Of a stretch of 64,000 bases of DNA, positions 1 through 64,000 are shown in pieces. Below the pieces are notes generated by a model, which saw only the letters and a program-made list of their open reading frames with translations, searched no databases and was not told the DNA's origin. Each line of letters opens with the position of its first letter. Within the stretch, counting starts at the first letter, position 1. Made by a program: the position numbers and the translations under genes. The stretch lies in contig NZ_CP107772.1 in the NCBI RefSeq assembly GCF_036345155.1, forward strand, positions 186,001 through 250,000. The letters run 5' to 3'. Source of the stretch: Streptomyces sp. NBC_00582 (lineage in GTDB: Bacteria; Actinomycetota; Actinomycetes; Streptomycetales; Streptomycetaceae).

Positions 1-2
1 TG

Positions 3-566
3 GCCACGGCCGGGCTGAACGCGACCACCGCCGACCAGGCGCTGGACGCGCTGGCTCTGGAACCGGGGCAGTGGCTGCTGGTGTCGGGCGCCGCCGGCGG
101 GGTGGGGCTCTTCACGGTCGAACTCGCTCGGCTGCGGGGGCTGAACGTGATCGCCCAGGCCGGACCGGCCGACGAGAAGCTCGTCCTGGGGGCCGGTGCG
201 CAGCTTTTCGTCTCGCGCGAGGACGACCTGGTGCCCACGGTGCGCCGACTGGTACCGGGCGGTGTGGACGGCGCGGTCGACGCGGCCAACCTGGCCGCCG
301 GGGCGGCGGACGCCGTACGGCACGGCGGTGCGTTCGTGTCGCTGCTCAACTCCGCGCCCATGGCACGCCGCGAAGTGCGGATGATCAATATGGCGTGGCA
401 CACCGACGCCGGGCGCCTGGCCAAGCTGGCGGCCTACGCGGGCGCCGGTCTGATCAGCCTGCGGGTGGCGAAGACCTGTCCGCTGGAGCAGATCGCCGAT
501 GCCCACCACGCCCTTGCCGCGGGCGGGCTCCGCGGCCGGATCGTCTTGGTCCCCGACCACGCGTGA
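3..566 (+). CDS. MDR-family quinone oxidoreductase / zinc-less alcohol dehydrogenase, 5' truncated by window
   Basis: This is the C-terminal part (187 residues visible) of a medium-chain dehydrogenase/reductase; the reading frame is already open at base 3, so the start lies outside the window. The nucleotide-binding Rossmann motif GAAGGVG is near residue 33, followed by a hydrophobic strand and an alternating alpha/beta pattern to the end. Family members transfer hydride from NAD(P)H to quinones or enones in the cytoplasm. The last part (residues about 150-187, ending at the family-typical glycine-rich 'GGLRGRIVL') matches the usual C-terminus, so the 3' end is intact. The next recognisable sequence, 16 bases downstream, is a broken SDR reductase, so this gene may once have been part of a redox operon. 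The exact substrate cannot be told. Confidence 0.85.
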   Translation, partial: ATAGLNATTADQALDALALEPGQWLLVSGAAGGVGLFTVELARLRGLNVIAQAGPADEKLVLGAGAQLFVSREDDLVPTVRRLVPGGVDGAVDAANLAAGAADAVRHGGAFVSLLNSAPMARREVRMINMAWHTDAGRLAKLAAYAGAGLISLRVAKTCPLEQIADAHHALAAGGLRGRIVLVPDHA

Positions 567-582
567 CAGGAGTCTGGTCGCG

Positions 583-820
583 ATGCGGCGATTCGAGGGG
601 CGCACGGTGATCGGCACGGGGGCTCCACCGGCCTGGGGCTCGCAGCCGCCGAGCTTCCGTCGCCGAGGGTGCCACCGTCCGCCTTGTCGTCCGCCGGAAG
701 TCTGCGGGTGATCTCGCGGCCGCCAGGCTGAGTCCTTCCGCGGTCGCGGTCCGCGCCGACGTGACCCTCAACGACGTTCTCGCGGCTCCCGGCGAGCTCA
801 TCGACCACCGAGTCGATGGG
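583..820 (+). pseudogene. Frameshifted, truncated SDR-family reductase remnant
   Basis: Read in three successive frames this stretch gives the N-terminus of a short-chain dehydrogenase. It starts MRRFEGRTVIGTG in the frame of base 583, continues as GGSTGLGLAAAEL in the frame of base 621, and then as VAEGATVRLVVRRKSAGDL and AVAVRADVTLNDVL in the frame of base 659. The glycine-rich cofactor motif TGGSTGLG and the later ADVT motif are in the correct order for an SDR. One missing G in the run at 618-622 explains the first shift; a second indel lies near 650-658. Nothing resembling the NNAG or YxxxK region follows, so the 3' two thirds are gone. Confidence 0.6.
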
Positions 821-1279
821 GCAGCCCCAATAGGGCTGTGCCCTATAGCAGGCCGTGATCGCCTCGCGCTTCCTCCGCCACGGCTCCCAGGAGGCGAGCC
901 CCTCCAGGTAGGGCCGTGGGGCGCCCGGCAACCCGTTCGGACTGCCATGGTGTGAGCGCGTTGACGTGAGCGGGCCAGGCCGCGAAGGGGCTCGGTCTCC
1001 CTCTCCGAGAGGACGAGCGCCTGTGCGACGGCAGCGAGCACCTGGTCAAAGACCTGCGCGGTACGCCCCTGCTCCAGGCGTTGGCGGCAGTCCGGGCCGA
1101 CCACGGCGAGCAGGGCGGCCTCCTCGTCTCCACCCCGTCGACGGTACGCCGCCGTCGGCAGCCATGCCTGGCCCTGCTGGACCCAGGTAGGAGCGGACCT
1201 TCCTCGCGGCTCACCGGTGGACGAGCGTCAGACTCCGCGCCTTCCGCACGGGACGCGCGGAGCGGAAGAGGAGTTCTCC
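821..1279. other. Gene-poor stretch with possible decayed fragments
   Basis: No intact gene is seen. On the minus strand near 800-930 the peptide YWGCPIDSVVDELAGS resembles the GCPxxSLxxELA core found in the C-terminal half of many TetR regulators, but it lacks a helix-turn-helix and is not continuous with anything upstream. The segment just upstream of base 1280 carries the ribosome binding site (GAGGAG at about 1268-1273) of the aldehyde dehydrogenase. Confidence 0.35.
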
Positions 1280-2767
1280 ATGGCACTTCAGGATCAGTCA
1301 GCCCCCGTGATCGAGCGGGACCTGTTCATCGGCAACGAGTGGCGTCCGAGCTCGGAGGGCCGCTCGCAGTCGCTGGTCAACCCGGCGACGGAAGAGGAGT
1401 TCGGCAGGGTCGCGCTGGCGTCGAGTGCCGACGTGGACGCCGCGGTGCGGGCCGCGCGGGCCGCGTTCGACGAGGGGCCCTGGCCCCGGCTGTCCGTGAA
1501 GGAGCGGGCCGACTACATGCTCGCGCTCGCCGACGAGATCGAGCGGCACGCGGACGCCATCACCGAGGTGGTGACGGCCGAGACCGGGCTGGTCCTCGGT
1601 GCCGCCCGCGGCAACCCGCTGGCCTTCGCCGGCCTGCTGCGCTACTACGCGAGCCTCGCCGACTCGAGAGAACTCCACGAGGTCCGCACCGGCCTGACGG
1701 GCGCCACCGCGCGCATCGAGAAGCGGCCCGTCGGTGTCGTGGCCGCGATCGTGCCGTGGAACGCGCCGCTCGGTCTCGCCGCGTTCAAGCTTCCGCCGGC
1801 GCTCCTGGCCGGCTGCACGGTCATCATGAAGCCGTCCGACTTCTCGCCGCTGAGCGCCGGCTACGTCGCGGACGCCGCACTCGCGGTCGGCCTGCCGGCC
1901 GGTGTGATCAACGTCCTCACCGCCGGTCCCGGGCAGAGCCAGGAACTCGTCAGCCACCCGGGCGTGGACAAGGTGACGTTCACCGGATCGACGGGCGTCG
2001 GGCGCGCGATCGCCGCGGCCGCGGCGCCCACGCTCAAGCAGGTCACGCTCGAACTCGGCGGCAAGTCCCCGGCGGTGATCCTGCCGGACGCGGATCTCGA
2101 CCGGATCGTCTACACGCTCACGATCAACGTCTGCAACAACAACGGCGCGGTGTGCACGAACCCGAGCCGGCTGATCGTTCCGGAGAGCCGCAAGGACGAG
2201 ATCGTCGGAGCCCTGGCCGCGTCGTTCGCGGGTGTCAAGGTCGGGGATCCGACCGACCCGGACACGACGGTCGGCCCCATGATCAACAAGGCCCACTACG
2301 AGAAGGTGCTCGGCTTCTTCGAGACGGCCCGGCAGGAAGGCGCGGCCTTCGCCGTCGGCGGTGGCCGCGCGCCCGGGTTCGACAAGGGCTACTACGTCTC
2401 ACCGACCATCATCACCGACGTGAGGCCCGGCTCCCGGGTCGCACAGGAGGAGATCTTCGGCCCGGTGACCGCGGTGCTCACCTACCGCGACGAGGACGAG
2501 GACGAGGCGATCCGGCTGGCCAACGACACCGAGTTCGGGCTCAACGCCGCCGTCTTCAGCAGCGACGAGCAGCACGCGCTCGAGGTCGCCCGCAAGATCC
2601 ACAGCGGTACGGTCTCGATCAACAACGGCATCACCATCGATCTCGGGGTGCCGTTCGGCGGCGTCAAGCAGTCGGGCTACGGGCGCGAACTGGGCCCCGA
2701 GGGCCTCGACGCGTTCTACAACACGCACGCGATCTTCCTCGACGGCGAGCCGGTCGTGACGCTCTAG
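1280..2767 (+). CDS. NAD(P)-dependent aldehyde dehydrogenase
   Basis: A 495-residue member of the ALDH superfamily that oxidises an aldehyde to the acid in the cytoplasm. The cofactor-domain segment IVPWNAPL lies near residue 160, the general base is Glu258 in VTLELGGKSP, and the catalytic thiol is Cys292 in NNNGAVCTNPSR. The C-terminal FGGVKQSGYGREL is the usual oligomerisation-domain signature. Length is normal for the family. An in-frame ATG at 1217 exists, but ATG 1280 is preceded by GAGGAG at good spacing and gives the expected N-terminus (VIERDLFIGNEW). The gene is followed after 164 bases by a LacI regulator in the same direction, with a double palindrome between them, so the two may be functionally linked. 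The substrate is not predictable. Confidence 0.93.
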   Translation: MALQDQSAPVIERDLFIGNEWRPSSEGRSQSLVNPATEEEFGRVALASSADVDAAVRAARAAFDEGPWPRLSVKERADYMLALADEIERHADAITEVVTAETGLVLGAARGNPLAFAGLLRYYASLADSRELHEVRTGLTGATARIEKRPVGVVAAIVPWNAPLGLAAFKLPPALLAGCTVIMKPSDFSPLSAGYVADAALAVGLPAGVINVLTAGPGQSQELVSHPGVDKVTFTGSTGVGRAIAAAAAPTLKQVTLELGGKSPAVILPDADLDRIVYTLTINVCNNNGAVCTNPSRLIVPESRKDEIVGALAASFAGVKVGDPTDPDTTVGPMINKAHYEKVLGFFETARQEGAAFAVGGGRAPGFDKGYYVSPTIITDVRPGSRVAQEEIFGPVTAVLTYRDEDEDEAIRLANDTEFGLNAAVFSSDEQHALEVARKIHSGTVSINNGITIDLGVPFGGVKQSGYGRELGPEGLDAFYNTHAIFLDGEPVVTL

Positions 2768-2854
2768 CGTCATGCAAGCTGCGGCCGATCACTCGCGTCG
2801 GGGGGCAAGTGATGTGGGGTGAACTCTTGACGTGCGCTCGGCGTATGCGTGCAC

Positions 2855-2885
2855 AATGACCGCGCGGTCAGACCGCGCGGTCATT
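2855..2885. promoter_or_regulatory. Double palindromic operator upstream of lacI-type gene
   Basis: Two copies of the 12-base perfect palindrome GACCGCGCGGTC (2858-2869 and 2871-2882) sit on either side of a single A, and the whole 31 bases form a perfect inverted repeat with 15-base arms. LacI-family operators are typically palindromes with a central CG, so this is the probable autoregulatory site of the regulator that starts 46 bases downstream. A TetR-type protein is an alternative reader. Confidence 0.65.
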
Positions 2886-2931
2886 CATTTGACCTCGTTC
2901 GATGGCGAACGCTCGGCCATGAGGAGACTTC

Positions 2932-3969
2932 ATGACAACTGGAGTGGAGCGCGGTGTCGCCTCCTCCGCGCCACGCAGTGAGGACGTGGCCAGGCTGGCC
3001 GGTGTCTCACGCAAGACGGTCTCCCGGGTCCTCAACAACGAGCCGTACGTCTCCGACGAGTCCCGCCGACGGGTCCTGGCGGCCGCCGAGGAACTCGGCT
3101 ACCGGCTGAACCACGCGGCCAGGGCACTTGCATCCGGCCGTACCCGGTCCATCGGTGTGGTCGCTCTGGCGACAGCCGGGTACGGAACCGCCTCCCTGCT
3201 GGTGGGCATCGAACAGGCCGTACGGGACGCCGGTTACGCCCTGCGTGTGGTCAACACCCCGGACGGAGACCCGCACAGCATCGCCGGCGCGGTGGAGTCA
3301 CTCCTGGAGCAGGGCGTGGACGGCATCGTCGTCTCCGTACCCGTCGTCGAGGGTGAGGTCCCGCTCGGCGTCGATGTGCCGGTCCTCTTCGTCGGAGCGC
3401 CCCCCGCCTTCACCGCCGCCCGGACGCTGACCGTCGGCGTGGGTGCCCATGAGCTGGCCCGCGCGGCCACCGAACACCTGCTGGACCTCGGACACGCGAC
3501 CGTCCATCAGCTCGCCGGTCCGCGCCGGTGGTACGCCACCAAGGACCGCATCGAGGGATGGAGGGCGGCGCTGGCGGCCCGGGGCGCGCATGAACCGCCC
3601 GTGCTGAACGGTGACTGGTCGGCGGCCTCCGGGTATGCCGCGGGCCTCGGGCTGGCCTCGGACCGCTCGGTGACCGCGGTGTTCGCCGCGGGTGACGAGA
3701 TGGCCATCGGACTGATCCACGGCCTGCGGGAAAGCGGTCGTCGTGTGCCGGAGGACGTCAGTGTCGTCGGTTTCGACGGCAACCCCGTCTTCGCCTACGT
3801 CTCCCCGCCCCTGACCACCGCCCGTCAGCCCTTCGAGGCGGCGTCGAGCGAGGGAATCCGGCTTCTCCTCCACGCAATGGAGAAGCCCGATACCGAACTG
3901 CCGCCGGCGAACGACCCACCCGTCGAACTGATCGTCCGCGGTTCCACTGCTCCTCCGCCCTCTCTCTGA
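2932..3969 (+). CDS. LacI-family transcriptional regulator
   Basis: A 345-residue DNA-binding repressor. Residues about 15-65 form the classic LacI helix-turn-helix and hinge (EDVARLAGVSRKTVSRVLNN, then SRRRVLAAAEELGY and the hinge helix HAARALASGRT). Residues about 70-335 are a periplasmic-binding-protein-like effector domain (SIGVVAL at its start; AVFAAGDEMAIGLI and VSVVGFDG typical of the second lobe). Start ATG 2932 follows AGGAG at good spacing. The palindromic site at 2855-2885 in its leader suggests autorepression, and the aldehyde dehydrogenase upstream or the secreted glycosidase downstream are candidate targets. LacI regulators in streptomycetes usually sense sugars, which fits the glycosidase neighbour, but the effector is not identifiable. 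Confidence 0.93.
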   Translation: MTTGVERGVASSAPRSEDVARLAGVSRKTVSRVLNNEPYVSDESRRRVLAAAEELGYRLNHAARALASGRTRSIGVVALATAGYGTASLLVGIEQAVRDAGYALRVVNTPDGDPHSIAGAVESLLEQGVDGIVVSVPVVEGEVPLGVDVPVLFVGAPPAFTAARTLTVGVGAHELARAATEHLLDLGHATVHQLAGPRRWYATKDRIEGWRAALAARGAHEPPVLNGDWSAASGYAAGLGLASDRSVTAVFAAGDEMAIGLIHGLRESGRRVPEDVSVVGFDGNPVFAYVSPPLTTARQPFEAASSEGIRLLLHAMEKPDTELPPANDPPVELIVRGSTAPPPSL

Positions 3970-4166
3970 CCCACTCCGCCCCCGTGCCACTGCTGTGGCG
4001 CACCCACACGCCGGGGCACTCCACCTCTGCCGGCGCGCTTGTCGCCACGCCCCCACGCTCGCGGCCGCGCCCGGCAGCGCCCGCCCGGTTGTCCCCCGGG
4101 TGACGCGCCCCATGAACTCCGCCGCGTCACTCCGAGCCGTTCCGGGCCGGCGGACACCGAAACACA

Positions 4167-4223
4167 CCTTTCCCTTTCCCTTCCCCTTTCCCTTTCCCTT
4201 CCCCTTTCCCTTCCCCTTTCCCT
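4167..4223 (+). repeat. 57-base pure pyrimidine tract (CCCTTTCCCTT repeats)
   Basis: Every base from 4167 to 4223 is C or T on the plus strand, built from irregular tandem copies of TTTCCC and TTCCCC. It ends 10 bases before the start codon of the secreted glycosidase, so it would be a pure C/U segment of that mRNA leader. Such mirror-like homopyrimidine tracts can adopt triplex (H-DNA) structure and can vary in length by slippage. Confidence 0.9.
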
Positions 4224-4233
4224 GGGAGCCGCA

Positions 4234-6294
4234 ATGTCCCCTGCGCAGACAGGCGCCAGACCCGGCGCCGCTCCGCGTTCCCGTCCCCTCTCCCTCTGGT
4301 CCGTGGCCTTCGTCCTGCTCGTCGCGGCGATGACCATGGTCCTGCCCGTCGGCCGGGCGGACGCCCTGGCCCGTCCTTCGCAGACGATGTACACCCCGCC
4401 GTCGGGTGCGCCTTCGCCCGGGTCGCTCTACCCGCGGGCGATGCGTCTGCAGCACAACGGCTCCGCCAACGGCACCCTCCTCGCGACGTTCGAGCAGTAC
4501 ACCTCGGGCACACCGGTCTTCCCGATCTACCGCAGCACGGACAACGGCAACTCCTGGTCGAAGATCTCCGAGGTCGCCGACACCCAGAACGGCTGGGGCA
4601 TGCGCTGGGAGCCCGAACTGTTCGAACTGCCCACTGCGGTGGGCGGCTTCCCGGCCGGCACCGTCCTGGCCGCCGGCGCCTCGGTCCCCTCCGACCGCTC
4701 GGCCATCAAGATCGATGTCTACGCCAGCACCGACCGCGGACAGACCTGGACCTTCGTCAGCAACATCGCCACCGGCGGCCCGGCGTTCGACACGAACGGC
4801 AACGGCAACACCCCTGTATGGGAGCCGTTCTTCCTCTACGCCAACGGCAAGCTGATCGTCTACTACTCCGACCAGCGCGACCCCGACCACGGCCAGAAGG
4901 TCGTGCACCAGGTCACCACGGACCTCCACACCTGGGGTCCGGTCGTGGACGACGTGGCGATGCCCACCTACAGCCAGCGCCCGGGTATGCCGACCGTCGC
5001 GAAGCTGCCCAACGGCAACTACGTGATGACGTACGAGTACGGCGGCTCCCCCTCGGGCAACTTCGCCGTCTACTACAAGATCTCCGCCGACCCGGAGGCG
5101 TTCAACTCCGTCACGGGCATTCCCCTGCGGTCGACGGACGGCACGGTGCCCACCAGCACCCCGTACATCACATGGCTACCCACCGGCGGTCCGAACGGCA
5201 CGCTGGTCGTCAGCGCCTACAGCACCAGCGACCTGTTCCTCAACACCCAGAACGGCGCCGCGGACACCTGGACGCGCATCAGCTCCACCGTGGCAGGCGG
5301 CTACAGCCGCGGCATGGTGGCGCTGTCCGACGGCCACAGCCTGCTCGTGCTCAGCGGCGGCAACGGCGGCAGCAACCTCTCCAACCCCGTCACCTACAGC
5401 ACCATCGACCTGGGCGGCGGCATCTCGGACGGTGCCACCTACACCGTGTCGAACGCGGGCAGCAACCTCATGCTGAGCATCGCGGGCGGCTCCACAGCCA
5501 ACGGCACCAACGCCACCCAGCAGAACCCCGACAGCGCCACCGACCAGCAGTGGCGCTTCGTGCAGCAGAGCTCCGGCTACTTCAAGATCCTCAACGTCGC
5601 CAGCGGCAAGGTCCTCGGCGTGGAGAGCCAGTCCACCGCCGACGGAGCCAAGATCCTCCAGTGGGACGACAACGGCACCCTCGACCACGAATGGGCCGTC
5701 GCCCCGAACCCGGCCGGCGGCTACAGCCTCACCAACCGTGTCACCGGCAAGTACCTGGAGATCCCGAACGCCTCCTCCACCACCGGCACCGTCGCCGGCC
5801 AGTGGAGCGCCACCAGCTGCGCCTGCCAGCGCTGGAACGTCACCCAGACCGCCCTGCCGCCGCTGGGCACCGGGCAGTACGTCCTCGTCAACAAGAACAG
5901 CGGCAAGTACCTGGACATCCCGCAGGGCTCGACCGCCGCCAACACGGCGGCGCAGCAGTGGCAGAACTCGGCCTGTTCCTGCCAGCTGTTCACCTTCCAG
6001 TCCGCCGGCAGCGGAGCCTGGACCATCAGGAACGTCAACAGCAACCTGAATCTGGACATCCGTAACGGCTCCACCACCGCCGGAGCCGCCGTCGTCCAGA
6101 ACACGCCGTCCACCGCGAACTCGCAGAAGTGGACCCTTGCCGACGCGGGCAACGGCTACTACGAACTCAAGAACGTGGGCAGCGGCTTCAACGCAGGCGT
6201 CGCCCAGTCCTCCACCAGCAACGGCGCGGCGGTCGTGCAGTGGAACGACCTGAACATCGACGACCAGTTCTGGAAGATCGTCCGCATCAACTGA
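4234..6294 (+). CDS. Secreted GH93/sialidase-like beta-propeller glycosidase with C-terminal ricin-type lectin domains
   Basis: A 686-residue exported protein. Residues about 20-46 form a signal peptide (hydrophobic LWSVAFVLLVAAMTMVLPV then a small-residue cleavage region RADALA). Residues about 60-390 are a sialidase-fold propeller with Asp-box motifs STDNGNSW (101-108) and STDRGQTW (165-172). The segments WEPFF and YYSDQRDPDHGQK resemble GH93 exo-arabinanases more than true sialidases. Residues about 395-686 are two ricin-type beta-trefoils with repeated QxW-type motifs (QQWRFV, QRWNV, QKWTL), which bind polysaccharide. ATG 4234 has GGGAG upstream and gives a clean signal peptide; longer in-frame starts would run through the pyrimidine tract. 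A strong hairpin terminator follows. The likely role is degradation of plant or other environmental polysaccharide; GH93 assignment is inference. Confidence 0.85.
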   Translation: MSPAQTGARPGAAPRSRPLSLWSVAFVLLVAAMTMVLPVGRADALARPSQTMYTPPSGAPSPGSLYPRAMRLQHNGSANGTLLATFEQYTSGTPVFPIYRSTDNGNSWSKISEVADTQNGWGMRWEPELFELPTAVGGFPAGTVLAAGASVPSDRSAIKIDVYASTDRGQTWTFVSNIATGGPAFDTNGNGNTPVWEPFFLYANGKLIVYYSDQRDPDHGQKVVHQVTTDLHTWGPVVDDVAMPTYSQRPGMPTVAKLPNGNYVMTYEYGGSPSGNFAVYYKISADPEAFNSVTGIPLRSTDGTVPTSTPYITWLPTGGPNGTLVVSAYSTSDLFLNTQNGAADTWTRISSTVAGGYSRGMVALSDGHSLLVLSGGNGGSNLSNPVTYSTIDLGGGISDGATYTVSNAGSNLMLSIAGGSTANGTNATQQNPDSATDQQWRFVQQSSGYFKILNVASGKVLGVESQSTADGAKILQWDDNGTLDHEWAVAPNPAGGYSLTNRVTGKYLEIPNASSTTGTVAGQWSATSCACQRWNVTQTALPPLGTGQYVLVNKNSGKYLDIPQGSTAANTAAQQWQNSACSCQLFTFQSAGSGAWTIRNVNSNLNLDIRNGSTTAGAAVVQNTPSTANSQKWTLADAGNGYYELKNVGSGFNAGVAQSSTSNGAAVVQWNDLNIDDQFWKIVRIN

Positions 6295-6310
6295 ACGGCT
6301 GCGGATGACG

Positions 6311-6344
6311 CGGAGGGCGGGCGTGCACCCACGCCCGCCCTCCG
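6311..6344 (+). terminator. Hairpin terminator after the ricin-domain glycosidase
   Basis: A perfect 15-base stem (CGGAGGGCGGGCGTG paired with its complement) closes a 4-base loop, 16 bases after the stop codon. It lacks a T run, as is common in high-GC actinomycetes. Confidence 0.75.
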
Positions 6345-6506
6345 GCCTCGGGGGGCGGCCCCGAGTGCCGGACCGGCAGGCTCTGTCCGTCTTCAACGGC
6401 GGCTCGTCGCCGGGGCTGTGGCGCCGCAGTCGGCTCATACCGCTCTTGCCCGGGCCGCATGCGCCGGCTGACGGCACCGGGAAACCGGGCACGAGTTGCT
6501 GGACCC

Positions 6507-6560
6507 TTCGCGGACGGCCGGACGGGTTCGCGGACGGCCGGACGGGTTCGCGGACGGCCG
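6507..6560. repeat. 20-base tandem repeat, 2.7 copies
   Basis: TTCGCGGACGGCCGGACGGG is repeated head to tail at 6507, 6527 and 6547 (last copy partial). It lies between the glycosidase and the convergent pucR-type gene, ending 10 bases before the latter's stop codon. Confidence 0.9.
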
Positions 6561-6569
6561 GCGTACGCG

Positions 6570-7736
6570 TCAGCCGGCCCGCAGACCGACCGCCAGCGTC
6601 AGTTCGAGGACCCGGTGTGGCGATGCGAGGTCCGGAAACAGTTCCCGCAGCTGCGACATCCGGTACCGGACGGTCTGGGGATGGACGTACAGCGCCGCCG
6701 CCACCTCGTCCCGTCTGCCCTGGTGCAGCAGCCACTCCCGCAGCGTCTCCTCCAGCCGCCGCGCGGTCGCGACGGGCAAGGTCCGCAACGGTGCGAGGGC
6801 CCGGGCACGCAGGTCTGCGAACGCGTCCACGTCGGCGCTCAGCACCAGCTCGGGCAGGTGGTCCTCGGTGTCGCGGATATCGCAGGAGAGGGAGCGCGCG
6901 CGGAGGGCTCGCGCGTAGGAGGCGGACGCGCGCGTCCATGGCCGGGCCGGGCCGACCACGGCGGTGCGGTCGGTCAGCTGCCGCAACAGATGTGATCGGT
7001 CGGCATCGGGGACGAGCAGCACGCCGACGGTGTCCGGCAGATCGTCGAGGACGAGGGTGCCCGGGTCGAGCGCGCGGTAGGCGGGCCGGGCCTGGGCGGC
7101 GGGCAGCAGGACCGCGGTCAGCGAAACCGGGGGCTGCCACCCGGCCCGTTGGGCGGAGGCCAGCAGGACGTCCGGGCCCGCGCCGGCGAGGAGGTCGCGG
7201 GCCAGGTGTTCGAGGTGGCGCTCGTGGGCCCTGCCCCGGGCGGCCAGTTCGTCGGCGTGGCCCGCGGCGCTCGCGGCGGAGAGCTCGTCGATGTAGGCGA
7301 AGGTCAGCTCGGCGAACTTGGCGACCTCGGCGGCGGGCAGACCCGCGGGGACGGCACCCGCCGCCAGGCATCGCCAGGCCACGCGGGCGCCGACGCGGTA
7401 GGCGCTGAGCAGGGCGTCCATCGAACGGCCGTCGCGCACCTCGCCCCGGCCCAGCTCGTAGGCCGCGTCGCCGGCGTCGCCGCCTGTGGCGTTCCCGCTC
7501 GCGAGGTCCAGGTAATGCCCCAGGGCGGTGCGCACGGCCCGGCGGATGGTGCCGCCCATGCTGCCCGAGAGGGCGCCTGCGTAGGGAGGGACCTCGTCGA
7601 TGATCGCCTGGACGACCTCGTCGGCGGTGGTCTTCAGCGCGGACCGAAGCGCGGTGACCGTCGTCTCGTCCAGGGCCAGTTCGCTGGCCCTCCGGATTGC
7701 ATGGCTCACGTTTTTGTTCCCTGCGAACAATTCCAC
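6570..7736 (-). CDS. PucR/CdaR-family transcriptional regulator
   Basis: A 388-residue regulator whose last 48 residues (about 341-388) form the PucR-type winged helix-turn-helix (RRDEVAAALYVHPQTVRYRMSQLRELF, then HRVLELTLAVGL). The upstream 340 residues contain the helical RsbT-antagonist-like sensory region and a GGDEF-related middle domain typical of the family, with no membrane segment. The gene diverges from the ferredoxin reductase/desaturase pair across 60 bases, so it is very likely their activator. This arrangement is familiar around fatty acid desaturases in actinobacteria. GTG 7736 gives the longest product; a second GTG 27 bases further in is a possible alternative start. Confidence 0.88.
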   Translation of the reverse strand: MELFAGNKNVSHAIRRASELALDETTVTALRSALKTTADEVVQAIIDEVPPYAGALSGSMGGTIRRAVRTALGHYLDLASGNATGGDAGDAAYELGRGEVRDGRSMDALLSAYRVGARVAWRCLAAGAVPAGLPAAEVAKFAELTFAYIDELSAASAAGHADELAARGRAHERHLEHLARDLLAGAGPDVLLASAQRAGWQPPVSLTAVLLPAAQARPAYRALDPGTLVLDDLPDTVGVLLVPDADRSHLLRQLTDRTAVVGPARPWTRASASYARALRARSLSCDIRDTEDHLPELVLSADVDAFADLRARALAPLRTLPVATARRLEETLREWLLHQGRRDEVAAALYVHPQTVRYRMSQLRELFPDLASPHRVLELTLAVGLRAG

Positions 7737-7744
7737 CCACCAGA

Positions 7745-7776
7745 TTTACGTCCTGCGGTCAGGACTTTACGCCCTG
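7745..7776. promoter_or_regulatory. Candidate regulator site in the pucR/desaturase divergent promoter
   Basis: The inverted repeat GTCCTG-N4-CAGGAC (7750-7765) overlaps a direct repeat TTTACGTCCTG / TTTACGCCCTG (7745 and 7766, 21 bases apart, about two helical turns). Both lie in the 60-base gap between the divergent genes. Confidence 0.5.
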
Positions 7777-7796
7777 GGGCGCAGCAAGCTGGAGGC

Positions 7797-8852
7797 ATGA
7801 CGAGTGCAGCCCTCCGCAGCGGGGCGTGGAAACTGCTGGAGATGGTCACGACGCCGCTGCTGCCGTCGGACTACCTCGACCTGGTCAGCCCGTTGCGTGC
7901 GGGCGCCGACCTGCGGGGGCGCATCGAGGCCGTGCACCCCGAGACGGGTGACGCCGCGACCGTCGTGATCAGGCCGGGGCGGGGCTGGCGCGGCCACACG
8001 GCCGGTCAGTACGTGCGGGTCGGGGTCGACGTCGAGGGGGTGCGCCTGTGGCGTGCCTACTCGATCACCTCGCCGGCCGACCGTCCCGACGGCCGCGTCA
8101 CGATCACCGTGAAGGCGATCCCGGGCGGCAGGGTCAGCAACCACCTGGTCCGCAGGGCGAGACCGGGCACGCTGATCCAGCTCGACCAGCCGGCCGGTGA
8201 CTTCGTGCTGCCGCGGGCCAGGCCCGCCAAGGTGCTCTACCTGACGGCCGGCAGCGGCATCACGCCCGTGATGGGCATGCTGCGCGACACCGAGTTGGAC
8301 GACGTCGTCGTGGTCCACTGCGCGCCCCGGCCGCAGGACGTGATCTTCCGCAGCGAACTGCGCGGCATGGCCGCGGACGGGAAGGTGCGGCTCACCGAGG
8401 TGCACACCGACACGGACGGCATGCTCGACATCGCCCGTCTCGGCGAACTCGTGCCCGACTGGGCCGAGCGCGAGACCTGGGCCTGCGGGCCCGCGGGCCT
8501 GCTCGACGCCGCCGAGAGGCACTGGAGCGCGCACGGCGTCGAAGGGCGCCTGCACACCGAACGCTTCCGCCCCGGCATCGTCGTCGCCGGCGACGGCGGC
8601 GAGGTCACGTTCAGCGCCACCGGCAAGAGGGTCGACGCGGACGGCGCGACGCCGCTGCTGGACGTCGGCGAGGAGGCCGGCGTGCTCATGCCCTCCGGGT
8701 GCCGCATGGGGATCTGCTTCGGCTGCGTCTCGCCGCTCAGGGCGGGCGCCGTCCGCGACCTGCGCACCGGGGAGATCACCGAGGCCGAGCCGGGCGTCCT
8801 CATCCAGACCTGTGTGTCCGCCGCGGCGGGCGACTGCGACATCGAACGGTAG
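7797..8852 (+). CDS. Ferredoxin reductase with C-terminal 2Fe-2S domain (electron donor for desaturase)
   Basis: A 351-residue flavoprotein that passes electrons from NAD(P)H through FAD to a plant-type 2Fe-2S cluster. Residues about 40-130 carry the FAD-binding barrel (RxYSITS-like RAYSITSP), residues about 140-255 the NAD(P) domain (YLTAGSGITPVMGMLR), and residues about 265-351 the ferredoxin domain with ligands Cys302, Cys307, Cys310 and Cys339 (C-x4-C-x2-C...C). ATG 7797 follows GGAGG. It is followed after 7 bases by the desaturase, so both are translated from one mRNA. This organisation matches the mycobacterial Rv3230c/DesA3 pair, in which the reductase feeds the desaturase. Confidence 0.92.
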   Translation: MTSAALRSGAWKLLEMVTTPLLPSDYLDLVSPLRAGADLRGRIEAVHPETGDAATVVIRPGRGWRGHTAGQYVRVGVDVEGVRLWRAYSITSPADRPDGRVTITVKAIPGGRVSNHLVRRARPGTLIQLDQPAGDFVLPRARPAKVLYLTAGSGITPVMGMLRDTELDDVVVVHCAPRPQDVIFRSELRGMAADGKVRLTEVHTDTDGMLDIARLGELVPDWAERETWACGPAGLLDAAERHWSAHGVEGRLHTERFRPGIVVAGDGGEVTFSATGKRVDADGATPLLDVGEEAGVLMPSGCRMGICFGCVSPLRAGAVRDLRTGEITEAEPGVLIQTCVSAAAGDCDIER

Positions 8853-8859
8853 GAGCACC

Positions 8860-9978
8860 TTGACCGCCATCGACCCCACCGCCCACCTGACCGCGGAGCA
8901 GATCGAGGAGCTCGGCCGCGAGCTGGACGCGATCCGCGACGAGGTGATCGCCGGCCGCGGCGAGAAGGACGCCGCCTACATCCGCAAGGTCATCTCGGCG
9001 CAGCGCAAGCTCGAGCTGGTCAGCAGGGGCGTGCTGCTGTTCTCGTTCTTCCCGCCCGCGTGGCTGCTGGGCACCGCCGGTCTGTCCGTGGCGAAGATCA
9101 TGGACAACATGGAGATCGGCCACAACGTCCTGCACGGCCAGTGGGACTGGATGCGGGACCCGAAGATCCACTCCACCACCTGGGAGTGGGATCACGTCTC
9201 GCCGTCCGAGCAGTGGAAGCACTCGCACAACGAGCTGCACCACACGTACACGAACGTGATCGGCAAGGACAACGACCTCGGCTACGGCATCATGCGCGTC
9301 GACGAGGACCAGCGGTGGCACCCGTTCCACCTCGGCCAGCCGCTGTGGAACTTCCTCAACGCCTGCTTCTTCGAGTACGGCATCGCGGCGTACGACCTGG
9401 AGCTCGGCAGGAACCTGAGCAAGCGCCGCCGCAAGGACCCGGAGTTCCGCGCGCGGGCCAGGGCCGTGGGCCGCAAGATCCGCAAGCAGGTGCTCAAGGA
9501 CTACGTGATCCACCCGCTGCTGTCGGGCCCGTCGTTCCTGACCACGCTCGCCGCCACGTTCACCGCGAACCTGGTCCGCAACCTCTGGTCCCACTCGGTG
9601 ATCATGTGCGGGCACTTCCCCGAGGGCGTGCAGGTCTTCGAGCGCCGGTCGATCAAGGGCGAGACGCGCGGCCAGTGGTACCTGCGCCAGATGATGGGCT
9701 CGGCGAACATCAGCGGCAGCAGGGCCATGCACTTCATGACCGGGAACCTGTCGCACCAGATCGAGCACCATCTGTTCCCGGACCTGCCGAGCAACCGGTA
9801 CGCCGAGGTCGCGGTGAAGGTGCGCGCGCTGTTCGAGAAGTACGAGCTGGAGTACGTCACCGGGCCGCTGCCCAAGCAGGTGTTCTCCGCGTGGCGCAAG
9901 GTCTTCCGGCTCTCGCTGCCGAACAAGAAGCCCACGGCCAGGACGCCGGACCGCGAGCAGGAGCTCGTCGCGGCCTGA
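8860..9978 (+). CDS. Membrane fatty acid (acyl-CoA) desaturase
   Basis: A 372-residue di-iron integral membrane desaturase. Three histidine boxes are present: GHNVLHG (His88, His92), HSHNELHH (His121-His128) and HQIEHHLFP (His299-His304). Hydrophobic stretches lie around residues 45-75 and 205-245. It introduces a cis double bond into an acyl chain, using O2 and electrons from the reductase encoded just upstream. The start is inferred as TTG 8860, preceded by AGGAG at 8851-8855; this is 7 bases after the reductase stop and gives the N-terminus TAIDPTAHLTAEQIEELG. The GTG/ATG alternatives would lie inside the reductase gene. Likely activated by the divergent PucR regulator. Confidence 0.92.
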   Translation: MTAIDPTAHLTAEQIEELGRELDAIRDEVIAGRGEKDAAYIRKVISAQRKLELVSRGVLLFSFFPPAWLLGTAGLSVAKIMDNMEIGHNVLHGQWDWMRDPKIHSTTWEWDHVSPSEQWKHSHNELHHTYTNVIGKDNDLGYGIMRVDEDQRWHPFHLGQPLWNFLNACFFEYGIAAYDLELGRNLSKRRRKDPEFRARARAVGRKIRKQVLKDYVIHPLLSGPSFLTTLAATFTANLVRNLWSHSVIMCGHFPEGVQVFERRSIKGETRGQWYLRQMMGSANISGSRAMHFMTGNLSHQIEHHLFPDLPSNRYAEVAVKVRALFEKYELEYVTGPLPKQVFSAWRKVFRLSLPNKKPTARTPDREQELVAA

Positions 9979-10012
9979 TTCCCGGCCTTGGTCCAGATCC
10001 CTTCGGGTCCTG

Positions 10013-10123
10013 CCGGCGGCACCGCCGGGTTCGGTGAGATCCGTCGCGGACGGCGGGCGGGTGGCGGCATCAGGCCGTACGGCACGGGATCCGGGCAGCG
10101 GGGTTGTCCGGCTGCGCTGCCCG
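10013..10123. terminator. Hairpins between convergent desaturase and pca genes
   Basis: Two stem-loops lie in the 167-base convergent gap. CCGGCGG-CA-CCGCCGG at 10013-10028 is compact and follows the desaturase; CGGGCAGCG at 10092-10100 pairs with 10115-10123 and lies just after the pcaJ stop on the minus strand. Confidence 0.5.
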
Positions 10124-10145
10124 AAGGAGATCCGACGGCCAAGCC

Positions 10146-10796
10146 CTATGCGGGCAGTGTGATGCCGAGGCGCTCGGCGAGTTCGTCGGCGCTGCTGCCG
10201 TACGTCTCGCGGATCCGGATGCCCTCGGGGCCGACGTCGAAGACGCCGTGATCCGTGTAGACGCGGCTGACGCAGCCGAGGCCGGTGAGCGGGTAGGTGC
10301 AGTGCGGTACGAGCTTGGGTTGGCCGGAGCGGGTGAAGAGGGTCATCATCACGTAGACGTCCTTGGCGCCGATGGCGAGGTCCATGGCGCCGCCGACGGC
10401 GGGGATGTCGTCGGGCTTTCCGGTGTGCCAGTTGGCGAGGTCGCCGTTGAAGGCGACCTGGTAGGCGCCGAGGACGCAGACGTCGAGGTGGCCGCCGCGC
10501 ATCATGGCGAAGGAGTCGGCGTGGTGGAAGTAGGCGGCGCCCGGCAGTTCGGTCACCGGGACCTTGCCGGCGTTGGTGAGGTCGGGGTCGATCGCGTCGC
10601 CGTGGGCCTGCGGGCCCATGTGGAGCATGCCGTTCTCGGTGTGCAGGACCACGCCGGAGCCGGCCGGCAGATGGTCGGCGATCTTTGTGGGCTGCCCGAT
10701 GCCGAGGTTGACGAAGGAGCCGGCCGGGATGTCGCGTGCGATGACGGCGGCCAGTTCGTCCGTCGAGAGACGGTGGCCGGTGGACGGGGTGGTCAT
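10146..10796 (-). CDS. pcaJ: 3-oxoadipate CoA-transferase, subunit B
   Basis: A 216-residue beta subunit of class I CoA transferases. The motif FVNLGIGQPTKIADHLP near residue 30 and the ENGMLHMGP segment near residue 55, which holds the catalytic glutamate of the family, are both present. With subunit A it transfers CoA from succinyl-CoA to 3-oxoadipate, the penultimate step of the beta-ketoadipate pathway for aromatic acid catabolism. Its ATG overlaps the TGA of subunit A (10793-10796). The neighbouring thiolase makes the 3-oxoadipate assignment much more likely than acetoacetate transferase. The gene is the last of the three-gene operon. Confidence 0.88.
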   Translation of the reverse strand: MTTPSTGHRLSTDELAAVIARDIPAGSFVNLGIGQPTKIADHLPAGSGVVLHTENGMLHMGPQAHGDAIDPDLTNAGKVPVTELPGAAYFHHADSFAMMRGGHLDVCVLGAYQVAFNGDLANWHTGKPDDIPAVGGAMDLAIGAKDVYVMMTLFTRSGQPKLVPHCTYPLTGLGCVSRVYTDHGVFDVGPEGIRIRETYGSSADELAERLGITLPA

Positions 10797-11488
10797 CGTG
10801 CCCCCTGCACGGTGTAGTGACGGGTCGTCACCTGGACGATTCGGTCGACGTAGATGGAGGGGGTGACGACCGCCTCGGGATCGAGCGTTCCGGGCTGGAC
10901 GATCCGGTCGACCTGGACGATGGTCGTCGCCGCGGCCGTGGCCATGACCGGTCCGAAATTGCGGGCCGTCTTGCGGTAGACGAGGTTGCCCAGCGTGTCC
11001 GCGGCATGCGCGCCGATCAGCGCGTAGTCGCCCCTGATGGGGTACTCCAGCAGATACGTCCGGCCGTCGATCTCGCGGACCTCCTTGCCCTCGGCGAGCG
11101 GTGTGCCGACGGCGGTCGGGCAGTAGAACGCGCCGATGCCGGCCCCGGCCGCGCGCATCCGTTCGGCGAGGTTGCCCTGCGGCACCACCTCCAGTTCGAT
11201 CTTCCCCGCGCGGTAGAGGTCGTCGAAGACCCAGGAGTCGGCTTGGCGCGGGAAGGAGCACAGCACCTTGCGGACCCGGCCGGCGGCCAGCAGTGCGGCC
11301 AGTCCGACGTCCCCGTTGCCGGCGTTGTTCGACACGATCGTCAGGTCCTTCGCGCCCTGCCGGATGAGCGCGTCGATCAGGTCGAACGGCATCCCCGCCA
11401 GGCCGAAGCCTCCGACGAGGACGGTCGCCCCGTCCTCGATGCCGGCGACCGCCGCGTCGGCGCTCTGGACGATCTCCGCCCGGCTCAC
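10793..11488 (-). CDS. pcaI: 3-oxoadipate CoA-transferase, subunit A
   Basis: A 231-residue alpha subunit of a class I CoA transferase. It carries the glycine-rich CoA-binding segment VLVGGFGLAGMPFDLIDAL near residues 21-40 and the conserved VSNNAGNGDVGLAALL. It starts at GTG 11488, whose GTGA overlaps the stop of the thiolase gene, and ends in an ATGA overlap with subunit B, so all three genes are translationally coupled. It acts in the cytoplasm as a heteromer with the product of the next gene. Confidence 0.88.
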   Translation of the reverse strand: MSRAEIVQSADAAVAGIEDGATVLVGGFGLAGMPFDLIDALIRQGAKDLTIVSNNAGNGDVGLAALLAAGRVRKVLCSFPRQADSWVFDDLYRAGKIELEVVPQGNLAERMRAAGAGIGAFYCPTAVGTPLAEGKEVREIDGRTYLLEYPIRGDYALIGAHAADTLGNLVYRKTARNFGPVMATAAATTIVQVDRIVQPGTLDPEAVVTPSIYVDRIVQVTTRHYTVQGAR

Positions 11489-12690
11489 CGGGCCGCCCCC
11501 GTGGCGTCGCAGTTCTCCAGTACGACGGCCAGTCCCTGGCCGACGCCGATGCAGATCGCGGCGACGCCGTAGCGCTGCCGCGTCTCGCGCAGCACCTTGG
11601 CCAGCGTGGCGAGGATGCGGCCGCCCGAGGCGCCCAGCGGGTGGCCGATCGCGATGGCGCCGCCCTTCTGGTTCACGAGGGCGGGGTCGATCTTCCAGGC
11701 GTCCAGGCAGGCGAGCGACTGCACGGCGAAGGCCTCGTTGAGTTCGACCGCCCCCACCTGCTCCCAGCCGATCCCCGCCCGGGCCAACGCACGGTTGGCG
11801 GCCTCGACCGGGGCATAGCCGAAGGCCTGCGGCTCCAGTGCCATCACACCGCGCCCGGCGATGCGGGCGATCGGGTCGGTTCCGATCGTGGCCGCGGCCT
11901 TCTCGCTGCCCAGCAGCACGGCGGAGGCGCCGTCGTTGAGGGGGCTGGCGTTGCCCGCGGTGATGGTGCCGCCCTGCTCCGGTGTGCGGAAGACCGGCTT
12001 GAGGCCCGCGAGCACCTCGGGTGTGGATCCGGCGCGGATGCCCTCGTCACAGGTCAGGTCGACGCCGTCGACGGGCACCACCAGCCCGTCGTAGAAGCCC
12101 GACTCCCAGGCGGCGTGGGCGAGTTGGTGGGAGCGGGCGGCGAACGCGTCCTGTCGCTCTCGGGAGATCCCGAAGCGTTCGTGGAGTTGCTCGTTGGCCT
12201 CGCCGAGGCTGACCGTCCACTCCTTGGGCATCCGCGGGTTGACCAGCCGCCAGCCGAGCGTGGTCGACACGGCGGTGACGTCACCGGCCGGGAAGGGCTT
12301 CGCCGACTTGGGCAGCACCCACGGCGCACGCGTCATCGACTCCACGCCGCCGGTGAGCACCACCTCGGCGTCGCCGGACTCGATGGTGCGGCTGGCCGTC
12401 ATCGCCGCGTCGAGGCCGGAGCCGCACAGGCGGTTGACCGTGGTGCCGGGGACGTTCACCGGGAGGCCGGCCAGGAGCGCGGCCATGCGGCCGACGTTGC
12501 GGTTGTCCTCACCGGCGCCGTTGGCGTTGCCCCACACCACGTCGTCGACCGCGGCGGGGTCGAGATCCGGCACTGCGGCAAGCGTCGAGGTGATCGCGGC
12601 GGCGGCGAGGTCGTCGGGGCGCACGCCGGCCAGCGCGCCGTTGAGGCGGCCGAACGGCGTCCGGGTCGCGGAGTAGACGAAAGCACTCAT
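11485..12690 (-). CDS. pcaF: 3-oxoadipyl-CoA thiolase
   Basis: A 401-residue thiolase. The acyl-accepting cysteine is in VNRLCGSGLDAA (near residue 91), the conserved NEAFAVQSLACL and GGAIAIGHPLGASGGRI segments are at about 340-375, and the second cysteine is in AAICIGVGQGLA near the C-terminus. It cleaves 3-oxoadipyl-CoA to succinyl-CoA and acetyl-CoA, the last step of protocatechuate/catechol breakdown. It is the first gene of the pcaF-pcaI-pcaJ operon and diverges from a LysR regulator across 71 bases. A general acetyl-CoA acetyltransferase would look similar; the CoA-transferase partners support pcaF. Confidence 0.88.
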   Translation of the reverse strand: MSAFVYSATRTPFGRLNGALAGVRPDDLAAAAITSTLAAVPDLDPAAVDDVVWGNANGAGEDNRNVGRMAALLAGLPVNVPGTTVNRLCGSGLDAAMTASRTIESGDAEVVLTGGVESMTRAPWVLPKSAKPFPAGDVTAVSTTLGWRLVNPRMPKEWTVSLGEANEQLHERFGISRERQDAFAARSHQLAHAAWESGFYDGLVVPVDGVDLTCDEGIRAGSTPEVLAGLKPVFRTPEQGGTITAGNASPLNDGASAVLLGSEKAAATIGTDPIARIAGRGVMALEPQAFGYAPVEAANRALARAGIGWEQVGAVELNEAFAVQSLACLDAWKIDPALVNQKGGAIAIGHPLGASGGRILATLAKVLRETRQRYGVAAICIGVGQGLAVVLENCDATGAAR

Positions 12691-12761
12691 GGCACCGAAG
12701 TTAGGCCGGTGCGGCGATATTCTGAAGTACGTATATATGGATCAATTGATATGGGTGAGAT
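12691..12761. promoter_or_regulatory. pcaF / lysR divergent promoter with AT-rich palindrome
   Basis: This 71-base gap is unusually AT-rich for the window and contains the perfect palindrome ATCAATTGAT at 12741-12750 next to TATATATG. It is a plausible LysR-type box controlling both directions. Confidence 0.55.
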
Positions 12762-13643
12762 ATGGATCTGCGGCATCTCCGGTACTTCGTGGCGGTGGCG
12801 GAGGAGCGTCACTTCGGCCGCGCCGCCGAGCGGCTGCACATGGCCCAGCCACCGCTCTCTCAGCAGATCCGGCAACTCGAGGCCGAGCTCGGCGTCGAGC
12901 TGCTGCACCGCACCACTCGCCGTGTCGACCTCACCGTGGCCGGCCGGGCCTACCTCGACAGGGCGCGGGCGATTCTTGCCGACGTCGATGCGGCCGCCCA
13001 TCACGCACGGCTCGTCGCCGCCGGCTTCGTCGGTCATCTCACGATCGGCTGCGTGGGATCGGCGACGTACAGCCTCCTGCCCGCGCTCTCACGCCGGCTC
13101 ACCGAAGAACTGCCCGGCGTCGACTTCTCCTTCCGCGGCGAAATGCTCGCGCCCGATCAGGCCGAGGCGCTGCGCACCGGGGCGATCGACGTCGCGCTGC
13201 TCCGCCCCGTGGCGGCCGATCCGTCGCTCACCGTGCACACCCTGCGCCGGGACCGGCTCGTCGTCGCCCTGCCGGCCGACCACGCCCTCGCCCGCCGTAA
13301 ACGGCTGCGCGTCGGCGACCTGGCCGGCGCCGACCTGATCGTGCACTCCGCCGACCGCCGGTCCGTGATGTACGACGTCGTGCTCAGCCTGCTGCGCGGC
13401 GCCGGCATCGAGCCGCACATCCGCCACGAGGTCGGCGAGACCTCCACACTGATCACGCTGGTGGCCGGCGGCCTGGGCGTCGCCGTCGTGCCCGAACCCG
13501 TGACAGCGCTGGCGCTCGACGGGGTCACGTACCTTCCGCTGACCGGGGCCGACGCACGTGTGGAGTTGGCCGTCGCCCACCGGGCCGACCGCCGCGAACC
13601 CCACTTGGTGCGGACCGTGGGGATCATCGGGGCGGCATGGTGA
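12762..13643 (+). CDS. LysR-family transcriptional regulator of the pca operon
   Basis: A 293-residue LysR regulator. Residues 1-60 form the winged helix-turn-helix (MDLRHLRYFVAVAEERHFGRAAERLHMAQPPLSQQIRQLE; quoted only as landmarks: DLRHLRYFVAV and QPPLSQQIRQLE). Residues about 90-290 form the two-lobed effector-binding domain. The divergent arrangement with pcaF and the palindrome between them indicate control of aromatic-acid degradation, probably in response to a pathway intermediate such as cis,cis-muconate or beta-ketoadipate. CatR/BenM-type LysR proteins have the same N-terminal wording. ATG 12762 follows GGTGAG. Confidence 0.92.
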   Translation: MDLRHLRYFVAVAEERHFGRAAERLHMAQPPLSQQIRQLEAELGVELLHRTTRRVDLTVAGRAYLDRARAILADVDAAAHHARLVAAGFVGHLTIGCVGSATYSLLPALSRRLTEELPGVDFSFRGEMLAPDQAEALRTGAIDVALLRPVAADPSLTVHTLRRDRLVVALPADHALARRKRLRVGDLAGADLIVHSADRRSVMYDVVLSLLRGAGIEPHIRHEVGETSTLITLVAGGLGVAVVPEPVTALALDGVTYLPLTGADARVELAVAHRADRREPHLVRTVGIIGAAW

Positions 13644-13677
13644 GACGTCCGCCCCCGCCGAAGGGGACGCCCTCGGC

Positions 13678-14949
13678 TCACCCGTGCGGGGACGCCGCGG
13701 GTCGCACGACGTACTGGCGCAGGTACAGGTCGCGGTAGGTGACGGGGCCGCGGGGGCCGGGGACGCGGTCGATGTTGATGCCGGTTTCCGGCAGGCGCAG
13801 GAGCTTGAAGCCGTCGAGGAGGCGGGTGGTGGAGTTCCAGAAGACGCCTGAGCCGCCGTAGGCGTCCATGAACCGGGCTGCGGTGTCCGGGTCGTGGGTG
13901 GCGATGGCGGCGGCCAGCCCGGAGGTCTCCTCGTTGGCGATCCGTGCGGCGTGGACCGGGCCGTCCGCCTCGTCGATCGTCACCGTTGCCGCATGATCGG
14001 GGTCCAGGGACCACTCGTAACCGCGCGCGTGGGCGTGCGGCGGCAGCGATGCCGTGATGCCCAGGTCTTCGAGGGTCTTCACAATCCCCGGCAGCAGCTT
14101 GTCGTGGGCGGCCCGGTCGAGGAGGAGCAGATTGAGCCGGTTGCAGACGCCCAGCCGGTCCAGGCTGCTGGTGACCAGCTCGTGCACCAGCTTCTCGTCG
14201 GCGTCCGCGGCCACGTAGAGCACTCCGCCGCCGTCCGCGTGGGCCAGCGTGCGCACACCGTGCCGGGCGGCCTCCCGGCCGAGTTCGCGGGTGCTGTCGC
14301 CGCTGCCGCGCAGGATGACCAGGGGGACGGTCTCGGGCAGCGACACCAGCGCGTACGCCGCCGCCCGGTCCTCGCTCGGCACCAGCTGGATGGCGTCCGG
14401 GTTCAGTCCCGCATCGGTGAGGGCGGGCGTGATCACGTGGGTGACCAAGGCCTGGGAGGAGCGCAGGGCCGCCGAACCGGTGCGCAGCACGCCGCCGTTG
14501 CGGGACTTGAGGAACTGGGAGGCGACGTCGAGTGTCACGTTCGGGCGCGCCTCGAAGTTCGCGCCGATGACCCCCACCGGGCGGCGGCGCTCCAGCAGGA
14601 CCAGGCCGTCGCCACGCTCCTCGAGGACGCTGTCCCGCGGCTCGTGCGGCACGTCCGCCAGTGTGCGCAGTGCCGCGGCCATGTCCTCGAGCCGCGGGCC
14701 GGTCAGCCGCAGGCGGTCCTGCAGTGCCGCCGACATCCCGCTCGAGGCGGCCGACCGCAGGTCGTCCTGGTTCGCCGCCGTCAGCACGTCGCGTGCCGTG
14801 TGCAGCCGCGCCGCCATGGCCCGCAGTGCGGTGTCGATCTCCCCGTCCGACGCCCGGGCCAGGGCCGCCGAGCCCCGCGTCGCCCGGACCGCGCAGGCGT
14901 GAACCGCCTCCTGGACGGAGCGGGGCACGCTTCTCTCGTTCCTGCTCAC
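13678..14949 (-). CDS. proA: Glutamate-5-semialdehyde dehydrogenase (gamma-glutamyl phosphate reductase)
   Basis: A 423-residue enzyme of proline synthesis that reduces gamma-glutamyl phosphate with NADPH. The family signature IGANFEARPNVTLDVASQFLKS is at about residues 128-150 (landmark FEARPNVTLD), the catalytic cysteine is in SSLDRLGVCNRLN near residue 265, and the C-terminal segment has GPVTYRDLYLRQYVV, diagnostic of ProA. Length fits. No proB lies nearby, so this may be a second copy separate from the usual proBA operon. A palindrome at 14999-15017 in its leader suggests specific regulation. It is convergent with the LysR gene, with 34 bases between stops. Confidence 0.92.
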   Translation of the reverse strand: MSRNERSVPRSVQEAVHACAVRATRGSAALARASDGEIDTALRAMAARLHTARDVLTAANQDDLRSAASSGMSAALQDRLRLTGPRLEDMAAALRTLADVPHEPRDSVLEERGDGLVLLERRRPVGVIGANFEARPNVTLDVASQFLKSRNGGVLRTGSAALRSSQALVTHVITPALTDAGLNPDAIQLVPSEDRAAAYALVSLPETVPLVILRGSGDSTRELGREAARHGVRTLAHADGGGVLYVAADADEKLVHELVTSSLDRLGVCNRLNLLLLDRAAHDKLLPGIVKTLEDLGITASLPPHAHARGYEWSLDPDHAATVTIDEADGPVHAARIANEETSGLAAAIATHDPDTAARFMDAYGGSGVFWNSTTRLLDGFKLLRLPETGINIDRVPGPRGPVTYRDLYLRQYVVRPAASPHG

Positions 14950-14998
14950 ATCGGTCCCTTCACAGTCCCAGCGCAGTACGTGACAGACAGGCGACAGG

Positions 14999-15017
14999 AG
15001 GATTGTTCAACAATCCT
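14999..15017. promoter_or_regulatory. Palindromic operator upstream of proA
   Basis: AGGATTGTT-C-AACAATCCT is a perfect inverted repeat with 9-base arms, 50 bases upstream of the proA start. The core TTGTTCAACAA resembles GntR/FadR-type operators. The rest of 14950-15268 (319 bases) shows no gene. Confidence 0.55.
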
Positions 15018-15268
15018 GCGCGCGCCCACTGTAAACCGCTCGGTTTCCTCATGCAAGACGTACGACGCCGCGGTGGCGGGCACGGCGGGCCGTGGGCAAG
15101 GGGTGGGCGGGCACCGTGTTCCCGCGGGCCGGCGCTCGCGCGAAGAGCAGTCGGCCTTCCCGGTCACCAGCCCGGCGTGCCGGGAGGGGCGGTGGATGAT
15201 GTCCGGCGCCGCCCTGAGGGCGTCGGTGGGGGCATCGTCCCTGTGAGGTGCCGGTGGTCCGAAGAGTG

Positions 15269-16078
15269 TCAGTGGCCGGGCCGGCTCGGGCGCATCTGCC
15301 ACTGGGTCATCGCGCCGAAGGCCAGAACGTTGGCTCGGCGGGTGGTGAAGCGCGAGGTCAAGGTCATCACCCAGTTGAACGTGCCGGAGACGACGCTGGG
15401 CGGCGGGTTGCGCCGGTCCAGCGTGCGCAGTGCGGTGGTGACCACCTGGCGCGGGGTCTGCAGCCGGACACCGCGGGCCATGTCGTCGGAGCCGGCCGCG
15501 TCGAAGAACTCGGTGCGGGTCGGGCCCGGGGAGAGAGCGAGCACGCGCAGCCCGGTCCCTCGCGATTCCTGCCACAGCGCCTCGGTGAAGCTCAGCACGA
15601 AGGCCTTGGTCGCCCCGTAGACGGCGGCGTTCGGCCACGGCTGGTACCCGAGGGAGCTGGCGACGTTGACCAGGACACCGGTCAGCTGGTCGATGAACGC
15701 CCTGGTGACGCCGACCAGGCTGGACACGTTCAGGCCGATCTCCTGCTGGACGCGGTCCGGGTCCTCCCGGCGGAACGGGCTGTGGGTGCCGAAGCCGGCG
15801 TTGTTGACGAGGCTGGTGACGGTGATCCCGCGCCGGGCCACCTCCTCGGCCAGCGCCTGGCCCGCGGCCGGCACGGTGAGGTCGAACGGCACCACCGTGA
15901 CGGTGACCTTGTGCTTCGCGGACAGCTCGTCGGCCAGGGCCTGAAGCCGGTCCGCGCGGCGGGCGACCAGCACGAGGTCCGAGCCGCGCTCGGCGAACCG
16001 GCGGGCGAACTCCGCGCCCAGGCCCGCGCTCGCCCCGGTGATCAGTGTGGTCTGGGTACGGTAGTCGATCTTGGTCAT
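15269..16078 (-). CDS. SDR-family short-chain dehydrogenase/reductase
   Basis: A 269-residue classical-type SDR. Cofactor motif TGASAGLG near residue 14, the NNAGFG motif near 90 and the active-site YGATK near 155 with upstream serine in VASSLG are all in place. It would interconvert an alcohol and a carbonyl with NAD(P)H in the cytoplasm. The start at ATG 16078 gives the usual short N-terminus; an in-frame ATG at 16132 would add 18 Arg-rich residues and cannot be excluded. It lies 131 bases downstream of the aldehyde dehydrogenase on the same strand, so both are probably under the TetR-type operator upstream of that gene. Substrate unknown. Confidence 0.88.
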   Translation of the reverse strand: MTKIDYRTQTTLITGASAGLGAEFARRFAERGSDLVLVARRADRLQALADELSAKHKVTVTVVPFDLTVPAAGQALAEEVARRGITVTSLVNNAGFGTHSPFRREDPDRVQQEIGLNVSSLVGVTRAFIDQLTGVLVNVASSLGYQPWPNAAVYGATKAFVLSFTEALWQESRGTGLRVLALSPGPTRTEFFDAAGSDDMARGVRLQTPRQVVTTALRTLDRRNPPPSVVSGTFNWVMTLTSRFTTRRANVLAFGAMTQWQMRPSRPGH

Positions 16079-16209
16079 GACGGCCGGGGAGGCGGTACCC
16101 CTGCGGGTGCCTCTTCCCCTTCTCCTTTCCATCCTTGCGACGGTCGGTCGCGACCGTCATCCGCCCCGGGACGAGCCCCAGGGCCCCTCTGGGCGGTGGT
16201 CGGTGCGGC

Positions 16210-17643
16210 TCACGTGATGCGTCGCAGGATGCGGTCCTTGCCGCGGGTGTAGGGCGGATAGGTCACGCGCAGCGTGTCCGCCTTGAGCGGCTTGTCGAGG
16301 ACGGACTTGATGTGACTGAAGGTGTCCAGGGAGTACGAGCCGTGGTAGCGGCCCATGCCGCTCTCCCCGACCCCTCCGAAGGGCAGTCCCGGCACGCCGA
16401 GGTGGGCGGTCGGAACGCCGAAGGCCAGGCCGCCGGAGGAGGTCTCCGCGGTCAGGCGCCGCTTGGAGCGCTTGGACGCGGTGAAGGCGTAGAGAGCCAG
16501 CGGCTTGTCCCGTGCGGTGATGAAGGCGATCGCGGCGTCCAGGTCGGGGACGGCGACGATGGGCAGGATGGGACCGAAGATCTCCTCGCGCATCACCGCG
16601 GAGTCGGGGTCGACGTCGGCCAGCACGGTCGGCGCGATGTAGCGGGCGTCGCGGTCGTGGTCGCCGCCCACGACGGTCCGGCCGTCGGTCAGCAGGCCGG
16701 CCAGCCGGTCGAAGTGGCGCTCGTTGACGATGCGGCCGTAGTCGCCGCTGCGGGCCGGATCGGTGCCGTACATCTCGCGGACCGCCTCGACCAGGTGCCC
16801 CTCTATCTCCGCTCCCGCCTCGCCTATCGCCAGGACGTAGTCGGGTGCCACGCAGGTCTGGCCCGCGTTCATGAACTTGCCCCAGGCGATACGCCGGGCG
16901 GCCGTGGCGAGGTCGGCGCCCGGTTCGACGACGGCGGGGCTCTTGCCGCCCAGCTCCAGGGTGACCGGGGTGAGATGGCGGGCCGCGGCGGTCATGACGA
17001 TACGTCCGACCGTGCCGTTGCCGGTGTAGAAGATGTGGTCGAAGCGCTGCTGAAGCAGGTCGGTCGTCTCCTCCACGCCGCCCTCGACGACGGCCACGGC
17101 CTGCGGGTCCAGGACCCGCGGCAGCCAGTGGGCGAGCACGGCCGAGGTCGCGGGGGCGACCTCGCTGGGCTTGAGGACGACGCTGTTGCCGGCGGCCAGC
17201 GCACCGATGACCGGTGCCAGCGCCAGATTGACCGGGTAGTTCCAGGGGCTGATGACCAGCACGACACCCAGCGGCTCACGCACGGTCCAGGCCCGGGACG
17301 GCATCAGCGACAGCGGCACGGAGACCCTGCCCGGACGCAGCCACCGGTCGAGATGACGCAGCGTGTGGTCGATCTCATTGACGAGGAAGCCGATCTCCAT
17401 CATGTGCGACTCGGTCGCGCTCTTGCCGAGGTCGCTCTGCAGCGCCTGCGCGAACACGTCCTCATGCTCCGTGAGCAGACGCCTCAGCGCCCGCAGCTGC
17501 TGCTTGCGCCAGGCGACGGGCCTGGTGCGGCCGGTGGTGAACGTGGCACGCAGTCGCGCGACGGTCCGCGCCGCGGGGGTCGCCTCGGCAGCGATGTCCG
17601 GCTGACCGCCGGTGGGTGCGTTGGGGCTCATACCCAGAACCAT
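16210..17643 (-). CDS. Class 3 / coniferyl-type aldehyde dehydrogenase
   Basis: A 477-residue ALDH of the class 3 type: short N-terminus, PWNYPVNLALAP cofactor segment near residue 130, general base in VTLELGGKSPAV near residue 230 and catalytic cysteine in FMNAGQTCVAPDYVL near 262. The FGPILPIV and GVGESGMGRYHG motifs follow, and the long C-terminal tail is typical of fatty or aromatic aldehyde dehydrogenases. ATG 17643 or ATG 17631 (four codons in) could be the start. Its promoter shares a perfect inverted repeat with the divergent TetR gene, indicating inducible control, probably as an aldehyde detoxification module together with the SDR downstream. Confidence 0.92.
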   Translation of the reverse strand: MVLGMSPNAPTGGQPDIAAEATPAARTVARLRATFTTGRTRPVAWRKQQLRALRRLLTEHEDVFAQALQSDLGKSATESHMMEIGFLVNEIDHTLRHLDRWLRPGRVSVPLSLMPSRAWTVREPLGVVLVISPWNYPVNLALAPVIGALAAGNSVVLKPSEVAPATSAVLAHWLPRVLDPQAVAVVEGGVEETTDLLQQRFDHIFYTGNGTVGRIVMTAAARHLTPVTLELGGKSPAVVEPGADLATAARRIAWGKFMNAGQTCVAPDYVLAIGEAGAEIEGHLVEAVREMYGTDPARSGDYGRIVNERHFDRLAGLLTDGRTVVGGDHDRDARYIAPTVLADVDPDSAVMREEIFGPILPIVAVPDLDAAIAFITARDKPLALYAFTASKRSKRRLTAETSSGGLAFGVPTAHLGVPGLPFGGVGESGMGRYHGSYSLDTFSHIKSVLDKPLKADTLRVTYPPYTRGKDRILRRIT

Positions 17644-17645
17644 AT

Positions 17646-17670
17646 ACGAAACGAAGTCATTTCGTTTCGT
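17646..17670. promoter_or_regulatory. TetR-type operator between aldehyde dehydrogenase and tetR genes
   Basis: ACGAAACGAA-N5-TTCGTTTCGT is a perfect inverted repeat with 10-base arms, 3 bases upstream of ATG 17643. A possible -10 element for the divergent tetR (TTGTATGCT, 17675-17683) follows directly. Confidence 0.75.
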
Positions 17671-17790
17671 TTGCTTGTATGCTGGCCGTGTGACCTACCC
17701 CACCCGCACCGAACACTCCGTACGGCGGCCCGGCCATCGGGCGCGCTCCGCCGCCCGTGCGTCGCGCCGGATCTCTCCGGGAGCCGCCCG

Positions 17791-18423
17791 ATGACCGGGG
17801 CGCAGCCACGCCGGGGGCGCCCCCGCGACGCCTCCCGCGACCGTGCGCTGCTGGACGCGACCCTGGCCGTCCTGACCGAGAGCGGCTACAGCGGGCTCAC
17901 CACCGCCGCCGTCGCGGCCCGCGCCGGCGTGTCCACCGCCACTCTCTACCGGCGCTGGCCGTCCAAGGAGGTCCTGGTCGTCGACGCCGCCGCCGCGTAC
18001 GCCCGGGACCTGACGGTGCAGCCGGACACCGGCACGCTCGAAGGCGACCTGCGCGCTCTCCTCCGGGACAAAGCAGCCGCTCTGACCGGCAACGAGGGAG
18101 GGGTGCTGCGCACTCTGATCGGCGAGGCCGCGCACAGCGCCTCCCTGGCCGAGGCCCTCACGAACGCCTTCATGCTGCCCGTGCGCCGGCGTATGGAGGA
18201 GATCACGCGACGCGCCGTGGAGCGGGGCGAGATCCCGCCGGTGGAACACCCCGACCTGCTCGGCGACCTGGTGGTCGGTCCCATGATGAGCAGGTTCTTC
18301 CTCACCCCCCTGCCGCCGAACCAGGTCGACGCCGCCACCGCGGCGAAGACCGCCGACCGCATGCTGCCCTTCCTTCTGCGCGCCGTCGGACACGCGGAGC
18401 ACGGTGGCGGGCGGGAGAAGTAG
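17791..18423 (+). CDS. TetR-family transcriptional repressor
   Basis: A 210-residue TetR regulator. Residues about 8-58 are the helix-turn-helix domain (GRPRDASRDRALLDATLAVL, then TTAAVAARAGVSTATLYRRW). The rest is a helical ligand-binding and dimerisation domain of the TetR_C_11-like kind, ending in FLLRAVGHAE. ATG 17791 has GGGAG eight bases upstream. The mRNA leader of about 110 bases starts near the palindrome at 17646-17670, which is the likely site of autorepression and of repression of the divergent aldehyde dehydrogenase. Confidence 0.92.
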   Translation: MTGAQPRRGRPRDASRDRALLDATLAVLTESGYSGLTTAAVAARAGVSTATLYRRWPSKEVLVVDAAAAYARDLTVQPDTGTLEGDLRALLRDKAAALTGNEGGVLRTLIGEAAHSASLAEALTNAFMLPVRRRMEEITRRAVERGEIPPVEHPDLLGDLVVGPMMSRFFLTPLPPNQVDAATAAKTADRMLPFLLRAVGHAEHGGGREK

Positions 18424-18776
18424 CCGCCCGGACGGCAGCTCTTGGAGGAGGATCACGAGGGGGTCGGCGGGCGGATGCGTCGGACGGGCCGCGGGCCCGC
18501 CCGCCGGGTCGGCGGCCTGCGAAGGCAGCGGGTGCCGGCGGGCGCGATCCGTCAGCCGGGCGTGCCCGCGATCAGCTCCCGGGCGGCGTAGGGGCCCCCT
18601 GGTCGCCGGACGGCTCCACCACCACTCTCGACTGACGGTGAGGGTGGGACGTGGTGCCGCTGCCTGCGGGGCATGACGACGACGTGACCTCCGCAGGAGT
18701 CCGGTTCCTTGGGCCGATCGGTTCCAGGGGTGGCGAGCCGGCCGGCGTCGTGCCGGGGCGCCGACGTCCGCTCAGA

Positions 18777-18817
18777 GGCTCGGCGACGGCCCCAAGGAGA
18801 AGGACCGTCGCCGAGCC
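18777..18817. terminator. Hairpin between convergent tetR and membrane-protein genes
   Basis: A perfect 13-base stem (GGCTCGGCGACGG pairing with 18805-18817) closes a 15-base loop. It lies in the 489-base convergent gap 18424-18912, where no gene is seen, and could terminate both transcripts. Confidence 0.65.
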
Positions 18818-18912
18818 GTGCTGGTGTGCACGCCCCTCGTCCCCACGGGGGCGGCACACGCGGGGCCGCTCCGCTCAAGGGCCCCGTCCTGGGTGATGCG
18901 GGAGCAGTTGCG

Positions 18913-20211
18913 CTACACCGCGGCGGCGTTCTTCTCGGGCTCCGTCCCGACCGGGATGCGGTGCAGTCCCTTGCGGTCGTACCACCCCAGCACGCCGAAA
19001 CCGAACAGCACGGCCGCCACGAGGCCGGCGGCCATCATGACCCAGCCCCGGGTCAGACCCGCGTCGCCCTGGGCGTCGTAGTAGAGGATCGAGCGGACGC
19101 CGCCGGTGATCTGCCGCAGGGGTTCGAACTCCGCGAGGAAGCGGTAGAAGCCGGGCAGCGCCTGGATCGGCGTGGTGGCGCCTGCCGTCGGCACCGCCAT
19201 CCCGATGAAGACCAGCGTGGCCGCCAGCATGCCGGGCGTGCCGAACACGGCGAGGAGGCTGAGCGCGCCGATCCCGGACGCTGCGACGGCGCACACCGAG
19301 AACAGCCACAGCAGGGGCAGGTGAGAGGCGTCCATGCCCATGAGGCCGACCGCTCCCGCCATGACCAGCGTGCCCATCAGCAGCGACAGTACGGCCATGA
19401 CGGTGCTGCTGATGGCGAGGGTCTGCACCCGGGTCGCCCGGATCAGGGGACGGTGCAGGCGCAGGGGGCCCATGTCGTTGTGGGTGTAGCCGAGGGCGTG
19501 GTCGACCTGGCCGCTGATGACGTTGGCGGAGAGCATGCCGACGACCACCAGGGCGAGCGCGTAGTAGAACGCCGTCAGGCCCAGGCCGCTGTGCGGGTCG
19601 AGGGGATGGCCGTCCGTCACCGTGACGGCGGCCGGGTCGGCGAGCAGCACACGTGCCGCGGCGGGCAGCTTCGCCCGCTGGGCGGCGGTCTGTGCGGTCA
19701 GTTCCCTGCCGATGCGGAGGGAGGCGCTCTCGGCCGCCTGCGTCGTCGCGGCCCGCGCCAGGCCGGAGCCCAGGCTGCCGGCGGACTGGTTGGTCAGCAC
19801 GGTCAGCGTCGGCCTGGCCGGGGTTTCGGCGGTCGTGGTGGCGGTCAGGGCGGCGACCGAGGACGTGAAGTCGGCGGGCACGACCAGCGCACCGTACAGC
19901 TTGCCCTTGCCGAGTTCCTCCTTGGCCTCCCGCTCGTCCATCACCTTCCAGTCGATCTTGTCCCCGCCCGCGGTGGACTTGCTGACCGAGTCGGTGATCC
20001 GGGCCCCCAGGTTGACCTGCTTGCCGCCGACGGCGGCTCCCCTGTCGGCGTTGACCAGGCCGACGGGCAGGTTCTTCATGTGGCCGGCCGGGTCGATGTT
20101 GGCGCCGACGTACAGCACGGCGAACAGCAGCGCGAGAACGCCGGTGATGACGCCGCCGACGAGCCACAGGGGTTTCGCGCGCAGCACGCGGAAGGGGTGA
20201 ATTGCATTCAT
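18913..20211 (-). CDS. DUF3533/YhgE-Pip-like ABC-2-type membrane protein
   Basis: A 432-residue membrane protein with one N-terminal transmembrane helix (residues about 15-37), a 170-residue extracytoplasmic domain (about 40-210, with LPVGLVNADRGA at its start) and five further helices in 225-415 arranged as in ABC-2 permeases and the YhgE/Pip group. Such proteins take part in export of small molecules or lipids, or act as phage receptors; no ATPase gene is adjacent. It lies at the downstream end of the molybdenum hydroxylase operon, separated from xdhC by about 420 bases, so co-transcription is possible but not shown. Confidence 0.75.
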   Translation of the reverse strand: MNAIHPFRVLRAKPLWLVGGVITGVLALLFAVLYVGANIDPAGHMKNLPVGLVNADRGAAVGGKQVNLGARITDSVSKSTAGGDKIDWKVMDEREAKEELGKGKLYGALVVPADFTSSVAALTATTTAETPARPTLTVLTNQSAGSLGSGLARAATTQAAESASLRIGRELTAQTAAQRAKLPAAARVLLADPAAVTVTDGHPLDPHSGLGLTAFYYALALVVVGMLSANVISGQVDHALGYTHNDMGPLRLHRPLIRATRVQTLAISSTVMAVLSLLMGTLVMAGAVGLMGMDASHLPLLWLFSVCAVAASGIGALSLLAVFGTPGMLAATLVFIGMAVPTAGATTPIQALPGFYRFLAEFEPLRQITGGVRSILYYDAQGDAGLTRGWVMMAAGLVAAVLFGFGVLGWYDRKGLHRIPVGTEPEKNAAAV

Positions 20212-20214
20212 GAC

Positions 20215-20634
20215 CTACTCCGGCATGGACGGCACAGCTACATCGGGAGAAGACCGGACGGCACCTTCGCCACACCGGGGCCTTGCTGACGGGGAACGCC
20301 TCAGCACGGCTCGCGGCGAGCGTTGAGGACGAGTGCTCCCGGCGCCCCGACCGCCGTCGGCGAAGCGGCGGCGGCATCCGTGCATGACGGCCCGACTCGA
20401 GAGGCCGCCCCTGCCCCCGGACGCGGGACGCCCGCCAGTGGCACCCGCCCCGCTCGCGGGCGAAGCGCTCGGGTGCCGTCGCGGCCGCGGGGAGCACCGC
20501 CGCCGTCCCGGGGAGGCTCCCTCGCGGTGGCGGGCTGTGGGGGTCGGGGTGGCCCGGCAGGGCGGGCCCGGCGGCCCCGTCCCGAAGAGCGGGTCGGACG
20601 GTTCGGCCGTCGGGCGGGTGAGGTGATCATTCAT
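20215..20634 (-). other. 420-base spacer holding a doubtful stop-start-coupled ORF
   Basis: An ATG at 20634 overlaps the TGA of the xdhC gene (ATGA) and opens 139 codons that end 3 bases before the membrane-protein gene, exactly filling the gap. The product is rich in Pro, Arg, Ser and Gly, has no recognisable domain and no predicted secondary-structure pattern, so it may be chance openness of GC-rich DNA or a heavily degraded gene. Confidence 0.2.
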
Positions 20635-21854
20635 GCCGCGCCGGTCCGAACCGGGACCGGGGTGTTGTGCTGGTCCTGACGGTCGGCTCGCGGTCGTGTC
20701 CCACGGCCGTCCGCGCCGATCGCCGCCGGCCGGCGCCCTTCGGTGTCGTGGTGGATCGGCGTGCGTGAGTCGCTCAGGGGCAGGCCCGTTCCGCCGTGGC
20801 GGGCGGCGACGATCTCGGCCGCGATGGACAGGGCCGTCTCCTCGGGCGTGCGGGCGCCGAGGTCGAGGCCGATCGGTGAGTGCAGGCGGGCCAGTTCGTC
20901 CTGCGTGAGGCCGCTCTCGCGGAGCCTGCGGTCGCGGTCTTCGTGGGTGCGGCGTGAGCCCATCGCGCCGATGTAGGCGGCCGGCAGCCGCAGGGCCGTC
21001 CGAAGGAGGGGCAGGTCGAACTTGGCGTCGTGGGTGAGGACGCAGACCACGGTGCGCTCGTCGGTCCGGGTGCGGTGCAGGTAGCGGTGCGGCCAGTCGA
21101 CCACGATGTCGTCGGCCTCGGGAAAGCGTGACCGGGTGGCGAAGACGGGCCGGGCGTCGCACACGGTGACGTGGTAGCCAAGGAACTTGCCCACGCGCAC
21201 CAGCGCCGCGGCGAAGTCGATGGCGCCGAAGACGAGCATGCGCGGCGGCGGCACGCTCGACTCGACGAACACGCTCAGGCCGGGCTCGCAGCGGGATCCG
21301 TCCTGCGCGATGTCGAAGGTGCCCGTGCGGCCGGAGTCCAGCAGAAAGCGGGTTTCGTCGGCGACGGCGCGGTCCAGGCCGGGGGGTCCGCCGAGTCCGC
21401 CCTCGCAGGAGCCGTCGGGGCGGACCGCCAGCGCCCGGCCGAGGAGCTCCGCCGGGCCGCGGACCACGCGGGCGAGCGCCGCCGCCTCGCCCCGGGCGGC
21501 GGCCGACAGCGCCGTCTGGAAGGTCTTCCTGCCGGGCGCGTCGGCGGGCAGCGGCGTGACCAGGACGTCGAGGACGCCGCCGCAGGTCAGGCCGACGGCG
21601 AAGGCGTCCTCGTCGCTGTAGCCGAACCGCTCGCGCACCGCCTGGCCGTCGGCGAGGGCCTGGGTGCACAGGTCGTAGACCGCGCCTTCGACACAGCCGC
21701 CGGAGACCGAGCCGATGGCCGTGCCGTCGGCGTCGACGGCGAGCGCGGCGCCCGGCCCTCGCGGTGCGCTGCCGCTGACGGCCACGACGGTGGCCACGGC
21801 GAACTCCCGCCCTTGCTCGAGCCACCGGTACAGCTCGTCCGCGATGTCCAGCAT
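20631..21854 (-). CDS. XdhC/CoxI-family molybdenum cofactor maturation factor
   Basis: A 407-residue member of the XdhC family, which binds sulfurated molybdenum cofactor, protects it and inserts it into molybdenum hydroxylases. The N-terminal XdhC_CoxI segment (ATVVAVSGSAPRGPGAALAV, residues about 21-40; then SVSGGCVEGAVYD near 50) and the C-terminal Rossmann-like domain (RMLVFGAIDFAAALVRVGKFLGYHVTV region; AYIGAMGSRRTHEDR near 310) are both present. It lies 46 bases downstream of the catalytic subunit gene, which fits its role as the dedicated chaperone of that enzyme. The last 40 residues are low complexity. Confidence 0.9.
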   Translation of the reverse strand: MLDIADELYRWLEQGREFAVATVVAVSGSAPRGPGAALAVDADGTAIGSVSGGCVEGAVYDLCTQALADGQAVRERFGYSDEDAFAVGLTCGGVLDVLVTPLPADAPGRKTFQTALSAAARGEAAALARVVRGPAELLGRALAVRPDGSCEGGLGGPPGLDRAVADETRFLLDSGRTGTFDIAQDGSRCEPGLSVFVESSVPPPRMLVFGAIDFAAALVRVGKFLGYHVTVCDARPVFATRSRFPEADDIVVDWPHRYLHRTRTDERTVVCVLTHDAKFDLPLLRTALRLPAAYIGAMGSRRTHEDRDRRLRESGLTQDELARLHSPIGLDLGARTPEETALSIAAEIVAARHGGTGLPLSDSRTPIHHDTEGRRPAAIGADGRGTRPRADRQDQHNTPVPVRTGAA

Positions 21855-21900
21855 GGGAGTTGCTTTCCTGTCGTGTCGTGGTGCGTGGATCGGGCCGTCG

Positions 21901-24144
21901 TCAGAGCAGCTTGTCCAGCGTGATCGGCAGGTCCCTGATCCGCTTGCCGGTCGCGTGATGCACGGCGTTCGCGATCGCGGCCGCCACGCCGGTCGTGCCG
22001 ACCTCGCCCAGCCCGACGATGCCCAGGGGCATCGTCTGGTCCGGCTCGTCGAGCCAGTCGACGTCGATCGGGGGGATGTCGGCGTGGACGGGCACGTAGT
22101 AGGAGTCGAGCCCGGCGCTCATGGTGCGCCCGTTGCGGGGATCGATGAGGCTCTGTTCCGACAGGGCCATGCCGATGCCCATGACCACGGCCCCGCGCAG
22201 CTGGCTGGCCGCGGTCTTGGGGTTGATGACGCGGCCGACGTCGAACATGCCGAGCCAGCGCGAGATCCGCAGTTCGCCGGTGTCGGCGTTCACCCGCACC
22301 TCACAGAACTGGGCGCCGCGGGCGGCCTTGGACCAGCGCTGGTCCTTGAGGAAGGTGGACAGGAACCGGCCCTGGCTGCCCAGTGCACCCAGCCGGGTGG
22401 CCGACCCGACCGAGGCCTCGAGGAACGGGCGCCGGGCCGCGCGCAGGGCGGCCGCCGGTTCCTGGCCGGTCGTGCCCGTACGCCGGGCCAGGGCACTCAC
22501 CTTGCGGCTCAGCTCGGCGCACGCGGCCAGGACGCTGGTGGCCACCGTCGCCGTCTGGTTGGAGTTGCCGGCCATCGGTCCGGTCGGCAGGGCCGAATCG
22601 CCGTACTCGACGTGGACCTTGTCGTAGGCGATGCCGAGCGCGTCCGCGGCGATCTGTGCCTGTACGGTCGCGGCGCCCATGCCCATCTCGTGGAAACCGC
22701 ACTGCACGAGCGCGCTGCCGTCGTCGCTCAGCCGTACCGTGACGTCGGCGACCAGGCGCAGGGCCGGGTGGTAGGCGGTGGCCGTGCCCATGCCGACGAG
22801 CCACTCGCCGTCCCGCATGGAGCGGGGTTCGGGGTCGCGGTCCGCCCAGCCGAAGCGTTCGGCGCCCCTCTCGAAGGCTTCTCGCTGCATGCGCTGGGAG
22901 AACTTCTTGCCGCCCGTCGGGTCCGTTGCGGGCTCGTTGCGCAGCCGCAGGGCGATCGGGTCCATGGCCAGCTCGTGGGCGAGTTCGTCCAGCGCCGATT
23001 CCAGCACGAAGCTGCCGATCGCCTCGCCGGGGGCGCGCAGCCAGGTGTTGGGCATCAGATCCATGGCGACGAGGTTCTGCCGGGTCAGCATGGTCTGGGC
23101 GCCGTAGAGGTGCCGGGCCGGCGAGCTGGTCGCCTCGAGCAGGCCCCCGGCCGAGCCGGTGCGGGTGATGCTGTCCTGGATCAGTGAGGTGAGCCGTCCG
23201 TCGCGGGTCGCGCCGAGCGCGATCCGGTTGGTCGAGGCGGTACGCCCTCCGGTGGCGCGGTTGACGGCCGTGCGGCTCAGTGCCAGGCGCACGGGCCGCC
23301 GGACGGCCCTGGCCGCCATCGCCGCGATGACCGTGCCGGGCCAGACGGCGAACTTGCCCCCGAAGCCGCCCCCCACGAACTCGGCGCGGACGCGGACGTG
23401 GGACGCCGGCACACCGAACCGCCAGGCCAGGTAGCGGCCGGTCTGGTTGATGGACTGGGTGGTGTCGTGCACGGTGAGGCGGTCACCGTCCCAGACGGCG
23501 ACCGTCGCATGCGGCTCGATCGCGTTGTGCTGCAGTCCGGGCGTGGTGTAGCGCAGGTCGAGCGACACCTCCGCGGCGGCCAGCGCCGCCTCGGCGTCAC
23601 CCTTCTTGGTCCGGCCGGCGAAGGTGAGGTCGCCCTTGGCGGGGGTGGCGTTGTGCTGCTCGGCGGCGAAGTCCACCCGGGCGGGCAGCGGGTCGTAGGT
23701 CACTTCGACGAGCGGCGCGGCCTCGTTCGCCGCGGCCGAGGTCTCGGCGACCACGACGGCGATCGGCTGGCCGTCCCAGAAGACCTGATCGGTGTTGAGG
23801 TAGTCGAGACCGGTCCCCGACACGCTCGGCCCCAGGTCCCGCACGATGTTGGCCTTGCGTACGGGCCGGATCCTCGGCGCGTTGAGGTGGGTGAGGACCG
23901 CCACGACGCCGGGCACCGCGGCCGCCGCGGCCGTGTCGATGCCGGTGATCGTGCCACGGGCGACGGTGGCATGGACCAGCGTCGCGTACGTGAGGTCCGG
24001 GTAGGGGTGCTCGGCGGTGAACCGCACCGCCCCGGTCACCTTCGCGTGGCCGTCCCGGCGGTCGACCGGCCGTCCGACCGCTCCCCCGACGGGCACGGAG
24101 GCGTCCGCGCCGGGCTCGGAGCCCGCCTGGGTGTGTGTGGTCAC
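21901..24144 (-). CDS. paoC: Molybdenum hydroxylase catalytic subunit (PaoC/YagR type)
   Basis: A 747-residue molybdopterin-binding subunit of the xanthine dehydrogenase superfamily. An N-terminal hammerhead domain (VGRPVDRRDGHAKVTGAVRF) is followed by cofactor-binding segments, including FVGGGFGGKFAVWPGTV near residue 265, EMGMGAATVQAQIAADAL near 490 and GLGEVGTTGVAAAIANAVHH near the C-terminus, where GxGE carries the catalytic glutamate. It oxidises aldehydes or N-heterocycles using water as oxygen donor. GTG 24144 overlaps the stop of the FAD subunit (GTGA). The subunit organisation and the 4Fe-4S motif in its partner favour the aldehyde-oxidoreductase PaoABC group over classical xanthine dehydrogenase. 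Confidence 0.9.
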   Translation of the reverse strand: MTTHTQAGSEPGADASVPVGGAVGRPVDRRDGHAKVTGAVRFTAEHPYPDLTYATLVHATVARGTITGIDTAAAAAVPGVVAVLTHLNAPRIRPVRKANIVRDLGPSVSGTGLDYLNTDQVFWDGQPIAVVVAETSAAANEAAPLVEVTYDPLPARVDFAAEQHNATPAKGDLTFAGRTKKGDAEAALAAAEVSLDLRYTTPGLQHNAIEPHATVAVWDGDRLTVHDTTQSINQTGRYLAWRFGVPASHVRVRAEFVGGGFGGKFAVWPGTVIAAMAARAVRRPVRLALSRTAVNRATGGRTASTNRIALGATRDGRLTSLIQDSITRTGSAGGLLEATSSPARHLYGAQTMLTRQNLVAMDLMPNTWLRAPGEAIGSFVLESALDELAHELAMDPIALRLRNEPATDPTGGKKFSQRMQREAFERGAERFGWADRDPEPRSMRDGEWLVGMGTATAYHPALRLVADVTVRLSDDGSALVQCGFHEMGMGAATVQAQIAADALGIAYDKVHVEYGDSALPTGPMAGNSNQTATVATSVLAACAELSRKVSALARRTGTTGQEPAAALRAARRPFLEASVGSATRLGALGSQGRFLSTFLKDQRWSKAARGAQFCEVRVNADTGELRISRWLGMFDVGRVINPKTAASQLRGAVVMGIGMALSEQSLIDPRNGRTMSAGLDSYYVPVHADIPPIDVDWLDEPDQTMPLGIVGLGEVGTTGVAAAIANAVHHATGKRIRDLPITLDKLL

Positions 24145-25136
24145 GATGCGCTCCGCTCGGCGTTGAGTTTGCGCAGCACGGCCACGACCGTCCGCTGGGC
24201 CAGGTCGGTCTTGAAGGCGTTGCCGGACCGGGGCAGGGCGGGGGCGAGTTCGGCGGCGGCGGCGTGGGCGAAGCTCTCGTCGGTGGCTTCGGCGCCGAGC
24301 AGCAGCTCTTCCGCGGTCCGGGCCCGCCACGGCTTGGTCGCGACGCCGCCGAGCGCGAGGCGGACCTCGGCGATGCGGCCGTCCTGGACGGCCAGCGCGG
24401 CGGCGACCGAGACCAGGGCGAAGGCGTAGGAGGCCCGGTCGCGGACCTTGCGGTAGCGCGAGTGCGCCGCCGCCGGCACCGGCGGCAGCTCGACGGCCGT
24501 GATCAGCTCGTCGGCGGCCAGCACCGTCTCCAGGTGCGGGGTGTCGCCGGGCAGGCGGTGGAGGTCGGCGACCGGGATCCGCCGGATACCGTGCACGCTC
24601 TCGACCTCGACGACCGCGTCGAGCATCACCAGCGCCACCGCCATGTCCGAGGGATGCGTCGCGACGCAGTGCTCGCTCGTCCCCAGCACCGCACTGCCGC
24701 GGGAGAACCCGCCGATCGCGTCACAGCCGCTGCCGGGTGCGCGTTTGTTGCACGCGGAGGCCTCGTCGTAGAAGTACATGCAGCGGGTGCGCTGCAGCAG
24801 GTTGCCTCCCACCGTCGCCATGTTCCGCAGCTGGGCGGAGGCGCCCAGCAGGACCGCCTGCGCCAGCACCGGATAGCGGGTCCTGATCAGGGGGTCGGCC
24901 GCGAGCCGGCTGTTGCTCACCAGTGCGCCGACGCGGAGGGTGCCGTCGGGGAGTTCCTCGATCCCGGTCAGCGGCAGGCGGGTGATGTCCACGACCGTCG
25001 CCGGGTGTTCGATGCCCTCGCGCATGAGGTCGACGAGGTTCGTCCCGCCCGCGAGGAACTTCACGTCGTCGCCGTCCGCGATCGTGCGCAGCGCCGTGCC
25101 CACGTCCGGTGCGCTGAGGTAGGAGAACGGCTTCAC
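24141..25136 (-). CDS. paoB: FAD-binding subunit of molybdenum hydroxylase, PaoB-like with 4Fe-4S motif
   Basis: A 331-residue FAD-binding subunit (N-terminal PCMH-type fold: FLAGGTNLVDLMREG near residue 30; ATVGGNLLQRTRC near 115). Between residues about 120 and 170 it has four cysteines in the order RCMYFY...ACNKRAPGSGC...EHCVATHPSD, which matches the extra 4Fe-4S cluster loop of E. coli PaoB (YagS) and of 4-hydroxybenzoyl-CoA-reductase-like proteins. It relays electrons between the molybdenum site and the acceptor. It starts at GTG 25136 and overlaps both neighbours by GTGA. Confidence 0.9.
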   Translation of the reverse strand: MKPFSYLSAPDVGTALRTIADGDDVKFLAGGTNLVDLMREGIEHPATVVDITRLPLTGIEELPDGTLRVGALVSNSRLAADPLIRTRYPVLAQAVLLGASAQLRNMATVGGNLLQRTRCMYFYDEASACNKRAPGSGCDAIGGFSRGSAVLGTSEHCVATHPSDMAVALVMLDAVVEVESVHGIRRIPVADLHRLPGDTPHLETVLAADELITAVELPPVPAAAHSRYRKVRDRASYAFALVSVAAALAVQDGRIAEVRLALGGVATKPWRARTAEELLLGAEATDESFAHAAAAELAPALPRSGNAFKTDLAQRTVVAVLRKLNAERSAS

Positions 25137-25627
25137 TTCGCCACCTCCTTGATCGCCGCGACGATGCCGTTGTAGGCGCCGCAGCGGCACAGGTTGCCGC
25201 TCATCCGCTCCCGGATCTCCGTCTCGTCGAGCTCCCCGCCGGTGTCGGCGAGGTGCTCGGTCGCCGCGCTGGGCGCGCCTTCCTTGTGCTCGGCGAGCAT
25301 GCCGATCGCCGAGCAGATCTGGCCCGGCGTGCAGTAGCCGCACTGGAATCCGTCCGTGCGCACGAACGCCTCCTGCAGCGGGTGGTCGACGCCTTCGATG
25401 GTCGTGATCTCACGGCCCTGGTACTGCACCGCCAGCGCCAGGCAGGCGTTGATCCGCCGGCCGTCGGCGAGCACCGTGCAGGCACCGCATGCGCCCTGGT
25501 CGCATCCTTTCTTGGTGCCGGTCAGGCCCAGGTACTCGCGCAGCGCGTCGAGCAGGCTCACCTGTGGCGCGACGTCCAGCCGTCGGGTGGATCCGTTGAT
25601 CCGCAGCTCGATCTCCACCGTGGTCAT
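25133..25627 (-). CDS. paoA: 2Fe-2S subunit of molybdenum hydroxylase (PaoA/YagT type)
   Basis: A 164-residue iron-sulfur subunit. The plant-type ferredoxin cluster (GCDQGACGACTVL, plus a downstream cysteine in INACLALAV) is followed by the all-helical second cluster domain (FQCGYCTPGQICSAIG and NLCRCGAYNGIVAAI). ATG 25627 is preceded by GGAGGA. E. coli PaoA has a Tat signal for export, but this protein begins directly with MTTVEIELRING, so the complex should stay in the cytoplasm. First gene of the operon paoA-paoB-paoC-xdhC. Confidence 0.93.
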   Translation of the reverse strand: MTTVEIELRINGSTRRLDVAPQVSLLDALREYLGLTGTKKGCDQGACGACTVLADGRRINACLALAVQYQGREITTIEGVDHPLQEAFVRTDGFQCGYCTPGQICSAIGMLAEHKEGAPSAATEHLADTGGELDETEIRERMSGNLCRCGAYNGIVAAIKEVAK

Positions 25628-25921
25628 TCCTCCGGTTCACCCGTGGGCTCGTGTCTCTTGAGGGGGGCGCCGTCAGGCACATGGGCCAGGACCACCAGGG
25701 ACTCGCTCCGCGGACTTGTGAAACCGCCGGCCGGGGAACCGAAGCATGAGAGTAGGTCCATGATCTAAAACAGGAACGTAGCAGTTCCGCCACTTATCCG
25801 CATCACGCTTGTCGCGATTTTACATTCCCGCGCAACAGCATTGATGCAAATCCATACAAATCCGCAGGTCAGGCGTATGGTCTTCAGTGCATCACGAATC
25901 AACAACGGGAGTGGATAGGTC
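25628..25921. promoter_or_regulatory. AT-rich divergent promoter region of the pao operon and tetR
   Basis: This 294-base gap drops in GC between about 25760 and 25900 and contains the direct repeat AAATCCATACAAATCC (25850-25865) and the short palindrome GCATTGATGC (25841-25850 area). These are candidate sites for the TetR protein encoded to the right. No gene is seen. Confidence 0.5.
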
Positions 25922-26506
25922 ATGGGCCGACCCCTGCGGGCCGATGCCGCGCGCAGTGTGCGCGTGATCCTGGAGGCGGCCGAGCAGGTCCTTGCCGAAG
26001 ACCCCGGTGCCTCCATGGAGCAGATCGCCGAGCAGGCAGGAGTGGCCAGAACGACCGTGCACCGGCGGTTCGCCAGCCGCCAGGCCCTCATCGAGGCACT
26101 CGCCGCCTCGGCGAAGCGGCAGCTCATGGAGTGCGTGGAAGACGCCCGCATGGACACCGCACCCCCGCTGGTGGCACTGCACCGTGTCACGGCGAACGTC
26201 CTGCGGATCAAGAGCGTCTGGCGGTTCACCCTCGGCCACCCCCTCGCCGACACCCCCCTCACCGCGGTGATCTGGTCCGAGATCAACGCAGGCGCCCTCG
26301 AGTTCTTCGCCCGGGCCCAGCACGAAGGGCTCCTCGCCCCGGACGCGGACCTGATGTGGGCGCGGCGGGTCTACTACGCCCTCGTCGACGAGGCCCAGCA
26401 CGGAGGCGGCGCGGACCGCGACCCGGACCAGGTCCGCCAGAACGCGGACGCACTGGCCACGCTCGTCGTCGACACGTTTCTGCGCGGCGTGGGACCCCAC
26501 GGCTGA
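25922..26506 (+). CDS. TetR-family regulator, probable controller of the pao operon
   Basis: A 194-residue TetR regulator with its helix-turn-helix at residues about 10-55 (ARSVRVILEAAEQVLAEDP; MEQIAEQAGVARTTVHRRF) and a helical C-terminal effector domain. It diverges from the molybdenum hydroxylase operon, which makes that operon its likely target; the effector would then be the enzyme's substrate or product, such as an aromatic aldehyde. ATG 25922 follows GGGAGTGG. Confidence 0.9.
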   Translation: MGRPLRADAARSVRVILEAAEQVLAEDPGASMEQIAEQAGVARTTVHRRFASRQALIEALAASAKRQLMECVEDARMDTAPPLVALHRVTANVLRIKSVWRFTLGHPLADTPLTAVIWSEINAGALEFFARAQHEGLLAPDADLMWARRVYYALVDEAQHGGGADRDPDQVRQNADALATLVVDTFLRGVGPHG

Positions 26507-27006
26507 ACCACCAGGACCGGCCCGACCGCACGCGGCACGTCGCGATCCTGCCGCGAGGTGCAGCGCGCCATCACCGCAGCACCCGGCGCGGGCGGCCCGA
26601 GCGGCCGCCCGCGCCGGCAGTGCGCCGCTGGTCGGGCAGCGCCGCCCCGCACACCCCGCCGTACGTCCTCCCCCGGGCTGATTCCCCTGCGCGGGTTCCG
26701 GCCGGTCGCGCCGATCACGGCCCCGGCGGCCTCCTGCGCCGGCCTCGGCATGCGCAGCGGCGGGCTCTCAACGGCCGGACGGGGACTGGTCGGTGTGAAT
26801 TCGGGGCCGCGCCGTAGTTCGGAACGGTCATGGTCTTGTCACCCGTGCGGGCGCTGTGCCAATCTCCGCCATGGTTACGTAAACATGGTCGGTTCTGACG
26901 GGTCCGGGTCTGCGCCCGGACCCAGGTTCATCAGGTTCATCAATGCCTCGGCTCAGGTGACGAACCCGCGCTCCGCCCTCCACGTTTTCCCGTCACTGGA
27001 GACGAC
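26507..27006. promoter_or_regulatory. 500-base leader region of the GH5-like glycosidase with two palindromic elements
   Basis: No gene is seen. GTTACGTAAC (26874-26883) is a perfect 10-base palindrome flanked by CCATG and ATGG, a candidate operator. GGGTCCGGG pairs with CCCGGACCC (26899-26922, 6-base loop), followed by a direct repeat AGGTTCATC. These lie about 85-130 bases upstream of the glycosidase start and may regulate it. Confidence 0.45.
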
Positions 27007-28494
27007 ATGACAAAGACCCCGACGAGGTCGAGAAGACTGGCCACGGTGCTGATGGCCGGCTTCGGCGCGGCACTCATGCTGCTGACCGCCCCCGGCCCCG
27101 CCCTCGCCCAGCAGGCTCCCCGGACGCAGGCCGCCTCGCAGGAGGCGTCGGTGAAGCCCGCGCCGAAGGGCGCCACCCGTGACTTCCGCGGAGTGAACTG
27201 GGCCGACCCGCGCGACAACTACGCCAGTGACGCCGTGGTGCCGAGCGGGCTGTCGGTGACCGACAGCTACCGCACCGTGTACCGCACCACGGAGAAGATG
27301 GTGCGCGGCTTCAAGAAGAACCTGGGCGCCAACACGCTGCGGCTGCCGATCAACCCGGCCACCGTGGGCACCATCTGGTGGAAGTCGTACCGGGCGACGA
27401 TCGACGCGGCCACGGCCCATGGCGACAAGGTCATCGTCAGCTACTGGGAGGCCGACACCAGCAAGGACGGCCTGGTCGACGACACGGCCGCCTGGAAGAC
27501 GATGTGGAACACCGTGGTGCGGGAGTACAAGCACAACCCGCGGGTCTACTTCGAGCCCATGAACGAGCCGCACGGCTACACCCTGGACCAGTGGGTGTCC
27601 GTCACCAGCGGCTGGCTGGCCCGGCACAAGGACGTCCCGCGCGGCCGTGTCGTGATCAGCGGTACCGGCTACAACGACAACGTCACCGGTGTCGGCGCGG
27701 CCCGCGAACTGCGCGGAACCCTGCTGTCGCTGCACTTCTACGGGTTCTGGAACAGCTACACCCAGCAGTCCGACTGGACCGCCGACCTCGAAGCCCGGAT
27801 CGGCAAGTACGCCGGGCGGACCATCATCGACGAGGCCGGCGCCCCGATGACCATCGGCCTGAACTACGGCGCGTGGAACGGCAACATCTACACCTCGTAC
27901 CTCGCCTCCGTGGCCGGCACCGCCCGCAGCAAGGGGATGGGACTGGTGTACTGGCCGGGCCTGCGTTTCGGCGACTCCTACTCGATCGAGTCGCTGGACT
28001 CCCAGGGCAACCTCGTGGACAACAGCGCCACCGGAGTCGCGCTGCTGCGCTGGGGTTACGGCTTCGGCAAGACCCCGCCGGTCAACGACCTGCCGCCCGC
28101 GCCTCCCGGTGAGGTCCTGCGCGGAGTGGGCTCGGGCCGCTGCGTCGACGTGCCCGGGTTCAGCACGGCCAACGGCACCCAGCTCGACCTCTGGGACTGC
28201 AACGCCGGCGGCAACCAGTCCTGGAACTGGAACGCGGACAAGCAGCTCACCGTCTACGGCAACAAGTGCATGACGGTCGGCGGCACCGGAGCCACCGCGG
28301 GAGACCCCGTGGTCATCACCGACTGCACCGGCACGGCGGCCCAGCAGTGGAACGTGAACGCGGACCTCTCCGTGACCAGCGTCGCGAACCCGGCGCTCTG
28401 CCTCGACGCGTCCGGTGCGGGCACCGGCAACGGCACGTCGGTCGACGTCTGGTACTGCAACGGCGGCAGCAACCAGCAGTGGACGAGGAGCTGA
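27007..28494 (+). CDS. Secreted GH5-like glycoside hydrolase with C-terminal ricin-type carbohydrate-binding domain
   Basis: A 495-residue exported enzyme. Residues 1-35 are a signal peptide (RSRR, then hydrophobic LATVLMAGFGAALMLLTA, cleavage near ALA-QQ). Residues about 55-355 are a TIM-barrel cellulase-type domain: FRGVNWADP at its start, general acid/base Glu187 in FEPMNEPHGY and likely nucleophile Glu276 in TIIDEAGAP. Residues about 368-495 are a ricin/CBM13 trefoil with cysteine pairs and QxW motifs (QSWNWN, QQWNV, QQWTRS). It probably cleaves a beta-1,4-linked glucan or mannan outside the cell. A large hairpin terminator follows. Confidence 0.88.
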   Translation: MTKTPTRSRRLATVLMAGFGAALMLLTAPGPALAQQAPRTQAASQEASVKPAPKGATRDFRGVNWADPRDNYASDAVVPSGLSVTDSYRTVYRTTEKMVRGFKKNLGANTLRLPINPATVGTIWWKSYRATIDAATAHGDKVIVSYWEADTSKDGLVDDTAAWKTMWNTVVREYKHNPRVYFEPMNEPHGYTLDQWVSVTSGWLARHKDVPRGRVVISGTGYNDNVTGVGAARELRGTLLSLHFYGFWNSYTQQSDWTADLEARIGKYAGRTIIDEAGAPMTIGLNYGAWNGNIYTSYLASVAGTARSKGMGLVYWPGLRFGDSYSIESLDSQGNLVDNSATGVALLRWGYGFGKTPPVNDLPPAPPGEVLRGVGSGRCVDVPGFSTANGTQLDLWDCNAGGNQSWNWNADKQLTVYGNKCMTVGGTGATAGDPVVITDCTGTAAQQWNVNADLSVTSVANPALCLDASGAGTGNGTSVDVWYCNGGSNQQWTRS

Positions 28495-28513
28495 CACCGG
28501 CACGGAACACGTC

Positions 28514-28554
28514 AGCGCCGCCGCGCTTCGCCCCACGGCGAGGCCGGCGGCGCT
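28514..28554 (+). terminator. Hairpin terminator after the GH5-like gene
   Basis: AGCGCCGCC pairs perfectly with GGCGGCGCT, and the inner arms GCTTCGCC/GGCGAGGC extend the stem with one G-T pair around a CCAC loop, 20 bases after the stop. Confidence 0.75.
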
Positions 28555-28586
28555 GCGGTGCTCACGCGGACCGCCGGCCGGGTACG

Positions 28587-28859
28587 TCAGGCGACCGGGA
28601 CGGCGTCGAACACCTTGTGGTGCACGCGGACCTGGGCCGATCCCGCGAGGCGTGCGAGCAACGCCCGGTAGCGGTCCAGGACGTACGCCTGGCGGACCTG
28701 GTCGTGTGCCGTGGCGAACGACTGGTGCGGGAAGTCGCCGCGGTGGGACGCCGGCGCGGCCGGGGCCGGTTCCGGCCGCAGCCCGGGCGGGTCCGCGATC
28801 GTGCGCTCCTGCCCTTTCCCTTCGCGACGGACAGGCGCGCCGAAGCCCGCGCCGGCCAC
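28587..28859 (-). pseudogene. Possible gene remnant, C-terminal fragment
   Basis: A 90-codon minus-strand frame ends in VRVHHKVFDAVPVA after a helical stretch (FATAHDQVRQAYVLDRYRAL), which looks like a real protein C-terminus and faintly recalls the tail of parvulin-type (PpiC) isomerases. The first 40 residues look random and no start or upstream domain is seen. The remainder of 28555-29192 shows no gene. Confidence 0.25.
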
Positions 28860-29192
28860 GACACGGCCCGCGGTCCCGGGAGGACTCCCTCAGGTGCGCC
28901 GGGTGGTGATGCCGCTCGGCCGGTTCATCCGTCACCACCCCGACTCCGCCCACGCCTGCGCCGGCGAGATCACACGCGCGGCCCACGATCGGCGGGGACG
29001 CCGCCAGCAGCAGCTGGACCGGTCCCGGGCGGGCCGCCCCCTCCAGCCGGCCGCCGGCGGCCTGGCCCCCGGCCTCGGCCCGCCGGTGGGCATCCGGCTC
29101 TCCCCCTCGGCAACAGTGCCCGGACCGGACCGAGCCAACCGGCAGGAGATCGCGTGTCCTGCCGCCTCGCACCGCCGGCGGCGAGCCCCCGG

Positions 29193-32100
29193 TCAGCTTC
29201 CGCAGATCGGTCCGGGCGGGAGCGCAGCGGGCACGCTCTGGCGTTCCGTCTCGGTCAGGTCGCGTTGGTCGACGACCGAGCAGAGCTTCGCGCGCCACAG
29301 GGAGGGGTCGAGCCGGAGCAGCGCGGGGACGTCGCTTCGGTCGTCGTCAAAGTGGTGGCGGGAGACCAGCAGTGTCCGGCCGTCGGATGTGCTGTCCAGG
29401 AAGCGGGTGGCGGTGCCGAAGTCGTAGGACTCCTCAAAGGACCGGTCGCCGACCCGGTAGATGCGGGCCTTGCCGGAGTCGGCCACGAGGAAGCGGCCGT
29501 CGCCGTGCAGGAAGCCGACCACGTAGCCTGCGCCGCCCGGTGAGGCGCCGATCGCGGGTAGCGGGCCGAGCAGGTTCTTGGGCGGGCGGGTCCGCCAGAC
29601 CTCCGGGGTGGAGCCGCGGCGCAGCACCGCGAGGTATCGGCCGCTGCTGTCGAAGAAGGCCGCGTCGGCGTCGGGGCCGAGGTCCAGGCGCAGGTCCTTT
29701 TTCTCCTGGCCGGTCCGCAGATCGACGACCCGTGCTTGGTCACCGGCACCGAGGACGAGGACGTGACCGCTCAGCGGATACCTCGCCAGACGGATGCCGA
29801 GAAAGTCCCCGTCCCGTCTCCGCATGCCCAGGGCGCTCAGATCGACCGTGGACCGCCTGTCTCCCGTCACCGGGTCCCAGACCTCCGCCCACCGGCCGGA
29901 GAAGGTCACCAGTCGTCCGTCCCGGTCGAAGAAGAACTGCCGGTCCTGCGCCTGCGGCCCCTCTGCCCGCATCGGCGAGAGCTCCCGGACCTTGCGCAGG
30001 GACGGCAGCGCGAAGACGCCGATCTTGTCGGCCGCGATCCGGTCCGCGACCAGGCTTTCCCGTGCGTTGATCACGAAGGGGTCGAGGGAGTCGGTGGGTC
30101 CGGTCGCATAGGAGCGACGTACTTCAGCCAGAACCCTCATCGGGTCGGCCGTGCTGCGTGTCCGCAGCCACTGGCCTCCGTCCTCCACGGCGATCATGGT
30201 CTGTCCCCCGTGCAGCAGCAGGGCTTCCTGCCGGACCGAGATCACGGCAGTGGCGGGCAGGGGGAGGAACCGCACCTCGTAGCCGACAGCGAGCATGGCC
30301 GTCGCCCTGTGGTCGCGTTCCACGACGGCCACGGGGAGGGCGCCCAGCTCGTCGTGGCCGATGCCGGGAACCGAGGTGGTGCGCCGGTCCAGGTCCAGCT
30401 GCACGAGCCCGTCGGACCAGTTGTTCACGACGACGCGCTGTCCGGTCCAATCCGTCCCGTACGCCTCGCAGTCCGTGACGTTCTGCGTCTGCGGGACGTA
30501 GCTCGCCCGGCCGTGCGCCGAGTCCGTGGGGTTCTCGGTCACCGGCACCCGGCTGTACGTCGGGTGCCGCCGTGAAGAGGGGGTGAGGTCCGTTTCGGGC
30601 GCGGTACAGGACACCACCGCGCGTCCGTCGCCGGAGACCTGCGCGTCGCTCACGTGCTCGGCGACCACTGTCGTCCTGCCGGTCCGCAGGTCGACGGCCA
30701 GCACCTCACCGTGGGGCTTGTGCAGGTCGTCGTGGGAGCTCAGCACCCGAATGGTGCCCCGCACCAGCAGGGTGTCGGAGGTCGGGCCGAACCATACGGC
30801 GTCGACGCTCTCCAGCCATGAGGGGGCCTTGACGAACCTGCCGCCGGTCGCGGTGCCCAGATCCCACACCATGATCTGCTTCTTGCTGACAGCGGCGGCC
30901 CGCCGCCCGTCCGCGGCCAGCGCGGCGACGTGGCTCATGGAGCCGAAGCCCTTGTCGTCCGTCTGGTCCAGGGCGCCGGGGGCGGTGTGCGCGGGCCCCA
31001 GCAGATGCCCGCCCGAGCGCTGGACGTCGTGCCAGACCACTGAGCCGCCGGTGGCGGTGTAGCCGACCCGGCTGCCGTCCGCGGTGACCATGGGGTAGAG
31101 GGCGTTGGTCGTCAGGGGCAGCTGTTCGCGGTGGGTGCGCCCGCTGTCGTCCTGGATGAACGCCGTCGCCCGGCCCAGGGTGGTGACGGCCACCACCACA
31201 CGTCCGTCCCGGCTCGCCGCCACATCGTTGATCTCGCCGGGGACCCCGGACAGGACCCGGTCGGCGGTGCCGTACGTGGCATATCTCTGCAGCAGTTCGT
31301 CGCGTGCCTGCGTGGTCGGTGAGGTGGCGTACGCGGCGATCGCCAGGAGGATCGACATGCCGGGGTCCTGCACCTGCAGGTCCGCGGAGACGGCGGCCAG
31401 CGAGCGGGACTCCGCCTCGGCCTTGCGCTGTGCGCTCACCCCGGTCTGGTACACGAAGAGCGAGACGAGGACCACCATGACCGTCATGAGCGCGAACCCT
31501 GCGGTGGCAACCGCCCGTCGTCGCCGGACCGTGCCGCGCAGCCGGGCCCACCCCTGCTGCAGGTAGTGGCGCTCCCCCGCCCCCACATCCGGGCCACGGC
31601 TGTCCAGCCAGCGCCGCGACGCCTCCAGGGCCGCCGCGTCCGGCAGCCGGCCCCGGGGACGGCCGGCGGCTTCCCACCGGGCCATGTCGTGCCGCAGGTT
31701 CTCCCGCCACACCAGGAAGTCCCGGTCCTCCTCGACCCACCCGCGGAGCCTGGGCCAGCAGCCGATCAGCGCCTCGTGCGCCAGTTCCACGGTGTCGCGG
31801 CCCGATACGTCCCGGTCGAGCACCAGCAGCCGGTGCTCGGCGAGGGTGCGGGCGATCTCCCACTGGTGCGGCCCCAGTTCCCCGCGTGCCACGACCTGGC
31901 GGGTGGCTGCCGTGCCCCCCATCGGAACCCTGACCAGTTGGACGAACAGCCGGCGGGCGACCGCCTCGGTCCCCTCCCGGACGCACTCCTGCCAGGAGTG
32001 TTCCGCCTGGTTCGCCAGCGCGCCCTTGACCCCGCCCAGGTTCTCGTACGCTGCGAAGGTGAGCCGGCCCTGTGACTGCCGCTCCCACAGCCGCGCGAGC

Positions 32101-33482
32101 GTGAAGCCGAGGAGCGGCAGGATGCCGGGAGCCTCTGCGGCGTCGCTGAGCAGCCTGTCGACGAGTCCGGGTTCGTACGAGACCGCCGCAATGGCGTCGA
32201 TCGGGACGGTGACGACTTCTCTGAGCCGGGATCCGAGCAGGGGAGCCAGAACATGGATCTCCTCGCCGAGTACCGCGCCGAGCCCGGGGTGGTTCAGGGC
32301 GGCGTCCAGGAAGTCGGCCCGCAGGGTGGCGAGCACCCTGAGCCTGTTCGGCCGGCCTTCGGCGAAGAGCAGGCGCACCGCCGAGCCGAGGTCAGGGGCG
32401 TCGTCGGCGAGTGCCTCCTCGAGCTGGTCCACGATCACCAGCAGGCTGTGGGCGCCCGAGCGGCGCAGGACGTCGTCCACCGCCCCTGTCAGGCCGTGCT
32501 CGGCCAGTTCCCTCTCCAGGGCGCGGATCTCCCGCAGCCGCTCTGTGCCTGCCAGTTCCGGCCGCATCAGTGCGGTCAGCTCGGCGGCCAGGGCATACAC
32601 CAGCGAACCGGTCCGGGCCGGCCGCAGTACCACGACCGCGTATCCGGACGCCCGCAGCCGGGGCACCACCCCGGCCAGGACCAGTGACGATTTGCCGCAG
32701 CCCGACGGACCCACCACCGTGACCACAGGCTTGGCCCCGACGACGGCGGCGAGTTCCGCGCTCTCCGCCGAACGGCCGTGAAAGACCCCGGCATCCCTCT
32801 CCTGGAAGGCGGCGAGCCCGCGGAACGGGGATTGGGGACGCGCGAACTCTCCCAGAACCGCAAACGCGGCCACGATCCGCTCGGTGGGGATCAGGAAGGC
32901 CGCCCGAGGCGCTCGCGGCTCGGCGACCGCCACGATGCCGATCACCGCGGACAACTCGTCGTCCCAGACCGGTCCGCCGCTGAAGCCCCTTGATATCGGG
33001 TAGCCCTCGGGCGCCGCCTGCTCGAACTGCACCAGTCCCGACGCCTGTCTGGCCCGTAACCGCCCGGCGTGCCAGACGCCTTGGTCACGGCCCGCCGGGA
33101 ATCCGAAGGCCCGTACCGGATGGGACCACACGTCTCGCGCCTCGGCCATCCGCACCGGTGCGCCACCAGCGGGCGGGGAGGGCAACCGCAGCACGGCGAT
33201 GTCGCCCCCGCCCCGGGGGTGAGCGGGCTCCCAGTACTCCACGTAGGCGGCGGCCGGGGCGCTCTCGGGGTCCCGGCCGAGCGGGAGATCCACCTCGATG
33301 GCGGTATCCGCCGACGGGGCCGGATCACCGTCATGCCGCCCCAGGGCGGCACTGACCACATGGGCGCAGGTCAGCGCCAGATGGGGGGCCACGAGGAAGC
33401 CGGTCCCCACGGGGCGCCCGTCGCCGCCCCTGATCCTGAGGATCGAAGCCTCGAGGACTTCCGGTCCTGTGGTCTGTCCCAC
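29193..33482 (-). CDS. Trypsin-like protease / STAND NTPase / membrane-anchored beta-propeller protein
   Basis: A 1,429-residue multidomain protein. Residues about 8-205 are a trypsin-like protease with an intact triad: His41 in TCAHVV, Asp94 in GGGDIAVLRL and Ser168 in GFSGGPVW. Residues about 218-640 are a novel-STAND (nSTAND1-type) NTPase with Walker A GPSGCGKSS (Lys264) and Walker B LLVIVDQLEE (Asp352, Glu355/356). A single transmembrane helix spans about 657-680 after an RRRR cluster, followed by the SRSLAAVSADLQVQDPGMS region common in these proteins. Residues about 700-1429 form a WD40-like beta-propeller. GTG 33482 follows GGGGGA. Proteins of this architecture belong to the NTP-dependent conflict systems described in multicellular bacteria; a trypco1 gene lies 26 bases upstream. 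The likely role is sensing invasion and triggering proteolysis, probably leading to cell death or dormancy (inference). Confidence 0.88.
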   Translation of the reverse strand: MGQTTGPEVLEASILRIRGGDGRPVGTGFLVAPHLALTCAHVVSAALGRHDGDPAPSADTAIEVDLPLGRDPESAPAAAYVEYWEPAHPRGGGDIAVLRLPSPPAGGAPVRMAEARDVWSHPVRAFGFPAGRDQGVWHAGRLRARQASGLVQFEQAAPEGYPISRGFSGGPVWDDELSAVIGIVAVAEPRAPRAAFLIPTERIVAAFAVLGEFARPQSPFRGLAAFQERDAGVFHGRSAESAELAAVVGAKPVVTVVGPSGCGKSSLVLAGVVPRLRASGYAVVVLRPARTGSLVYALAAELTALMRPELAGTERLREIRALERELAEHGLTGAVDDVLRRSGAHSLLVIVDQLEEALADDAPDLGSAVRLLFAEGRPNRLRVLATLRADFLDAALNHPGLGAVLGEEIHVLAPLLGSRLREVVTVPIDAIAAVSYEPGLVDRLLSDAAEAPGILPLLGFTLARLWERQSQGRLTFAAYENLGGVKGALANQAEHSWQECVREGTEAVARRLFVQLVRVPMGGTAATRQVVARGELGPHQWEIARTLAEHRLLVLDRDVSGRDTVELAHEALIGCWPRLRGWVEEDRDFLVWRENLRHDMARWEAAGRPRGRLPDAAALEASRRWLDSRGPDVGAGERHYLQQGWARLRGTVRRRRAVATAGFALMTVMVVLVSLFVYQTGVSAQRKAEAESRSLAAVSADLQVQDPGMSILLAIAAYATSPTTQARDELLQRYATYGTADRVLSGVPGEINDVAASRDGRVVVAVTTLGRATAFIQDDSGRTHREQLPLTTNALYPMVTADGSRVGYTATGGSVVWHDVQRSGGHLLGPAHTAPGALDQTDDKGFGSMSHVAALAADGRRAAAVSKKQIMVWDLGTATGGRFVKAPSWLESVDAVWFGPTSDTLLVRGTIRVLSSHDDLHKPHGEVLAVDLRTGRTTVVAEHVSDAQVSGDGRAVVSCTAPETDLTPSSRRHPTYSRVPVTENPTDSAHGRASYVPQTQNVTDCEAYGTDWTGQRVVVNNWSDGLVQLDLDRRTTSVPGIGHDELGALPVAVVERDHRATAMLAVGYEVRFLPLPATAVISVRQEALLLHGGQTMIAVEDGGQWLRTRSTADPMRVLAEVRRSYATGPTDSLDPFVINARESLVADRIAADKIGVFALPSLRKVRELSPMRAEGPQAQDRQFFFDRDGRLVTFSGRWAEVWDPVTGDRRSTVDLSALGMRRRDGDFLGIRLARYPLSGHVLVLGAGDQARVVDLRTGQEKKDLRLDLGPDADAAFFDSSGRYLAVLRRGSTPEVWRTRPPKNLLGPLPAIGASPGGAGYVVGFLHGDGRFLVADSGKARIYRVGDRSFEESYDFGTATRFLDSTSDGRTLLVSRHHFDDDRSDVPALLRLDPSLWRAKLCSVVDQRDLTETERQSVPAALPPGPICGS

Positions 33483-33508
33483 TGCGCGTCCCCCGTTTCC
33501 CCGTGCGC

Positions 33509-33865
33509 TCAGCCTGTCGCGGCACTGCCTTCCTGAGCGGAGGTGCGCCAGGTCATGGAGACCGCGAAGGTGGCGGCGGCGGCTGTGCTGGCGATCAGCA
33601 CATCGGCCTCGGTGGACAGCGAGATGCCGAACTGCACGGTGACCTCGTCCGGAGCGGACGCCATGCCCTTCAGGCTCGTCACGAAGTTCTCGGCGACAGG
33701 TCGTACGGTGGCCAGCATCTCGCCGAAGGAACGCGAGGCCCGCACGGATGGCGAACGCCCCGGCCGTGCCACCGGGAGCAGACCCTCGTCCAGCTCCCGG
33801 ACCTGCACCCGGACGACCTCGGAATCGCCTGCGGCGCTGTCGATCGGCACATCCACCACATACAC
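33509..33865 (-). CDS. Trypsin-co-occurring domain 1 (trypco1) protein
   Basis: A 118-residue protein consisting of essentially one domain: VVRVQVRELDEGLLPV at the start, RSFGEMLATVRPVAENF in the middle, and PDEVTVQFGISLSTEADVLIASTAAAATFAVSMTWR at the end (landmarks VQFGISLS and VSMTWR). This is the pattern of trypco1, a small domain that occurs beside trypsin-STAND conflict proteins. GTG 33865 has the purine run AAGGGGGGCC just upstream; GTG 33859 is also possible, and an upstream in-frame ATG at 33931 would add 22 residues of low complexity. It forms a two-gene operon with the large protease-NTPase (26-base gap) and may act as its substrate or regulatory partner. Confidence 0.82.
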   Translation of the reverse strand: MYVVDVPIDSAAGDSEVVRVQVRELDEGLLPVARPGRSPSVRASRSFGEMLATVRPVAENFVTSLKGMASAPDEVTVQFGISLSTEADVLIASTAAAATFAVSMTWRTSAQEGSAATG

Positions 33866-34361
33866 GGCCCGGCCCCCCTTGCTCGCGCCCGGGCAGACTA
33901 CCGGCCCCCTCCGCCCGGCTGAAGTGCCCACGCCAAGTCTGGCGGATTCACGACCGGTACCGAGGTCATCGTCCGCTTCCCGCAGGCAGCCCGGCGCAGG
34001 CCTGTGTCACCTACGAGCGTGACGCCGGCTCCGGCTGCCGGGAGACCGCGCGGCCGCGGCACACAGGGCGGTGACGGCGCATACGTACCTGAATACGTAC
34101 TCCTACCGACGTGCCCCCGACCCCTGTGCTGTTTTGTTGCGCTCATGACGACACCGAGCGTGGTGAGGCACGTACCGAGGCACTTGCCCGGGCCGGGGAA
34201 CTCCGTCGTGCCTCCCGCGGCCGTGCTGTTCGCCGGAGGTCCTCCGAGCGCCGGGGCACCTCCTGTCGCGGGGATCCGTCCGGGAGCGCAACGGCAAGGT
34301 CCGGGCCGCCGGGCTTATCGCGGCGCTGCCCCGTCCGGGCGGGGCTGAGCGGGGCGGGGGG
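33866..34361. promoter_or_regulatory. 496-base divergent intergenic region with a 12-base-period repeat
   Basis: No gene is seen. ATACGTAC occurs at 34081 and 34093 (period 12, each containing palindromic TACGTA) within an AT-richer patch, and lies roughly midway between the trypco1 start and the ferritin-like gene. It is the only obvious candidate regulatory site for either side. Confidence 0.4.
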
Positions 34362-35102
34362 ATGGAAGAGAGCGGCATGAGGGCCTCGGGATTCGCCGAG
34401 TGGGCCCGTCACTTCGAGACCGAACGCGACCGCCGCGCGGCCCGGCCCGACCCGCACTGGGAGGCGGGTGCCTCCCTGCCCCCGGCGGTGCGGGCGAGCG
34501 TCCAGCGGTTCCAGGCCGGCGAGGACGGCGACAGCTCGGCCCTGTTCGCCAAGGCGGATGCGGCGGGCGATCCGGAGTACTCGGCGGCGCTGCGGTTGTT
34601 CGTCGCCGAGGAGAAGAACCACGCGAGGCTTCTCGCTCTGCTGCTCAAGGCGGGCGGGGCGACGACGCGGGCCGGGCACTGGAGCGACAGGGCCTTCGCG
34701 CGGCTGCGCCGCGTGCCGGGGCTGCGCACGGAGCTGCTGCTGCTGATGGTCGCGGAGGTGGTCGCCCTGCGCTACTACCGGGCGCTGCGGGACGGGACCG
34801 GCGATCCGCTGACGTCGGAGGTCGCCGGCCGCATCCTGGCGGACGAGGAGCGGCACGTCCCTTTCCACTGCGCGCGGCTGCGCGCGTCCGTCGCGGAGCT
34901 GCCGCGCGCGGCCCGGCGGCCCCTGCTGGCGGGCTGGCGGGTGATGCTCCTCGGCGCGGTGGTGGTAGTAGCGGCCGACCACGGGCGGGCGCTGCGCGGG
35001 CTCGGGGTCGGACGAGGACGTTTCGTGGCGGACGTGCTGAGGTCGGGCGGTCCGGTGACCGCGGCGATCCTCGGGAGGGCCGGCCTCGACCGCGTCCTGT
35101 GA
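34362..35102 (+). CDS. Ferritin-like di-iron protein
   Basis: A 246-residue helical protein with a ferritin-like ligand pattern: Glu84-x2-His87 in VAEEKNHARLL, Glu132 in AEVVALRYY and Glu162-x2-His165 in DEERHVPFH. This is two ExxH motifs plus an extra glutamate, as in acyl-ACP desaturase and related di-iron oxidases. A hydrophobic segment (LLGAVVVVAADHG) near residue 195 may be membrane-associated. The start could be ATG 34362 or ATG 34377. It ends in its own terminator, so it is separate from the esterase operon downstream. Its substrate is unknown; lipid or secondary-metabolite oxidation is possible. Confidence 0.75.
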   Translation: MEESGMRASGFAEWARHFETERDRRAARPDPHWEAGASLPPAVRASVQRFQAGEDGDSSALFAKADAAGDPEYSAALRLFVAEEKNHARLLALLLKAGGATTRAGHWSDRAFARLRRVPGLRTELLLLMVAEVVALRYYRALRDGTGDPLTSEVAGRILADEERHVPFHCARLRASVAELPRAARRPLLAGWRVMLLGAVVVVAADHGRALRGLGVGRGRFVADVLRSGGPVTAAILGRAGLDRVL

Positions 35103-35171
35103 CCCCGCAGGAACGCCTCCCGCTCCCGCGACGGCGCCCGCGGGGGGGCAGGCGGCGCACGAAACCCGTGC

Positions 35172-35214
35172 GGCCGCATCCTTCTGCCCCGGGAAGGTGC
35201 GGCCGTTCTTCTTC
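35172..35214 (+). terminator. Rho-independent-like terminator after the ferritin-like gene
   Basis: CGGCCGCA pairs with TGCGGCCG, extended inward by CCTTC/GAAGG with one bulged T, and is followed by TTCTTCTT. Confidence 0.85.
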
Positions 35215-35404
35215 GGGGACCGGTTCCCGGCGCCCGAACAAGATGGCGCCTTTAGGGGTGATCACGTGCGGCCGGCGGTGTGTCATGTGGGGGCCGACCG
35301 CTGATTTCGGGGCATGGTGGGGTCCGTCTGTGTGCGGGCCCGCGTCAGGCTGAAGCGAAGAGCCTCGCCAGGTCGGCCCGCTCTCTCAAGGAGCGCTCAA
35401 GAAC

Positions 35405-36424
35405 ATGCCGTTCACGCTTACTCGTCCGACGTTCCCGGCCTTCAGCGCCAGAAGATTTCTCCATGCCGGCCTGGCCCTTGCCGCATTGCTGTTCGCTGCG
35501 GAAATCCCGGCCCACGCCCATAGCCCGGGCGATGTGCGGCAGAACAGGGCCGGGGAGGCCAGTATTGTTTCGGTCACGCGCATCGACGAGCGCACCCGGG
35601 ACCTCATGGTGCATTCGCCCGCAATGCAGTCCGATATTCCCGTGCGGGTTATTCTCCCGAAGAGCTGGGAAACGGAGAAGGAGCGTAAATTCCCGGTTCT
35701 CTACATGCTGCACGGCGGGAATGACGACTATACGTCGTGGACGCGTGAGACGGATATCGAGGAACTCGCGAGGAACACGGACGTGCTGGTCGTCATGCCT
35801 GACGGCGGGAAATTCGGCTATTACAGCGACTGGCACTCCGGAAAGCGCCTGTGGGAGACGTTCCACACCGGTGAGCTCGTCCGCCTCATGGAGAAGTCCT
35901 ACCGTGCCGGCTCCTCCCGGGCGATCGCGGGGCTGTCCATGGGAGGGTTCGGGGCTCTCAACTACACGGCGCACCACCGGGGGATGTTCCGGTACGTGGC
36001 GGCGATGAGCTCGTACGTGGACCTCAACGAGCCGTCGGTGCGTCTGACCCTGCAGCTGGGTGCGCAGAGGGACGGCGTCGACATCAGTGAGGTCTGGGGC
36101 GATCCGGTGAGGGACTTCACCATCTGGCAGGAGCACAACCCCGCCGCGATGCCCCGGTCGTTCCGCGGGACGCGCGTCCACCTCTCCTCGGGCGACGGAA
36201 CGGTGGGCCCGCTGGACACCGGGCACCCGCTGGACGTCATGCTCGTCGGTTCGGTGGCCGAGACGGTGCTCCCCCGGCAGGTCAGGCGATTCGCCTCGGC
36301 GCTGCGGTCGGCGGGCGTGACGACCACGACGCACATCTACCGGCCCGGTACCCACTCCTGGCCCTACTGGCAGCAGGAACTGCACGGCATCTGGCCCGCC
36401 GTGGTGCGCGTTCTGGGACAGTAG
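35405..36424 (+). CDS. Secreted antigen-85/esterase-D-like alpha/beta hydrolase
   Basis: A 339-residue exported hydrolase or acyltransferase. Residues about 15-38 are a signal peptide (RRFLHAGLALAALLFAAEIPAHA). The alpha/beta hydrolase domain has the oxyanion segment YMLHGGNDDYTSW near residue 100, MPDGGKFGYYSDW near 135, KRLWETFHTGELVRLME, the nucleophile in GLSMGGFGA near 180 and the C-terminal histidine in PGTHSWPYW. The wording around MPDGG...DW...WETF...EL and GLSM is the same as in mycobacterial antigen 85 mycolyltransferases. AAGGAG precedes ATG 35405. It is followed after 45 bases by a glycosyltransferase, then (convergent) by an exporter and the FAAL-PKS pair, so a role in transferring or removing the PKS-made acyl chain outside the cell is plausible. 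Confidence 0.85.
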   Translation: MPFTLTRPTFPAFSARRFLHAGLALAALLFAAEIPAHAHSPGDVRQNRAGEASIVSVTRIDERTRDLMVHSPAMQSDIPVRVILPKSWETEKERKFPVLYMLHGGNDDYTSWTRETDIEELARNTDVLVVMPDGGKFGYYSDWHSGKRLWETFHTGELVRLMEKSYRAGSSRAIAGLSMGGFGALNYTAHHRGMFRYVAAMSSYVDLNEPSVRLTLQLGAQRDGVDISEVWGDPVRDFTIWQEHNPAAMPRSFRGTRVHLSSGDGTVGPLDTGHPLDVMLVGSVAETVLPRQVRRFASALRSAGVTTTTHIYRPGTHSWPYWQQELHGIWPAVVRVLGQ

Positions 36425-36469
36425 CCCGCCGCAGGGCACGGGCCGCCGCTGTGGAGAGAGGTCATCGGG

Positions 36470-37717
36470 ATGGGGCAGCCAACGGTGATGATTTTCGCCG
36501 GCGGGTCGCGCGGCGACGTCCAGCCCTGCCTGGCCCTGGGGCAGGCGCTGGTGCGCCGGGGCATCGCGGTGCGGGTGCTGGCGAGCATGCGTTACGAGCA
36601 GCTGATCGCGGAAACCGGGGTGCGCTTTTATCCGCTGCCGGTCGACCCGGCGGAGATCATCGAATCCGTCGCGGGCCAGGAGCTGCTGTCCGGCCGGCCG
36701 GGCCCGTTCGCCTTCGTCCGCAGGATGAACCGGGTCCTGCGGCCGTGTGTCGAAACGGTCCTGGACCACGCCCAGGCGTGCGCGCAGGGCGCGGACCTCG
36801 TCCTGGCGCCGACCCTGGGCCTGTTCGGTGTGCATCTGAGCCAGTGCCTGGGCGTTGCGCACGCGGTGCTCCACTTCCAGCCGAGCCAGCCCACCGGCGC
36901 TTTCCCGCACCCCTTCGTACCGGCCCGGACCCTGGGCAGTCTCGGCAACCGGGTCAGCTACGACGCGGTGGACATGGGCACCTGGCTGCTGGCCCGGCGT
37001 TTCCTCAACCGCTGGCGCGTCCGGGAGCGGGGGCTGGCGCCCCTGCCGCTGCTGTCCCCCCTGCGCATGGTGCGCCGCGCCCCGGTGCTGTGCGCCTTCA
37101 GCCCGGCCGTGGTCCAGCGGCCGGCGGACTGGGGGCCGAACGTGCACCTGACGGGTTTCTGGAACCTCGAGCGGCCCTCGTGGACTCCCCCCGAGCGGCT
37201 GCGTGCCTTCCTGGAGGCCGGGCCGCCGCCGGTGTACGTGGGGTTCGGCAGTATGAGAACCCCCGACCCGCGGCGTACGGACCGTATGGTCAGGGCCGCT
37301 CTGAGACGGGCGGGCCTGCGCGGTGTGCTCGCCGGGGACCCGGCGATGAGTGAGGACGACATGCTGGTCGTCTCCGACACCCCTCACGAGTGGCTGTTTC
37401 CCCGGATGGCGGGGGTCGTCCATCACGGGGGCGCGGGCACCACCTTCGCGGCGCTGCGGGCGGGCGTGCCGTCCGTGGTGTGCCCGTTCTTCGGTGACCA
37501 GCCGTACTGGGGGGCGCGCGTCCATGCGCTGGGGGCGGGCCCCCGTCCGCTGCCCGCCCGGGACCTGACGGCCGGGAGCCTTCTTCAGCGGCTTTCGGCG
37601 CTCACCGGCGAGGCCGCCTACCGGCGCTGCGCGCGGCGGCTCGGCGGGGCGCTGCGCGCGGAGGACGGCGCCGGGCAAGCCTGCCGCGTCCTGAGGGGGG
37701 TTCTTGCCTGCCTTTAG
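36470..37717 (+). CDS. GT1-family glycosyltransferase (UGT/MGT fold)
   Basis: A 415-residue cytoplasmic GT-B enzyme. The N-terminal acceptor domain starts VMIFAGGSRGDVQPCLALG, as in sterol 3-beta-glucosyltransferases and glycopeptide or macrolide glycosyltransferases. The C-terminal donor domain has VYVGFGSM near residue 257 and the nucleotide-sugar motif HHGGAGTTFAALRAGVPSV with FGDQPYWG near 325-350. It would attach a sugar to a hydrophobic aglycone. GAGAGAGG precedes ATG 36470. Cotranscribed with the antigen-85-like esterase, and convergent with the exporter with 18 bases between stops. The likely acceptor is the lipid made by the PKS (inference). Confidence 0.9.
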   Translation: MGQPTVMIFAGGSRGDVQPCLALGQALVRRGIAVRVLASMRYEQLIAETGVRFYPLPVDPAEIIESVAGQELLSGRPGPFAFVRRMNRVLRPCVETVLDHAQACAQGADLVLAPTLGLFGVHLSQCLGVAHAVLHFQPSQPTGAFPHPFVPARTLGSLGNRVSYDAVDMGTWLLARRFLNRWRVRERGLAPLPLLSPLRMVRRAPVLCAFSPAVVQRPADWGPNVHLTGFWNLERPSWTPPERLRAFLEAGPPPVYVGFGSMRTPDPRRTDRMVRAALRRAGLRGVLAGDPAMSEDDMLVVSDTPHEWLFPRMAGVVHHGGAGTTFAALRAGVPSVVCPFFGDQPYWGARVHALGAGPRPLPARDLTAGSLLQRLSALTGEAAYRRCARRLGGALRAEDGAGQACRVLRGVLACL

Positions 37718-37735
37718 GGCGGCCGCGGGGGGCCG

Positions 37736-39160
37736 TCAGGAGTCGACGAGGGTCTTGTTCCTCACCTGGGGGGAGCGGCGCAGGGCCCACAGGGCCACGG
37801 GTGCGCCGGCCCCCACCAGCACGGCCGCGACGCACAGTCCGGCCTGGTAGCCCGTCGTGAACGCCTGGCCGTCGGGGGCGTGGCCGGTGGCGAGGGATTT
37901 CTCGACGAAGGTGACCACCGCGCCGACCAGCACGATGCCGAACACCCCGGACAGCTCCCGTGCGGCGCTGAAGAGACCGGCGGCGAAGCCCGACAGGTGG
38001 TCGGGGGAGGCGCCCAGCGCCTGGGTGGTCAGCGGCAGGGCCAGGGCCGAGCCCGTTCCCACCGCCGCCAGTCCCGGAAGGAGGTCGAGGAGATGGCCCC
38101 GGTGGCTGCCGGCTGCGACGAGGAGCAGTCCCGCGGCGACCAGCAGCAGCCCCGAGGAGGCGACGCGGGCGTCTGTCCATCGTCGGGCGAGGGCGCCGAC
38201 GAACGGCGCGGTGACGAACAGTGCGCAGACGACCGGGGTGAACGCCAGCCCGGCCCGGGTGGGGCTCAGCCGCAGGCTGTTCTGCAGGAACTGCGAGGTG
38301 TAGAAGTACACCCCGCTCACTCCCAGGCCCCACAGGAGCTGGGTGATCACTCCCCCCGCGAAGGCGCGCCGGCGCAGCAGGGTGACCAGGGCGGGGCTGC
38401 GTCCGGGTCTCCTGATGCAGTAGAGCGTGAGCAGGCCGGTGGCGCCGGCCATCCCGCAGAGCATGACCGGCGGCTCGGTGAATCCGTAGCTGGGTCCCTG
38501 GATCAGGAAGTAGGCGAGGGCGGCCAGGGACAGGCAGGCCAGCGTGATCATGTGGTGCGGTACGACGGCGGCCGGCCCGGGGCGGGCGCCGCGGTGGTGT
38601 GCGGGCCCGGGGATCACCGCGGCCCCGATGACGAAGCCGGCCAGCCCGAGGGGGATGTTGAGGGCGAACAGCCACTGCCAGCCGAGGTGTTGTGTCACCA
38701 CGCCGGAGATCACGGGCCCGAAGGCGAGGGCGGAGGCCATCGTGGCCGACGTCGCGCCGAACGCGGCGGTGCGTGCCCGGCGTGGCACGTCCGTGGCCAT
38801 GACGGCCAGCGAGGACGGCAGGATGAACGCGGCACCGGCGCCCTGCAGGGCGCGGCAGCAGACGAGCATCATGCCGGTGGTCGACAGGGCGCAGCAGACG
38901 GAGGCCAGTGTGAAGGCCGCCACGCCGGTGAGCAGTGCCCAGCGCCGGCCCTTGGTGTCGGTCAGCTGGCCGGCCATCAGCAGAAGGCTGGCCAGGGTGA
39001 GCGGATATGCGGTGGCCACCCATTTCAGATCTGTTTCCGACAGTGAGAGTTGGTGGCGCATCTGCGGCAGGGCCACGTTCACGATGGAGCCGTCGAGTGC
39101 GGTCAGAAATGTGGAGAGAACGGCAGTCGACACGACGCTGGCGGCGCGTAGTCGGCTCAC
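37736..39160 (-). CDS. MFS exporter, DHA2 (EmrB/QacA) family
   Basis: A 474-residue integral membrane transporter with about 14 transmembrane helices. The motif LDGSIVNVALPQM in helix 1, GQLTDTKGRRW (motif A) near residue 70 and a GPVISGVVTQHLGWQWLF motif near 155 are typical of proton-driven DHA2 drug or lipid exporters. GTG 39160 is chosen because GGGAGG lies five bases upstream and the product starts close to helix 1; a longer in-frame start at 39253 would add a polar tail. It diverges from the FAAL-PKS operon across 260 bases, so it probably exports or flips their product. No other transporter is in this cluster. Confidence 0.88.
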   Translation of the reverse strand: MSRLRAASVVSTAVLSTFLTALDGSIVNVALPQMRHQLSLSETDLKWVATAYPLTLASLLLMAGQLTDTKGRRWALLTGVAAFTLASVCCALSTTGMMLVCCRALQGAGAAFILPSSLAVMATDVPRRARTAAFGATSATMASALAFGPVISGVVTQHLGWQWLFALNIPLGLAGFVIGAAVIPGPAHHRGARPGPAAVVPHHMITLACLSLAALAYFLIQGPSYGFTEPPVMLCGMAGATGLLTLYCIRRPGRSPALVTLLRRRAFAGGVITQLLWGLGVSGVYFYTSQFLQNSLRLSPTRAGLAFTPVVCALFVTAPFVGALARRWTDARVASSGLLLVAAGLLLVAAGSHRGHLLDLLPGLAAVGTGSALALPLTTQALGASPDHLSGFAAGLFSAARELSGVFGIVLVGAVVTFVEKSLATGHAPDGQAFTTGYQAGLCVAAVLVGAGAPVALWALRRSPQVRNKTLVDS

Positions 39161-39262
39161 GGTTTCCTCCCGAGGTGCGATACCCCGGCGTGGGGAAAAA
39201 ACAGGTGTCTGGACTGTAAGGCCGCCCTCCCGCGTGATCTCGTCTTCGCGCACGGTACCGGC

Positions 39263-39415
39263 GTGTCACTGGAATATGTCGACATCTCCGTGTTTCGCTG
39301 TGCCATCGATGACCTGGCAAGCCGCGGCACGCGCCAAGCCCTGTTGGGAGTCCGGATGCCCCACGGAGGCAGGCAGAGCGGCGCCACTCTTGCATGCGGA
39401 ATGAAGGTTTGGTGA
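39263..39415 (+). CDS. Possible small protein (50 aa) directly upstream of the acyl-AMP ligase
   Basis: Starting at GTG 39263 this frame encodes a peptide beginning VSLEYVDISVFRCAIDDLAS and ending LACGMKVW, with the TGA 4 bases before the FAAL start codon. Composition is protein-like and unlike the Arg/Pro-rich chance frames elsewhere, and the frame stays open further upstream without a usable start. No ribosome binding site is evident and no family is recognised. It could be a leader peptide or a decayed gene. Confidence 0.3.
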   Translation: MSLEYVDISVFRCAIDDLASRGTRQALLGVRMPHGGRQSGATLACGMKVW

Positions 39416-39419
39416 GCAC

Positions 39420-41159
39420 GTGCCATCACTGGTGACAGAAACACTCGGCCACAATCTCGCCCATGTAGCGGCTCTCACCCCGGATGAAACAGCCGTCACC
39501 TTTGTGGACTACAGTGCCGGCGCCGGCGAGGCCACCTCACTGACCTGGAATCAACTCGAGGAACGGGTTCGTGTCACCGCATCGGGAATTCGGAATCTGT
39601 GTGCGCCCGGTGAGAGAGTGGCGGTCGTCGCGCCGCAGAGCCTCGCCTACATGGTCGGGTTCCTGGCGGCCGCGTGTTCCGGTGCGATCGCCGTCCCGAT
39701 GTTCATGCCCTCTCTGCCGGGGCATGCGGAGAAACTCGCGGCCGTGCTCAAGGACGCCGCTCCCGCCCTGGTGCTGACCGTCGAGGAGCAGCGCCGTCCT
39801 CTTGCGGAGTTCTGCGCCGACCAGCAGATTCCCGCCACGTGCCGGATCGTCACCGAGTCGGATCTGTGCGGCGCGGCCACGGGATCCGGTTCCCCCCTGG
39901 GGGGGCTTGATCCGCAGCAGGTGGCGTATCTGCAGTACACCTCGGGCTCGACCCGTGTTCCGTCGGGGGTGGAGATCACCCATGCGAATGTGTGCGCCAA
40001 CGCCCGTCAGGCGCTGGAGGCGTACGACCTCGCCCGGGGCCGCAACTGCACGGTGGGGTGGCTGCCGCTCTACCACGACATGGGACTCGTCCTGGCCGTC
40101 GCCCTGCCGATCCTCGGTCATCTTCCCTCCGTGGTCATGGACCCGCTGGCGTTCATCCAGCAGCCGGCCCGCTGGCTGCGGTTGCTGTCCCGGTATCGCG
40201 GTGCGCTGACCGCCGCGCCCAATTTCGCCTACGACTACTGTCTTCACCGCCTGCAGGACGAGGACCGCGCGGAGCTCTCGCTGGGATCCGTCGCGGCGAT
40301 GGTCAACGGCAGTGAGCCGGTCGCGGCGCGCACCCTGGAGCGCTTCCAGGCGGGGTTCGCGTCCGCGGGCATGCGGCGTGTGCTCATGCGTCCCTCGTAC
40401 GGGCTGGCCGAGGCGACGGTGTTCGTGTGTGCTTCGCCGGTGGGCGAGGAGCCGACCGTCACGTCCTTCGACCGGGAGGCCCTGGGGCGGGGAATCGCCC
40501 GGGCCGTCGATGCCGCCGACGGGCAAACGGCCGTGGAGGTGGTGGCGTGCGGTCGTCCCACCGGTCAGGAGCTGGCGATCGTCGATCCGGCGACGTGCCG
40601 GCGCCGGGAGGACGGCGTGATCGGCGAGATCTGGCTGCGCGGGCCGAACATCGGCCGCGGCTACTGGAACCGTGAGCAGGACAGCGCCGCCACGTTCGGC
40701 GCGGTGGTGCAGGGCGAGGACGGCGGCGCCCCGTGGCTGCGCACCGGGGATCTGGGGGTGTGGCACGACAAGCAGCTCTATGTCACGGGGCGGCTGAAGG
40801 ACCTGGTGATCATCGACGGGACCAACCACTATCCGCACGACATCGAGGAGAGCGCCCAGAAGGCGCATCCCGCCATCCGCCCCCATCACCTCGCCGCCTT
40901 CGCGGTGCCTGCTGCCGAGGGCGAACGGCTCGTCGTGGTGGCCGAGCACGCGCGGGACGTGGACCCTTCCCTGATCGCCCTGGAGGAGGTGACGCGGGCG
41001 GTGCGCAGTGCGGTCGCCGCCCGGCACGGGGCGGCCGTGCACGACTTCGTTCTGGTGCCGCCGGGCACGGTGCCGCACACCACCAGCGGCAAGGTGGCCC
41101 GTGGTGCCTGCCGGGAGCGGTACCTGACGGGGGTGTGGAGCGGGGGCGCCGACGCGTAG
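39420..41159 (+). CDS. Fatty-acyl-AMP ligase (FAAL, FadD32-like)
   Basis: A 579-residue adenylating enzyme. The ATP-binding P-loop YTSGST is at residues 173-178, followed by VEITHANV; GWLPLYHDMGL (near 217), the adenylate motif YGLAEATVFV (near 325), TGDLG (near 436) and the C-terminal lysine region TTSGKVARGACRERYL are in order. The HDMGL wording and the extra insertion are typical of FAALs, which make acyl-AMP and load it onto an ACP rather than CoA, as FadD32 does for Pks13. GTG 39420 is the start. The PKS begins 47 bases downstream, with an N-terminal ACP that is the expected acceptor. Confidence 0.92.
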   Translation: MPSLVTETLGHNLAHVAALTPDETAVTFVDYSAGAGEATSLTWNQLEERVRVTASGIRNLCAPGERVAVVAPQSLAYMVGFLAAACSGAIAVPMFMPSLPGHAEKLAAVLKDAAPALVLTVEEQRRPLAEFCADQQIPATCRIVTESDLCGAATGSGSPLGGLDPQQVAYLQYTSGSTRVPSGVEITHANVCANARQALEAYDLARGRNCTVGWLPLYHDMGLVLAVALPILGHLPSVVMDPLAFIQQPARWLRLLSRYRGALTAAPNFAYDYCLHRLQDEDRAELSLGSVAAMVNGSEPVAARTLERFQAGFASAGMRRVLMRPSYGLAEATVFVCASPVGEEPTVTSFDREALGRGIARAVDAADGQTAVEVVACGRPTGQELAIVDPATCRRREDGVIGEIWLRGPNIGRGYWNREQDSAATFGAVVQGEDGGAPWLRTGDLGVWHDKQLYVTGRLKDLVIIDGTNHYPHDIEESAQKAHPAIRPHHLAAFAVPAAEGERLVVVAEHARDVDPSLIALEEVTRAVRSAVAARHGAAVHDFVLVPPGTVPHTTSGKVARGACRERYLTGVWSGGADA

Positions 41160-41206
41160 GCACCACCGTGGGGCACGGGCTGGAGCGCAGGCAGAGGGAG
41201 AGAGTG

Positions 41207-44200
41207 ATGGAAGCGGACAGGGAAGCAACGGGGGCATCCGGGCGGCGGCCGGTTGCCCGCGGTGAACTGCGGTCGGTTGTGCGCCGGCTCGTCGCGGAGG
41301 CCTGTGGGGTGGCGCAGGAGGAGATCGACGACGCGCGTCCTGTGGTGGAGTACGGGCTGACCTCGCGTGGCGCGGTGGCTCTGGCGGGCCGGCTGGAGCA
41401 GGTGTTAGACCTGTCGCTGCCCGCCACGCTGCTGTGGGAGACCCGCACGATCGACGAGCTGGTGCGGCGTCTGGGCACCGTCGGGGACGGTGCGGGCCGC
41501 TCGCGCGGGCAGGACGAGGGGCGGCCGCGGGGCGGTGACCGGCCCGCCGGCGCGGCGGCCGTTGCCGGCGGCGGTGGTGTGGGCGAGGGCCCGCCGGCGC
41601 CCGAGCCGATCGCGGTGATCGGTCTGGGCTGCCGGCTGCCGGGGGGTGTCAGCGGCCCCGAGGCGCTGTGGAAGCAGCTGCTGGCCGGGAGGGACTTCGT
41701 CGGGGATGTGCCGGCCGCGCGCCGCAGGTCCTTCGCGACCGGTTCGTTGGGCGGGGCGCCCGTCGAGGACGTCATCGGGCAGGGTTCCTTCCTCGACGAC
41801 GTCGAGGCCTTCGACGCGGAGTACTTCGGCATCACCCCGCGTGAGGCGCAGGTGATGGACCCCCAGCAGCGTCTGCTCCTGGAGGTCGCCTGCGAGGCCC
41901 TGGACCATGCCGGCCGGCCCGCCTTCGGCCTCGAGGGCAGTGACACGGGTGTGTTCGTCGGCCTCAGTGCCCTCGAGTACGGGCACCTCACCACGGCGGA
42001 CCCCGCGCGCCTGACGCCGTGGACCAGCACCGGCGCGGCGGGAAGCATCGCCGCCAACCGGCTGTCGTACCTGCTCGACCTGCACGGTCCCAGTGTCACG
42101 GTCGACACGGCCTGCTCGTCCTCGCTGGTGGCGGTGCACCAGGCCTGCGTGAGCCTGAGCCGCGGCGAGTGCGACACCGCCCTGGCGGCGGGCACCAACG
42201 TGCTGCTGCTGCCGGCCGTCACGGCGTCCTTCGAGCAGGCCGGGGCGCTGGCGGCGGACCGGCGGTGCAAACCCTTCGACGCGGCGGCGGACGGCATCAC
42301 CCGCGCGGAGGGGTGCGCGGTCGTCGTCCTGAAGCGGCTGGCCCAGGCGCAGCGCGACGGCGACCGGATCCTGGCCGTCGTCAAGGGCTCCGCGGTCAAC
42401 AGTGACGGCCGGTCGGCCGGCCTGATGGCCCCCAACCCGGCGGCGCAGGAAAGCCTCCTGCGCAGGGCGCTGGGCACCGCCGGGGTCGACGCCGGCAGCA
42501 TCGACTACGTCGAGACGCACGGCACCGGCACCCTGCTCGGCGACCCCATGGAAGCCGGCGCGCTCGGCGCCGTCATGGGCCGCGGCAGGCCCGCCGACCA
42601 GCCGCTGCTCATCGGCTCGGTGAAGAGCAACCTGGGGCATCTCGAGGGCGCGGCGGGAATCGTCGGTCTGGTCAAGACCGTGCTGGCGCTGCACCACCGG
42701 CACATCCCGCAAAATCTGCACTTCCACACGCCCAACCCGCACATCGATTTCACCGGCCTGCGGCTGCGGGTGGTCTCGGCCCCCCAGGACTGGCCCGTCC
42801 ATGAGGGCCGCCCCGCCCGGGCCGGGGTGTCGGCCTTCGGTTTCGGGGGCACCAACGCGCACATCGTGCTCGAACAGGCGCCCGTCACCGCCTCCGGCGC
42901 GGCGGGCAGCGAGGAGAGCGCTGCCGCCGGTGAGGGGCCCCACGTGCTGGTCGTGTCCTCGCGCTCCGCACAGCGCATCGGTGACGCCGCCGCCGCCCTG
43001 GCACGGCTTGCCGCCCGCGACGACGCACCGTCCCTGCGAGACCTCGCCCACACGCTCGCCCGTCACCGCAGCGGGCCGGTGTGCGCCGCCGTCACCGCAC
43101 GCACCCACGAGGAAGCGGCCCGCCTGCTGGCGGCTCTCGCCCGCGCCCAGGAGGGCTTCGGCCTTGTCGCGCCCTGCCCCGACCAGTACGCGGTGCGGGC
43201 GTTGGCGGGCCGTCGGCCCGTCTTCGTCTTCTCGGGGCACGGCTCGCAGTGGCCGGGAATGGGGTGGCGCCTGCTCCAGCAGGACACGCTGTTCGACGCC
43301 GCGGTGCGCGACCTCGATCCGCTCTACGCGCAGGCGACGGGTCACTCCTTGCGCACTCTGCTCGACGTGTCGGCCGGCGCGGGCGTCGAGCATGTCCAGC
43401 CCCTGCTGTTCGGCATGCACGTCGCGCTGGCCCGCACCCTGGAGGCCTACGGTGTGCGGCCCGCCGCCGTGATCGGCCACTCGGTGGGCGAGGTGAGCGC
43501 CGCGGTCGTCGCCGGAGCGCTCAGCGCCGCCGACGGCCTGCGCGCCGTCCTCGCGCGGTCGGCGCAGCTGGCCGCCGTCGACACCGAGGGCGCCGGCGCC
43601 ATGGCCGCCCTCGAGCTGGACGCCGGGGAACGGGCGCCGGTGCTGGCACGGTATGCCGGCGTCGAGATCGCCGTGCACTCCTCCCCGCGCAGGTGCACGG
43701 TGACCGGGCCGGCCCCCGAAGTGCGCCGTCTGGTCGACGACCTGGCCGCCGAGGGCCGTCTCGCCCGGCTGCTGGACGTCGGGGGCGCGGGACACTCCCC
43801 GGCCGTGGACGTCGTCCTTGCGCCCCTGCGCGACGCCCTGGGCACGCTCGCCCCGGGCCGGGCCGACGTCACCTGGTACACCACCGTCCTGGACGATCCG
43901 CGCGCCGCGGTCCACGCCGATGCCGACTACTGGTGCGCCAACGTGCGGCGCCCGGTGCGTCTGCACCAGGCCGTCGAGGCCGCCGCCGACGACGGCCTCG
44001 ACCTCTTCGTGGAGATCTCCCCCCACCCCATCGCCGTGGTGCCGGTGAGTGAAACCCTCCACGCGGCCCGCGCCACCGCACAGACGTGGGTGATCCCCAC
44101 CCTGGACAGGCGGTCGGACGAGGCGGTCGGCCTGCGCACCGCGCTCACCCGGCTGCACTTCGCGGGGGTGAGGGTGAACGAGAGCCGCCTGTGGCCCGCG

Positions 44201-47200
44201 GGCGGCCGCACCGCCCTTCCCAGCCCCCTGTGGCGCCACGGCCGGTACTGGTTCGACCGCCGGCGCGCCACGCCGTCCTGCGGCGTTCCCGGTGCGGGCC
44301 CGCTCGCCGTGCGCACCGACGATCCGCGCACGGGCGCCGTCCTGTGGCAGAGCGACCTCGGCACGTCCGGCCCGCACCCCTTCGCCCGTGCCCTGCACGG
44401 ACAGCCGGTGCTCACCCTGCCCGCGGCCGCCGCCCTGGTGATCGCGGCCGCCCGGGAGGTCCACGGGCACGACGCCGCGGCGGACCTCCTGCTCGAAGAC
44501 CTCGTCATCGACCGGTGGCTCCCGCTGTCCACGAGCACCCCCGTCACCCTCCTGTGGGAGCCCGCCGGCGAGCGCGCGAGGGTCACCGTCAACGCCCGTG
44601 CGGCGGACGGCAGCTGGCACTGCTACGCGTCGGCGCACGTCACCACCGGCACCGGGGTGGTGCCGTGCGAAGACACCTCCCTCACCAGCCCGCCGGCGAC
44701 CCTCGTCAGCCAGTGGGAACCCGCCGGGGACGAGGCGGCGGACGGCGAACGCGACCTGCCCGGGCCCGAGGCCCTCCTCACGGCGCTGCTGTACGCGCCG
44801 GCTCCCGGCGGGGCGCAGAGCGCGGACGGCAACGCCCTGGGCGCCGGGTGCGCGCCCACCGTCCCCGCCGCCGTGCGCCACCTGCACCTCCAGCAGCCGA
44901 CCGGGCGCGAGCCGGTCACCATCGAGGCCTTTCCGGCGGCGCCCGCGCCCGGGCAGGACGCCCCCGTCCCCGGGGCGGACGCGCTGTGGGACGTCGTGGC
45001 GCGCGGGGGACAGACCCGGATCACCGCCCGCGGCGTGCGGCTGCGTTCCCCCGGCCACGGGGAGATCCGCAGGCCGCTCGAAGCGCTCAGCTACGACATC
45101 CAGTGGCAGAAGTCGCCCGCCGCGCTGCCCGAAGCGCTCGACAGCGTCCTGCTCCTGGCGCACGAGGCGCCCACCGGCGGCGCCACCGGCCCGCTGACGT
45201 CGTCCCTGGACGCGGCGCTGCGCGCGAAGGGCGTACGGACCACGGTCGGTGCGGCCTGCGGCACGGATACGGAAGCGGTCCTCGACGACTGGCTGGCAGG
45301 CACCGAATCCGACGCCCACCGGGCCGTGGTGCTGCTGCTGACCCGGCCGCCCGCCGACGCCGCCGACGCCACGGGCCTGCACACGGCCTGCCGGGTCGCG
45401 CGACGGATCGCCTCGGGGGTGCCAGCCGGGCGCCAGCCGCGGCTGTGGATGGTCACCGAGCGGGCCCGGGCCGTGCACCCGGGAGAGACGGGCCGGCCGA
45501 ACCTGGCCTGTCTGCGCGGCCTCGTACGCGCCCTGGCCCTGGAACAGCCCCTGCTGCGGGCCAGCCTGGTGGACCTGGACGACTCCCTCGGATCGGGTGA
45601 GGAACTCCTGCAGGAACTGCTCGGCGACAGTGCCGAGGACGAGGTCGTCTGGCGGACGGGGACCCGGCTCGTCGCCCGTCTTTCTCCCGCCGACCTGACC
45701 GCGCAGCAGTACCAGACCCCCTTCGTCGGCCGGCAGGGCGCCTACATCGTCACCGGTGGCCTGAGCGGGCTGGGGCTGGCAACAGCCCGCCGTCTGGCCG
45801 AGCAGGGGGCGGGCCGCCTGGTCCTCAACGGGCGGCGCCCCGCCACGCCGCAGGCCCGCAAGGTCATCGGTGAGCTGCAGGCCCACGGGACCTCGGTCAC
45901 CGTGGTGCACGGCGACATCGCCGACCCCGCGGTGGCGCCGCGCCTGGTGCGGGCAGCGCTCAGCGAGGGCCACCGGCTGCGCGGCGTCGCCCATTGCGCG
46001 GGCGTGCTCCACGACCGGATGATCACCGACCTGGCATCCGGTGACATCGACACCGTGCTGCGGGCGAAGGTGCTCGGCGCGCTGCGCCTGGAGGAGGCCC
46101 TCGCCCCCCACGACATCGACTGGTGGGTGTTCTACAGTTCGGCGGCCGCGCTGCTCGGCTCCCCCGGCCAGTCGGCCTACGCCGCCGCCAACGCCTGGCT
46201 GGACGCGGTGGCGCAGCGCCGCAGGGCCGAGGGAAAGCCGGCCGCCTCCATCGCCTGGGGGCCCTGGAGCGAGACCGGTGGCGTGCCCGCGGGGCGGGCC
46301 ATGGCGCTGCGGTCACTGACCCTGAGCGAGGGGCTGGACGCCCTGCAGACGCTCGTCGTGCACCACCGCACGCACACGGGGGTGGCCCACTTCGACACCG
46401 AACAAGTCCTCGGGGCGTTTCCCGGCGTGTCCGCCATCCCGTTCTTCGCACAGTGCTTCCCCGGCGATGCCGCCCCCGGCGACGACTGGGCCGGCCCCGA
46501 CGGTATCGGGGCGCTCGGCGACGGCGCCGCGGGGAAGGTCTACGCACGCCTGGTCGAGCGCACCGCCGCTGTCATGGGCTTGGGGGCGGCGAGCATCGAC
46601 CAGAGCGTTCCGCTTCCCCGGCTGGGCCTGGACTCGCTGATGGCGGTGCGCCTGCGCAATGCCGCCCGGCAGGACTTCGGCATCGACCTGGCGCCCGACC
46701 TCATGCTGCGCGGGGCGACACTTGAGCAGATCGGCGAGGCCGTCCTGGACGGCCTCGGCCTCAAGGGTGACAACGTACGGACCCCCGCCCCGCCGCCGAA
46801 GGGGACCGCCGGCGCGGCGGGCTCGCCCCGCCGGCCCGCGCTGCCGTCCTCGATCCAGCCCCGGGACGCCGCCGAACGCCTGGTGGCCGGGGCCTGGGCC
46901 GAGGTGCTGGGGCAGCGCCCCGCGGACGTCTTCAGCGACTTCACCGCGGCCGGCGCCGACCAGGACGCGGCCGGACGCCTCCTCGACGTGATCCGCGGGC
47001 GTCTGGACGGCATGCGGCTGGATCTGACCGCGCCGGCCCTGCTCACCGCGGGGACGGTGGCCGGCATCGCGGAACTGATCCGGCCCTCGGTCAACCCGGA
47101 CGGACACTCCACGGTCACCGTCCTGCGGCCCCCCTCGCCGGGCTCCGCCCGCCTCCCCCTGTTCACCTTCCACCCGGCCGGCGGGCCCACCTCCGTCTAC

Positions 47201-47941
47201 CGGCCCCTGACCCAGCTCCTGCCGCCCGACCAGGCCGTGTACGGCATGGAGCGCGTCGACGACCTGCACACGATGGAGGAGAAGGCGGCCCACTACGTCC
47301 GTCTCATCACAGACCTCCAGCCCCAGGGGCCCTACCGTCTTCTGGGCTGGTCGTTCGGCGGCTGTCTCGCCTACGAGGCGGCCCGCCAGCTGGCACAGGC
47401 GGGCCGGCAGGTCGGCTTCCTCGGCCTGATCGACACGATCCTGCCGGCCGCCCTTCCCGACCTCGACTCGCGCGAGCTGCTCCTGGAACGGTTCACCCGG
47501 TTCGCCGAGTACATCGACAAGACGTACGGCAAGAAGCTGGATCTGCCCTACGACGAGCTTGCGGCGACCCCGGACGAGCAGCAGATCGACGTCGTCATGC
47601 GCCTGGTGGCCGAGGCGGGACTCGACATGAGCCCGGGCATCATGGAGCACCAGCGGACCTCGTACGTGGACGCACGCGTCGGCGAGCGCTACACCCCGCA
47701 GCCCACCGGCGCGCACGTGGTCCTCTACCGGGCCCAGCAGGCGCAGCCCCTGACCACCGCTTTGGACCCGCGGTATCTGAGGCCGGAGGCGGATCTGGGC
47801 TGGGCGCCGCTGTGCGCCCGCCTGGAGATCGTGCCCGTGCAGGGCGACCACCTCTCCCTCATCGACCCACCGCACGTCGCCGCCATCGCCCGGCATCTGA
47901 CGCGGGCACTCGCGCAGCGGGCCGCCGGTCCAGGGCAGTAG
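41207..47941 (+). CDS. Pks13-like polyketide synthase: ACP-KS-AT-(DH-like)-KR-ACP-(ACP*)-TE
   Basis: A 2,244-residue type I PKS. ACP1 at about 20-90 (phosphopantetheine Ser53 in EYGLTSRGAV). KS at about 133-560 with Cys303 (DTACSSS), His438 (ETHGTGT) and His478 (SNLGHLEGAAG). AT at about 670-960 with Ser759 (GHSVGE); the specificity segment reads GGAGHSP, not HAFH or YASH. A DH-like region at about 1035-1290 lacks the HxxxGxxxxP motif. KR at about 1295-1700 with TGGLSGLG and Ser1645/Tyr1658/Asn1662. ACP2 Ser1810 (GLDSL). A further ACP-like segment at about 1885-1960 has ADQD where GxDS is expected, so lacks the serine. TE at about 1985-2244 with Ser2049 (GWSFGG) and GDH. ATG 41207 follows GAGGGAG. 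The N-terminal ACP, terminal TE and adjacent FAAL match mycobacterial Pks13; KR and DH-like parts are additions. It probably condenses a FAAL-activated fatty acid with a carboxyacyl unit and reduces the beta-keto group. Confidence 0.93.
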   Translation: MEADREATGASGRRPVARGELRSVVRRLVAEACGVAQEEIDDARPVVEYGLTSRGAVALAGRLEQVLDLSLPATLLWETRTIDELVRRLGTVGDGAGRSRGQDEGRPRGGDRPAGAAAVAGGGGVGEGPPAPEPIAVIGLGCRLPGGVSGPEALWKQLLAGRDFVGDVPAARRRSFATGSLGGAPVEDVIGQGSFLDDVEAFDAEYFGITPREAQVMDPQQRLLLEVACEALDHAGRPAFGLEGSDTGVFVGLSALEYGHLTTADPARLTPWTSTGAAGSIAANRLSYLLDLHGPSVTVDTACSSSLVAVHQACVSLSRGECDTALAAGTNVLLLPAVTASFEQAGALAADRRCKPFDAAADGITRAEGCAVVVLKRLAQAQRDGDRILAVVKGSAVNSDGRSAGLMAPNPAAQESLLRRALGTAGVDAGSIDYVETHGTGTLLGDPMEAGALGAVMGRGRPADQPLLIGSVKSNLGHLEGAAGIVGLVKTVLALHHRHIPQNLHFHTPNPHIDFTGLRLRVVSAPQDWPVHEGRPARAGVSAFGFGGTNAHIVLEQAPVTASGAAGSEESAAAGEGPHVLVVSSRSAQRIGDAAAALARLAARDDAPSLRDLAHTLARHRSGPVCAAVTARTHEEAARLLAALARAQEGFGLVAPCPDQYAVRALAGRRPVFVFSGHGSQWPGMGWRLLQQDTLFDAAVRDLDPLYAQATGHSLRTLLDVSAGAGVEHVQPLLFGMHVALARTLEAYGVRPAAVIGHSVGEVSAAVVAGALSAADGLRAVLARSAQLAAVDTEGAGAMAALELDAGERAPVLARYAGVEIAVHSSPRRCTVTGPAPEVRRLVDDLAAEGRLARLLDVGGAGHSPAVDVVLAPLRDALGTLAPGRADVTWYTTVLDDPRAAVHADADYWCANVRRPVRLHQAVEAAADDGLDLFVEISPHPIAVVPVSETLHAARATAQTWVIPTLDRRSDEAVGLRTALTRLHFAGVRVNESRLWPAGGRTALPSPLWRHGRYWFDRRRATPSCGVPGAGPLAVRTDDPRTGAVLWQSDLGTSGPHPFARALHGQPVLTLPAAAALVIAAAREVHGHDAAADLLLEDLVIDRWLPLSTSTPVTLLWEPAGERARVTVNARAADGSWHCYASAHVTTGTGVVPCEDTSLTSPPATLVSQWEPAGDEAADGERDLPGPEALLTALLYAPAPGGAQSADGNALGAGCAPTVPAAVRHLHLQQPTGREPVTIEAFPAAPAPGQDAPVPGADALWDVVARGGQTRITARGVRLRSPGHGEIRRPLEALSYDIQWQKSPAALPEALDSVLLLAHEAPTGGATGPLTSSLDAALRAKGVRTTVGAACGTDTEAVLDDWLAGTESDAHRAVVLLLTRPPADAADATGLHTACRVARRIASGVPAGRQPRLWMVTERARAVHPGETGRPNLACLRGLVRALALEQPLLRASLVDLDDSLGSGEELLQELLGDSAEDEVVWRTGTRLVARLSPADLTAQQYQTPFVGRQGAYIVTGGLSGLGLATARRLAEQGAGRLVLNGRRPATPQARKVIGELQAHGTSVTVVHGDIADPAVAPRLVRAALSEGHRLRGVAHCAGVLHDRMITDLASGDIDTVLRAKVLGALRLEEALAPHDIDWWVFYSSAAALLGSPGQSAYAAANAWLDAVAQRRRAEGKPAASIAWGPWSETGGVPAGRAMALRSLTLSEGLDALQTLVVHHRTHTGVAHFDTEQVLGAFPGVSAIPFFAQCFPGDAAPGDDWAGPDGIGALGDGAAGKVYARLVERTAAVMGLGAASIDQSVPLPRLGLDSLMAVRLRNAARQDFGIDLAPDLMLRGATLEQIGEAVLDGLGLKGDNVRTPAPPPKGTAGAAGSPRRPALPSSIQPRDAAERLVAGAWAEVLGQRPADVFSDFTAAGADQDAAGRLLDVIRGRLDGMRLDLTAPALLTAGTVAGIAELIRPSVNPDGHSTVTVLRPPSPGSARLPLFTFHPAGGPTSVYRPLTQLLPPDQAVYGMERVDDLHTMEEKAAHYVRLITDLQPQGPYRLLGWSFGGCLAYEAARQLAQAGRQVGFLGLIDTILPAALPDLDSRELLLERFTRFAEYIDKTYGKKLDLPYDELAATPDEQQIDVVMRLVAEAGLDMSPGIMEHQRTSYVDARVGERYTPQPTGAHVVLYRAQQAQPLTTALDPRYLRPEADLGWAPLCARLEIVPVQGDHLSLIDPPHVAAIARHLTRALAQRAAGPGQ

Positions 47942-49267
47942 TCACCGGCGGAAGGCGTGCAGGCGCCTGTCATCGATCCGGGCCCGGGCGCCCGGATCGG
48001 TGACGCCCAGCCCCGGCGCGGGCGCCAGGCACAGCACGCCGACCTTGCCGATGTGCTGGTTGGTCTGAACGCTGCGCGCCGCGGCGGCGACGTCGTCGAG
48101 CGGGTAGGTCCTGGACAGCGTGGGCACCACGTGGCCCAGGGCGAGGAGCCGGTTGACCTCCCACTGCTCGTGGAGGTTGGCGCCGTGGCTTCCGATGATC
48201 CGCTTCAGGCGCATCCACAGATACCGGTTGTCGTAGAGGTGTTCGTATCCGGTGCTCGAGCCGCAGGTGATGACGGTGCCTCCGCGCCTGGCCAGGAAGA
48301 CGGACGCGGCGAACGTCTTCTGCCCGACATGCTCGAAGACGATGTGCGGGTCCTCACCGACCGCGGCGCGGATGGCCTTGCCCATCTTCTTCCAGCCCTC
48401 CGGCCGCTGCAGAAGGGTGGGATCGCCCTCGTCGATGTCGGTGCGGTTGATGACCGCTTCACAGCCCAGCGTTTTCAACACGCGGGCCTTCTCCGCGGAG
48501 TTGACGACGCCGACGGGGATGCCGCCGCCGCCCAGGACGAGCTGGACGGCGTAGGCGCCCAGACCGCCGCTGGCACCCCAGACGAGGACGACGTCGCCCT
48601 GCTTCATCCGGGCGCCGCGTTCACTGACCAGCATCCGGTACGCGGTGCTCGCGCACAGCGGGTTGACGGCTGCCTCCTCCCAGCTCAGCGCAGCCGGTTT
48701 CGGCATCAGCTGGCTGGCCCGCACGACGGCGTAGTGGGCCAGCCCGCCGAAGTTGGTCTCGAAGCCCCAGGCCTTCTGCCCCTCACCGAGCATCCCGTCG
48801 CGATGGGTGTCGGGGTCCTGTTCGTCGACGTAGGCCGGCGAGATCACGACGTGATCGCCCACCTTCCACCTGCGGACCGACGATCCCGTGCGGACGATGA
48901 CCCCGCAGGCGTCGGACCCGACGATGTGATACGGAAGGTCGTGACGTGCCTCCCACCCGCCGCTGCGGCCCATCTGCCGCAGGAACTGGAAAGTGGGCAC
49001 CGGCTCGAACATGGCGGTCCACACCGTGTTGTAGTTGATGGAGCTCGCCATCACCGCGATCAGCGCCTCGTCCGGCGCCAGCTCCGGCATGGGGACCCGG
49101 TCGACGAAAAGGGACTTGCGTACGTCCTTGTCCTCCATGGACCGGAAGATGTCGACGTCCTCCTTGCGGACCACGGCGGCGGGGAAGTGGTCCGGCAGGG
49201 GAAGAGACTCCAGGACCGCAGCGTCGGCGCCGGCGAGAACTGCGTCGGACATGGAGGACTGCATCAT
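47942..49267 (-). CDS. ccr: Crotonyl-CoA carboxylase/reductase
   Basis: A 441-residue MDR-superfamily enzyme that reductively carboxylates enoyl-CoAs to alkylmalonyl-CoAs, using NADPH and CO2. The N-terminal SSINYNTVWTAMFEPVPTF (near residue 85-105) and the DPDTHRDGMLGEGQKAWGFET segment (landmark HRDGMLGEGQ) are diagnostic of CCR, and the Rossmann motif WGASGGLGAY is near 240. AAGGAG precedes ATG 49267 (ATG 49264 also possible). It is convergent with the PKS with no base between the two stop codons. It most likely supplies ethylmalonyl-CoA or a longer alkylmalonyl-CoA extender to that PKS, which would fit the AT's unusual specificity motif. Confidence 0.93.
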   Translation of the reverse strand: MMQSSMSDAVLAGADAAVLESLPLPDHFPAAVVRKEDVDIFRSMEDKDVRKSLFVDRVPMPELAPDEALIAVMASSINYNTVWTAMFEPVPTFQFLRQMGRSGGWEARHDLPYHIVGSDACGVIVRTGSSVRRWKVGDHVVISPAYVDEQDPDTHRDGMLGEGQKAWGFETNFGGLAHYAVVRASQLMPKPAALSWEEAAVNPLCASTAYRMLVSERGARMKQGDVVLVWGASGGLGAYAVQLVLGGGGIPVGVVNSAEKARVLKTLGCEAVINRTDIDEGDPTLLQRPEGWKKMGKAIRAAVGEDPHIVFEHVGQKTFAASVFLARRGGTVITCGSSTGYEHLYDNRYLWMRLKRIIGSHGANLHEQWEVNRLLALGHVVPTLSRTYPLDDVAAAARSVQTNQHIGKVGVLCLAPAPGLGVTDPGARARIDDRRLHAFRR

Positions 49268-50080
49268 GGCTCCTTGTGTCGGATGCTGGGGCGTGCACTG
49301 CGGCTGCTCTCCAGCAAGCAGTTACTTCGCCGGTGCCGCAACCGCAAAAGCGCGCCGTACGCTCGCCGCCGACGGCAAAGCCGCAGATCAGGCGCGTTCT
49401 GTTCCGGCCGCCCGGCGTGGTGTCCCGCTCTCGAAGGGAGCAGCGCGCATGACGGGCCGCGGCCGCCGACGCCGCCGGCGGTGCCGGCGGCTTCCCCGGG
49501 CGGGCGGCGGGCGCGCACCGGTGCGCTCCGAGCGCGGGCCGGCTCCGCGGGAGGAAACGGTCAAGGACATCGTCCGGGCGGTCACCTCACCCGCCTGCGC
49601 GGGGGCGGCCGTTCGCCTGCTTCGCCGCGGGAGCGGGCGATCGGGGCCGCGATGCGCGGAGCGCGCAGGGATGCCCGCCCCCTTCCCTCTTCGCGGGCCG
49701 GGGCGGTGGGCGCCCGGGCCCACGGGAGGCGCCCGGGGGCTGTGACGTAGCGGCCCCGGCGGGGGCGTGTCCCGTTCGGTGGCCCCCGGTCGCAGGCTTC
49801 GCACCCCCCGCCGCCGCGGGTGCCGCCGGCTCAGGCGATCGCAGGCTTCCCACCCCCGCCGCCGCGGATGCCGCCGGCTCAGGCGATCGCAGGCTTCCCA
49901 CCCCCGCCGCCGCGGGTGCTGCCGGCTCAGGCGCCGGCGAGGAGGAGCGAGGAGGAGCGGTGTGTGGGTGTCCGGCAGGACGGGTGCCGCGCAGCCGGGC
50001 CCGGCTCCGATGTCCCCCGGCCGGACGGCAGGTGCGCCGGGCGCAGGGGCCGACGGCGGCGTCGGGGAGGGCGGAGAAGA
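49268..50080. other. Gene-free GC-rich stretch
   Basis: No credible gene is seen on either strand. The left end is the CCR promoter region. The right part contains the 48-base tandem repeat listed separately. Open frames here are rich in Arg, Pro and Gly in every phase, as expected by chance at this GC content. Confidence 0.5.
49792..49932. repeat. 48-base tandem repeat, three copies
   Basis: Copies start at 49792, 49841 and 49889, each beginning GCAGGCTTC and ending in GCCGGCTCAGGCG. The period is a multiple of 3 (except one extra base in the first copy), so on the minus strand it reads as a 16-residue repeat (RLSRRHPRRRGWEACD). Confidence 0.9.
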
Positions 50081-50345
50081 GCGTCCCGTCGCAGGGAGCG
50101 CCGGCCCCGACGCGGCCGCCGCCATGGGCGCGCCGAGCGGCAGCAGCCATACGGGCGTGGACCGCGCCCCGTGCGGGTGTACGGCCATGACGTACGGCAC
50201 GGCGACGGCCGCCGCCAGCGCCACGACCGTACCGGCGCCGAACAGCACGGCGTCGAGGGCGACCGCGGGCCCGGTGCCGGTCCAGTCCCGCCCGACGGCG
50301 AGGGGCCTCGCGGGCGCACAGGTGGCGCGGGCCCATCGGGAGGCC
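50080..50345 (-). pseudogene. Fragment resembling a TDT/TehA (SLAC1-type) transporter
   Basis: A minus-strand frame gives PAVALDAVLFGAGTVVALA, then AVAVPYVMAVHPHG and WLLPLGAPMAAAASGPAL. The order of a hydrophobic helix, VPYxM, then WLLPxxxPMxxAAxG matches part of tellurite-resistance/dicarboxylate (TDT) family transporters, which have WLMPVVPPMVSAATG at this point. Neither the preceding nor the following helices are present, so this is a decayed remnant at best. The remaining bases to 50740 show no gene. Confidence 0.4.
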
Positions 50346-50747
50346 TGCGTGCCGCCGCCCCCGCGTCCCGGACGTGGACCTCAGCGGCCCGGCGATCCAC
50401 GCCAGCCCGTCCGGAACACCCCGGCTCCCCGTGCTGCGGCCCGTACCGGGTCAGGTCACCGGTTCGGCAGGGGGCCGGCAGTCATGCCCGCCCCGGAGGC
50501 CGGCGGTCCTCTGGCAGGACCGCCGGCGAAGACAACGGGGCAGCCGGTGGACCGGGCGCGCGACTGCGCGGCGGCCCCTGGACGCGGGCATCCCCGGGGG
50601 GCGGGGGCAGGCCCGCCGGGTCCGGGCCGTCCGGGCCAGGGCACCGGGCCGTCCGGGCCAGGGCTCCGGGCCGTCCTGCCCGGTGAGGCCGAACCCGCCG
50701 GCGGTACGCGCAGGCCCCGCCCCCCGGGACGCCTTCACCCTTGACCC

Positions 50748-50789
50748 AATCGGCCGCTTTTGAAGGAATGTTGATGATATGGGCCGATT
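50748..50789. promoter_or_regulatory. Candidate promoter/operator upstream of the Ig-like gene
   Basis: AATCGGCC (50748-50755) and its complement GGCCGATT (50782-50789) flank an AT-rich 26-base segment containing TTGATGATAT, about 80 bases upstream of the start codon. Confidence 0.4.
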
Positions 50790-50867
50790 TGAAGACTTAT
50801 CGTCACCTAGCGTAAAGGCATCCAGGACCATCCGGCGGCAGAAGAAGACAAAGGGAGTTGACCCGTG

Positions 50868-51344
50868 ATGCGTAGACGTCCCCGTGACAGGTGGGCCGGG
50901 CTTACGGCGGCGGCCGTGGCGGCCGTGGTGACCGCTGCCTCTCCAGCGGTGGCTGCCCCGTCGGCCACGGGCGTCACCGTGTCTCCCGCCGCGGCCATGG
51001 TGGGGACGCCGGTCGAACTGACCGCGACGGTCACCTGCGCATCGGATCCGAGCGGCGGTCTGGGCATGACGTTCTTCGACGGCGCCGACCTGCTGGGCAC
51101 GGTGCCCGTCGCCGTGAACGGCCAGGCCCACTACACCGCGTCGTTCGGCGCACTGGGCCCTCACACGATCACGGCCGCCTACAACGGCAACGACTCCTGC
51201 GACGCCTCCAGCGCCACGGCCGCCGTGTCCGTCCTGGCGTCGCCCGTCACTCCCCTCGTGCCCCCCGGGCTGTGCCTGCTCGCCTGCGGAGGGCTGATCG
51301 GCTTCGTGGTCGGCGACATCCACAACAACATCAGCATCGGCTGA
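50868..51344 (+). CDS. Secreted Ig-like domain protein with hydrophobic C-terminal tail
   Basis: A 158-residue protein. Residues 1-30 form a signal peptide (RRRPRDR, then hydrophobic AGLTAAAVAAVVTAA and a cleavage region PAVA-AP). Residues about 32-122 form one bacterial Ig-like repeat (VTVSPAAAMVGTPVELTATV; FFDGADLLGTVPV; GPHTITAAYNGNDSC), as in cell-surface adhesin repeats. The C-terminus ends in a hydrophobic cysteine-containing segment (LCLLACGGLIGFVVGDI), which could sit in a membrane or self-associate. GGGAG lies upstream of GTG 50865/ATG 50868. It is the first of four immunoglobulin-fold proteins in the next 10 kb. Function unknown. Confidence 0.75.
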   Translation: MRRRPRDRWAGLTAAAVAAVVTAASPAVAAPSATGVTVSPAAAMVGTPVELTATVTCASDPSGGLGMTFFDGADLLGTVPVAVNGQAHYTASFGALGPHTITAAYNGNDSCDASSATAAVSVLASPVTPLVPPGLCLLACGGLIGFVVGDIHNNISIG

Positions 51345-51825
51345 CCACCGCCGCCGGGCCACCGGGTTTGCCGGGACGGTGCCGTGGCAGGACACGCGGA
51401 GGGGGCCGGGGCGGCAGGTGCCCGCCCCCGGGTGATCTGGGGCCGGCCGGGCGGCGCATGACGACGGCGGCCGTCCGGCGCGGGGCGCCGGCCCTCCGTC
51501 CAGGGCGCGCAAGGCGCCGCCGCCTCGGCGGGGCAGCCCGCCGGGTTCCGGGGGCGCGCCTCAGGCATCCGGGACGGTCCCGCCCCTGCCCCTGCCCCTG
51601 CCCGGTGGTGAACCGTCACAGGGTGCCCTGGTCCTCTCCCCCGGCGGCCCGGCCGCCGGGCCCCGGCCCGCTCCCGGCTCCTGCCCGTGCGGCAGGCCCC
51701 GCGGCGGGGGAAAGGGGCCGGGCGAACGCCGGCTGCCCGCCTGCGAGGCTCCTGGCCGTCACAGGCGGGCGTGAAGCGGGTGCCGGCGCGCCGAAAAGGG
51801 GGCGCGCCCGCTGTGGGGCGGCGTA
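51345..51825. other. Gene-free stretch between convergent surface-protein genes
   Basis: No gene is seen in these 481 bases. A run of four CCCCTG hexamers lies near 51583-51606. Confidence 0.5.
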
Positions 51826-52572
51826 TCAGATGCCCGGGCCCGCCACGTAGGTGAAGGCGCCGACCTCGGTGTCCGCTCCGGCGGCGTTGGTCACGCTCAC
51901 GTCGACCGCGCCCGCGGTGCCGGGCGGGGTGACCGCCGACAGGGTGGTGGCGTTGATCACCGAGAACGGCGCCGGGGCCCCGCCGAAGGTGACCGACTCG
52001 GTGCTGTCCAGGTTGGTTCCGGTGATGGTCACCGCCGTCCCGCCCGAGGTGGGACCCGAGGTCGGGCTGAGGGCGGTGATCGTGGGGACGTCGACGTAGA
52101 CGTAGGTCAGTCCGTTGTTGGTCCCCCCGGCGGTGGTGACGCTCACCGACACCGGCCCTGCCGCGGCGCCGGCGGGAACGGTGACGGCGAGTGAACTGTC
52201 GGAGCCCACCGTCGGGGTGGCGGTCGCCGCACCGAAGGAGACACTGGTGGCGGTCGACAGGCCGGTCCCCGTGACCGTGACGGTGTTGCCGCCGGCCAGC
52301 GGACCCGAGGCCGCGCTCAGGGACGACTTGAACGGGGCGCCGACATAGAAGAACGGCACCGGGTTGCTCGTCCCGCCCGGAGTCTTGATCGTGACTCCGA
52401 CGGTTCCGGTGCCCGACGGGGCGACGGCGGTGACCTGGGTCGGCGAGACGTTGGTGACGCTCGTGGCGGGCTTGGTGCCGAACAGCACGGCGCTGGTGTT
52501 GGCCAGGTTCGTGCCCGTGATGGTCACCAGGGTCCCGCCTCCCGTGGAACCCTGATTCGGAGAGATCGGCAT
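51826..52572 (-). CDS. IPT/TIG-domain protein (three domains, no signal peptide)
   Basis: A 248-residue protein made almost entirely of three IPT/TIG immunoglobulin-like domains of about 80 residues. Each starts with a P-x-SGPxxGGTxVTITGTNL-type strand (PNQGSTGGGTLVTITGTNL, then GPLAGGNTVTVTGTGL, then GPTSGGTAVTITGTNL) and ends in TxxGxTN...YVY/YV. ATG 52572 is preceded by GAGGAG and the product begins directly with the first domain (MPISPNQG), so there is no secretion signal. TIG domains mostly serve protein-protein or surface binding. Two related genes lie within 9 kb. Confidence 0.85.
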   Translation of the reverse strand: MPISPNQGSTGGGTLVTITGTNLANTSAVLFGTKPATSVTNVSPTQVTAVAPSGTGTVGVTIKTPGGTSNPVPFFYVGAPFKSSLSAASGPLAGGNTVTVTGTGLSTATSVSFGAATATPTVGSDSSLAVTVPAGAAAGPVSVSVTTAGGTNNGLTYVYVDVPTITALSPTSGPTSGGTAVTITGTNLDSTESVTFGGAPAPFSVINATTLSAVTPPGTAGAVDVSVTNAAGADTEVGAFTYVAGPGI

Positions 52573-53480
52573 GACTGACTCCTCGCTGTGTGTGTGGGAC
52601 ATGCGAGGAACCGGCGGAACGGCCGACGACCGCAACGAGCCCCCACAAGCCTTTTTTCACGCCTCTTCCGGCGTGATTCGCATTGCGGAGACAAGGGGAA
52701 AGAAAAAGGCCCCTTTGCCCTCATGTCAGGAGTGCACCATTCATGGGCATCGGGGGACCCGGCATACGCCTGCCCGCCTCGTTCCTCCCCCGGCACGGGG
52801 ATGGGCGGCCCGCCGGTTCACCTTCACATTGACCCACACGCCCAATCGGGTGACAAGACACCGTTGACTCCATTCACCTGAACGGGTTAACCGCCCCCCG
52901 CCGGCGCGGCAACGGAGGGCGTTTACGGGAAAGGAGTGGCGTCCCGGCCAGGATGTCATGCGCCGCCGCCAGGCCGACGGACCAGGCCGTCGACCGTTCC
53001 GCCGGACAGAGCGCCGCCGCCAGCCGGCAGGTGCGGCCCGGGCACCGCCGCGGAGATTATCCGCCAGGCCGGCAAAGGACGGGCAGGGCGGAGGCGAATG
53101 CGTCCGCGCCGCTTCCGGCGCATGGCCGTCCGTGCCAGGGGCCGGGGATTTCCGCTTACGCGGAACACTCCGCGGTATTCGCGTGGGCGGCACCGAACCG
53201 GTTCACACGTGATACCTGCACGGCGGAAGCCCACCGGCGCCGGCCGGCTGTCCGCGAACCCGTCACCGTTTTCCGCACAAACGGCCGCGGCCGCGGCCGG
53301 CGGAGACGCTCGTACCGGATCCCCAGGTGGCGCAGGCGGGCACCGGCCCGCGATGGGGGGGCGATGAGGTTGAACGATCCGCGTTGCGCGGGGCTGAGCA
53401 AGCAGGTGTCCTGGCCTGGCTGCCCCTGTTCCATCCCGACGCGCCGGATCGCGCGTCTGTGCACCGGTGATCGGGAGGCC
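52573..53480. other. Intergenic region upstream of the first TIG gene
   Basis: No gene is seen in about 900 bases. The part at 52640-52730 is A/T-richer (TTTTTTCACGCCTC; GGGGAAAGAAAAAGG) and likely holds the TIG gene promoter. TTCCGC-TTAC-GCGGAA at 53150-53165 is a short palindrome of unknown role. Confidence 0.4.
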
Positions 53481-53530
53481 ATCACCTCATGACTTCCTCC
53501 CCCTCCTGAAGGAGGCGGATTTACACGGCT
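53481..53530 (-). mobile_element. Probable right end / omega-RNA-like end of an IS605-type element
   Basis: Just downstream of the decayed tnpB, the hairpin CCTCC-TGAA-GGAGG (53502-53515) followed on the minus strand by GGGGAGGAAGTCATGAGG matches the usual right-end structure of IS200/IS605 elements in actinomycetes, where the guide RNA also ends. The exact cleavage point cannot be placed. Confidence 0.55.
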
Positions 53531-54517
53531 CACGCCGCAGTCGTTCCTGCTTCGCCGCCGACTGCCCGCCCGGAAAACCTCCGTTGAGGCCTTCTTACAC
53601 CGGCTCCACAGGCCGACACCGCCGGCCCGGCGGCCAAGAGGTTGCCCGCCGCGTTCGGTGCCGCGGTCGTGGGTGATGCCGCACCCGCCACATGTCCAGC
53701 CGCGGACCTGCAGCGGCATCCCGCCCCGCAGGTCCGCAGTGCGAACACAGCTCGCAGGAGGGGAACCAGGATACGGGCGACCCTCTTGCGGGCCCTGGCC
53801 CCGGTGGTGCCCTCACCCCCGGCCTTGCGGGACAATTCCCGCCGGGCCCTGGCCAGACGCGCGCGGTCGCGCCGCCCGTGCCTGGAGTTGCTGATCTTCT
53901 CCCCGGGCGGAGAGCGTCAGCAAGGTGGCCGAGTCCGGCGTCCACGCCGACGCCGTTCGCACTGTCCGCGAATGGCCTGACCCCGGAGTCCTCGCACACC
54001 AAGGACACATGCCAGCGTCCGGCCGCGCCCTGCGACACGGTCACGGTGGACGGCTGCACGCCCGGCGGGAGGGCACGCGACCCCACCATGTCCAGCGGCT
54101 GCGCCATCCTCGCCGGCGTCGGCTTCCCGTCCCGGAAGCGGAACACGCTGGCCGCGCACTCGGCGGACCTGCCGGATTCCTTGCGCGACTTGAAACGCGG
54201 GTACTGGGCGCGCTCGGCAAAGAAGCGGGTGAACGCCGTCCGAAGGCGGCCCAGGGCCCGCTGAAACGGGACGGAGGAGACCTCGTCGAGGCAGGCGAAT
54301 TCCCCGGTCTCCTTCCATGCCGCCGGCATCGCCGGCGTGGCGTTGCTAGTCGACCCGCTCCTGCCGCAGCGTCCAGGCCTGCGTGCGCGCCGCGAGAAAC
54401 GAGGTCGCAGACCTTCCGCACGCACCCGAACAGGCGCGACAGCTCGGCTGCCTGCCCATCAGTGGGATGGAAGCGGTACCTGAACACCCGCCTCACGTCA
54501 GCGGCCACGGCCCACAC
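53531..54517 (-). pseudogene. Decayed tnpB (IS200/IS605 OrfB-type RNA-guided nuclease)
   Basis: The product is recognisable in pieces in different frames: N-terminus RVFRYRFHPTDGQAAELSRL and FGCVRKVCDL (near 54480), then CLDEVSSVPFQRALGRL, AQYPRFKSRKESGRSAEC, and STVTVSQGAAGRWHVSLVCED, then GVGVDAGLGHLADAL (first RuvC aspartate region, near 53940), WFPSCELCSHCG (zinc finger), WTCGGCGITHDR and finally GNLLAAGPAVSACGAGVRRP (near 53600). At least two frameshifts are present. The segment between the first RuvC aspartate and the zinc finger, about 100 residues including the RuvC-II glutamate, is missing. The protein cannot be active. Confidence 0.85.
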
Positions 54518-54526
54518 ACCAGCCCA

Positions 54527-54748
54527 TCAGCTTGCAAGCGACTGCGGGGAGTTCGCGGTGGACGGGCGGCCCGCCCTGGCGGCGAACCGGCCTTCCCCGC
54601 CCTGCTCCGCAGGAGTTCGCTTCCTCCCCACCCTGAAGAGCAGCATTTCCTCGAAGGAGATCCGATGAAGAGCGCCCTGCTGGAGCCGCCACTCGCTCGC
54701 GACGACCTCGCCATGGGCACCGGTGAGGGCGACGACGCCGTCGGGCAA
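54527..54748 (-). other. Small unassigned ORF overlapping the tandem duplication
   Basis: A 73-codon minus-strand frame (MPDGVVALTGAHGEVVASEW, then ISFEEMLLFRVGRKRTP) has protein-like composition for its first 45 residues and then turns low complexity. Its 5' part lies in a 100-base duplication. No family is recognised. Confidence 0.25.
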
Positions 54749-54879
54749 CCCAGGGCGGCGCCGGCGGTGACGGTGCCGGTCGGCGCCGCCAGTCGCTCGC
54801 GGCGACCTCGCCGTGGGCGCCGGTGAGGGCGACGACGCCGTCGGGCAACCCAGGGCGGCGCCGGCGGTGCCGGTCGGGC
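54693..54879. repeat. 100-base direct tandem duplication
   Basis: The segment beginning TCGCTCGCGACGACCTCGCC at 54693 is repeated at 54793 with few changes. The core from 54721 (CGGTGAGGGCGACGACGCCG) recurs identically at 54821, exactly 100 bases apart. The second copy is truncated near 54879. Confidence 0.9.
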
Positions 54880-55601
54880 GGCCGGCGCCGCCGAGGAGGA
54901 CACCGAGATCGACGGGCCGCTCACCGACAGAGACGGTGACGGCGCGGGGACGATGCCCGGCCGCGGCGGCGGTCAGGACGTCGCCGACGGCGACGGCGAC
55001 GGCGACGGCCGGGGCGTAGCAGCCGTCGCCGCCACCCGCGCCCCGCCCGACCTGGGCGCCGGTCGCGTCGATGAGGGCTTGATCGAGACCGGGGGAACTC
55101 GGCGCAGCGGCCGATGACGTCCCCGTCGAAGACGGCGACGCAGCCGCGGGTTGTCTGGATATCGAGGCGGCCGGACAGGGACCGCGCCGACATGGACGGA
55201 CGGGCAGGCCGTTGCTGGCCAGGCCGGTGGCGAACAGCCTTCAAAAGCCGTGCGGGACCAAGCGGATCCCGGCGAACCCCGGCCTGCGTGGGGACCTGGG
55301 CCCCGGCGGCGTCGAGGACGATCCGGCGCACTGCGCCGGCCCCCTATCGGCGTCCGCCGGCCGCGCACCCCACCGCCCTCGCCGGGAATCACCCGCCCGC
55401 CCGGGCAGGCCGGCCGCTGCCCCGCAGGAGCGGGCCCGCCGGCCCCGGGTGCGGATACCGCGACGATGCCCGCACACGAGGTGCGGGCATCATCACGGCG
55501 CGCCGCCAAAGGCAGCCCCGTCCGCCCGGCCGGCCGGGCGGACGGGCGGACGGGCGGACGGGGCGCACAGGCTGGCCGTGCGCCCGTGCGGCCCGCCGGG
55601 A
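54880..55601. other. Gene-poor stretch with a weak transposase-like fragment
   Basis: No intact gene is seen. A minus-strand frame near 55090-55220 reads GRLDIQTTRGCVAVFDGDVI and recalls the C-terminal beta-barrel of IS21-type transposases, but without supporting context. GCGGACGG-type repeats occur at 55535-55562. Confidence 0.25.
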
Positions 55602-56414
55602 TCAGACGTAGGTGAAGCCGCCCGTGACGGTGGCCGAGCCCGCCGGGGTGGTCACCACGACCGCGGCGTTGCCGGCCGTCCCGGCCGGTGTGATACCGGC
55701 CAGTACCGTCCCGGTGGGGTCGACGACGACGTTGGTCGCCGCGACCCCGCCGATGGTGACGGTGGCACCCGACAGGTTCGATCCCGTGATGGCGAACGGC
55801 GTGCCCCCGGCGGCCGGACCGGACGTCGGCAGGATGGCCGCGGCCGTCGGCACCGCCGGACCGACGTAGGTGAACCCGCCGGGCACGGTGGTGGTACCGC
55901 CCGGCGTCGTCACCTGCAAAGTGACCAGGCCAGCGGCGTGAGCAGGCGTCACACCGGTCAGGATGACCCCGCCGATCACGTTCACGCTGGTGGCGGGCAC
56001 TCCACCGAAGGTGACCGAGGCACCCGTGAGGTTGGCGCCGATGATCGTGAAGGGCGTGCCGCCCGCGACGGGCCCGCTCGCAGGCGTGATGGCCAGCGCG
56101 ATGGGCGGCGGCGTCACGGCGGGCAGGTAGGTGTAGTTGGCGGGCGAGCTCGCACCGGCCGGGGTGGTGACCACGACCGGGACATTGCCCGCCGCGTGCG
56201 CCGGGGCGATGACGGTGACCAGGACCCCCAGCGGGTCCTGCGCGATGATGGTCGCCGGCACCCCGCCGAAGGTGACCGAGGTCGCCCCGCCCAGGTTGGT
56301 GCCCACGAGCAGGACGACGTTGCCCCCGCTCACCGGACCGAACCCCGGCACGGCGGCGATCAGAGTCGGCTGCGTCAGGATCGGCGGGAGAGGAAAGAGG
56401 GTGGCGACAGACAT
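55602..56414 (-). CDS. IPT/TIG-domain protein (three domains, no signal peptide)
   Basis: A 270-residue protein with three IPT/TIG domains: GFGPVSGGNVVLLVGTNLGG, then SGPVAGGTPFTIIGANLTGA, then SGPAAGGTPFAITGSNLSGA, each followed by a VTFGGVPAT-type strand and closing in YTYLP or FTYV. ATG 56414 has GGAG six bases upstream; the short N-terminus MSVATLFPLPPILTQP is not a signal peptide. The leader shares an ACACACAG motif just before the ribosome binding site with the TIG gene at 52572, which hints at common expression. Domain order and length are like that gene, so the two are probably paralogues. Confidence 0.85.
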   Translation of the reverse strand: MSVATLFPLPPILTQPTLIAAVPGFGPVSGGNVVLLVGTNLGGATSVTFGGVPATIIAQDPLGVLVTVIAPAHAAGNVPVVVTTPAGASSPANYTYLPAVTPPPIALAITPASGPVAGGTPFTIIGANLTGASVTFGGVPATSVNVIGGVILTGVTPAHAAGLVTLQVTTPGGTTTVPGGFTYVGPAVPTAAAILPTSGPAAGGTPFAITGSNLSGATVTIGGVAATNVVVDPTGTVLAGITPAGTAGNAAVVVTTPAGSATVTGGFTYV

Positions 56415-57000
56415 GGTTGTCTCCATTCTGTGTGTCGGTGAGGTGTCGCCGCGGCAGTGCTCCACGGCGGCGTGTACGGGCACGGGAAACAGCCCCGCGC
56501 AATACACGGACGAAAAACGGTGGACACCGGCGTCACGAGGAGGGCCGGACCGGGCACCGGCCGGACCGGGCACCCGGGACAGACGGCAAAGGAACTGCGG
56601 CGCAGCCGCCACGGCCGATCCCGCTGCCCGGACGGCGCAGCCGCCACGGCCGATCCAGCTGCCCGGGCGCAGCTGCTACGTGATCTCGCTGCCTGGGCGG
56701 CGCAGCTCCCGCGCGCTCCTTCTCGCCAGCCGAAACCGGCGAAGCAATGTCGCGCTGTCCGGCCGAATGGGCGAACCGCCGGTCCCTCCAGTGATCCACA
56801 CGGGTGAAAGCAACAGCAAGAGGCAGAACCGAACATCGCCCGTATGGCGGAGCGCACACCAGAAAACGGCAAACAACGGGCGCGCAACCCCCCTCACAGC
56901 AGCCACCCCCCGCACGCCCCCACCCCGTGCCCCCCACCCCCGGCCCCACCAGCGCCTCCAACACCACCCCCCTGCCCGGGACACCCCGCCGCGCAGCAGG
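56415..57000. other. Gene-free region upstream of the second TIG gene
   Basis: No gene is seen. CGGCGCAGCCGCCACGGCCGATCC-like segments recur at 56600-56660 (two imperfect copies). The promoter of the TIG gene probably lies in the left half. Confidence 0.4.
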
Positions 57001-57001
57001 C

Positions 57002-57123
57002 GAGGACGGGCACCACGAGGCAGGCACCGCAAGGCGGGCACCGCGGGAGTCCCAGATGCGGTGTCTGCCGCAAGGCAGGCACCGCGAGGCGGGCACCGCG
57101 GGAGTCCCTGATGCGGTGTCTGC
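57002..57123. repeat. 55-base imperfect tandem repeat leading into the 14-mer array
   Basis: GGGAGTCCCAGATGCGGTGT at 57045 recurs as GGGAGTCCCTGATGCGGTGT at 57100, each preceded by AAGGCGGGCACCGC / GAGGCGGGCACCGC and followed by CTGCCGCA. Confidence 0.85.
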
Positions 57124-57487
57124 CGCAGGACACCCGTCGCAGAACACCCGTCGCAGGACACCCGTCGCGGGGCGGGCGCCGCAGGGCGGGCGCCGCAGGG
57201 CGGGCGCCGCAGGACACCCGTCGCAGGGCGGGCGCCGCAGGACACCCGTCGCAGGGCGGGCGCCGCAGGACACCCGTCGCAGGGCGGGCGCCGCAGGACA
57301 CCCGTCGCAGGGCGGGCGCCGCAGGACACCCGTCGCAGGGCGGGCGCCGCAGGACACCCGTCGCAGGGCGGGCGCCGCAGGACACCCGTCGCGGGGCGGG
57401 CGCCGCAGGACACCCGTCGCGGGGCGGGCGCCGCAGGGCGGGCGCCGCAGGACACCCATCGCAGGACACCCGTCGCGGGGCGGGCGC
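57124..57487. repeat. Exact array of 26 units of 14 bases, two alternating unit types
   Basis: The 364 bases divide without any indel into 26 units of 14 bases. Type D is CGCAGGACACCCGT (13 units, two with one substitution); type G is CGCAGGGCGGGCGC (13 units, four as CGCGGGGCGGGCGC). The order is DDDGGG, then strict D-G alternation for 16 units, then GDDG. Since 14 is not a multiple of 3, the array reads through all frames and there is no sign of selection for a protein. Confidence 0.95.
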
Positions 57488-57944
57488 CGCGGGATGTCTC
57501 TGGTGCGGTGTGTGCCGCCGGCCTGCCGTGGGCAGCCTGGTGCCCGGGCCCGCTGTGAACGGGCCCAGGTCGCGGGGACGGCAAGCCGAGAACCCCTTCG
57601 TCCACCCGAAAGCGGGGGTGCGTCGGAGCCCTCGGTGAGCGGGACCGCGGCAATGCCGGCCGCCCCGGGATGGCCACGCACCAGCGGGTGCACGCCGGCT
57701 GCGCGGCACGCAGGGGACCGCCCGGACCGTGCCGTTCCCGGGCGTCCACAGGACGCCCGGCCGCAGCAGACCGAAGCCCCTCACACAGGGACTCCGGGGG
57801 GCGCGCTGGAGGAGGCCGGCACACCCGCCGCCTGGAGCAGACGGACGAGGCGGCCCCGTCCCGGCCGGCTCCCCCTCGTGGACGGGCCGCGCTGATGTGG
57901 CCCCGGTACACCGCCGAGGCAAGCAGTGAACCACCTCCCCCGAG
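57488..57944. other. Gene-free stretch between repeat arrays
   Basis: No gene is seen. Frames are open on both strands but have no recognisable protein character. Confidence 0.4.
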
Positions 57945-58015
57945 GGGCGGCCTGGAAGGTTGCCGGGGGGCGGCCGGGAAGGTTGCCGGGGGGCGGCCGG
58001 GAAGGTTGCCGGGGA
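57945..58015. repeat. 23-base tandem repeat, three copies
   Basis: GGTTGCCGGGGGGCGGCCGG recurs with starts at 57958, 57981 and 58004 (period 23; the last copy diverges after GGTTGCCGGGG). Confidence 0.9.
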
Positions 58016-58440
58016 GGTTCGGAGAAGTCTGCTGAAAGGCTCGACGGCAGCCATCGCGCCGGTGTCCGCGGTGCCGGCAGGGGGTGAGCCGGGCCGCTGG
58101 GCGCACCCGTGACCGGAGTTGAGGTGCCGGGCGCAAGGACGCCGCGACGGCTGCGACCGGCGGGGGTGAACTCGCCCGGGCACGGGGCCCATCACGGCCG
58201 CAGGATCCGCCCCCGGGAATGGCAGGCCGGGCCAGGGCCGGTGGCCCACCACACAGCAGCGGCTGGATCACCGACAACCAGGGCAGAAACGCCCTGGGCC
58301 GGCAACCCCCCTCAGCGCAGAGCCGGTCCCGCCCCGACACCACGGATGCGGCCCGCCGCACCGTGACCCCGCCGGCCCAACCGCGCAAGCGACCGGCGGC
58401 AGGGGCTGCCGGGGCCGGCATCCCGACGACCACACGACCA

Positions 58441-58586
58441 GACAACGGACAACGGACGACGGACCACCAGACGAGCGGACCACGGACCGGACGAGCGCGC
58501 GAGCGGACGACGGACCGGACCAGCGGACGAGCGCGCGAGCGGACGAGGGGACGAGCGCGCGAGCGGACGACGGACCGGACGAGGGG
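58441..58586. repeat. Imperfect repeat block of GACGAGCGCGCGAGCG units
   Basis: GACGAGCGCGCGAGCGGACG occurs three times (near 58490, 58526 and 58551) interleaved with GACGGACCGGAC. The region 58016-58440 before it and 58587-59463 after it show no gene. Confidence 0.85.
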
Positions 58587-59463
58587 ATGAGCGGGGCATG
58601 GGCTTCGCCGGCGGACACGCAGCCGCCCACCCACCGCTGCGCCCCCGGCGGGGCGGGCGTTACTCCGTGCGGGTGAGTGAGCGGGCCGCCCCTTGTTCGG
58701 CGCACCCCCCCTGTGGGTCACTACTGCTGGACAACGTGCGGGCCCCCTTCCCGCGCCACAAGCAGGTGCCACGGCGGCGCTCCCTGGTGCCCCTACCCCA
58801 GACGCCGCACCGACCGCCTCCGACGTCTTGTGATGTGACGGACGACGCCGCCCTGCCCTGCGCTCGCCCGAACCGGCAGAAACGGTGCGGTCACCACGTC
58901 GTCGCGGCAACCCGCCCGGAGCACCCCCGCAGTCCAGGCGAGGAGCGGTGTCATGCCTGTCCCACACGACAAAACCCCCCTCCCGGCCGGCACCGCACCG
59001 TCCACCGGCCTCAACCCCCGACCAACCCCTCCCCCACCGGGCAGGCGGCACACGAGCACCACATCCCGCGCCAACACCCCCGCGCCCACACGGCACACCA
59101 GCGACACACCGAGCCCCACCGCAGCAGTACACGCAGCAGACCCGCCGACCGGGCGGACACGGCCGTCACGCCCTACCACCACCCCGCGGACGGCCGCACA
59201 GCCGCACCACCGGCACCCACCATGCGCAACGGGTCCCGCCCCCGCCTCACACCCACCCCACCCCCGCCGCACCCGCCCCCCGTCACAACCCAAGCCCCGG
59301 CACCACCCACCCCCCTTCAGCGGGCACGGCCGCACACAACAGCCCCCACCCCCAGACAACCCCCGCCACCACCCCCGCCACAGAGGCCCCCGGGCAGCTC
59401 CCCGCCGGGTCGTCCCGCCGCGTTGTCCCGCCACACACATCCCGCACGACGAACGGCGGCCCA

Positions 59464-59565
59464 GGCACCCCGCACCCCGCACCCCGCACCCCGCACCCCG
59501 CAGCGGGCACCCGGCACCCGGCACCCGGCACCCGGCACCCGGCACCCGGCACCCGGCACCCGGCA
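59464..59565. repeat. 7-base tandem repeats (GCACCCC then GGCACCC)
   Basis: About five copies of GCACCCC (59464-59500) are followed, after CGCAGCGG, by about eight copies of GGCACCC (59505-59561). They lie 100 bases upstream of the third TIG gene, in a strongly C-rich, G-poor strand context. Confidence 0.92.
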
Positions 59566-59660
59566 GCGCCCTGGGCCGCACCGTCACCGCCGAACCTCCG
59601 CCCCCGCCCCCTCCGCCGAACCTCCGCCCCGCCTCCTCCGCATCTTCCTAGGAGCCATCG

Positions 59661-60680
59661 ATGCCTCCCGTGATCACCTCGGTCAGCCCCGCACAGGGAC
59701 CTGTCACCGGAGGAACAACCGTCACCCTCACCGGCACCAGCCTCACCGGCGCCACCGCCGTCCGCTTCGGCACCACCAACGCCGCCTCCTACACCGTCAA
59801 CTCCTCCACAAAGATCACCGCGGTCACCCCGGCGGGAAACGCGGGCCCCGTCCCCGTCACCGTGGTCTCCCCCAGCGGCACCAGCAACACCACAGTCACC
59901 TACACCTACACACTCGTCCTCCCCGCCGTCACCGGCCTGTCCCCCTCCTCCGGCCCCACCAGCGGCGCCACCACCGTCACCCTCACCGGCACAAACCTCA
60001 CCGGCGCCACCGCCGTCCGCTTCGGCACCACCAACGCCGCCTCCTACACCGTGACCTCACCCACACAGATCACAGCCGTCTCACCCCCCGGCCCCCCCGG
60101 CCCGGCAGCCGTCACCGTGACCACACCCACCGGAACCAGCGCGGCATCCCCCACCGCCTACTACTTCTACACACCCCTCCCCGTCCTCACAGAACTCACC
60201 CCCGACACCGGACCCACCACCGGCGGCCAGACCATCACCCTCACCGGACAAAACCTCACCAACACCACCACAGTCAACTTCACCACACCCGCAACAACCT
60301 TCACCGTCCAGTCCTCCACCCAGATCACCGCAACCACCCCACCCGGCCAGGACACCACAACAGTCACCGTCACCACACCCGGCGGAACCAGCAACCCCCT
60401 CCCCTACACCTACCTCCCCACCCCCACCCTCACCAACATCACCCCACCCACCGCACCCACCACCCCAGGAACCACCCTCACACTCACCGGCACCGGCCTC
60501 ACCACCACCACATCCGTACACATCAACAACACCCCCACCCCCTACACCGTCCTCACCGACACCCAACTCACCACCACACTCCCCCAAGGCCCCCCCGGCC
60601 CCACCACCATCACCATCACCACCCCCGCAGGCACCACACCACCCCTCACCCTCAACCGCACCCCACCACCCACCATCTAA
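59661..60680 (+). CDS. IPT/TIG-domain protein (four domains, no signal peptide, C-biased coding strand)
   Basis: A 339-residue protein with four IPT/TIG domains: GPVTGGTTVTLTGTSLTGAT, then GPTSGATTVTLTGTNLTGAT, then GPTTGGQTITLTGQNLTNTT, and APTTPGTTLTLTGTGLTTTT. The first two domains share long identical stretches (TAVRFGTTNAASYTV), a sign of recent internal duplication. Thr makes up an extraordinary share of the protein (ACC codons), and the coding strand is very rich in C and poor in G. The start ATG 59661 follows AGGAG; no signal peptide is seen. Same family as the TIG proteins at 52572 and 56414, but on the opposite strand. Confidence 0.85.
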   Translation: MPPVITSVSPAQGPVTGGTTVTLTGTSLTGATAVRFGTTNAASYTVNSSTKITAVTPAGNAGPVPVTVVSPSGTSNTTVTYTYTLVLPAVTGLSPSSGPTSGATTVTLTGTNLTGATAVRFGTTNAASYTVTSPTQITAVSPPGPPGPAAVTVTTPTGTSAASPTAYYFYTPLPVLTELTPDTGPTTGGQTITLTGQNLTNTTTVNFTTPATTFTVQSSTQITATTPPGQDTTTVTVTTPGGTSNPLPYTYLPTPTLTNITPPTAPTTPGTTLTLTGTGLTTTTSVHINNTPTPYTVLTDTQLTTTLPQGPPGPTTITITTPAGTTPPLTLNRTPPPTI

Positions 60681-60702
60681 AACCGCGCCCTACATGATCA
60701 GC

Positions 60703-60880
60703 TTACGGACCCGTTTGCAGCAGCAGAGAGAGCTGCGGCAAGTCCGAGAAATGCCAGATAGTTGCCCGGTTTCCGAGATTCCGGCGAATCGCTTCACTGA
60801 GTGCTTGAGCTGCCTCCTGGTAATCACCACGAAACATCCGATACCAGAGTAAAACGCTCACTAAAAGAGTGTTTTGTCCT
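60703..60880 (-). pseudogene. Fragment of a TPR-repeat (AfsR/NB-ARC-type) regulator
   Basis: The minus-strand frame ending at 60703 reads FRGDYQEAAQALSEAIRRNL, then GNRATIWHFSDL and LLLQTGP. This is the TGDYxxAAQALxEAL...LGNRxxxA pattern of the tetratricopeptide repeats in streptomycete AfsR-type or NB-ARC regulators. Only about one repeat and a half remains and no domain precedes it. The surrounding DNA is lower in GC than the rest of the window. Confidence 0.45.
60851..60875. terminator. AT-rich hairpin
   Basis: AAAACGCTC pairs with GAGTGTTTT (one G-T pair) around a 7-base loop. It may be a terminator or part of a decayed element boundary. Confidence 0.4.
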
Positions 60881-61319
60881 GGCAGGGGTGTTTGGCGGCA
60901 GTATGGGGGACTGTCCTGCCTGGGACAGCTGAGGTTCGTGAATACCGATGCGATGCTTGCGCCTGGTGACGACGGACGGGGGTCCGTTTGAGCCCCTTCG
61001 CTCCTGTCTGATCCCAAAGCGCCCCCGCTCACTCCTGTTTGCGCCCTGTAGGCGAGGGGGCCGCCAGCAGTACTACCGAAACAAACGCCGCTACTGCTCC
61101 CGCCGATGCGCGACCCGCGAACGAGTCACAGCTCACCGACGCTCCCACTCCATCGAACAATCGAACGAAACCAAGTAGGGCACCCCAGAGCCTCGGGCAG
61201 CACCGCTCAATGAACTGCTCGCCAAAGCGAGGGCGGGTTGAAAAACACCTACCAAGGCAGACAACTCGACCACCCGCTGTAGCCAGCAACAGGCGTTCAT
61301 GCCGCCAAGTCGGCGGAGG
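60881..61319. other. Gene-poor stretch of atypical composition
   Basis: No gene is seen. A plus-strand frame near 61090 gives RRYCSRRCATRER, which faintly recalls a small zinc-binding motif, but the rest of that frame is not protein-like. Confidence 0.35.
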
Positions 61320-62633
61320 TCATGCCGGGTGTGCGTCTGAGGCCGTGTTCGTGAGTGTGGTCGGAAGCAGAATAGCTCGAACGCTCCAGCCGCCTTCGGA
61401 GTTGGGGCCGGCGGTGACTGTCCCTTGATAGAGCGCGGCGCGTTCACGCATGCCGAGAAGCCCCTGCCCGCCGCCTTCCCAGGAATGATCCCGTTTCGTG
61501 GCGGGCGGACCAGTATCCTCGACGGTGACATGTACGGCATCCTTCTCCGCGATCAAGGAGACACGGACCGCGGTGTCGGAGGCGGCGTGCTTGAGGGTGT
61601 TGGTCAACGCTTCCTGGACGATGCGGTACAGGGCGAGTTGCAGTCCCGCGGGCAGGCCGGTGAGGTCACCGGCCGTATGGAGGCCGACGTCGGGGCCGGC
61701 CGCACGGGCCCGGCTCAGCAGAGCGTCGAGATCACTGACACCCGGCTGTGGGCGAAAGGGCGTCTCATGAGGGCCCTCCTCGCGAATTTTGGTGAGGAGC
61801 CGACGCAGGTCGGCCAGGGCACCGCGCCCGCTGTCGGCGATGATCCGCAGTGTGTCCGCGGTCTGCTTCGGTTTGGTCTCGGCCAGGCCCGCCGCACCGT
61901 CAGCCAGGCCGACCACGACGGCGAGGGTGTGGCCGAGTATGTCGTGCATCTCCCGGGAGATGCGTGCCCGCTCCCTGGCCTCTGCCAGGCGGGCCCGCTG
62001 GTCGCGCTCCACCTCCAGGCGCACCGCCTGGTCCTCCAGGGCGGTGATGTAGGAGCGCGCCACGCGGCCAGCCAGCCCCAGGCCAGCTATTGCGAGGATG
62101 CAGAGCACCAGGTCGGTGGTCACCGCCAGAGGGCTGTCGATCCGTTCGATCTGCCTGTCCGGCGCGAACGTCATGATCGTCACGATGGTCTGGGGGACGG
62201 TGATCGCGACGGCGACGGCCAACTGGACCGGCGGTGCGAACCGGGCGAGGTTGTACAGCATGATCAGTTGTGCGAGAAAATGAGCGTAGGTGAGAACCCC
62301 GGACACGGCCTCCGCCATGGAGAAGGCCGTGATAACGGCGAAGACCAGGAAGGGATGGCGCTCCCGCGCGAGCAGCGGGACAGTGAACCCGATCATTACC
62401 ATGAGCGCGACCGGGAAACCCGGATCGGCCCCGGCAACACTGTCCAGAAGACCCGGGACACCAAGAGCCGCGCACACCAGTGGCGCCGCCCACTGCCTGA
62501 ACCGGGGGTGCTCCTGGCCGGCCCGCTGTATCGATATCAGCCAGGCCAGCAGCCGCACTACCGTGCGATGCTCCGGGCCGCCCAGAAGGCTACTGGGTTC
62601 CACCGGGCGGACCCTCGGGGAGGTGGTGGTCAC
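61320..62633 (-). CDS. NarL-type sensor histidine kinase (apparently orphan)
   Basis: A 437-residue membrane kinase. Residues about 50-190 contain four to six hydrophobic helices without a large external domain. A coiled linker (LEDQAVRLEVERDQRARLAE) leads into the HisKA_3 phospho-acceptor (RARISREMHDILGHTLAVVV, His near residue 225). The HATPase domain has N-box QEALTNTLKHA and G-box GGGQGLLGMRERAALYQG at 310-415. Start is GTG 62633. Kinases of this class normally sit beside a LuxR-type response regulator gene; none is seen on either side within the window, so it is either orphan or its partner was lost with the decayed DNA downstream. Confidence 0.9.
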   Translation of the reverse strand: MTTTSPRVRPVEPSSLLGGPEHRTVVRLLAWLISIQRAGQEHPRFRQWAAPLVCAALGVPGLLDSVAGADPGFPVALMVMIGFTVPLLARERHPFLVFAVITAFSMAEAVSGVLTYAHFLAQLIMLYNLARFAPPVQLAVAVAITVPQTIVTIMTFAPDRQIERIDSPLAVTTDLVLCILAIAGLGLAGRVARSYITALEDQAVRLEVERDQRARLAEARERARISREMHDILGHTLAVVVGLADGAAGLAETKPKQTADTLRIIADSGRGALADLRRLLTKIREEGPHETPFRPQPGVSDLDALLSRARAAGPDVGLHTAGDLTGLPAGLQLALYRIVQEALTNTLKHAASDTAVRVSLIAEKDAVHVTVEDTGPPATKRDHSWEGGGQGLLGMRERAALYQGTVTAGPNSEGGWSVRAILLPTTLTNTASDAHPA

Positions 62634-63103
62634 TGGATGCGTCTCCGGGGTGCATGCGGACCGTCAGCCACCCCTGAGTGGGAAGGACCGGCGGACGGCG
62701 GCTGACAGGAAGCGGCTCACGCCCGCGATCCGTTCTCGTCGCGGAAAAAAATATGGAAGGGCCATCGCGCGGCCCGTATTTCACGATAAAGGCGTCGCCT
62801 CGACCACGCGCAGCACCGGAGAACCCAAAACCAGGACGGCAGCTAGTACCACGGTAGGGGTCGCTTTCCTCCGAAGGGACACACTCCGAACGCCGTAGCT
62901 CCCACCTGCCGTTTCGGACAGGGCCACTCCTACTCAAGTACCAGTCGGGCCCGCCGTTTTCGCTTCTTCGGTGCCCTGCTCGTCCCGTACGAAATCACTA
63001 GCCTGGACACAGGGCACTACGGGCGGGTCGGGCAGGGCGTTGCGCAGGTGACCGTCCCTCGAAGCAGCGAGCCCGGCGCGCCACCCCACCGAACGGAGCT
63101 GTC
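62634..63103. other. Divergent intergenic region
   Basis: No gene is seen in 470 bases between the kinase and the hydrolase. CTAGTACCACGGTAGGGG (62845-62862) and AAAAAAATATGG (62746-62757) stand out as AT-richer and could belong to promoters. Confidence 0.4.
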
Positions 63104-64000
63104 ATGTCCCTCCTGGCCCGGCCAGCGCTGGCCTCCCCCGCCGCCAAAGTGATGCAGCGTCTGAACGCGCTGCTGGCGGACCGACACGTCGCGTCCTCCC
63201 TGCACAAGCGTTATCCGGAGTATCCCCGGAACACACACGAGCTGACCATCCCGACTTCCATCGCCCCGGCCCGCGCTGTGGTGTACTTCCCCGACTGTCC
63301 CGACGGCGCGCCTTTGCCGCCGGTCCACGTGAACTTCCACGGTGGCGGCTTCGTCCTGCCGCCGGTCGAGCTGGACGACCCGCTGTGCCGCTTCCTCGCG
63401 GCCGAAGCGGGTGCAGTGGTGGTGAACGTGGACTACGTCGTCGCGCCGCAGCACCCGTTTCCCGCGCCGCCTCACCAGGCGTACGAGGTCGTCGAGTGGG
63501 TGGCCGAACACGGCGCCGAACACGGCTGGGACGGCAGCCTGCTCACGGTGGGCGGTCAGAGCGCCGGAGGGGCCCTCGCGGCGGCGGTGGCCCGTCAGGC
63601 ACTGGAAAAGGGAGGTCCCTCCATCGCTCTCCAGATCCTGCACTATCCCCCTCTGGACCTCGTCACCGGTGCCAGAGACAAGCGCTCGGTCATCGCCAAG
63701 CCGCTGCTGCGCCCATGGATGGCGGACATCTTCGACACCTCCTACGTGCCGGACCCGGCGGTGCGCAGCAATCCCCTGGTCTCCCCCGCCCATCCCTCCG
63801 ACACCGCCGACCTGACGGGCATCGCCCCCGCCTTCGTCATCACGCCGGAACACGACCTCCTCCATGCCGAGGGCACTCGCTACGCCGAGCGGCTGCGCGG
63901 CGTCAGGGCGCTCTACGACCATCTCGACGTGCCGGGTGCCGACCACGGCTACGACCAGAACGACGCCGAAACGGCCAGAGACGTCTACGGCCTGATGGCC
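63104..64000 (+). CDS. Alpha/beta hydrolase of the hormone-sensitive lipase family, 3' truncated by window
   Basis: At least 299 residues are encoded, running off the window without a stop. The HSL signature is complete: oxyanion hole His79-Gly-Gly-Gly in NFHGGGFVLP, nucleophile Ser153 in GGQSAGGALAA, acid Asp251 in TPEHDLLHAEG and His281 in GADHGYDQ. Such enzymes hydrolyse short-chain esters in the cytoplasm. No signal peptide is seen. GGAG lies upstream of ATG 63104. The visible length nearly equals the usual 310-residue family size, so little is missing. Confidence 0.9.
   Translation, partial: MSLLARPALASPAAKVMQRLNALLADRHVASSLHKRYPEYPRNTHELTIPTSIAPARAVVYFPDCPDGAPLPPVHVNFHGGGFVLPPVELDDPLCRFLAAEAGAVVVNVDYVVAPQHPFPAPPHQAYEVVEWVAEHGAEHGWDGSLLTVGGQSAGGALAAAVARQALEKGGPSIALQILHYPPLDLVTGARDKRSVIAKPLLRPWMADIFDTSYVPDPAVRSNPLVSPAHPSDTADLTGIAPAFVITPEHDLLHAEGTRYAERLRGVRALYDHLDVPGADHGYDQNDAETARDVYGLMA

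What the first reader, a model, noticed from the sequence alone, without database searches (positions are those of the whole stretch)
35405..49267. A mycolate-like assembly locus (FAAL, Pks13-like PKS, antigen-85-like esterase, glycosyltransferase, exporter, CCR) in a streptomycete-type genome
Seen in sequence: a fatty-acyl-AMP ligase directly upstream of a PKS that starts with an ACP and ends in a TE; a secreted esterase with antigen-85 wording; a GT1 glycosyltransferase; a DHA2 exporter; and crotonyl-CoA carboxylase/reductase, all within 14 kb. In mycobacteria, FadD32 + Pks13 + MmpL3/Ag85 make and transfer mycolic acids to trehalose. Here the same logic appears with a KR inside the PKS, an MFS in place of an RND exporter, and CCR in place of an acyl-CoA carboxylase. 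Inference: the locus makes a 2-alkyl-3-hydroxy acid, glycosylates and exports it, and the esterase transfers or trims it outside.
Basis: partly seen in the sequence, partly recalled or inferred. Interest (0 to 1): 0.88.

Follow-up and report, generated by a model that had tools for sequence, protein, structure and literature searches.

The report
Mycolate-like lipid assembly genes in Streptomyces
A soil bacterium that is not expected to make the waxy mycolic acids of mycobacteria carries a compact gene cluster whose key enzymes are related to the mycolic-acid machinery, so it probably builds, exports and transfers a small mycolate-like lipid of unknown role.

The parts
35405..36424 (+). Ag85/mycoloyltransferase-like, probably secreted esterase (PF00756)
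36470..37717 (+). GT1/GT28-type glycosyltransferase, 45 bases after the esterase
   Evidence: Pfam; nearest solved: sterol 3-beta-glucosyltransferase (160 bits) and GtfB (108); relatives beside FAAL/MMPL in Actinomadura, Spirillospora, Nonomuraea and beside esterase, CCR and PKS in L247
37736..39253 (-). DHA2-type MFS exporter, divergent from the FAAL
   Evidence: NCBIfam DHA2/EmrB model 179 bits, below its 230 cut-off; nearest solved EfpA 124 bits, an antiseptic-resistance protein 118; MFS within the stretch in 21 of 44 loci
39420..41159 (+). fatty acyl-AMP ligase (FAAL), FadD32-like
   Evidence: nearest solved chains 5d6j/5icr, named acyl-CoA synthase, 424 bits (recalled to be a mycobacterial FadD32) and 5hm3, named FadD32, 417 bits; FadD23 382; tree
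41207..47941 (+). Pks13-like PKS: ACP-KS-AT-(decayed DH)-KR-ACP-(ACP-like without Ser)-TE
   Evidence: nearest solved Pks13 869 bits, mycocerosic acid synthase 855; KS+AT tree with Pks13 100/98; catalytic residues conserved in aligned homologues
41276..41473 (+). N-terminal ACP, expected to be loaded by the FAAL
   Evidence: PP-binding, residues 182-247 of the 2402-aa ORF; Ser in 115 of 117 aligned rows
41603..42727 (+). ketosynthase
   Evidence: trees
43220..44173 (+). acyltransferase, motif GAGHS
   Evidence: AGHS in 36 of 41 locus ATs, [KR]GA[SG]HT in Pks13 ATs, HAFH or YASH/YGSH in the modular ATs of the same genome; AGHS proposed for hexylmalonyl-CoA (PMC10888640 passages)
45737..46273 (+). 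ketoreductase
   Evidence: Tyr in 113 and LxD-motif Asp in 117 of 117 aligned rows
47156..47902 (+). Pks13-type thioesterase
   Evidence: nearest solved Pks13 TE 205 bits, next family 91
47942..49267 (-). crotonyl-CoA carboxylase/reductase homologue, CinF-like
   Evidence: TIGR01751 555 bits; CinF octenoyl-CoA carboxylase 630 bits, next 500; Gly in GSHG as in CinF in all 8 locus CCRs, Phe (GSHF) in the likely housekeeping copies of this and five related genomes

Best explanation
A mycolate-like assembly line. (1) The FAAL adenylates a fatty acid and loads it on the N-terminal ACP. (2) The CinF-like CCR makes an alkylmalonyl-CoA, probably hexylmalonyl-CoA, in place of the unit that AccD4 supplies in mycobacteria; the AT loads it on the second ACP. 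(3) The KS condenses the two; the built-in KR (a separate enzyme, CmrA, in mycobacteria) gives a 2-alkyl-3-hydroxyacyl chain, kept because the DH is decayed. (4) The Pks13-type TE releases it, most likely by transfer to a sugar. (5) The GT adds or supplies a sugar, possibly on the 3-OH. (6) The MFS exports the glycolipid. (7) Outside, the Ag85-like enzyme moves the acyl group from one glycolipid to another acceptor, giving a diester, a macrodiolide or a surface-bound lipid. Shown here: gene identities, domain order, conserved catalytic residues, common ancestry with Pks13, Ag85 and (in relatives) AccD4, and conserved linkage. Inferred: every substrate, the product, steps 4-7 and the biological role.
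For: Nearest solved relatives: FadD32-type ligases, Pks13, Pks13 TE 205 against 91 bits, PS1/Cmt1 and Ag85, CinF. KS+AT tree 100/98 with Pks13. Esterase tree with Ag85 97*; an HMM built without any locus sequence gives 183 bits against at most 34 for the other PF00756 proteins fetched from three genomes, one paralogue (156) excepted. Linkage in 32 of 44 loci, control 0 of 13; AccD 18, CCR 8, both 0, neither 6. Locus AccDs group with AccD4 (SH-aLRT 91). Some relatives also carry a cutinase, as the mycobacterial cluster does (PMC2625445, abstract start in the listing), or an MmpL3-like transporter. AT motif and CCR agree on a long alkylmalonyl unit.
Confidence: 0.7

Rival explanations
1. Special case: the product is a secreted glucolypsin/fattiviracin-type macrodiolide. 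The GT glucosylates the 3-OH, and the Ag85-like enzyme (or the TE) joins two glycosylated acyl units head to tail through sugar 6-OH esters.
For: Glucolypsin, from a Streptomyces and a Nocardia, is a dimer of glucose with 2-methyl-3-hydroxy fatty acid units joined through glucose C6 (PMC4365757 passages). FAAL + one PKS module + KR + GT + acyltransferase is what such a unit needs. The window has the GT next to the esterase.
Against: Glucolypsin has a 2-methyl group, whereas CCR and AT motif here point to a longer alkyl; cycloviracin lacks 2-methyl branches according to the same review. No gene cluster for these compounds turned up. Most relatives lack the GT (39 of 44).
Confidence: 0.25
2. The FAAL-PKS-CCR part makes a lipid antibiotic or signal, and the Ag85-like esterase is a hydrolase that activates or detoxifies it outside the cell, or a resistant copy of its target.
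For: The fold is shared with esterase D-type hydrolases. Tetrahydrolipstatin, a 2-alkyl-3-acyloxy lipid (structure recalled), forms an acyl-enzyme with Ag85C in a solved structure (title listed).
Against: Residues shared with Ag85 go beyond the triad. The esterase tree keeps it with mycoloyltransferases, and the linkage recurs in several families of actinomycetes, including loci with AccD4-like and MmpL3-like genes.
Confidence: 0.15
3. The lipid is a structural surface component of hyphae or spores, a mycomembrane-like coat, rather than a diffusible metabolite.
For: Ag85 and MmpL3 serve envelope building in mycobacteria (PMC6194230 passages).
Against: Patchy distribution: a high-scoring, locus-type esterase in 25 of 159 Streptomyces genomes, the window's genome included; position in the terminal inverted repeat, a region typical of dispensable genes (recalled).
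Confidence: 0.12
4. Chance neighbourhood: an ordinary modular type I PKS fragment next to an unrelated esterase.
For: PF00756 esterases are common (12 matches in this genome), and chromosome ends are rich in gene clusters (recalled).
Against: Linkage in 32 of 44 loci, control 0 of 13; KS+AT tree with Pks13 100/98.
Confidence: 0.02

Closest known systems
Mycolic acid condensation and transfer system (FadD32, Pks13, AccD4, MmpL3, Ag85/mycoloyltransferases) of Mycobacteriales
   Same: FAAL beside a PKS that begins with an ACP and ends in a Pks13-type TE; Ag85-like esterase; AccD4-like gene in many relatives; shared ancestry of KS+AT, esterase and AccD supported by trees
   Different: KR inside the PKS; CCR instead of AccD4 in the window; MFS instead of MmpL3; a GT; hosts from genera recalled as mycolate-free; NCBIfam equivalog cut-offs not met
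CinF octenoyl-CoA carboxylase/reductase (PDB 4a0s) and hexylmalonyl-CoA-using PKSs
   Same: CCR nearest to CinF, Gly in the GSHG motif; AT motif AGHS as reported for CinA, PteA5, DpnP2
   Different: Here the extender would serve a single Pks13-like module, not a multi-module line
Glucolypsin / fattiviracin / cycloviracin glycolipid macrodilactones
   Same: Actinomycete glycosylated hydroxy fatty acid esters (glucolypsin with 2-methyl and 3-hydroxy; PMC4365757 passages)
   Different: No gene cluster for them was found; expected alkyl branch longer here
Cpz21 of caprazamycin biosynthesis
   Same: A protein named carboxylesterase that is held to act as an acyltransferase in a Streptomyces pathway (PMC9636800 passages)
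   Different: Transfers 3-methylglutaryl to a liponucleoside; no sequence comparison with it was made here

Membership tests
Pks13 (NCBIfam mycolic_Pks13 equivalog) | score above the curated cut-off | tested here: not met
   1234.8 bits against 2100, though it is the top NCBIfam model (next: PKS_plus_SDR 1193)
Pks13 | domain order ACP-KS-AT-ACP-TE | tested here: not met
   window has an added KR, a decayed DH-like and an ACP-like stretch; KR-less relatives such as L033-L037 and L055 show no DH or KR hit between KS and TE
Pks13 | KS and AT group with Pks13 rather than with modular PKSs | tested here: met
   100/98 in a tree of 47 rows; KS alone 86
Pks13 | Pks13-type TE | tested here: met
   best PDB match, 205 bits against 91 for the next family
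FadD32 (NCBIfam equivalog) | score above the curated cut-off | tested here: not met
   524 against 975; two general FAAL models score higher, 555 and 548
FadD32 | FAAL groups specifically with FadD32 | tested here: inconclusive
   locus FAALs and a FadD32-containing clade share a fork (SH-aLRT 93) but the locus FAALs form several groups there and FadD32 is mixed with other mycolata FAALs
Ag85 / mycoloyltransferase | sequence and fold kinship to Ag85 over other PF00756 esterases | tested here: met
   fold lead over esterase D is small
Ag85 / mycoloyltransferase | catalytic Ser, Glu, His and the GxHxWxxW landmark | tested here: met
   Ser138, His277, Trp279, Trp282 invariant, Glu246 in at least 90%, of 40 aligned rows including mycolata enzymes; roles assigned from recall
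Ag85 / mycoloyltransferase | acyl transfer to trehalose or glycolipid | not testable with these tools
   needs an enzyme assay
Mycolate system | AccD4 in the locus | tested here: not met
   window has a CCR instead; AccD in 18 of 32 core loci, grouping with AccD4
Mycolate system | MmpL3 exporter in the locus | tested here: not met
   MFS in the window; MMPL in 7 of 44 loci; L079's best NCBIfam model is MmpL3 (408 bits, below the 1400 cut-off)
Mycolate system | host contains mycolic acids or trehalose mycolates | not testable with these tools
   genus recalled as mycolate-free
Crotonyl-CoA carboxylase/reductase | TIGR01751 cut-off | tested here: met
   555 against 379 bits
Long-chain (CinF-type) CCR | nearest to CinF, small pocket residue | tested here: met
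   630 against 500 bits, Gly in GSHG; that this residue sets chain length is recalled
Ordinary modular type I PKS | KS/AT within the modular clade | tested here: not met

The most novel reading that the evidence does not exclude
A widespread 'mini-mycolate' system outside the mycolata. In Streptomyces, Actinacidiphila, Pseudonocardiaceae, Actinomadura/Spirillospora, Nonomuraea and probably Frankia, a module kin to FadD32-Pks13-AccD4-Ag85 makes shorter 2-alkyl-3-hydroxy, 3-oxo or unsaturated acyl glycolipids and transfers them outside the cell. CCR has replaced AccD4 in two Streptomyces groups. The mycomembrane pathway would then be one specialised branch of an older actinobacterial lipid-assembly module.
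Probability: 0.45. Interest if true: 0.9.

Novelty: new variant of a known kind. Interest (0 to 1): 0.74.

Why it matters
Ag85 genes have been described as present only in mycolate-positive species (PMC6194230, passages). A set of kin genes kept together across several actinobacterial families recalled as mycolate-free suggests where the mycomembrane pathway came from. It also predicts a new class of secreted or surface lipids that can be looked for at once in harmless soil bacteria, and gives a safe model for Pks13 and Ag85 chemistry.

Tried and rejected
Ordinary modular PKS: rejected by the KS+AT tree. Active DH: PF14765 gives no match in the window, and the DH motif is decayed by eye. Housekeeping CCR: another CCR gene (C1:2294924, nearer the TIGR01751 model, GSHF) is the likely housekeeping copy. 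Ag85-like esterase as a diagnostic by itself: rejected, since the 14 lower-scoring places examined (of 50) have no FAAL, KS, TE or CCR within 18-19 kb. Literature: ten searches of the open-access library gave no listed title that I could tie to such a locus or to a cluster for glucolypsin, fattiviracin or cycloviracin; several listings were cut, only five papers were looked into (passages), and subscription papers are not held. Ten window ORFs between 49.4 and 62.6 kb were scanned for partners; only a SLAC1 fragment (below cut-off) and a histidine kinase (61320-62633) matched.

Rows dropped: identical sequences, and near-duplicate or short mycobacterial and locus rows, before the trees; 12 of 25 mycolata AccD rows were used; L063 (same contig as L033), L032 (same contig as L047) and loci shorter than 19.5 kb were left out (53 to 44). 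The 15 'other' modules and the 13 control loci were my own pick. A joint HMM of locus and Ag85 esterases was circular and was replaced. The esterase tree's outgroup rows are long, and the tool warns that joins of long branches may be false.

Full report
OBSERVATION. The esterase and GT form a pair on the + strand. The MFS runs the other way and diverges from the FAAL. The PKS follows the FAAL and abuts the convergent CCR. The PKS really starts near 41207; the listed GTG at 40733 lies inside the FAAL gene. Domains: ACP, KS, AT, decayed DH-like stretch, KR, ACP, an ACP-like stretch without the carrier serine (Asp in 99 of 117 aligned rows), TE. In those 117 rows the KS Cys, AT Ser, ACP2 Ser, TE Ser and TE His are in 117, ACP1 Ser in 115, KR Tyr in 113 (the rows are the window plus those of the 120 homologues listed that exceed 2050 aa, the window's own protein among them).

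The genome is 11.1 Mb. The locus sits in a terminal inverted repeat, so it occurs twice.

Trees. KS+AT, 47 rows: 22 locus and 10 Pks13 rows stand apart from 15 other PKS modules that I picked, 100/98; locus rows together 87/94. KS alone, 87 rows: 28 of 30 'other' KSs on one branch, SH-aLRT 86; of the remaining two, L043 falls among locus rows and L168 is a long branch by itself. Esterase: 36 locus and 34 Ag85-type rows apart from seven other PF00756 proteins, 97*, with a long-branch warning. FAAL: locus FAALs share a fork (SH-aLRT 93) with FadD32 and other mycolata FAALs, and 17 other FAALs (12 of the same genus) lie outside, but the order within is unresolved. AccD of relatives: with AccD4, SH-aLRT 91, not starred.

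CONSERVED LINKAGE. From the FAAL: 53 non-mycolata loci were considered, 44 of them (window included) with at least 19.5 kb. Of these 44: KS 38, TE 35, Ag85-like esterase 36, all three 32; AccD 19, CCR 8, cutinase 10, MMPL 7, MFS 21, GT 5, KR 15, DH 10. Some absences may be cut-offs at the end of the stretch. Among the 32 core loci: AccD only 18, CCR only 8, both 0, neither 6 (Fisher p 2.9e-4, not corrected for kinship). Control: 0 of 13 other FAAL loci have the esterase. The CCR loci fall in two PKS groups, one with KR (window, L031) and one without (L039, L040, L056, L073, L076, L082). Their neighbours in the trees carry AccD (L048, L049; L033-L037 type), so more than one swap is likely but was not tested by reconciliation.

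From the esterase: 63 of 159 Streptomyces genomes, the window's included, have a hit at E 1e-50 or better. The 78 listed places split in two. Of 28 places at 362 bits or more (25 genomes), 25 have the PKS TE or the CCR in the stretch fetched, two are the window and its repeat copy, and one (L249, with an in-frame stop) has GT and MFS but no PKS. Of 50 lower places, 14 were examined in 18-19 kb and none has FAAL, KS, TE or CCR. I set the 362-bit limit after seeing this; the two unlinked places just below it score 361.6 and 360.1. Ag85-like esterases thus also exist outside this locus in Streptomyces.

VARIANTS. Streptomyces without KR: AccD, FAAL, ACP-KS-AT-ACP-TE, Ag85-like, cutinase (for example L055). 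The mycobacterial cluster Rv3799c-Rv3804c likewise holds the genes that join the mycolate halves and a putative cutinase gene (PMC2625445, start of abstract in the listing). Pseudonocardiaceae: MFS, FAAL, PKS with DH and KR, AccD, Ag85-like, sometimes MMPL (L058). Actinomadura, Spirillospora, Nonomuraea: FAAL with MMPL, and in part esterase, GT, MFS and a KS further on; the best NCBIfam model of the L079 MMPL is MmpL3, below its cut-off.

EXTENDER UNIT. The window CCR matches CinF at 630 bits against 500 for the next. All 8 locus CCRs have Gly in GSHG like CinF; the likely housekeeping CCRs of this and five other genomes have Phe. The window AT motif is GAGHS; AGHS is in 36 of 41 locus ATs. 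Pks13 ATs read [KR]GA[SG]HT; the modular ATs of this genome read HAFH, or YASH/YGSH in two. AGHS has been proposed for hexylmalonyl-CoA (PMC10888640, passages), and a protein 66% identical to CinF is placed on octenoyl-CoA in matlystatin/actinonin work (PMC5719088, passages). These lines agree on a long alkyl branch in the window; neither is proof. The AGHS motif is also in AccD-type loci, so it does not by itself tell hexyl from other branches.

MECHANISM AND LIMITS. The pathway set out under Best explanation follows from these families. That Pks13's TE transfers to trehalose and that CmrA reduces the keto group in mycobacteria is recalled. Nothing here shows the product. The glycosylation step is the weakest, since 39 of 44 loci show no GT of this kind.

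NOVELTY. Not filed as a member of the mycolate system, because the equivalog cut-offs, the strict Pks13 domain order, AccD4 and MmpL3 were tested and not met in the window; it appears to work like it and is kin to it. PMC6194230 (passages) states that Ag85 genes are only present in mycolate-positive species. The ten paper searches listed under Tried and rejected found no account of this locus; subscription papers were not searched.

Noticed in passing
G000:C1:225420-227156 and C1:10564632-10566368: The locus lies in a terminal inverted repeat: genes of the locus occur twice at mirror positions, the FAAL 100% identical; the repeat's full length was not measured.
   Followed up: partly
window 29193-33482 (-): 1429-aa protein with a trypsin-like peptidase domain and an nSTAND1 NTPase domain.
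   Followed up: no
window 34362-35102 (+): 246-aa protein with a weak AurF match (below the Pfam cut-off) upstream of the esterase; possibly part of the cluster.
   Followed up: no
window 49400-61300: Seems gene-poor: nine long ORFs that I picked (49388-60697) gave only a SLAC1 fragment below cut-off; looks decayed.
   Followed up: partly
L232-L241, L246, L248, L250, L251: Ag85-like esterases in Streptomyces with no FAAL, KS, TE or CCR within the stretch; function unknown.
   Followed up: partly
window about 46856-47062 (+): ACP-like stretch before the TE that lacks the carrier serine in nearly all homologues aligned (Asp in 99 of 117).
   Followed up: partly
L247 and L249: L247 holds GT, esterase, CCR and PKS as in the window; L249 keeps GT, MFS and an esterase with an in-frame stop but no PKS, perhaps a decaying copy.
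   Followed up: no
L055, L033-L035, L037, L052, L053, L059, L061, L066, L081: A cutinase gene sits beside these KR-less, AccD-carrying loci, as in the mycobacterial cluster.
   Followed up: partly
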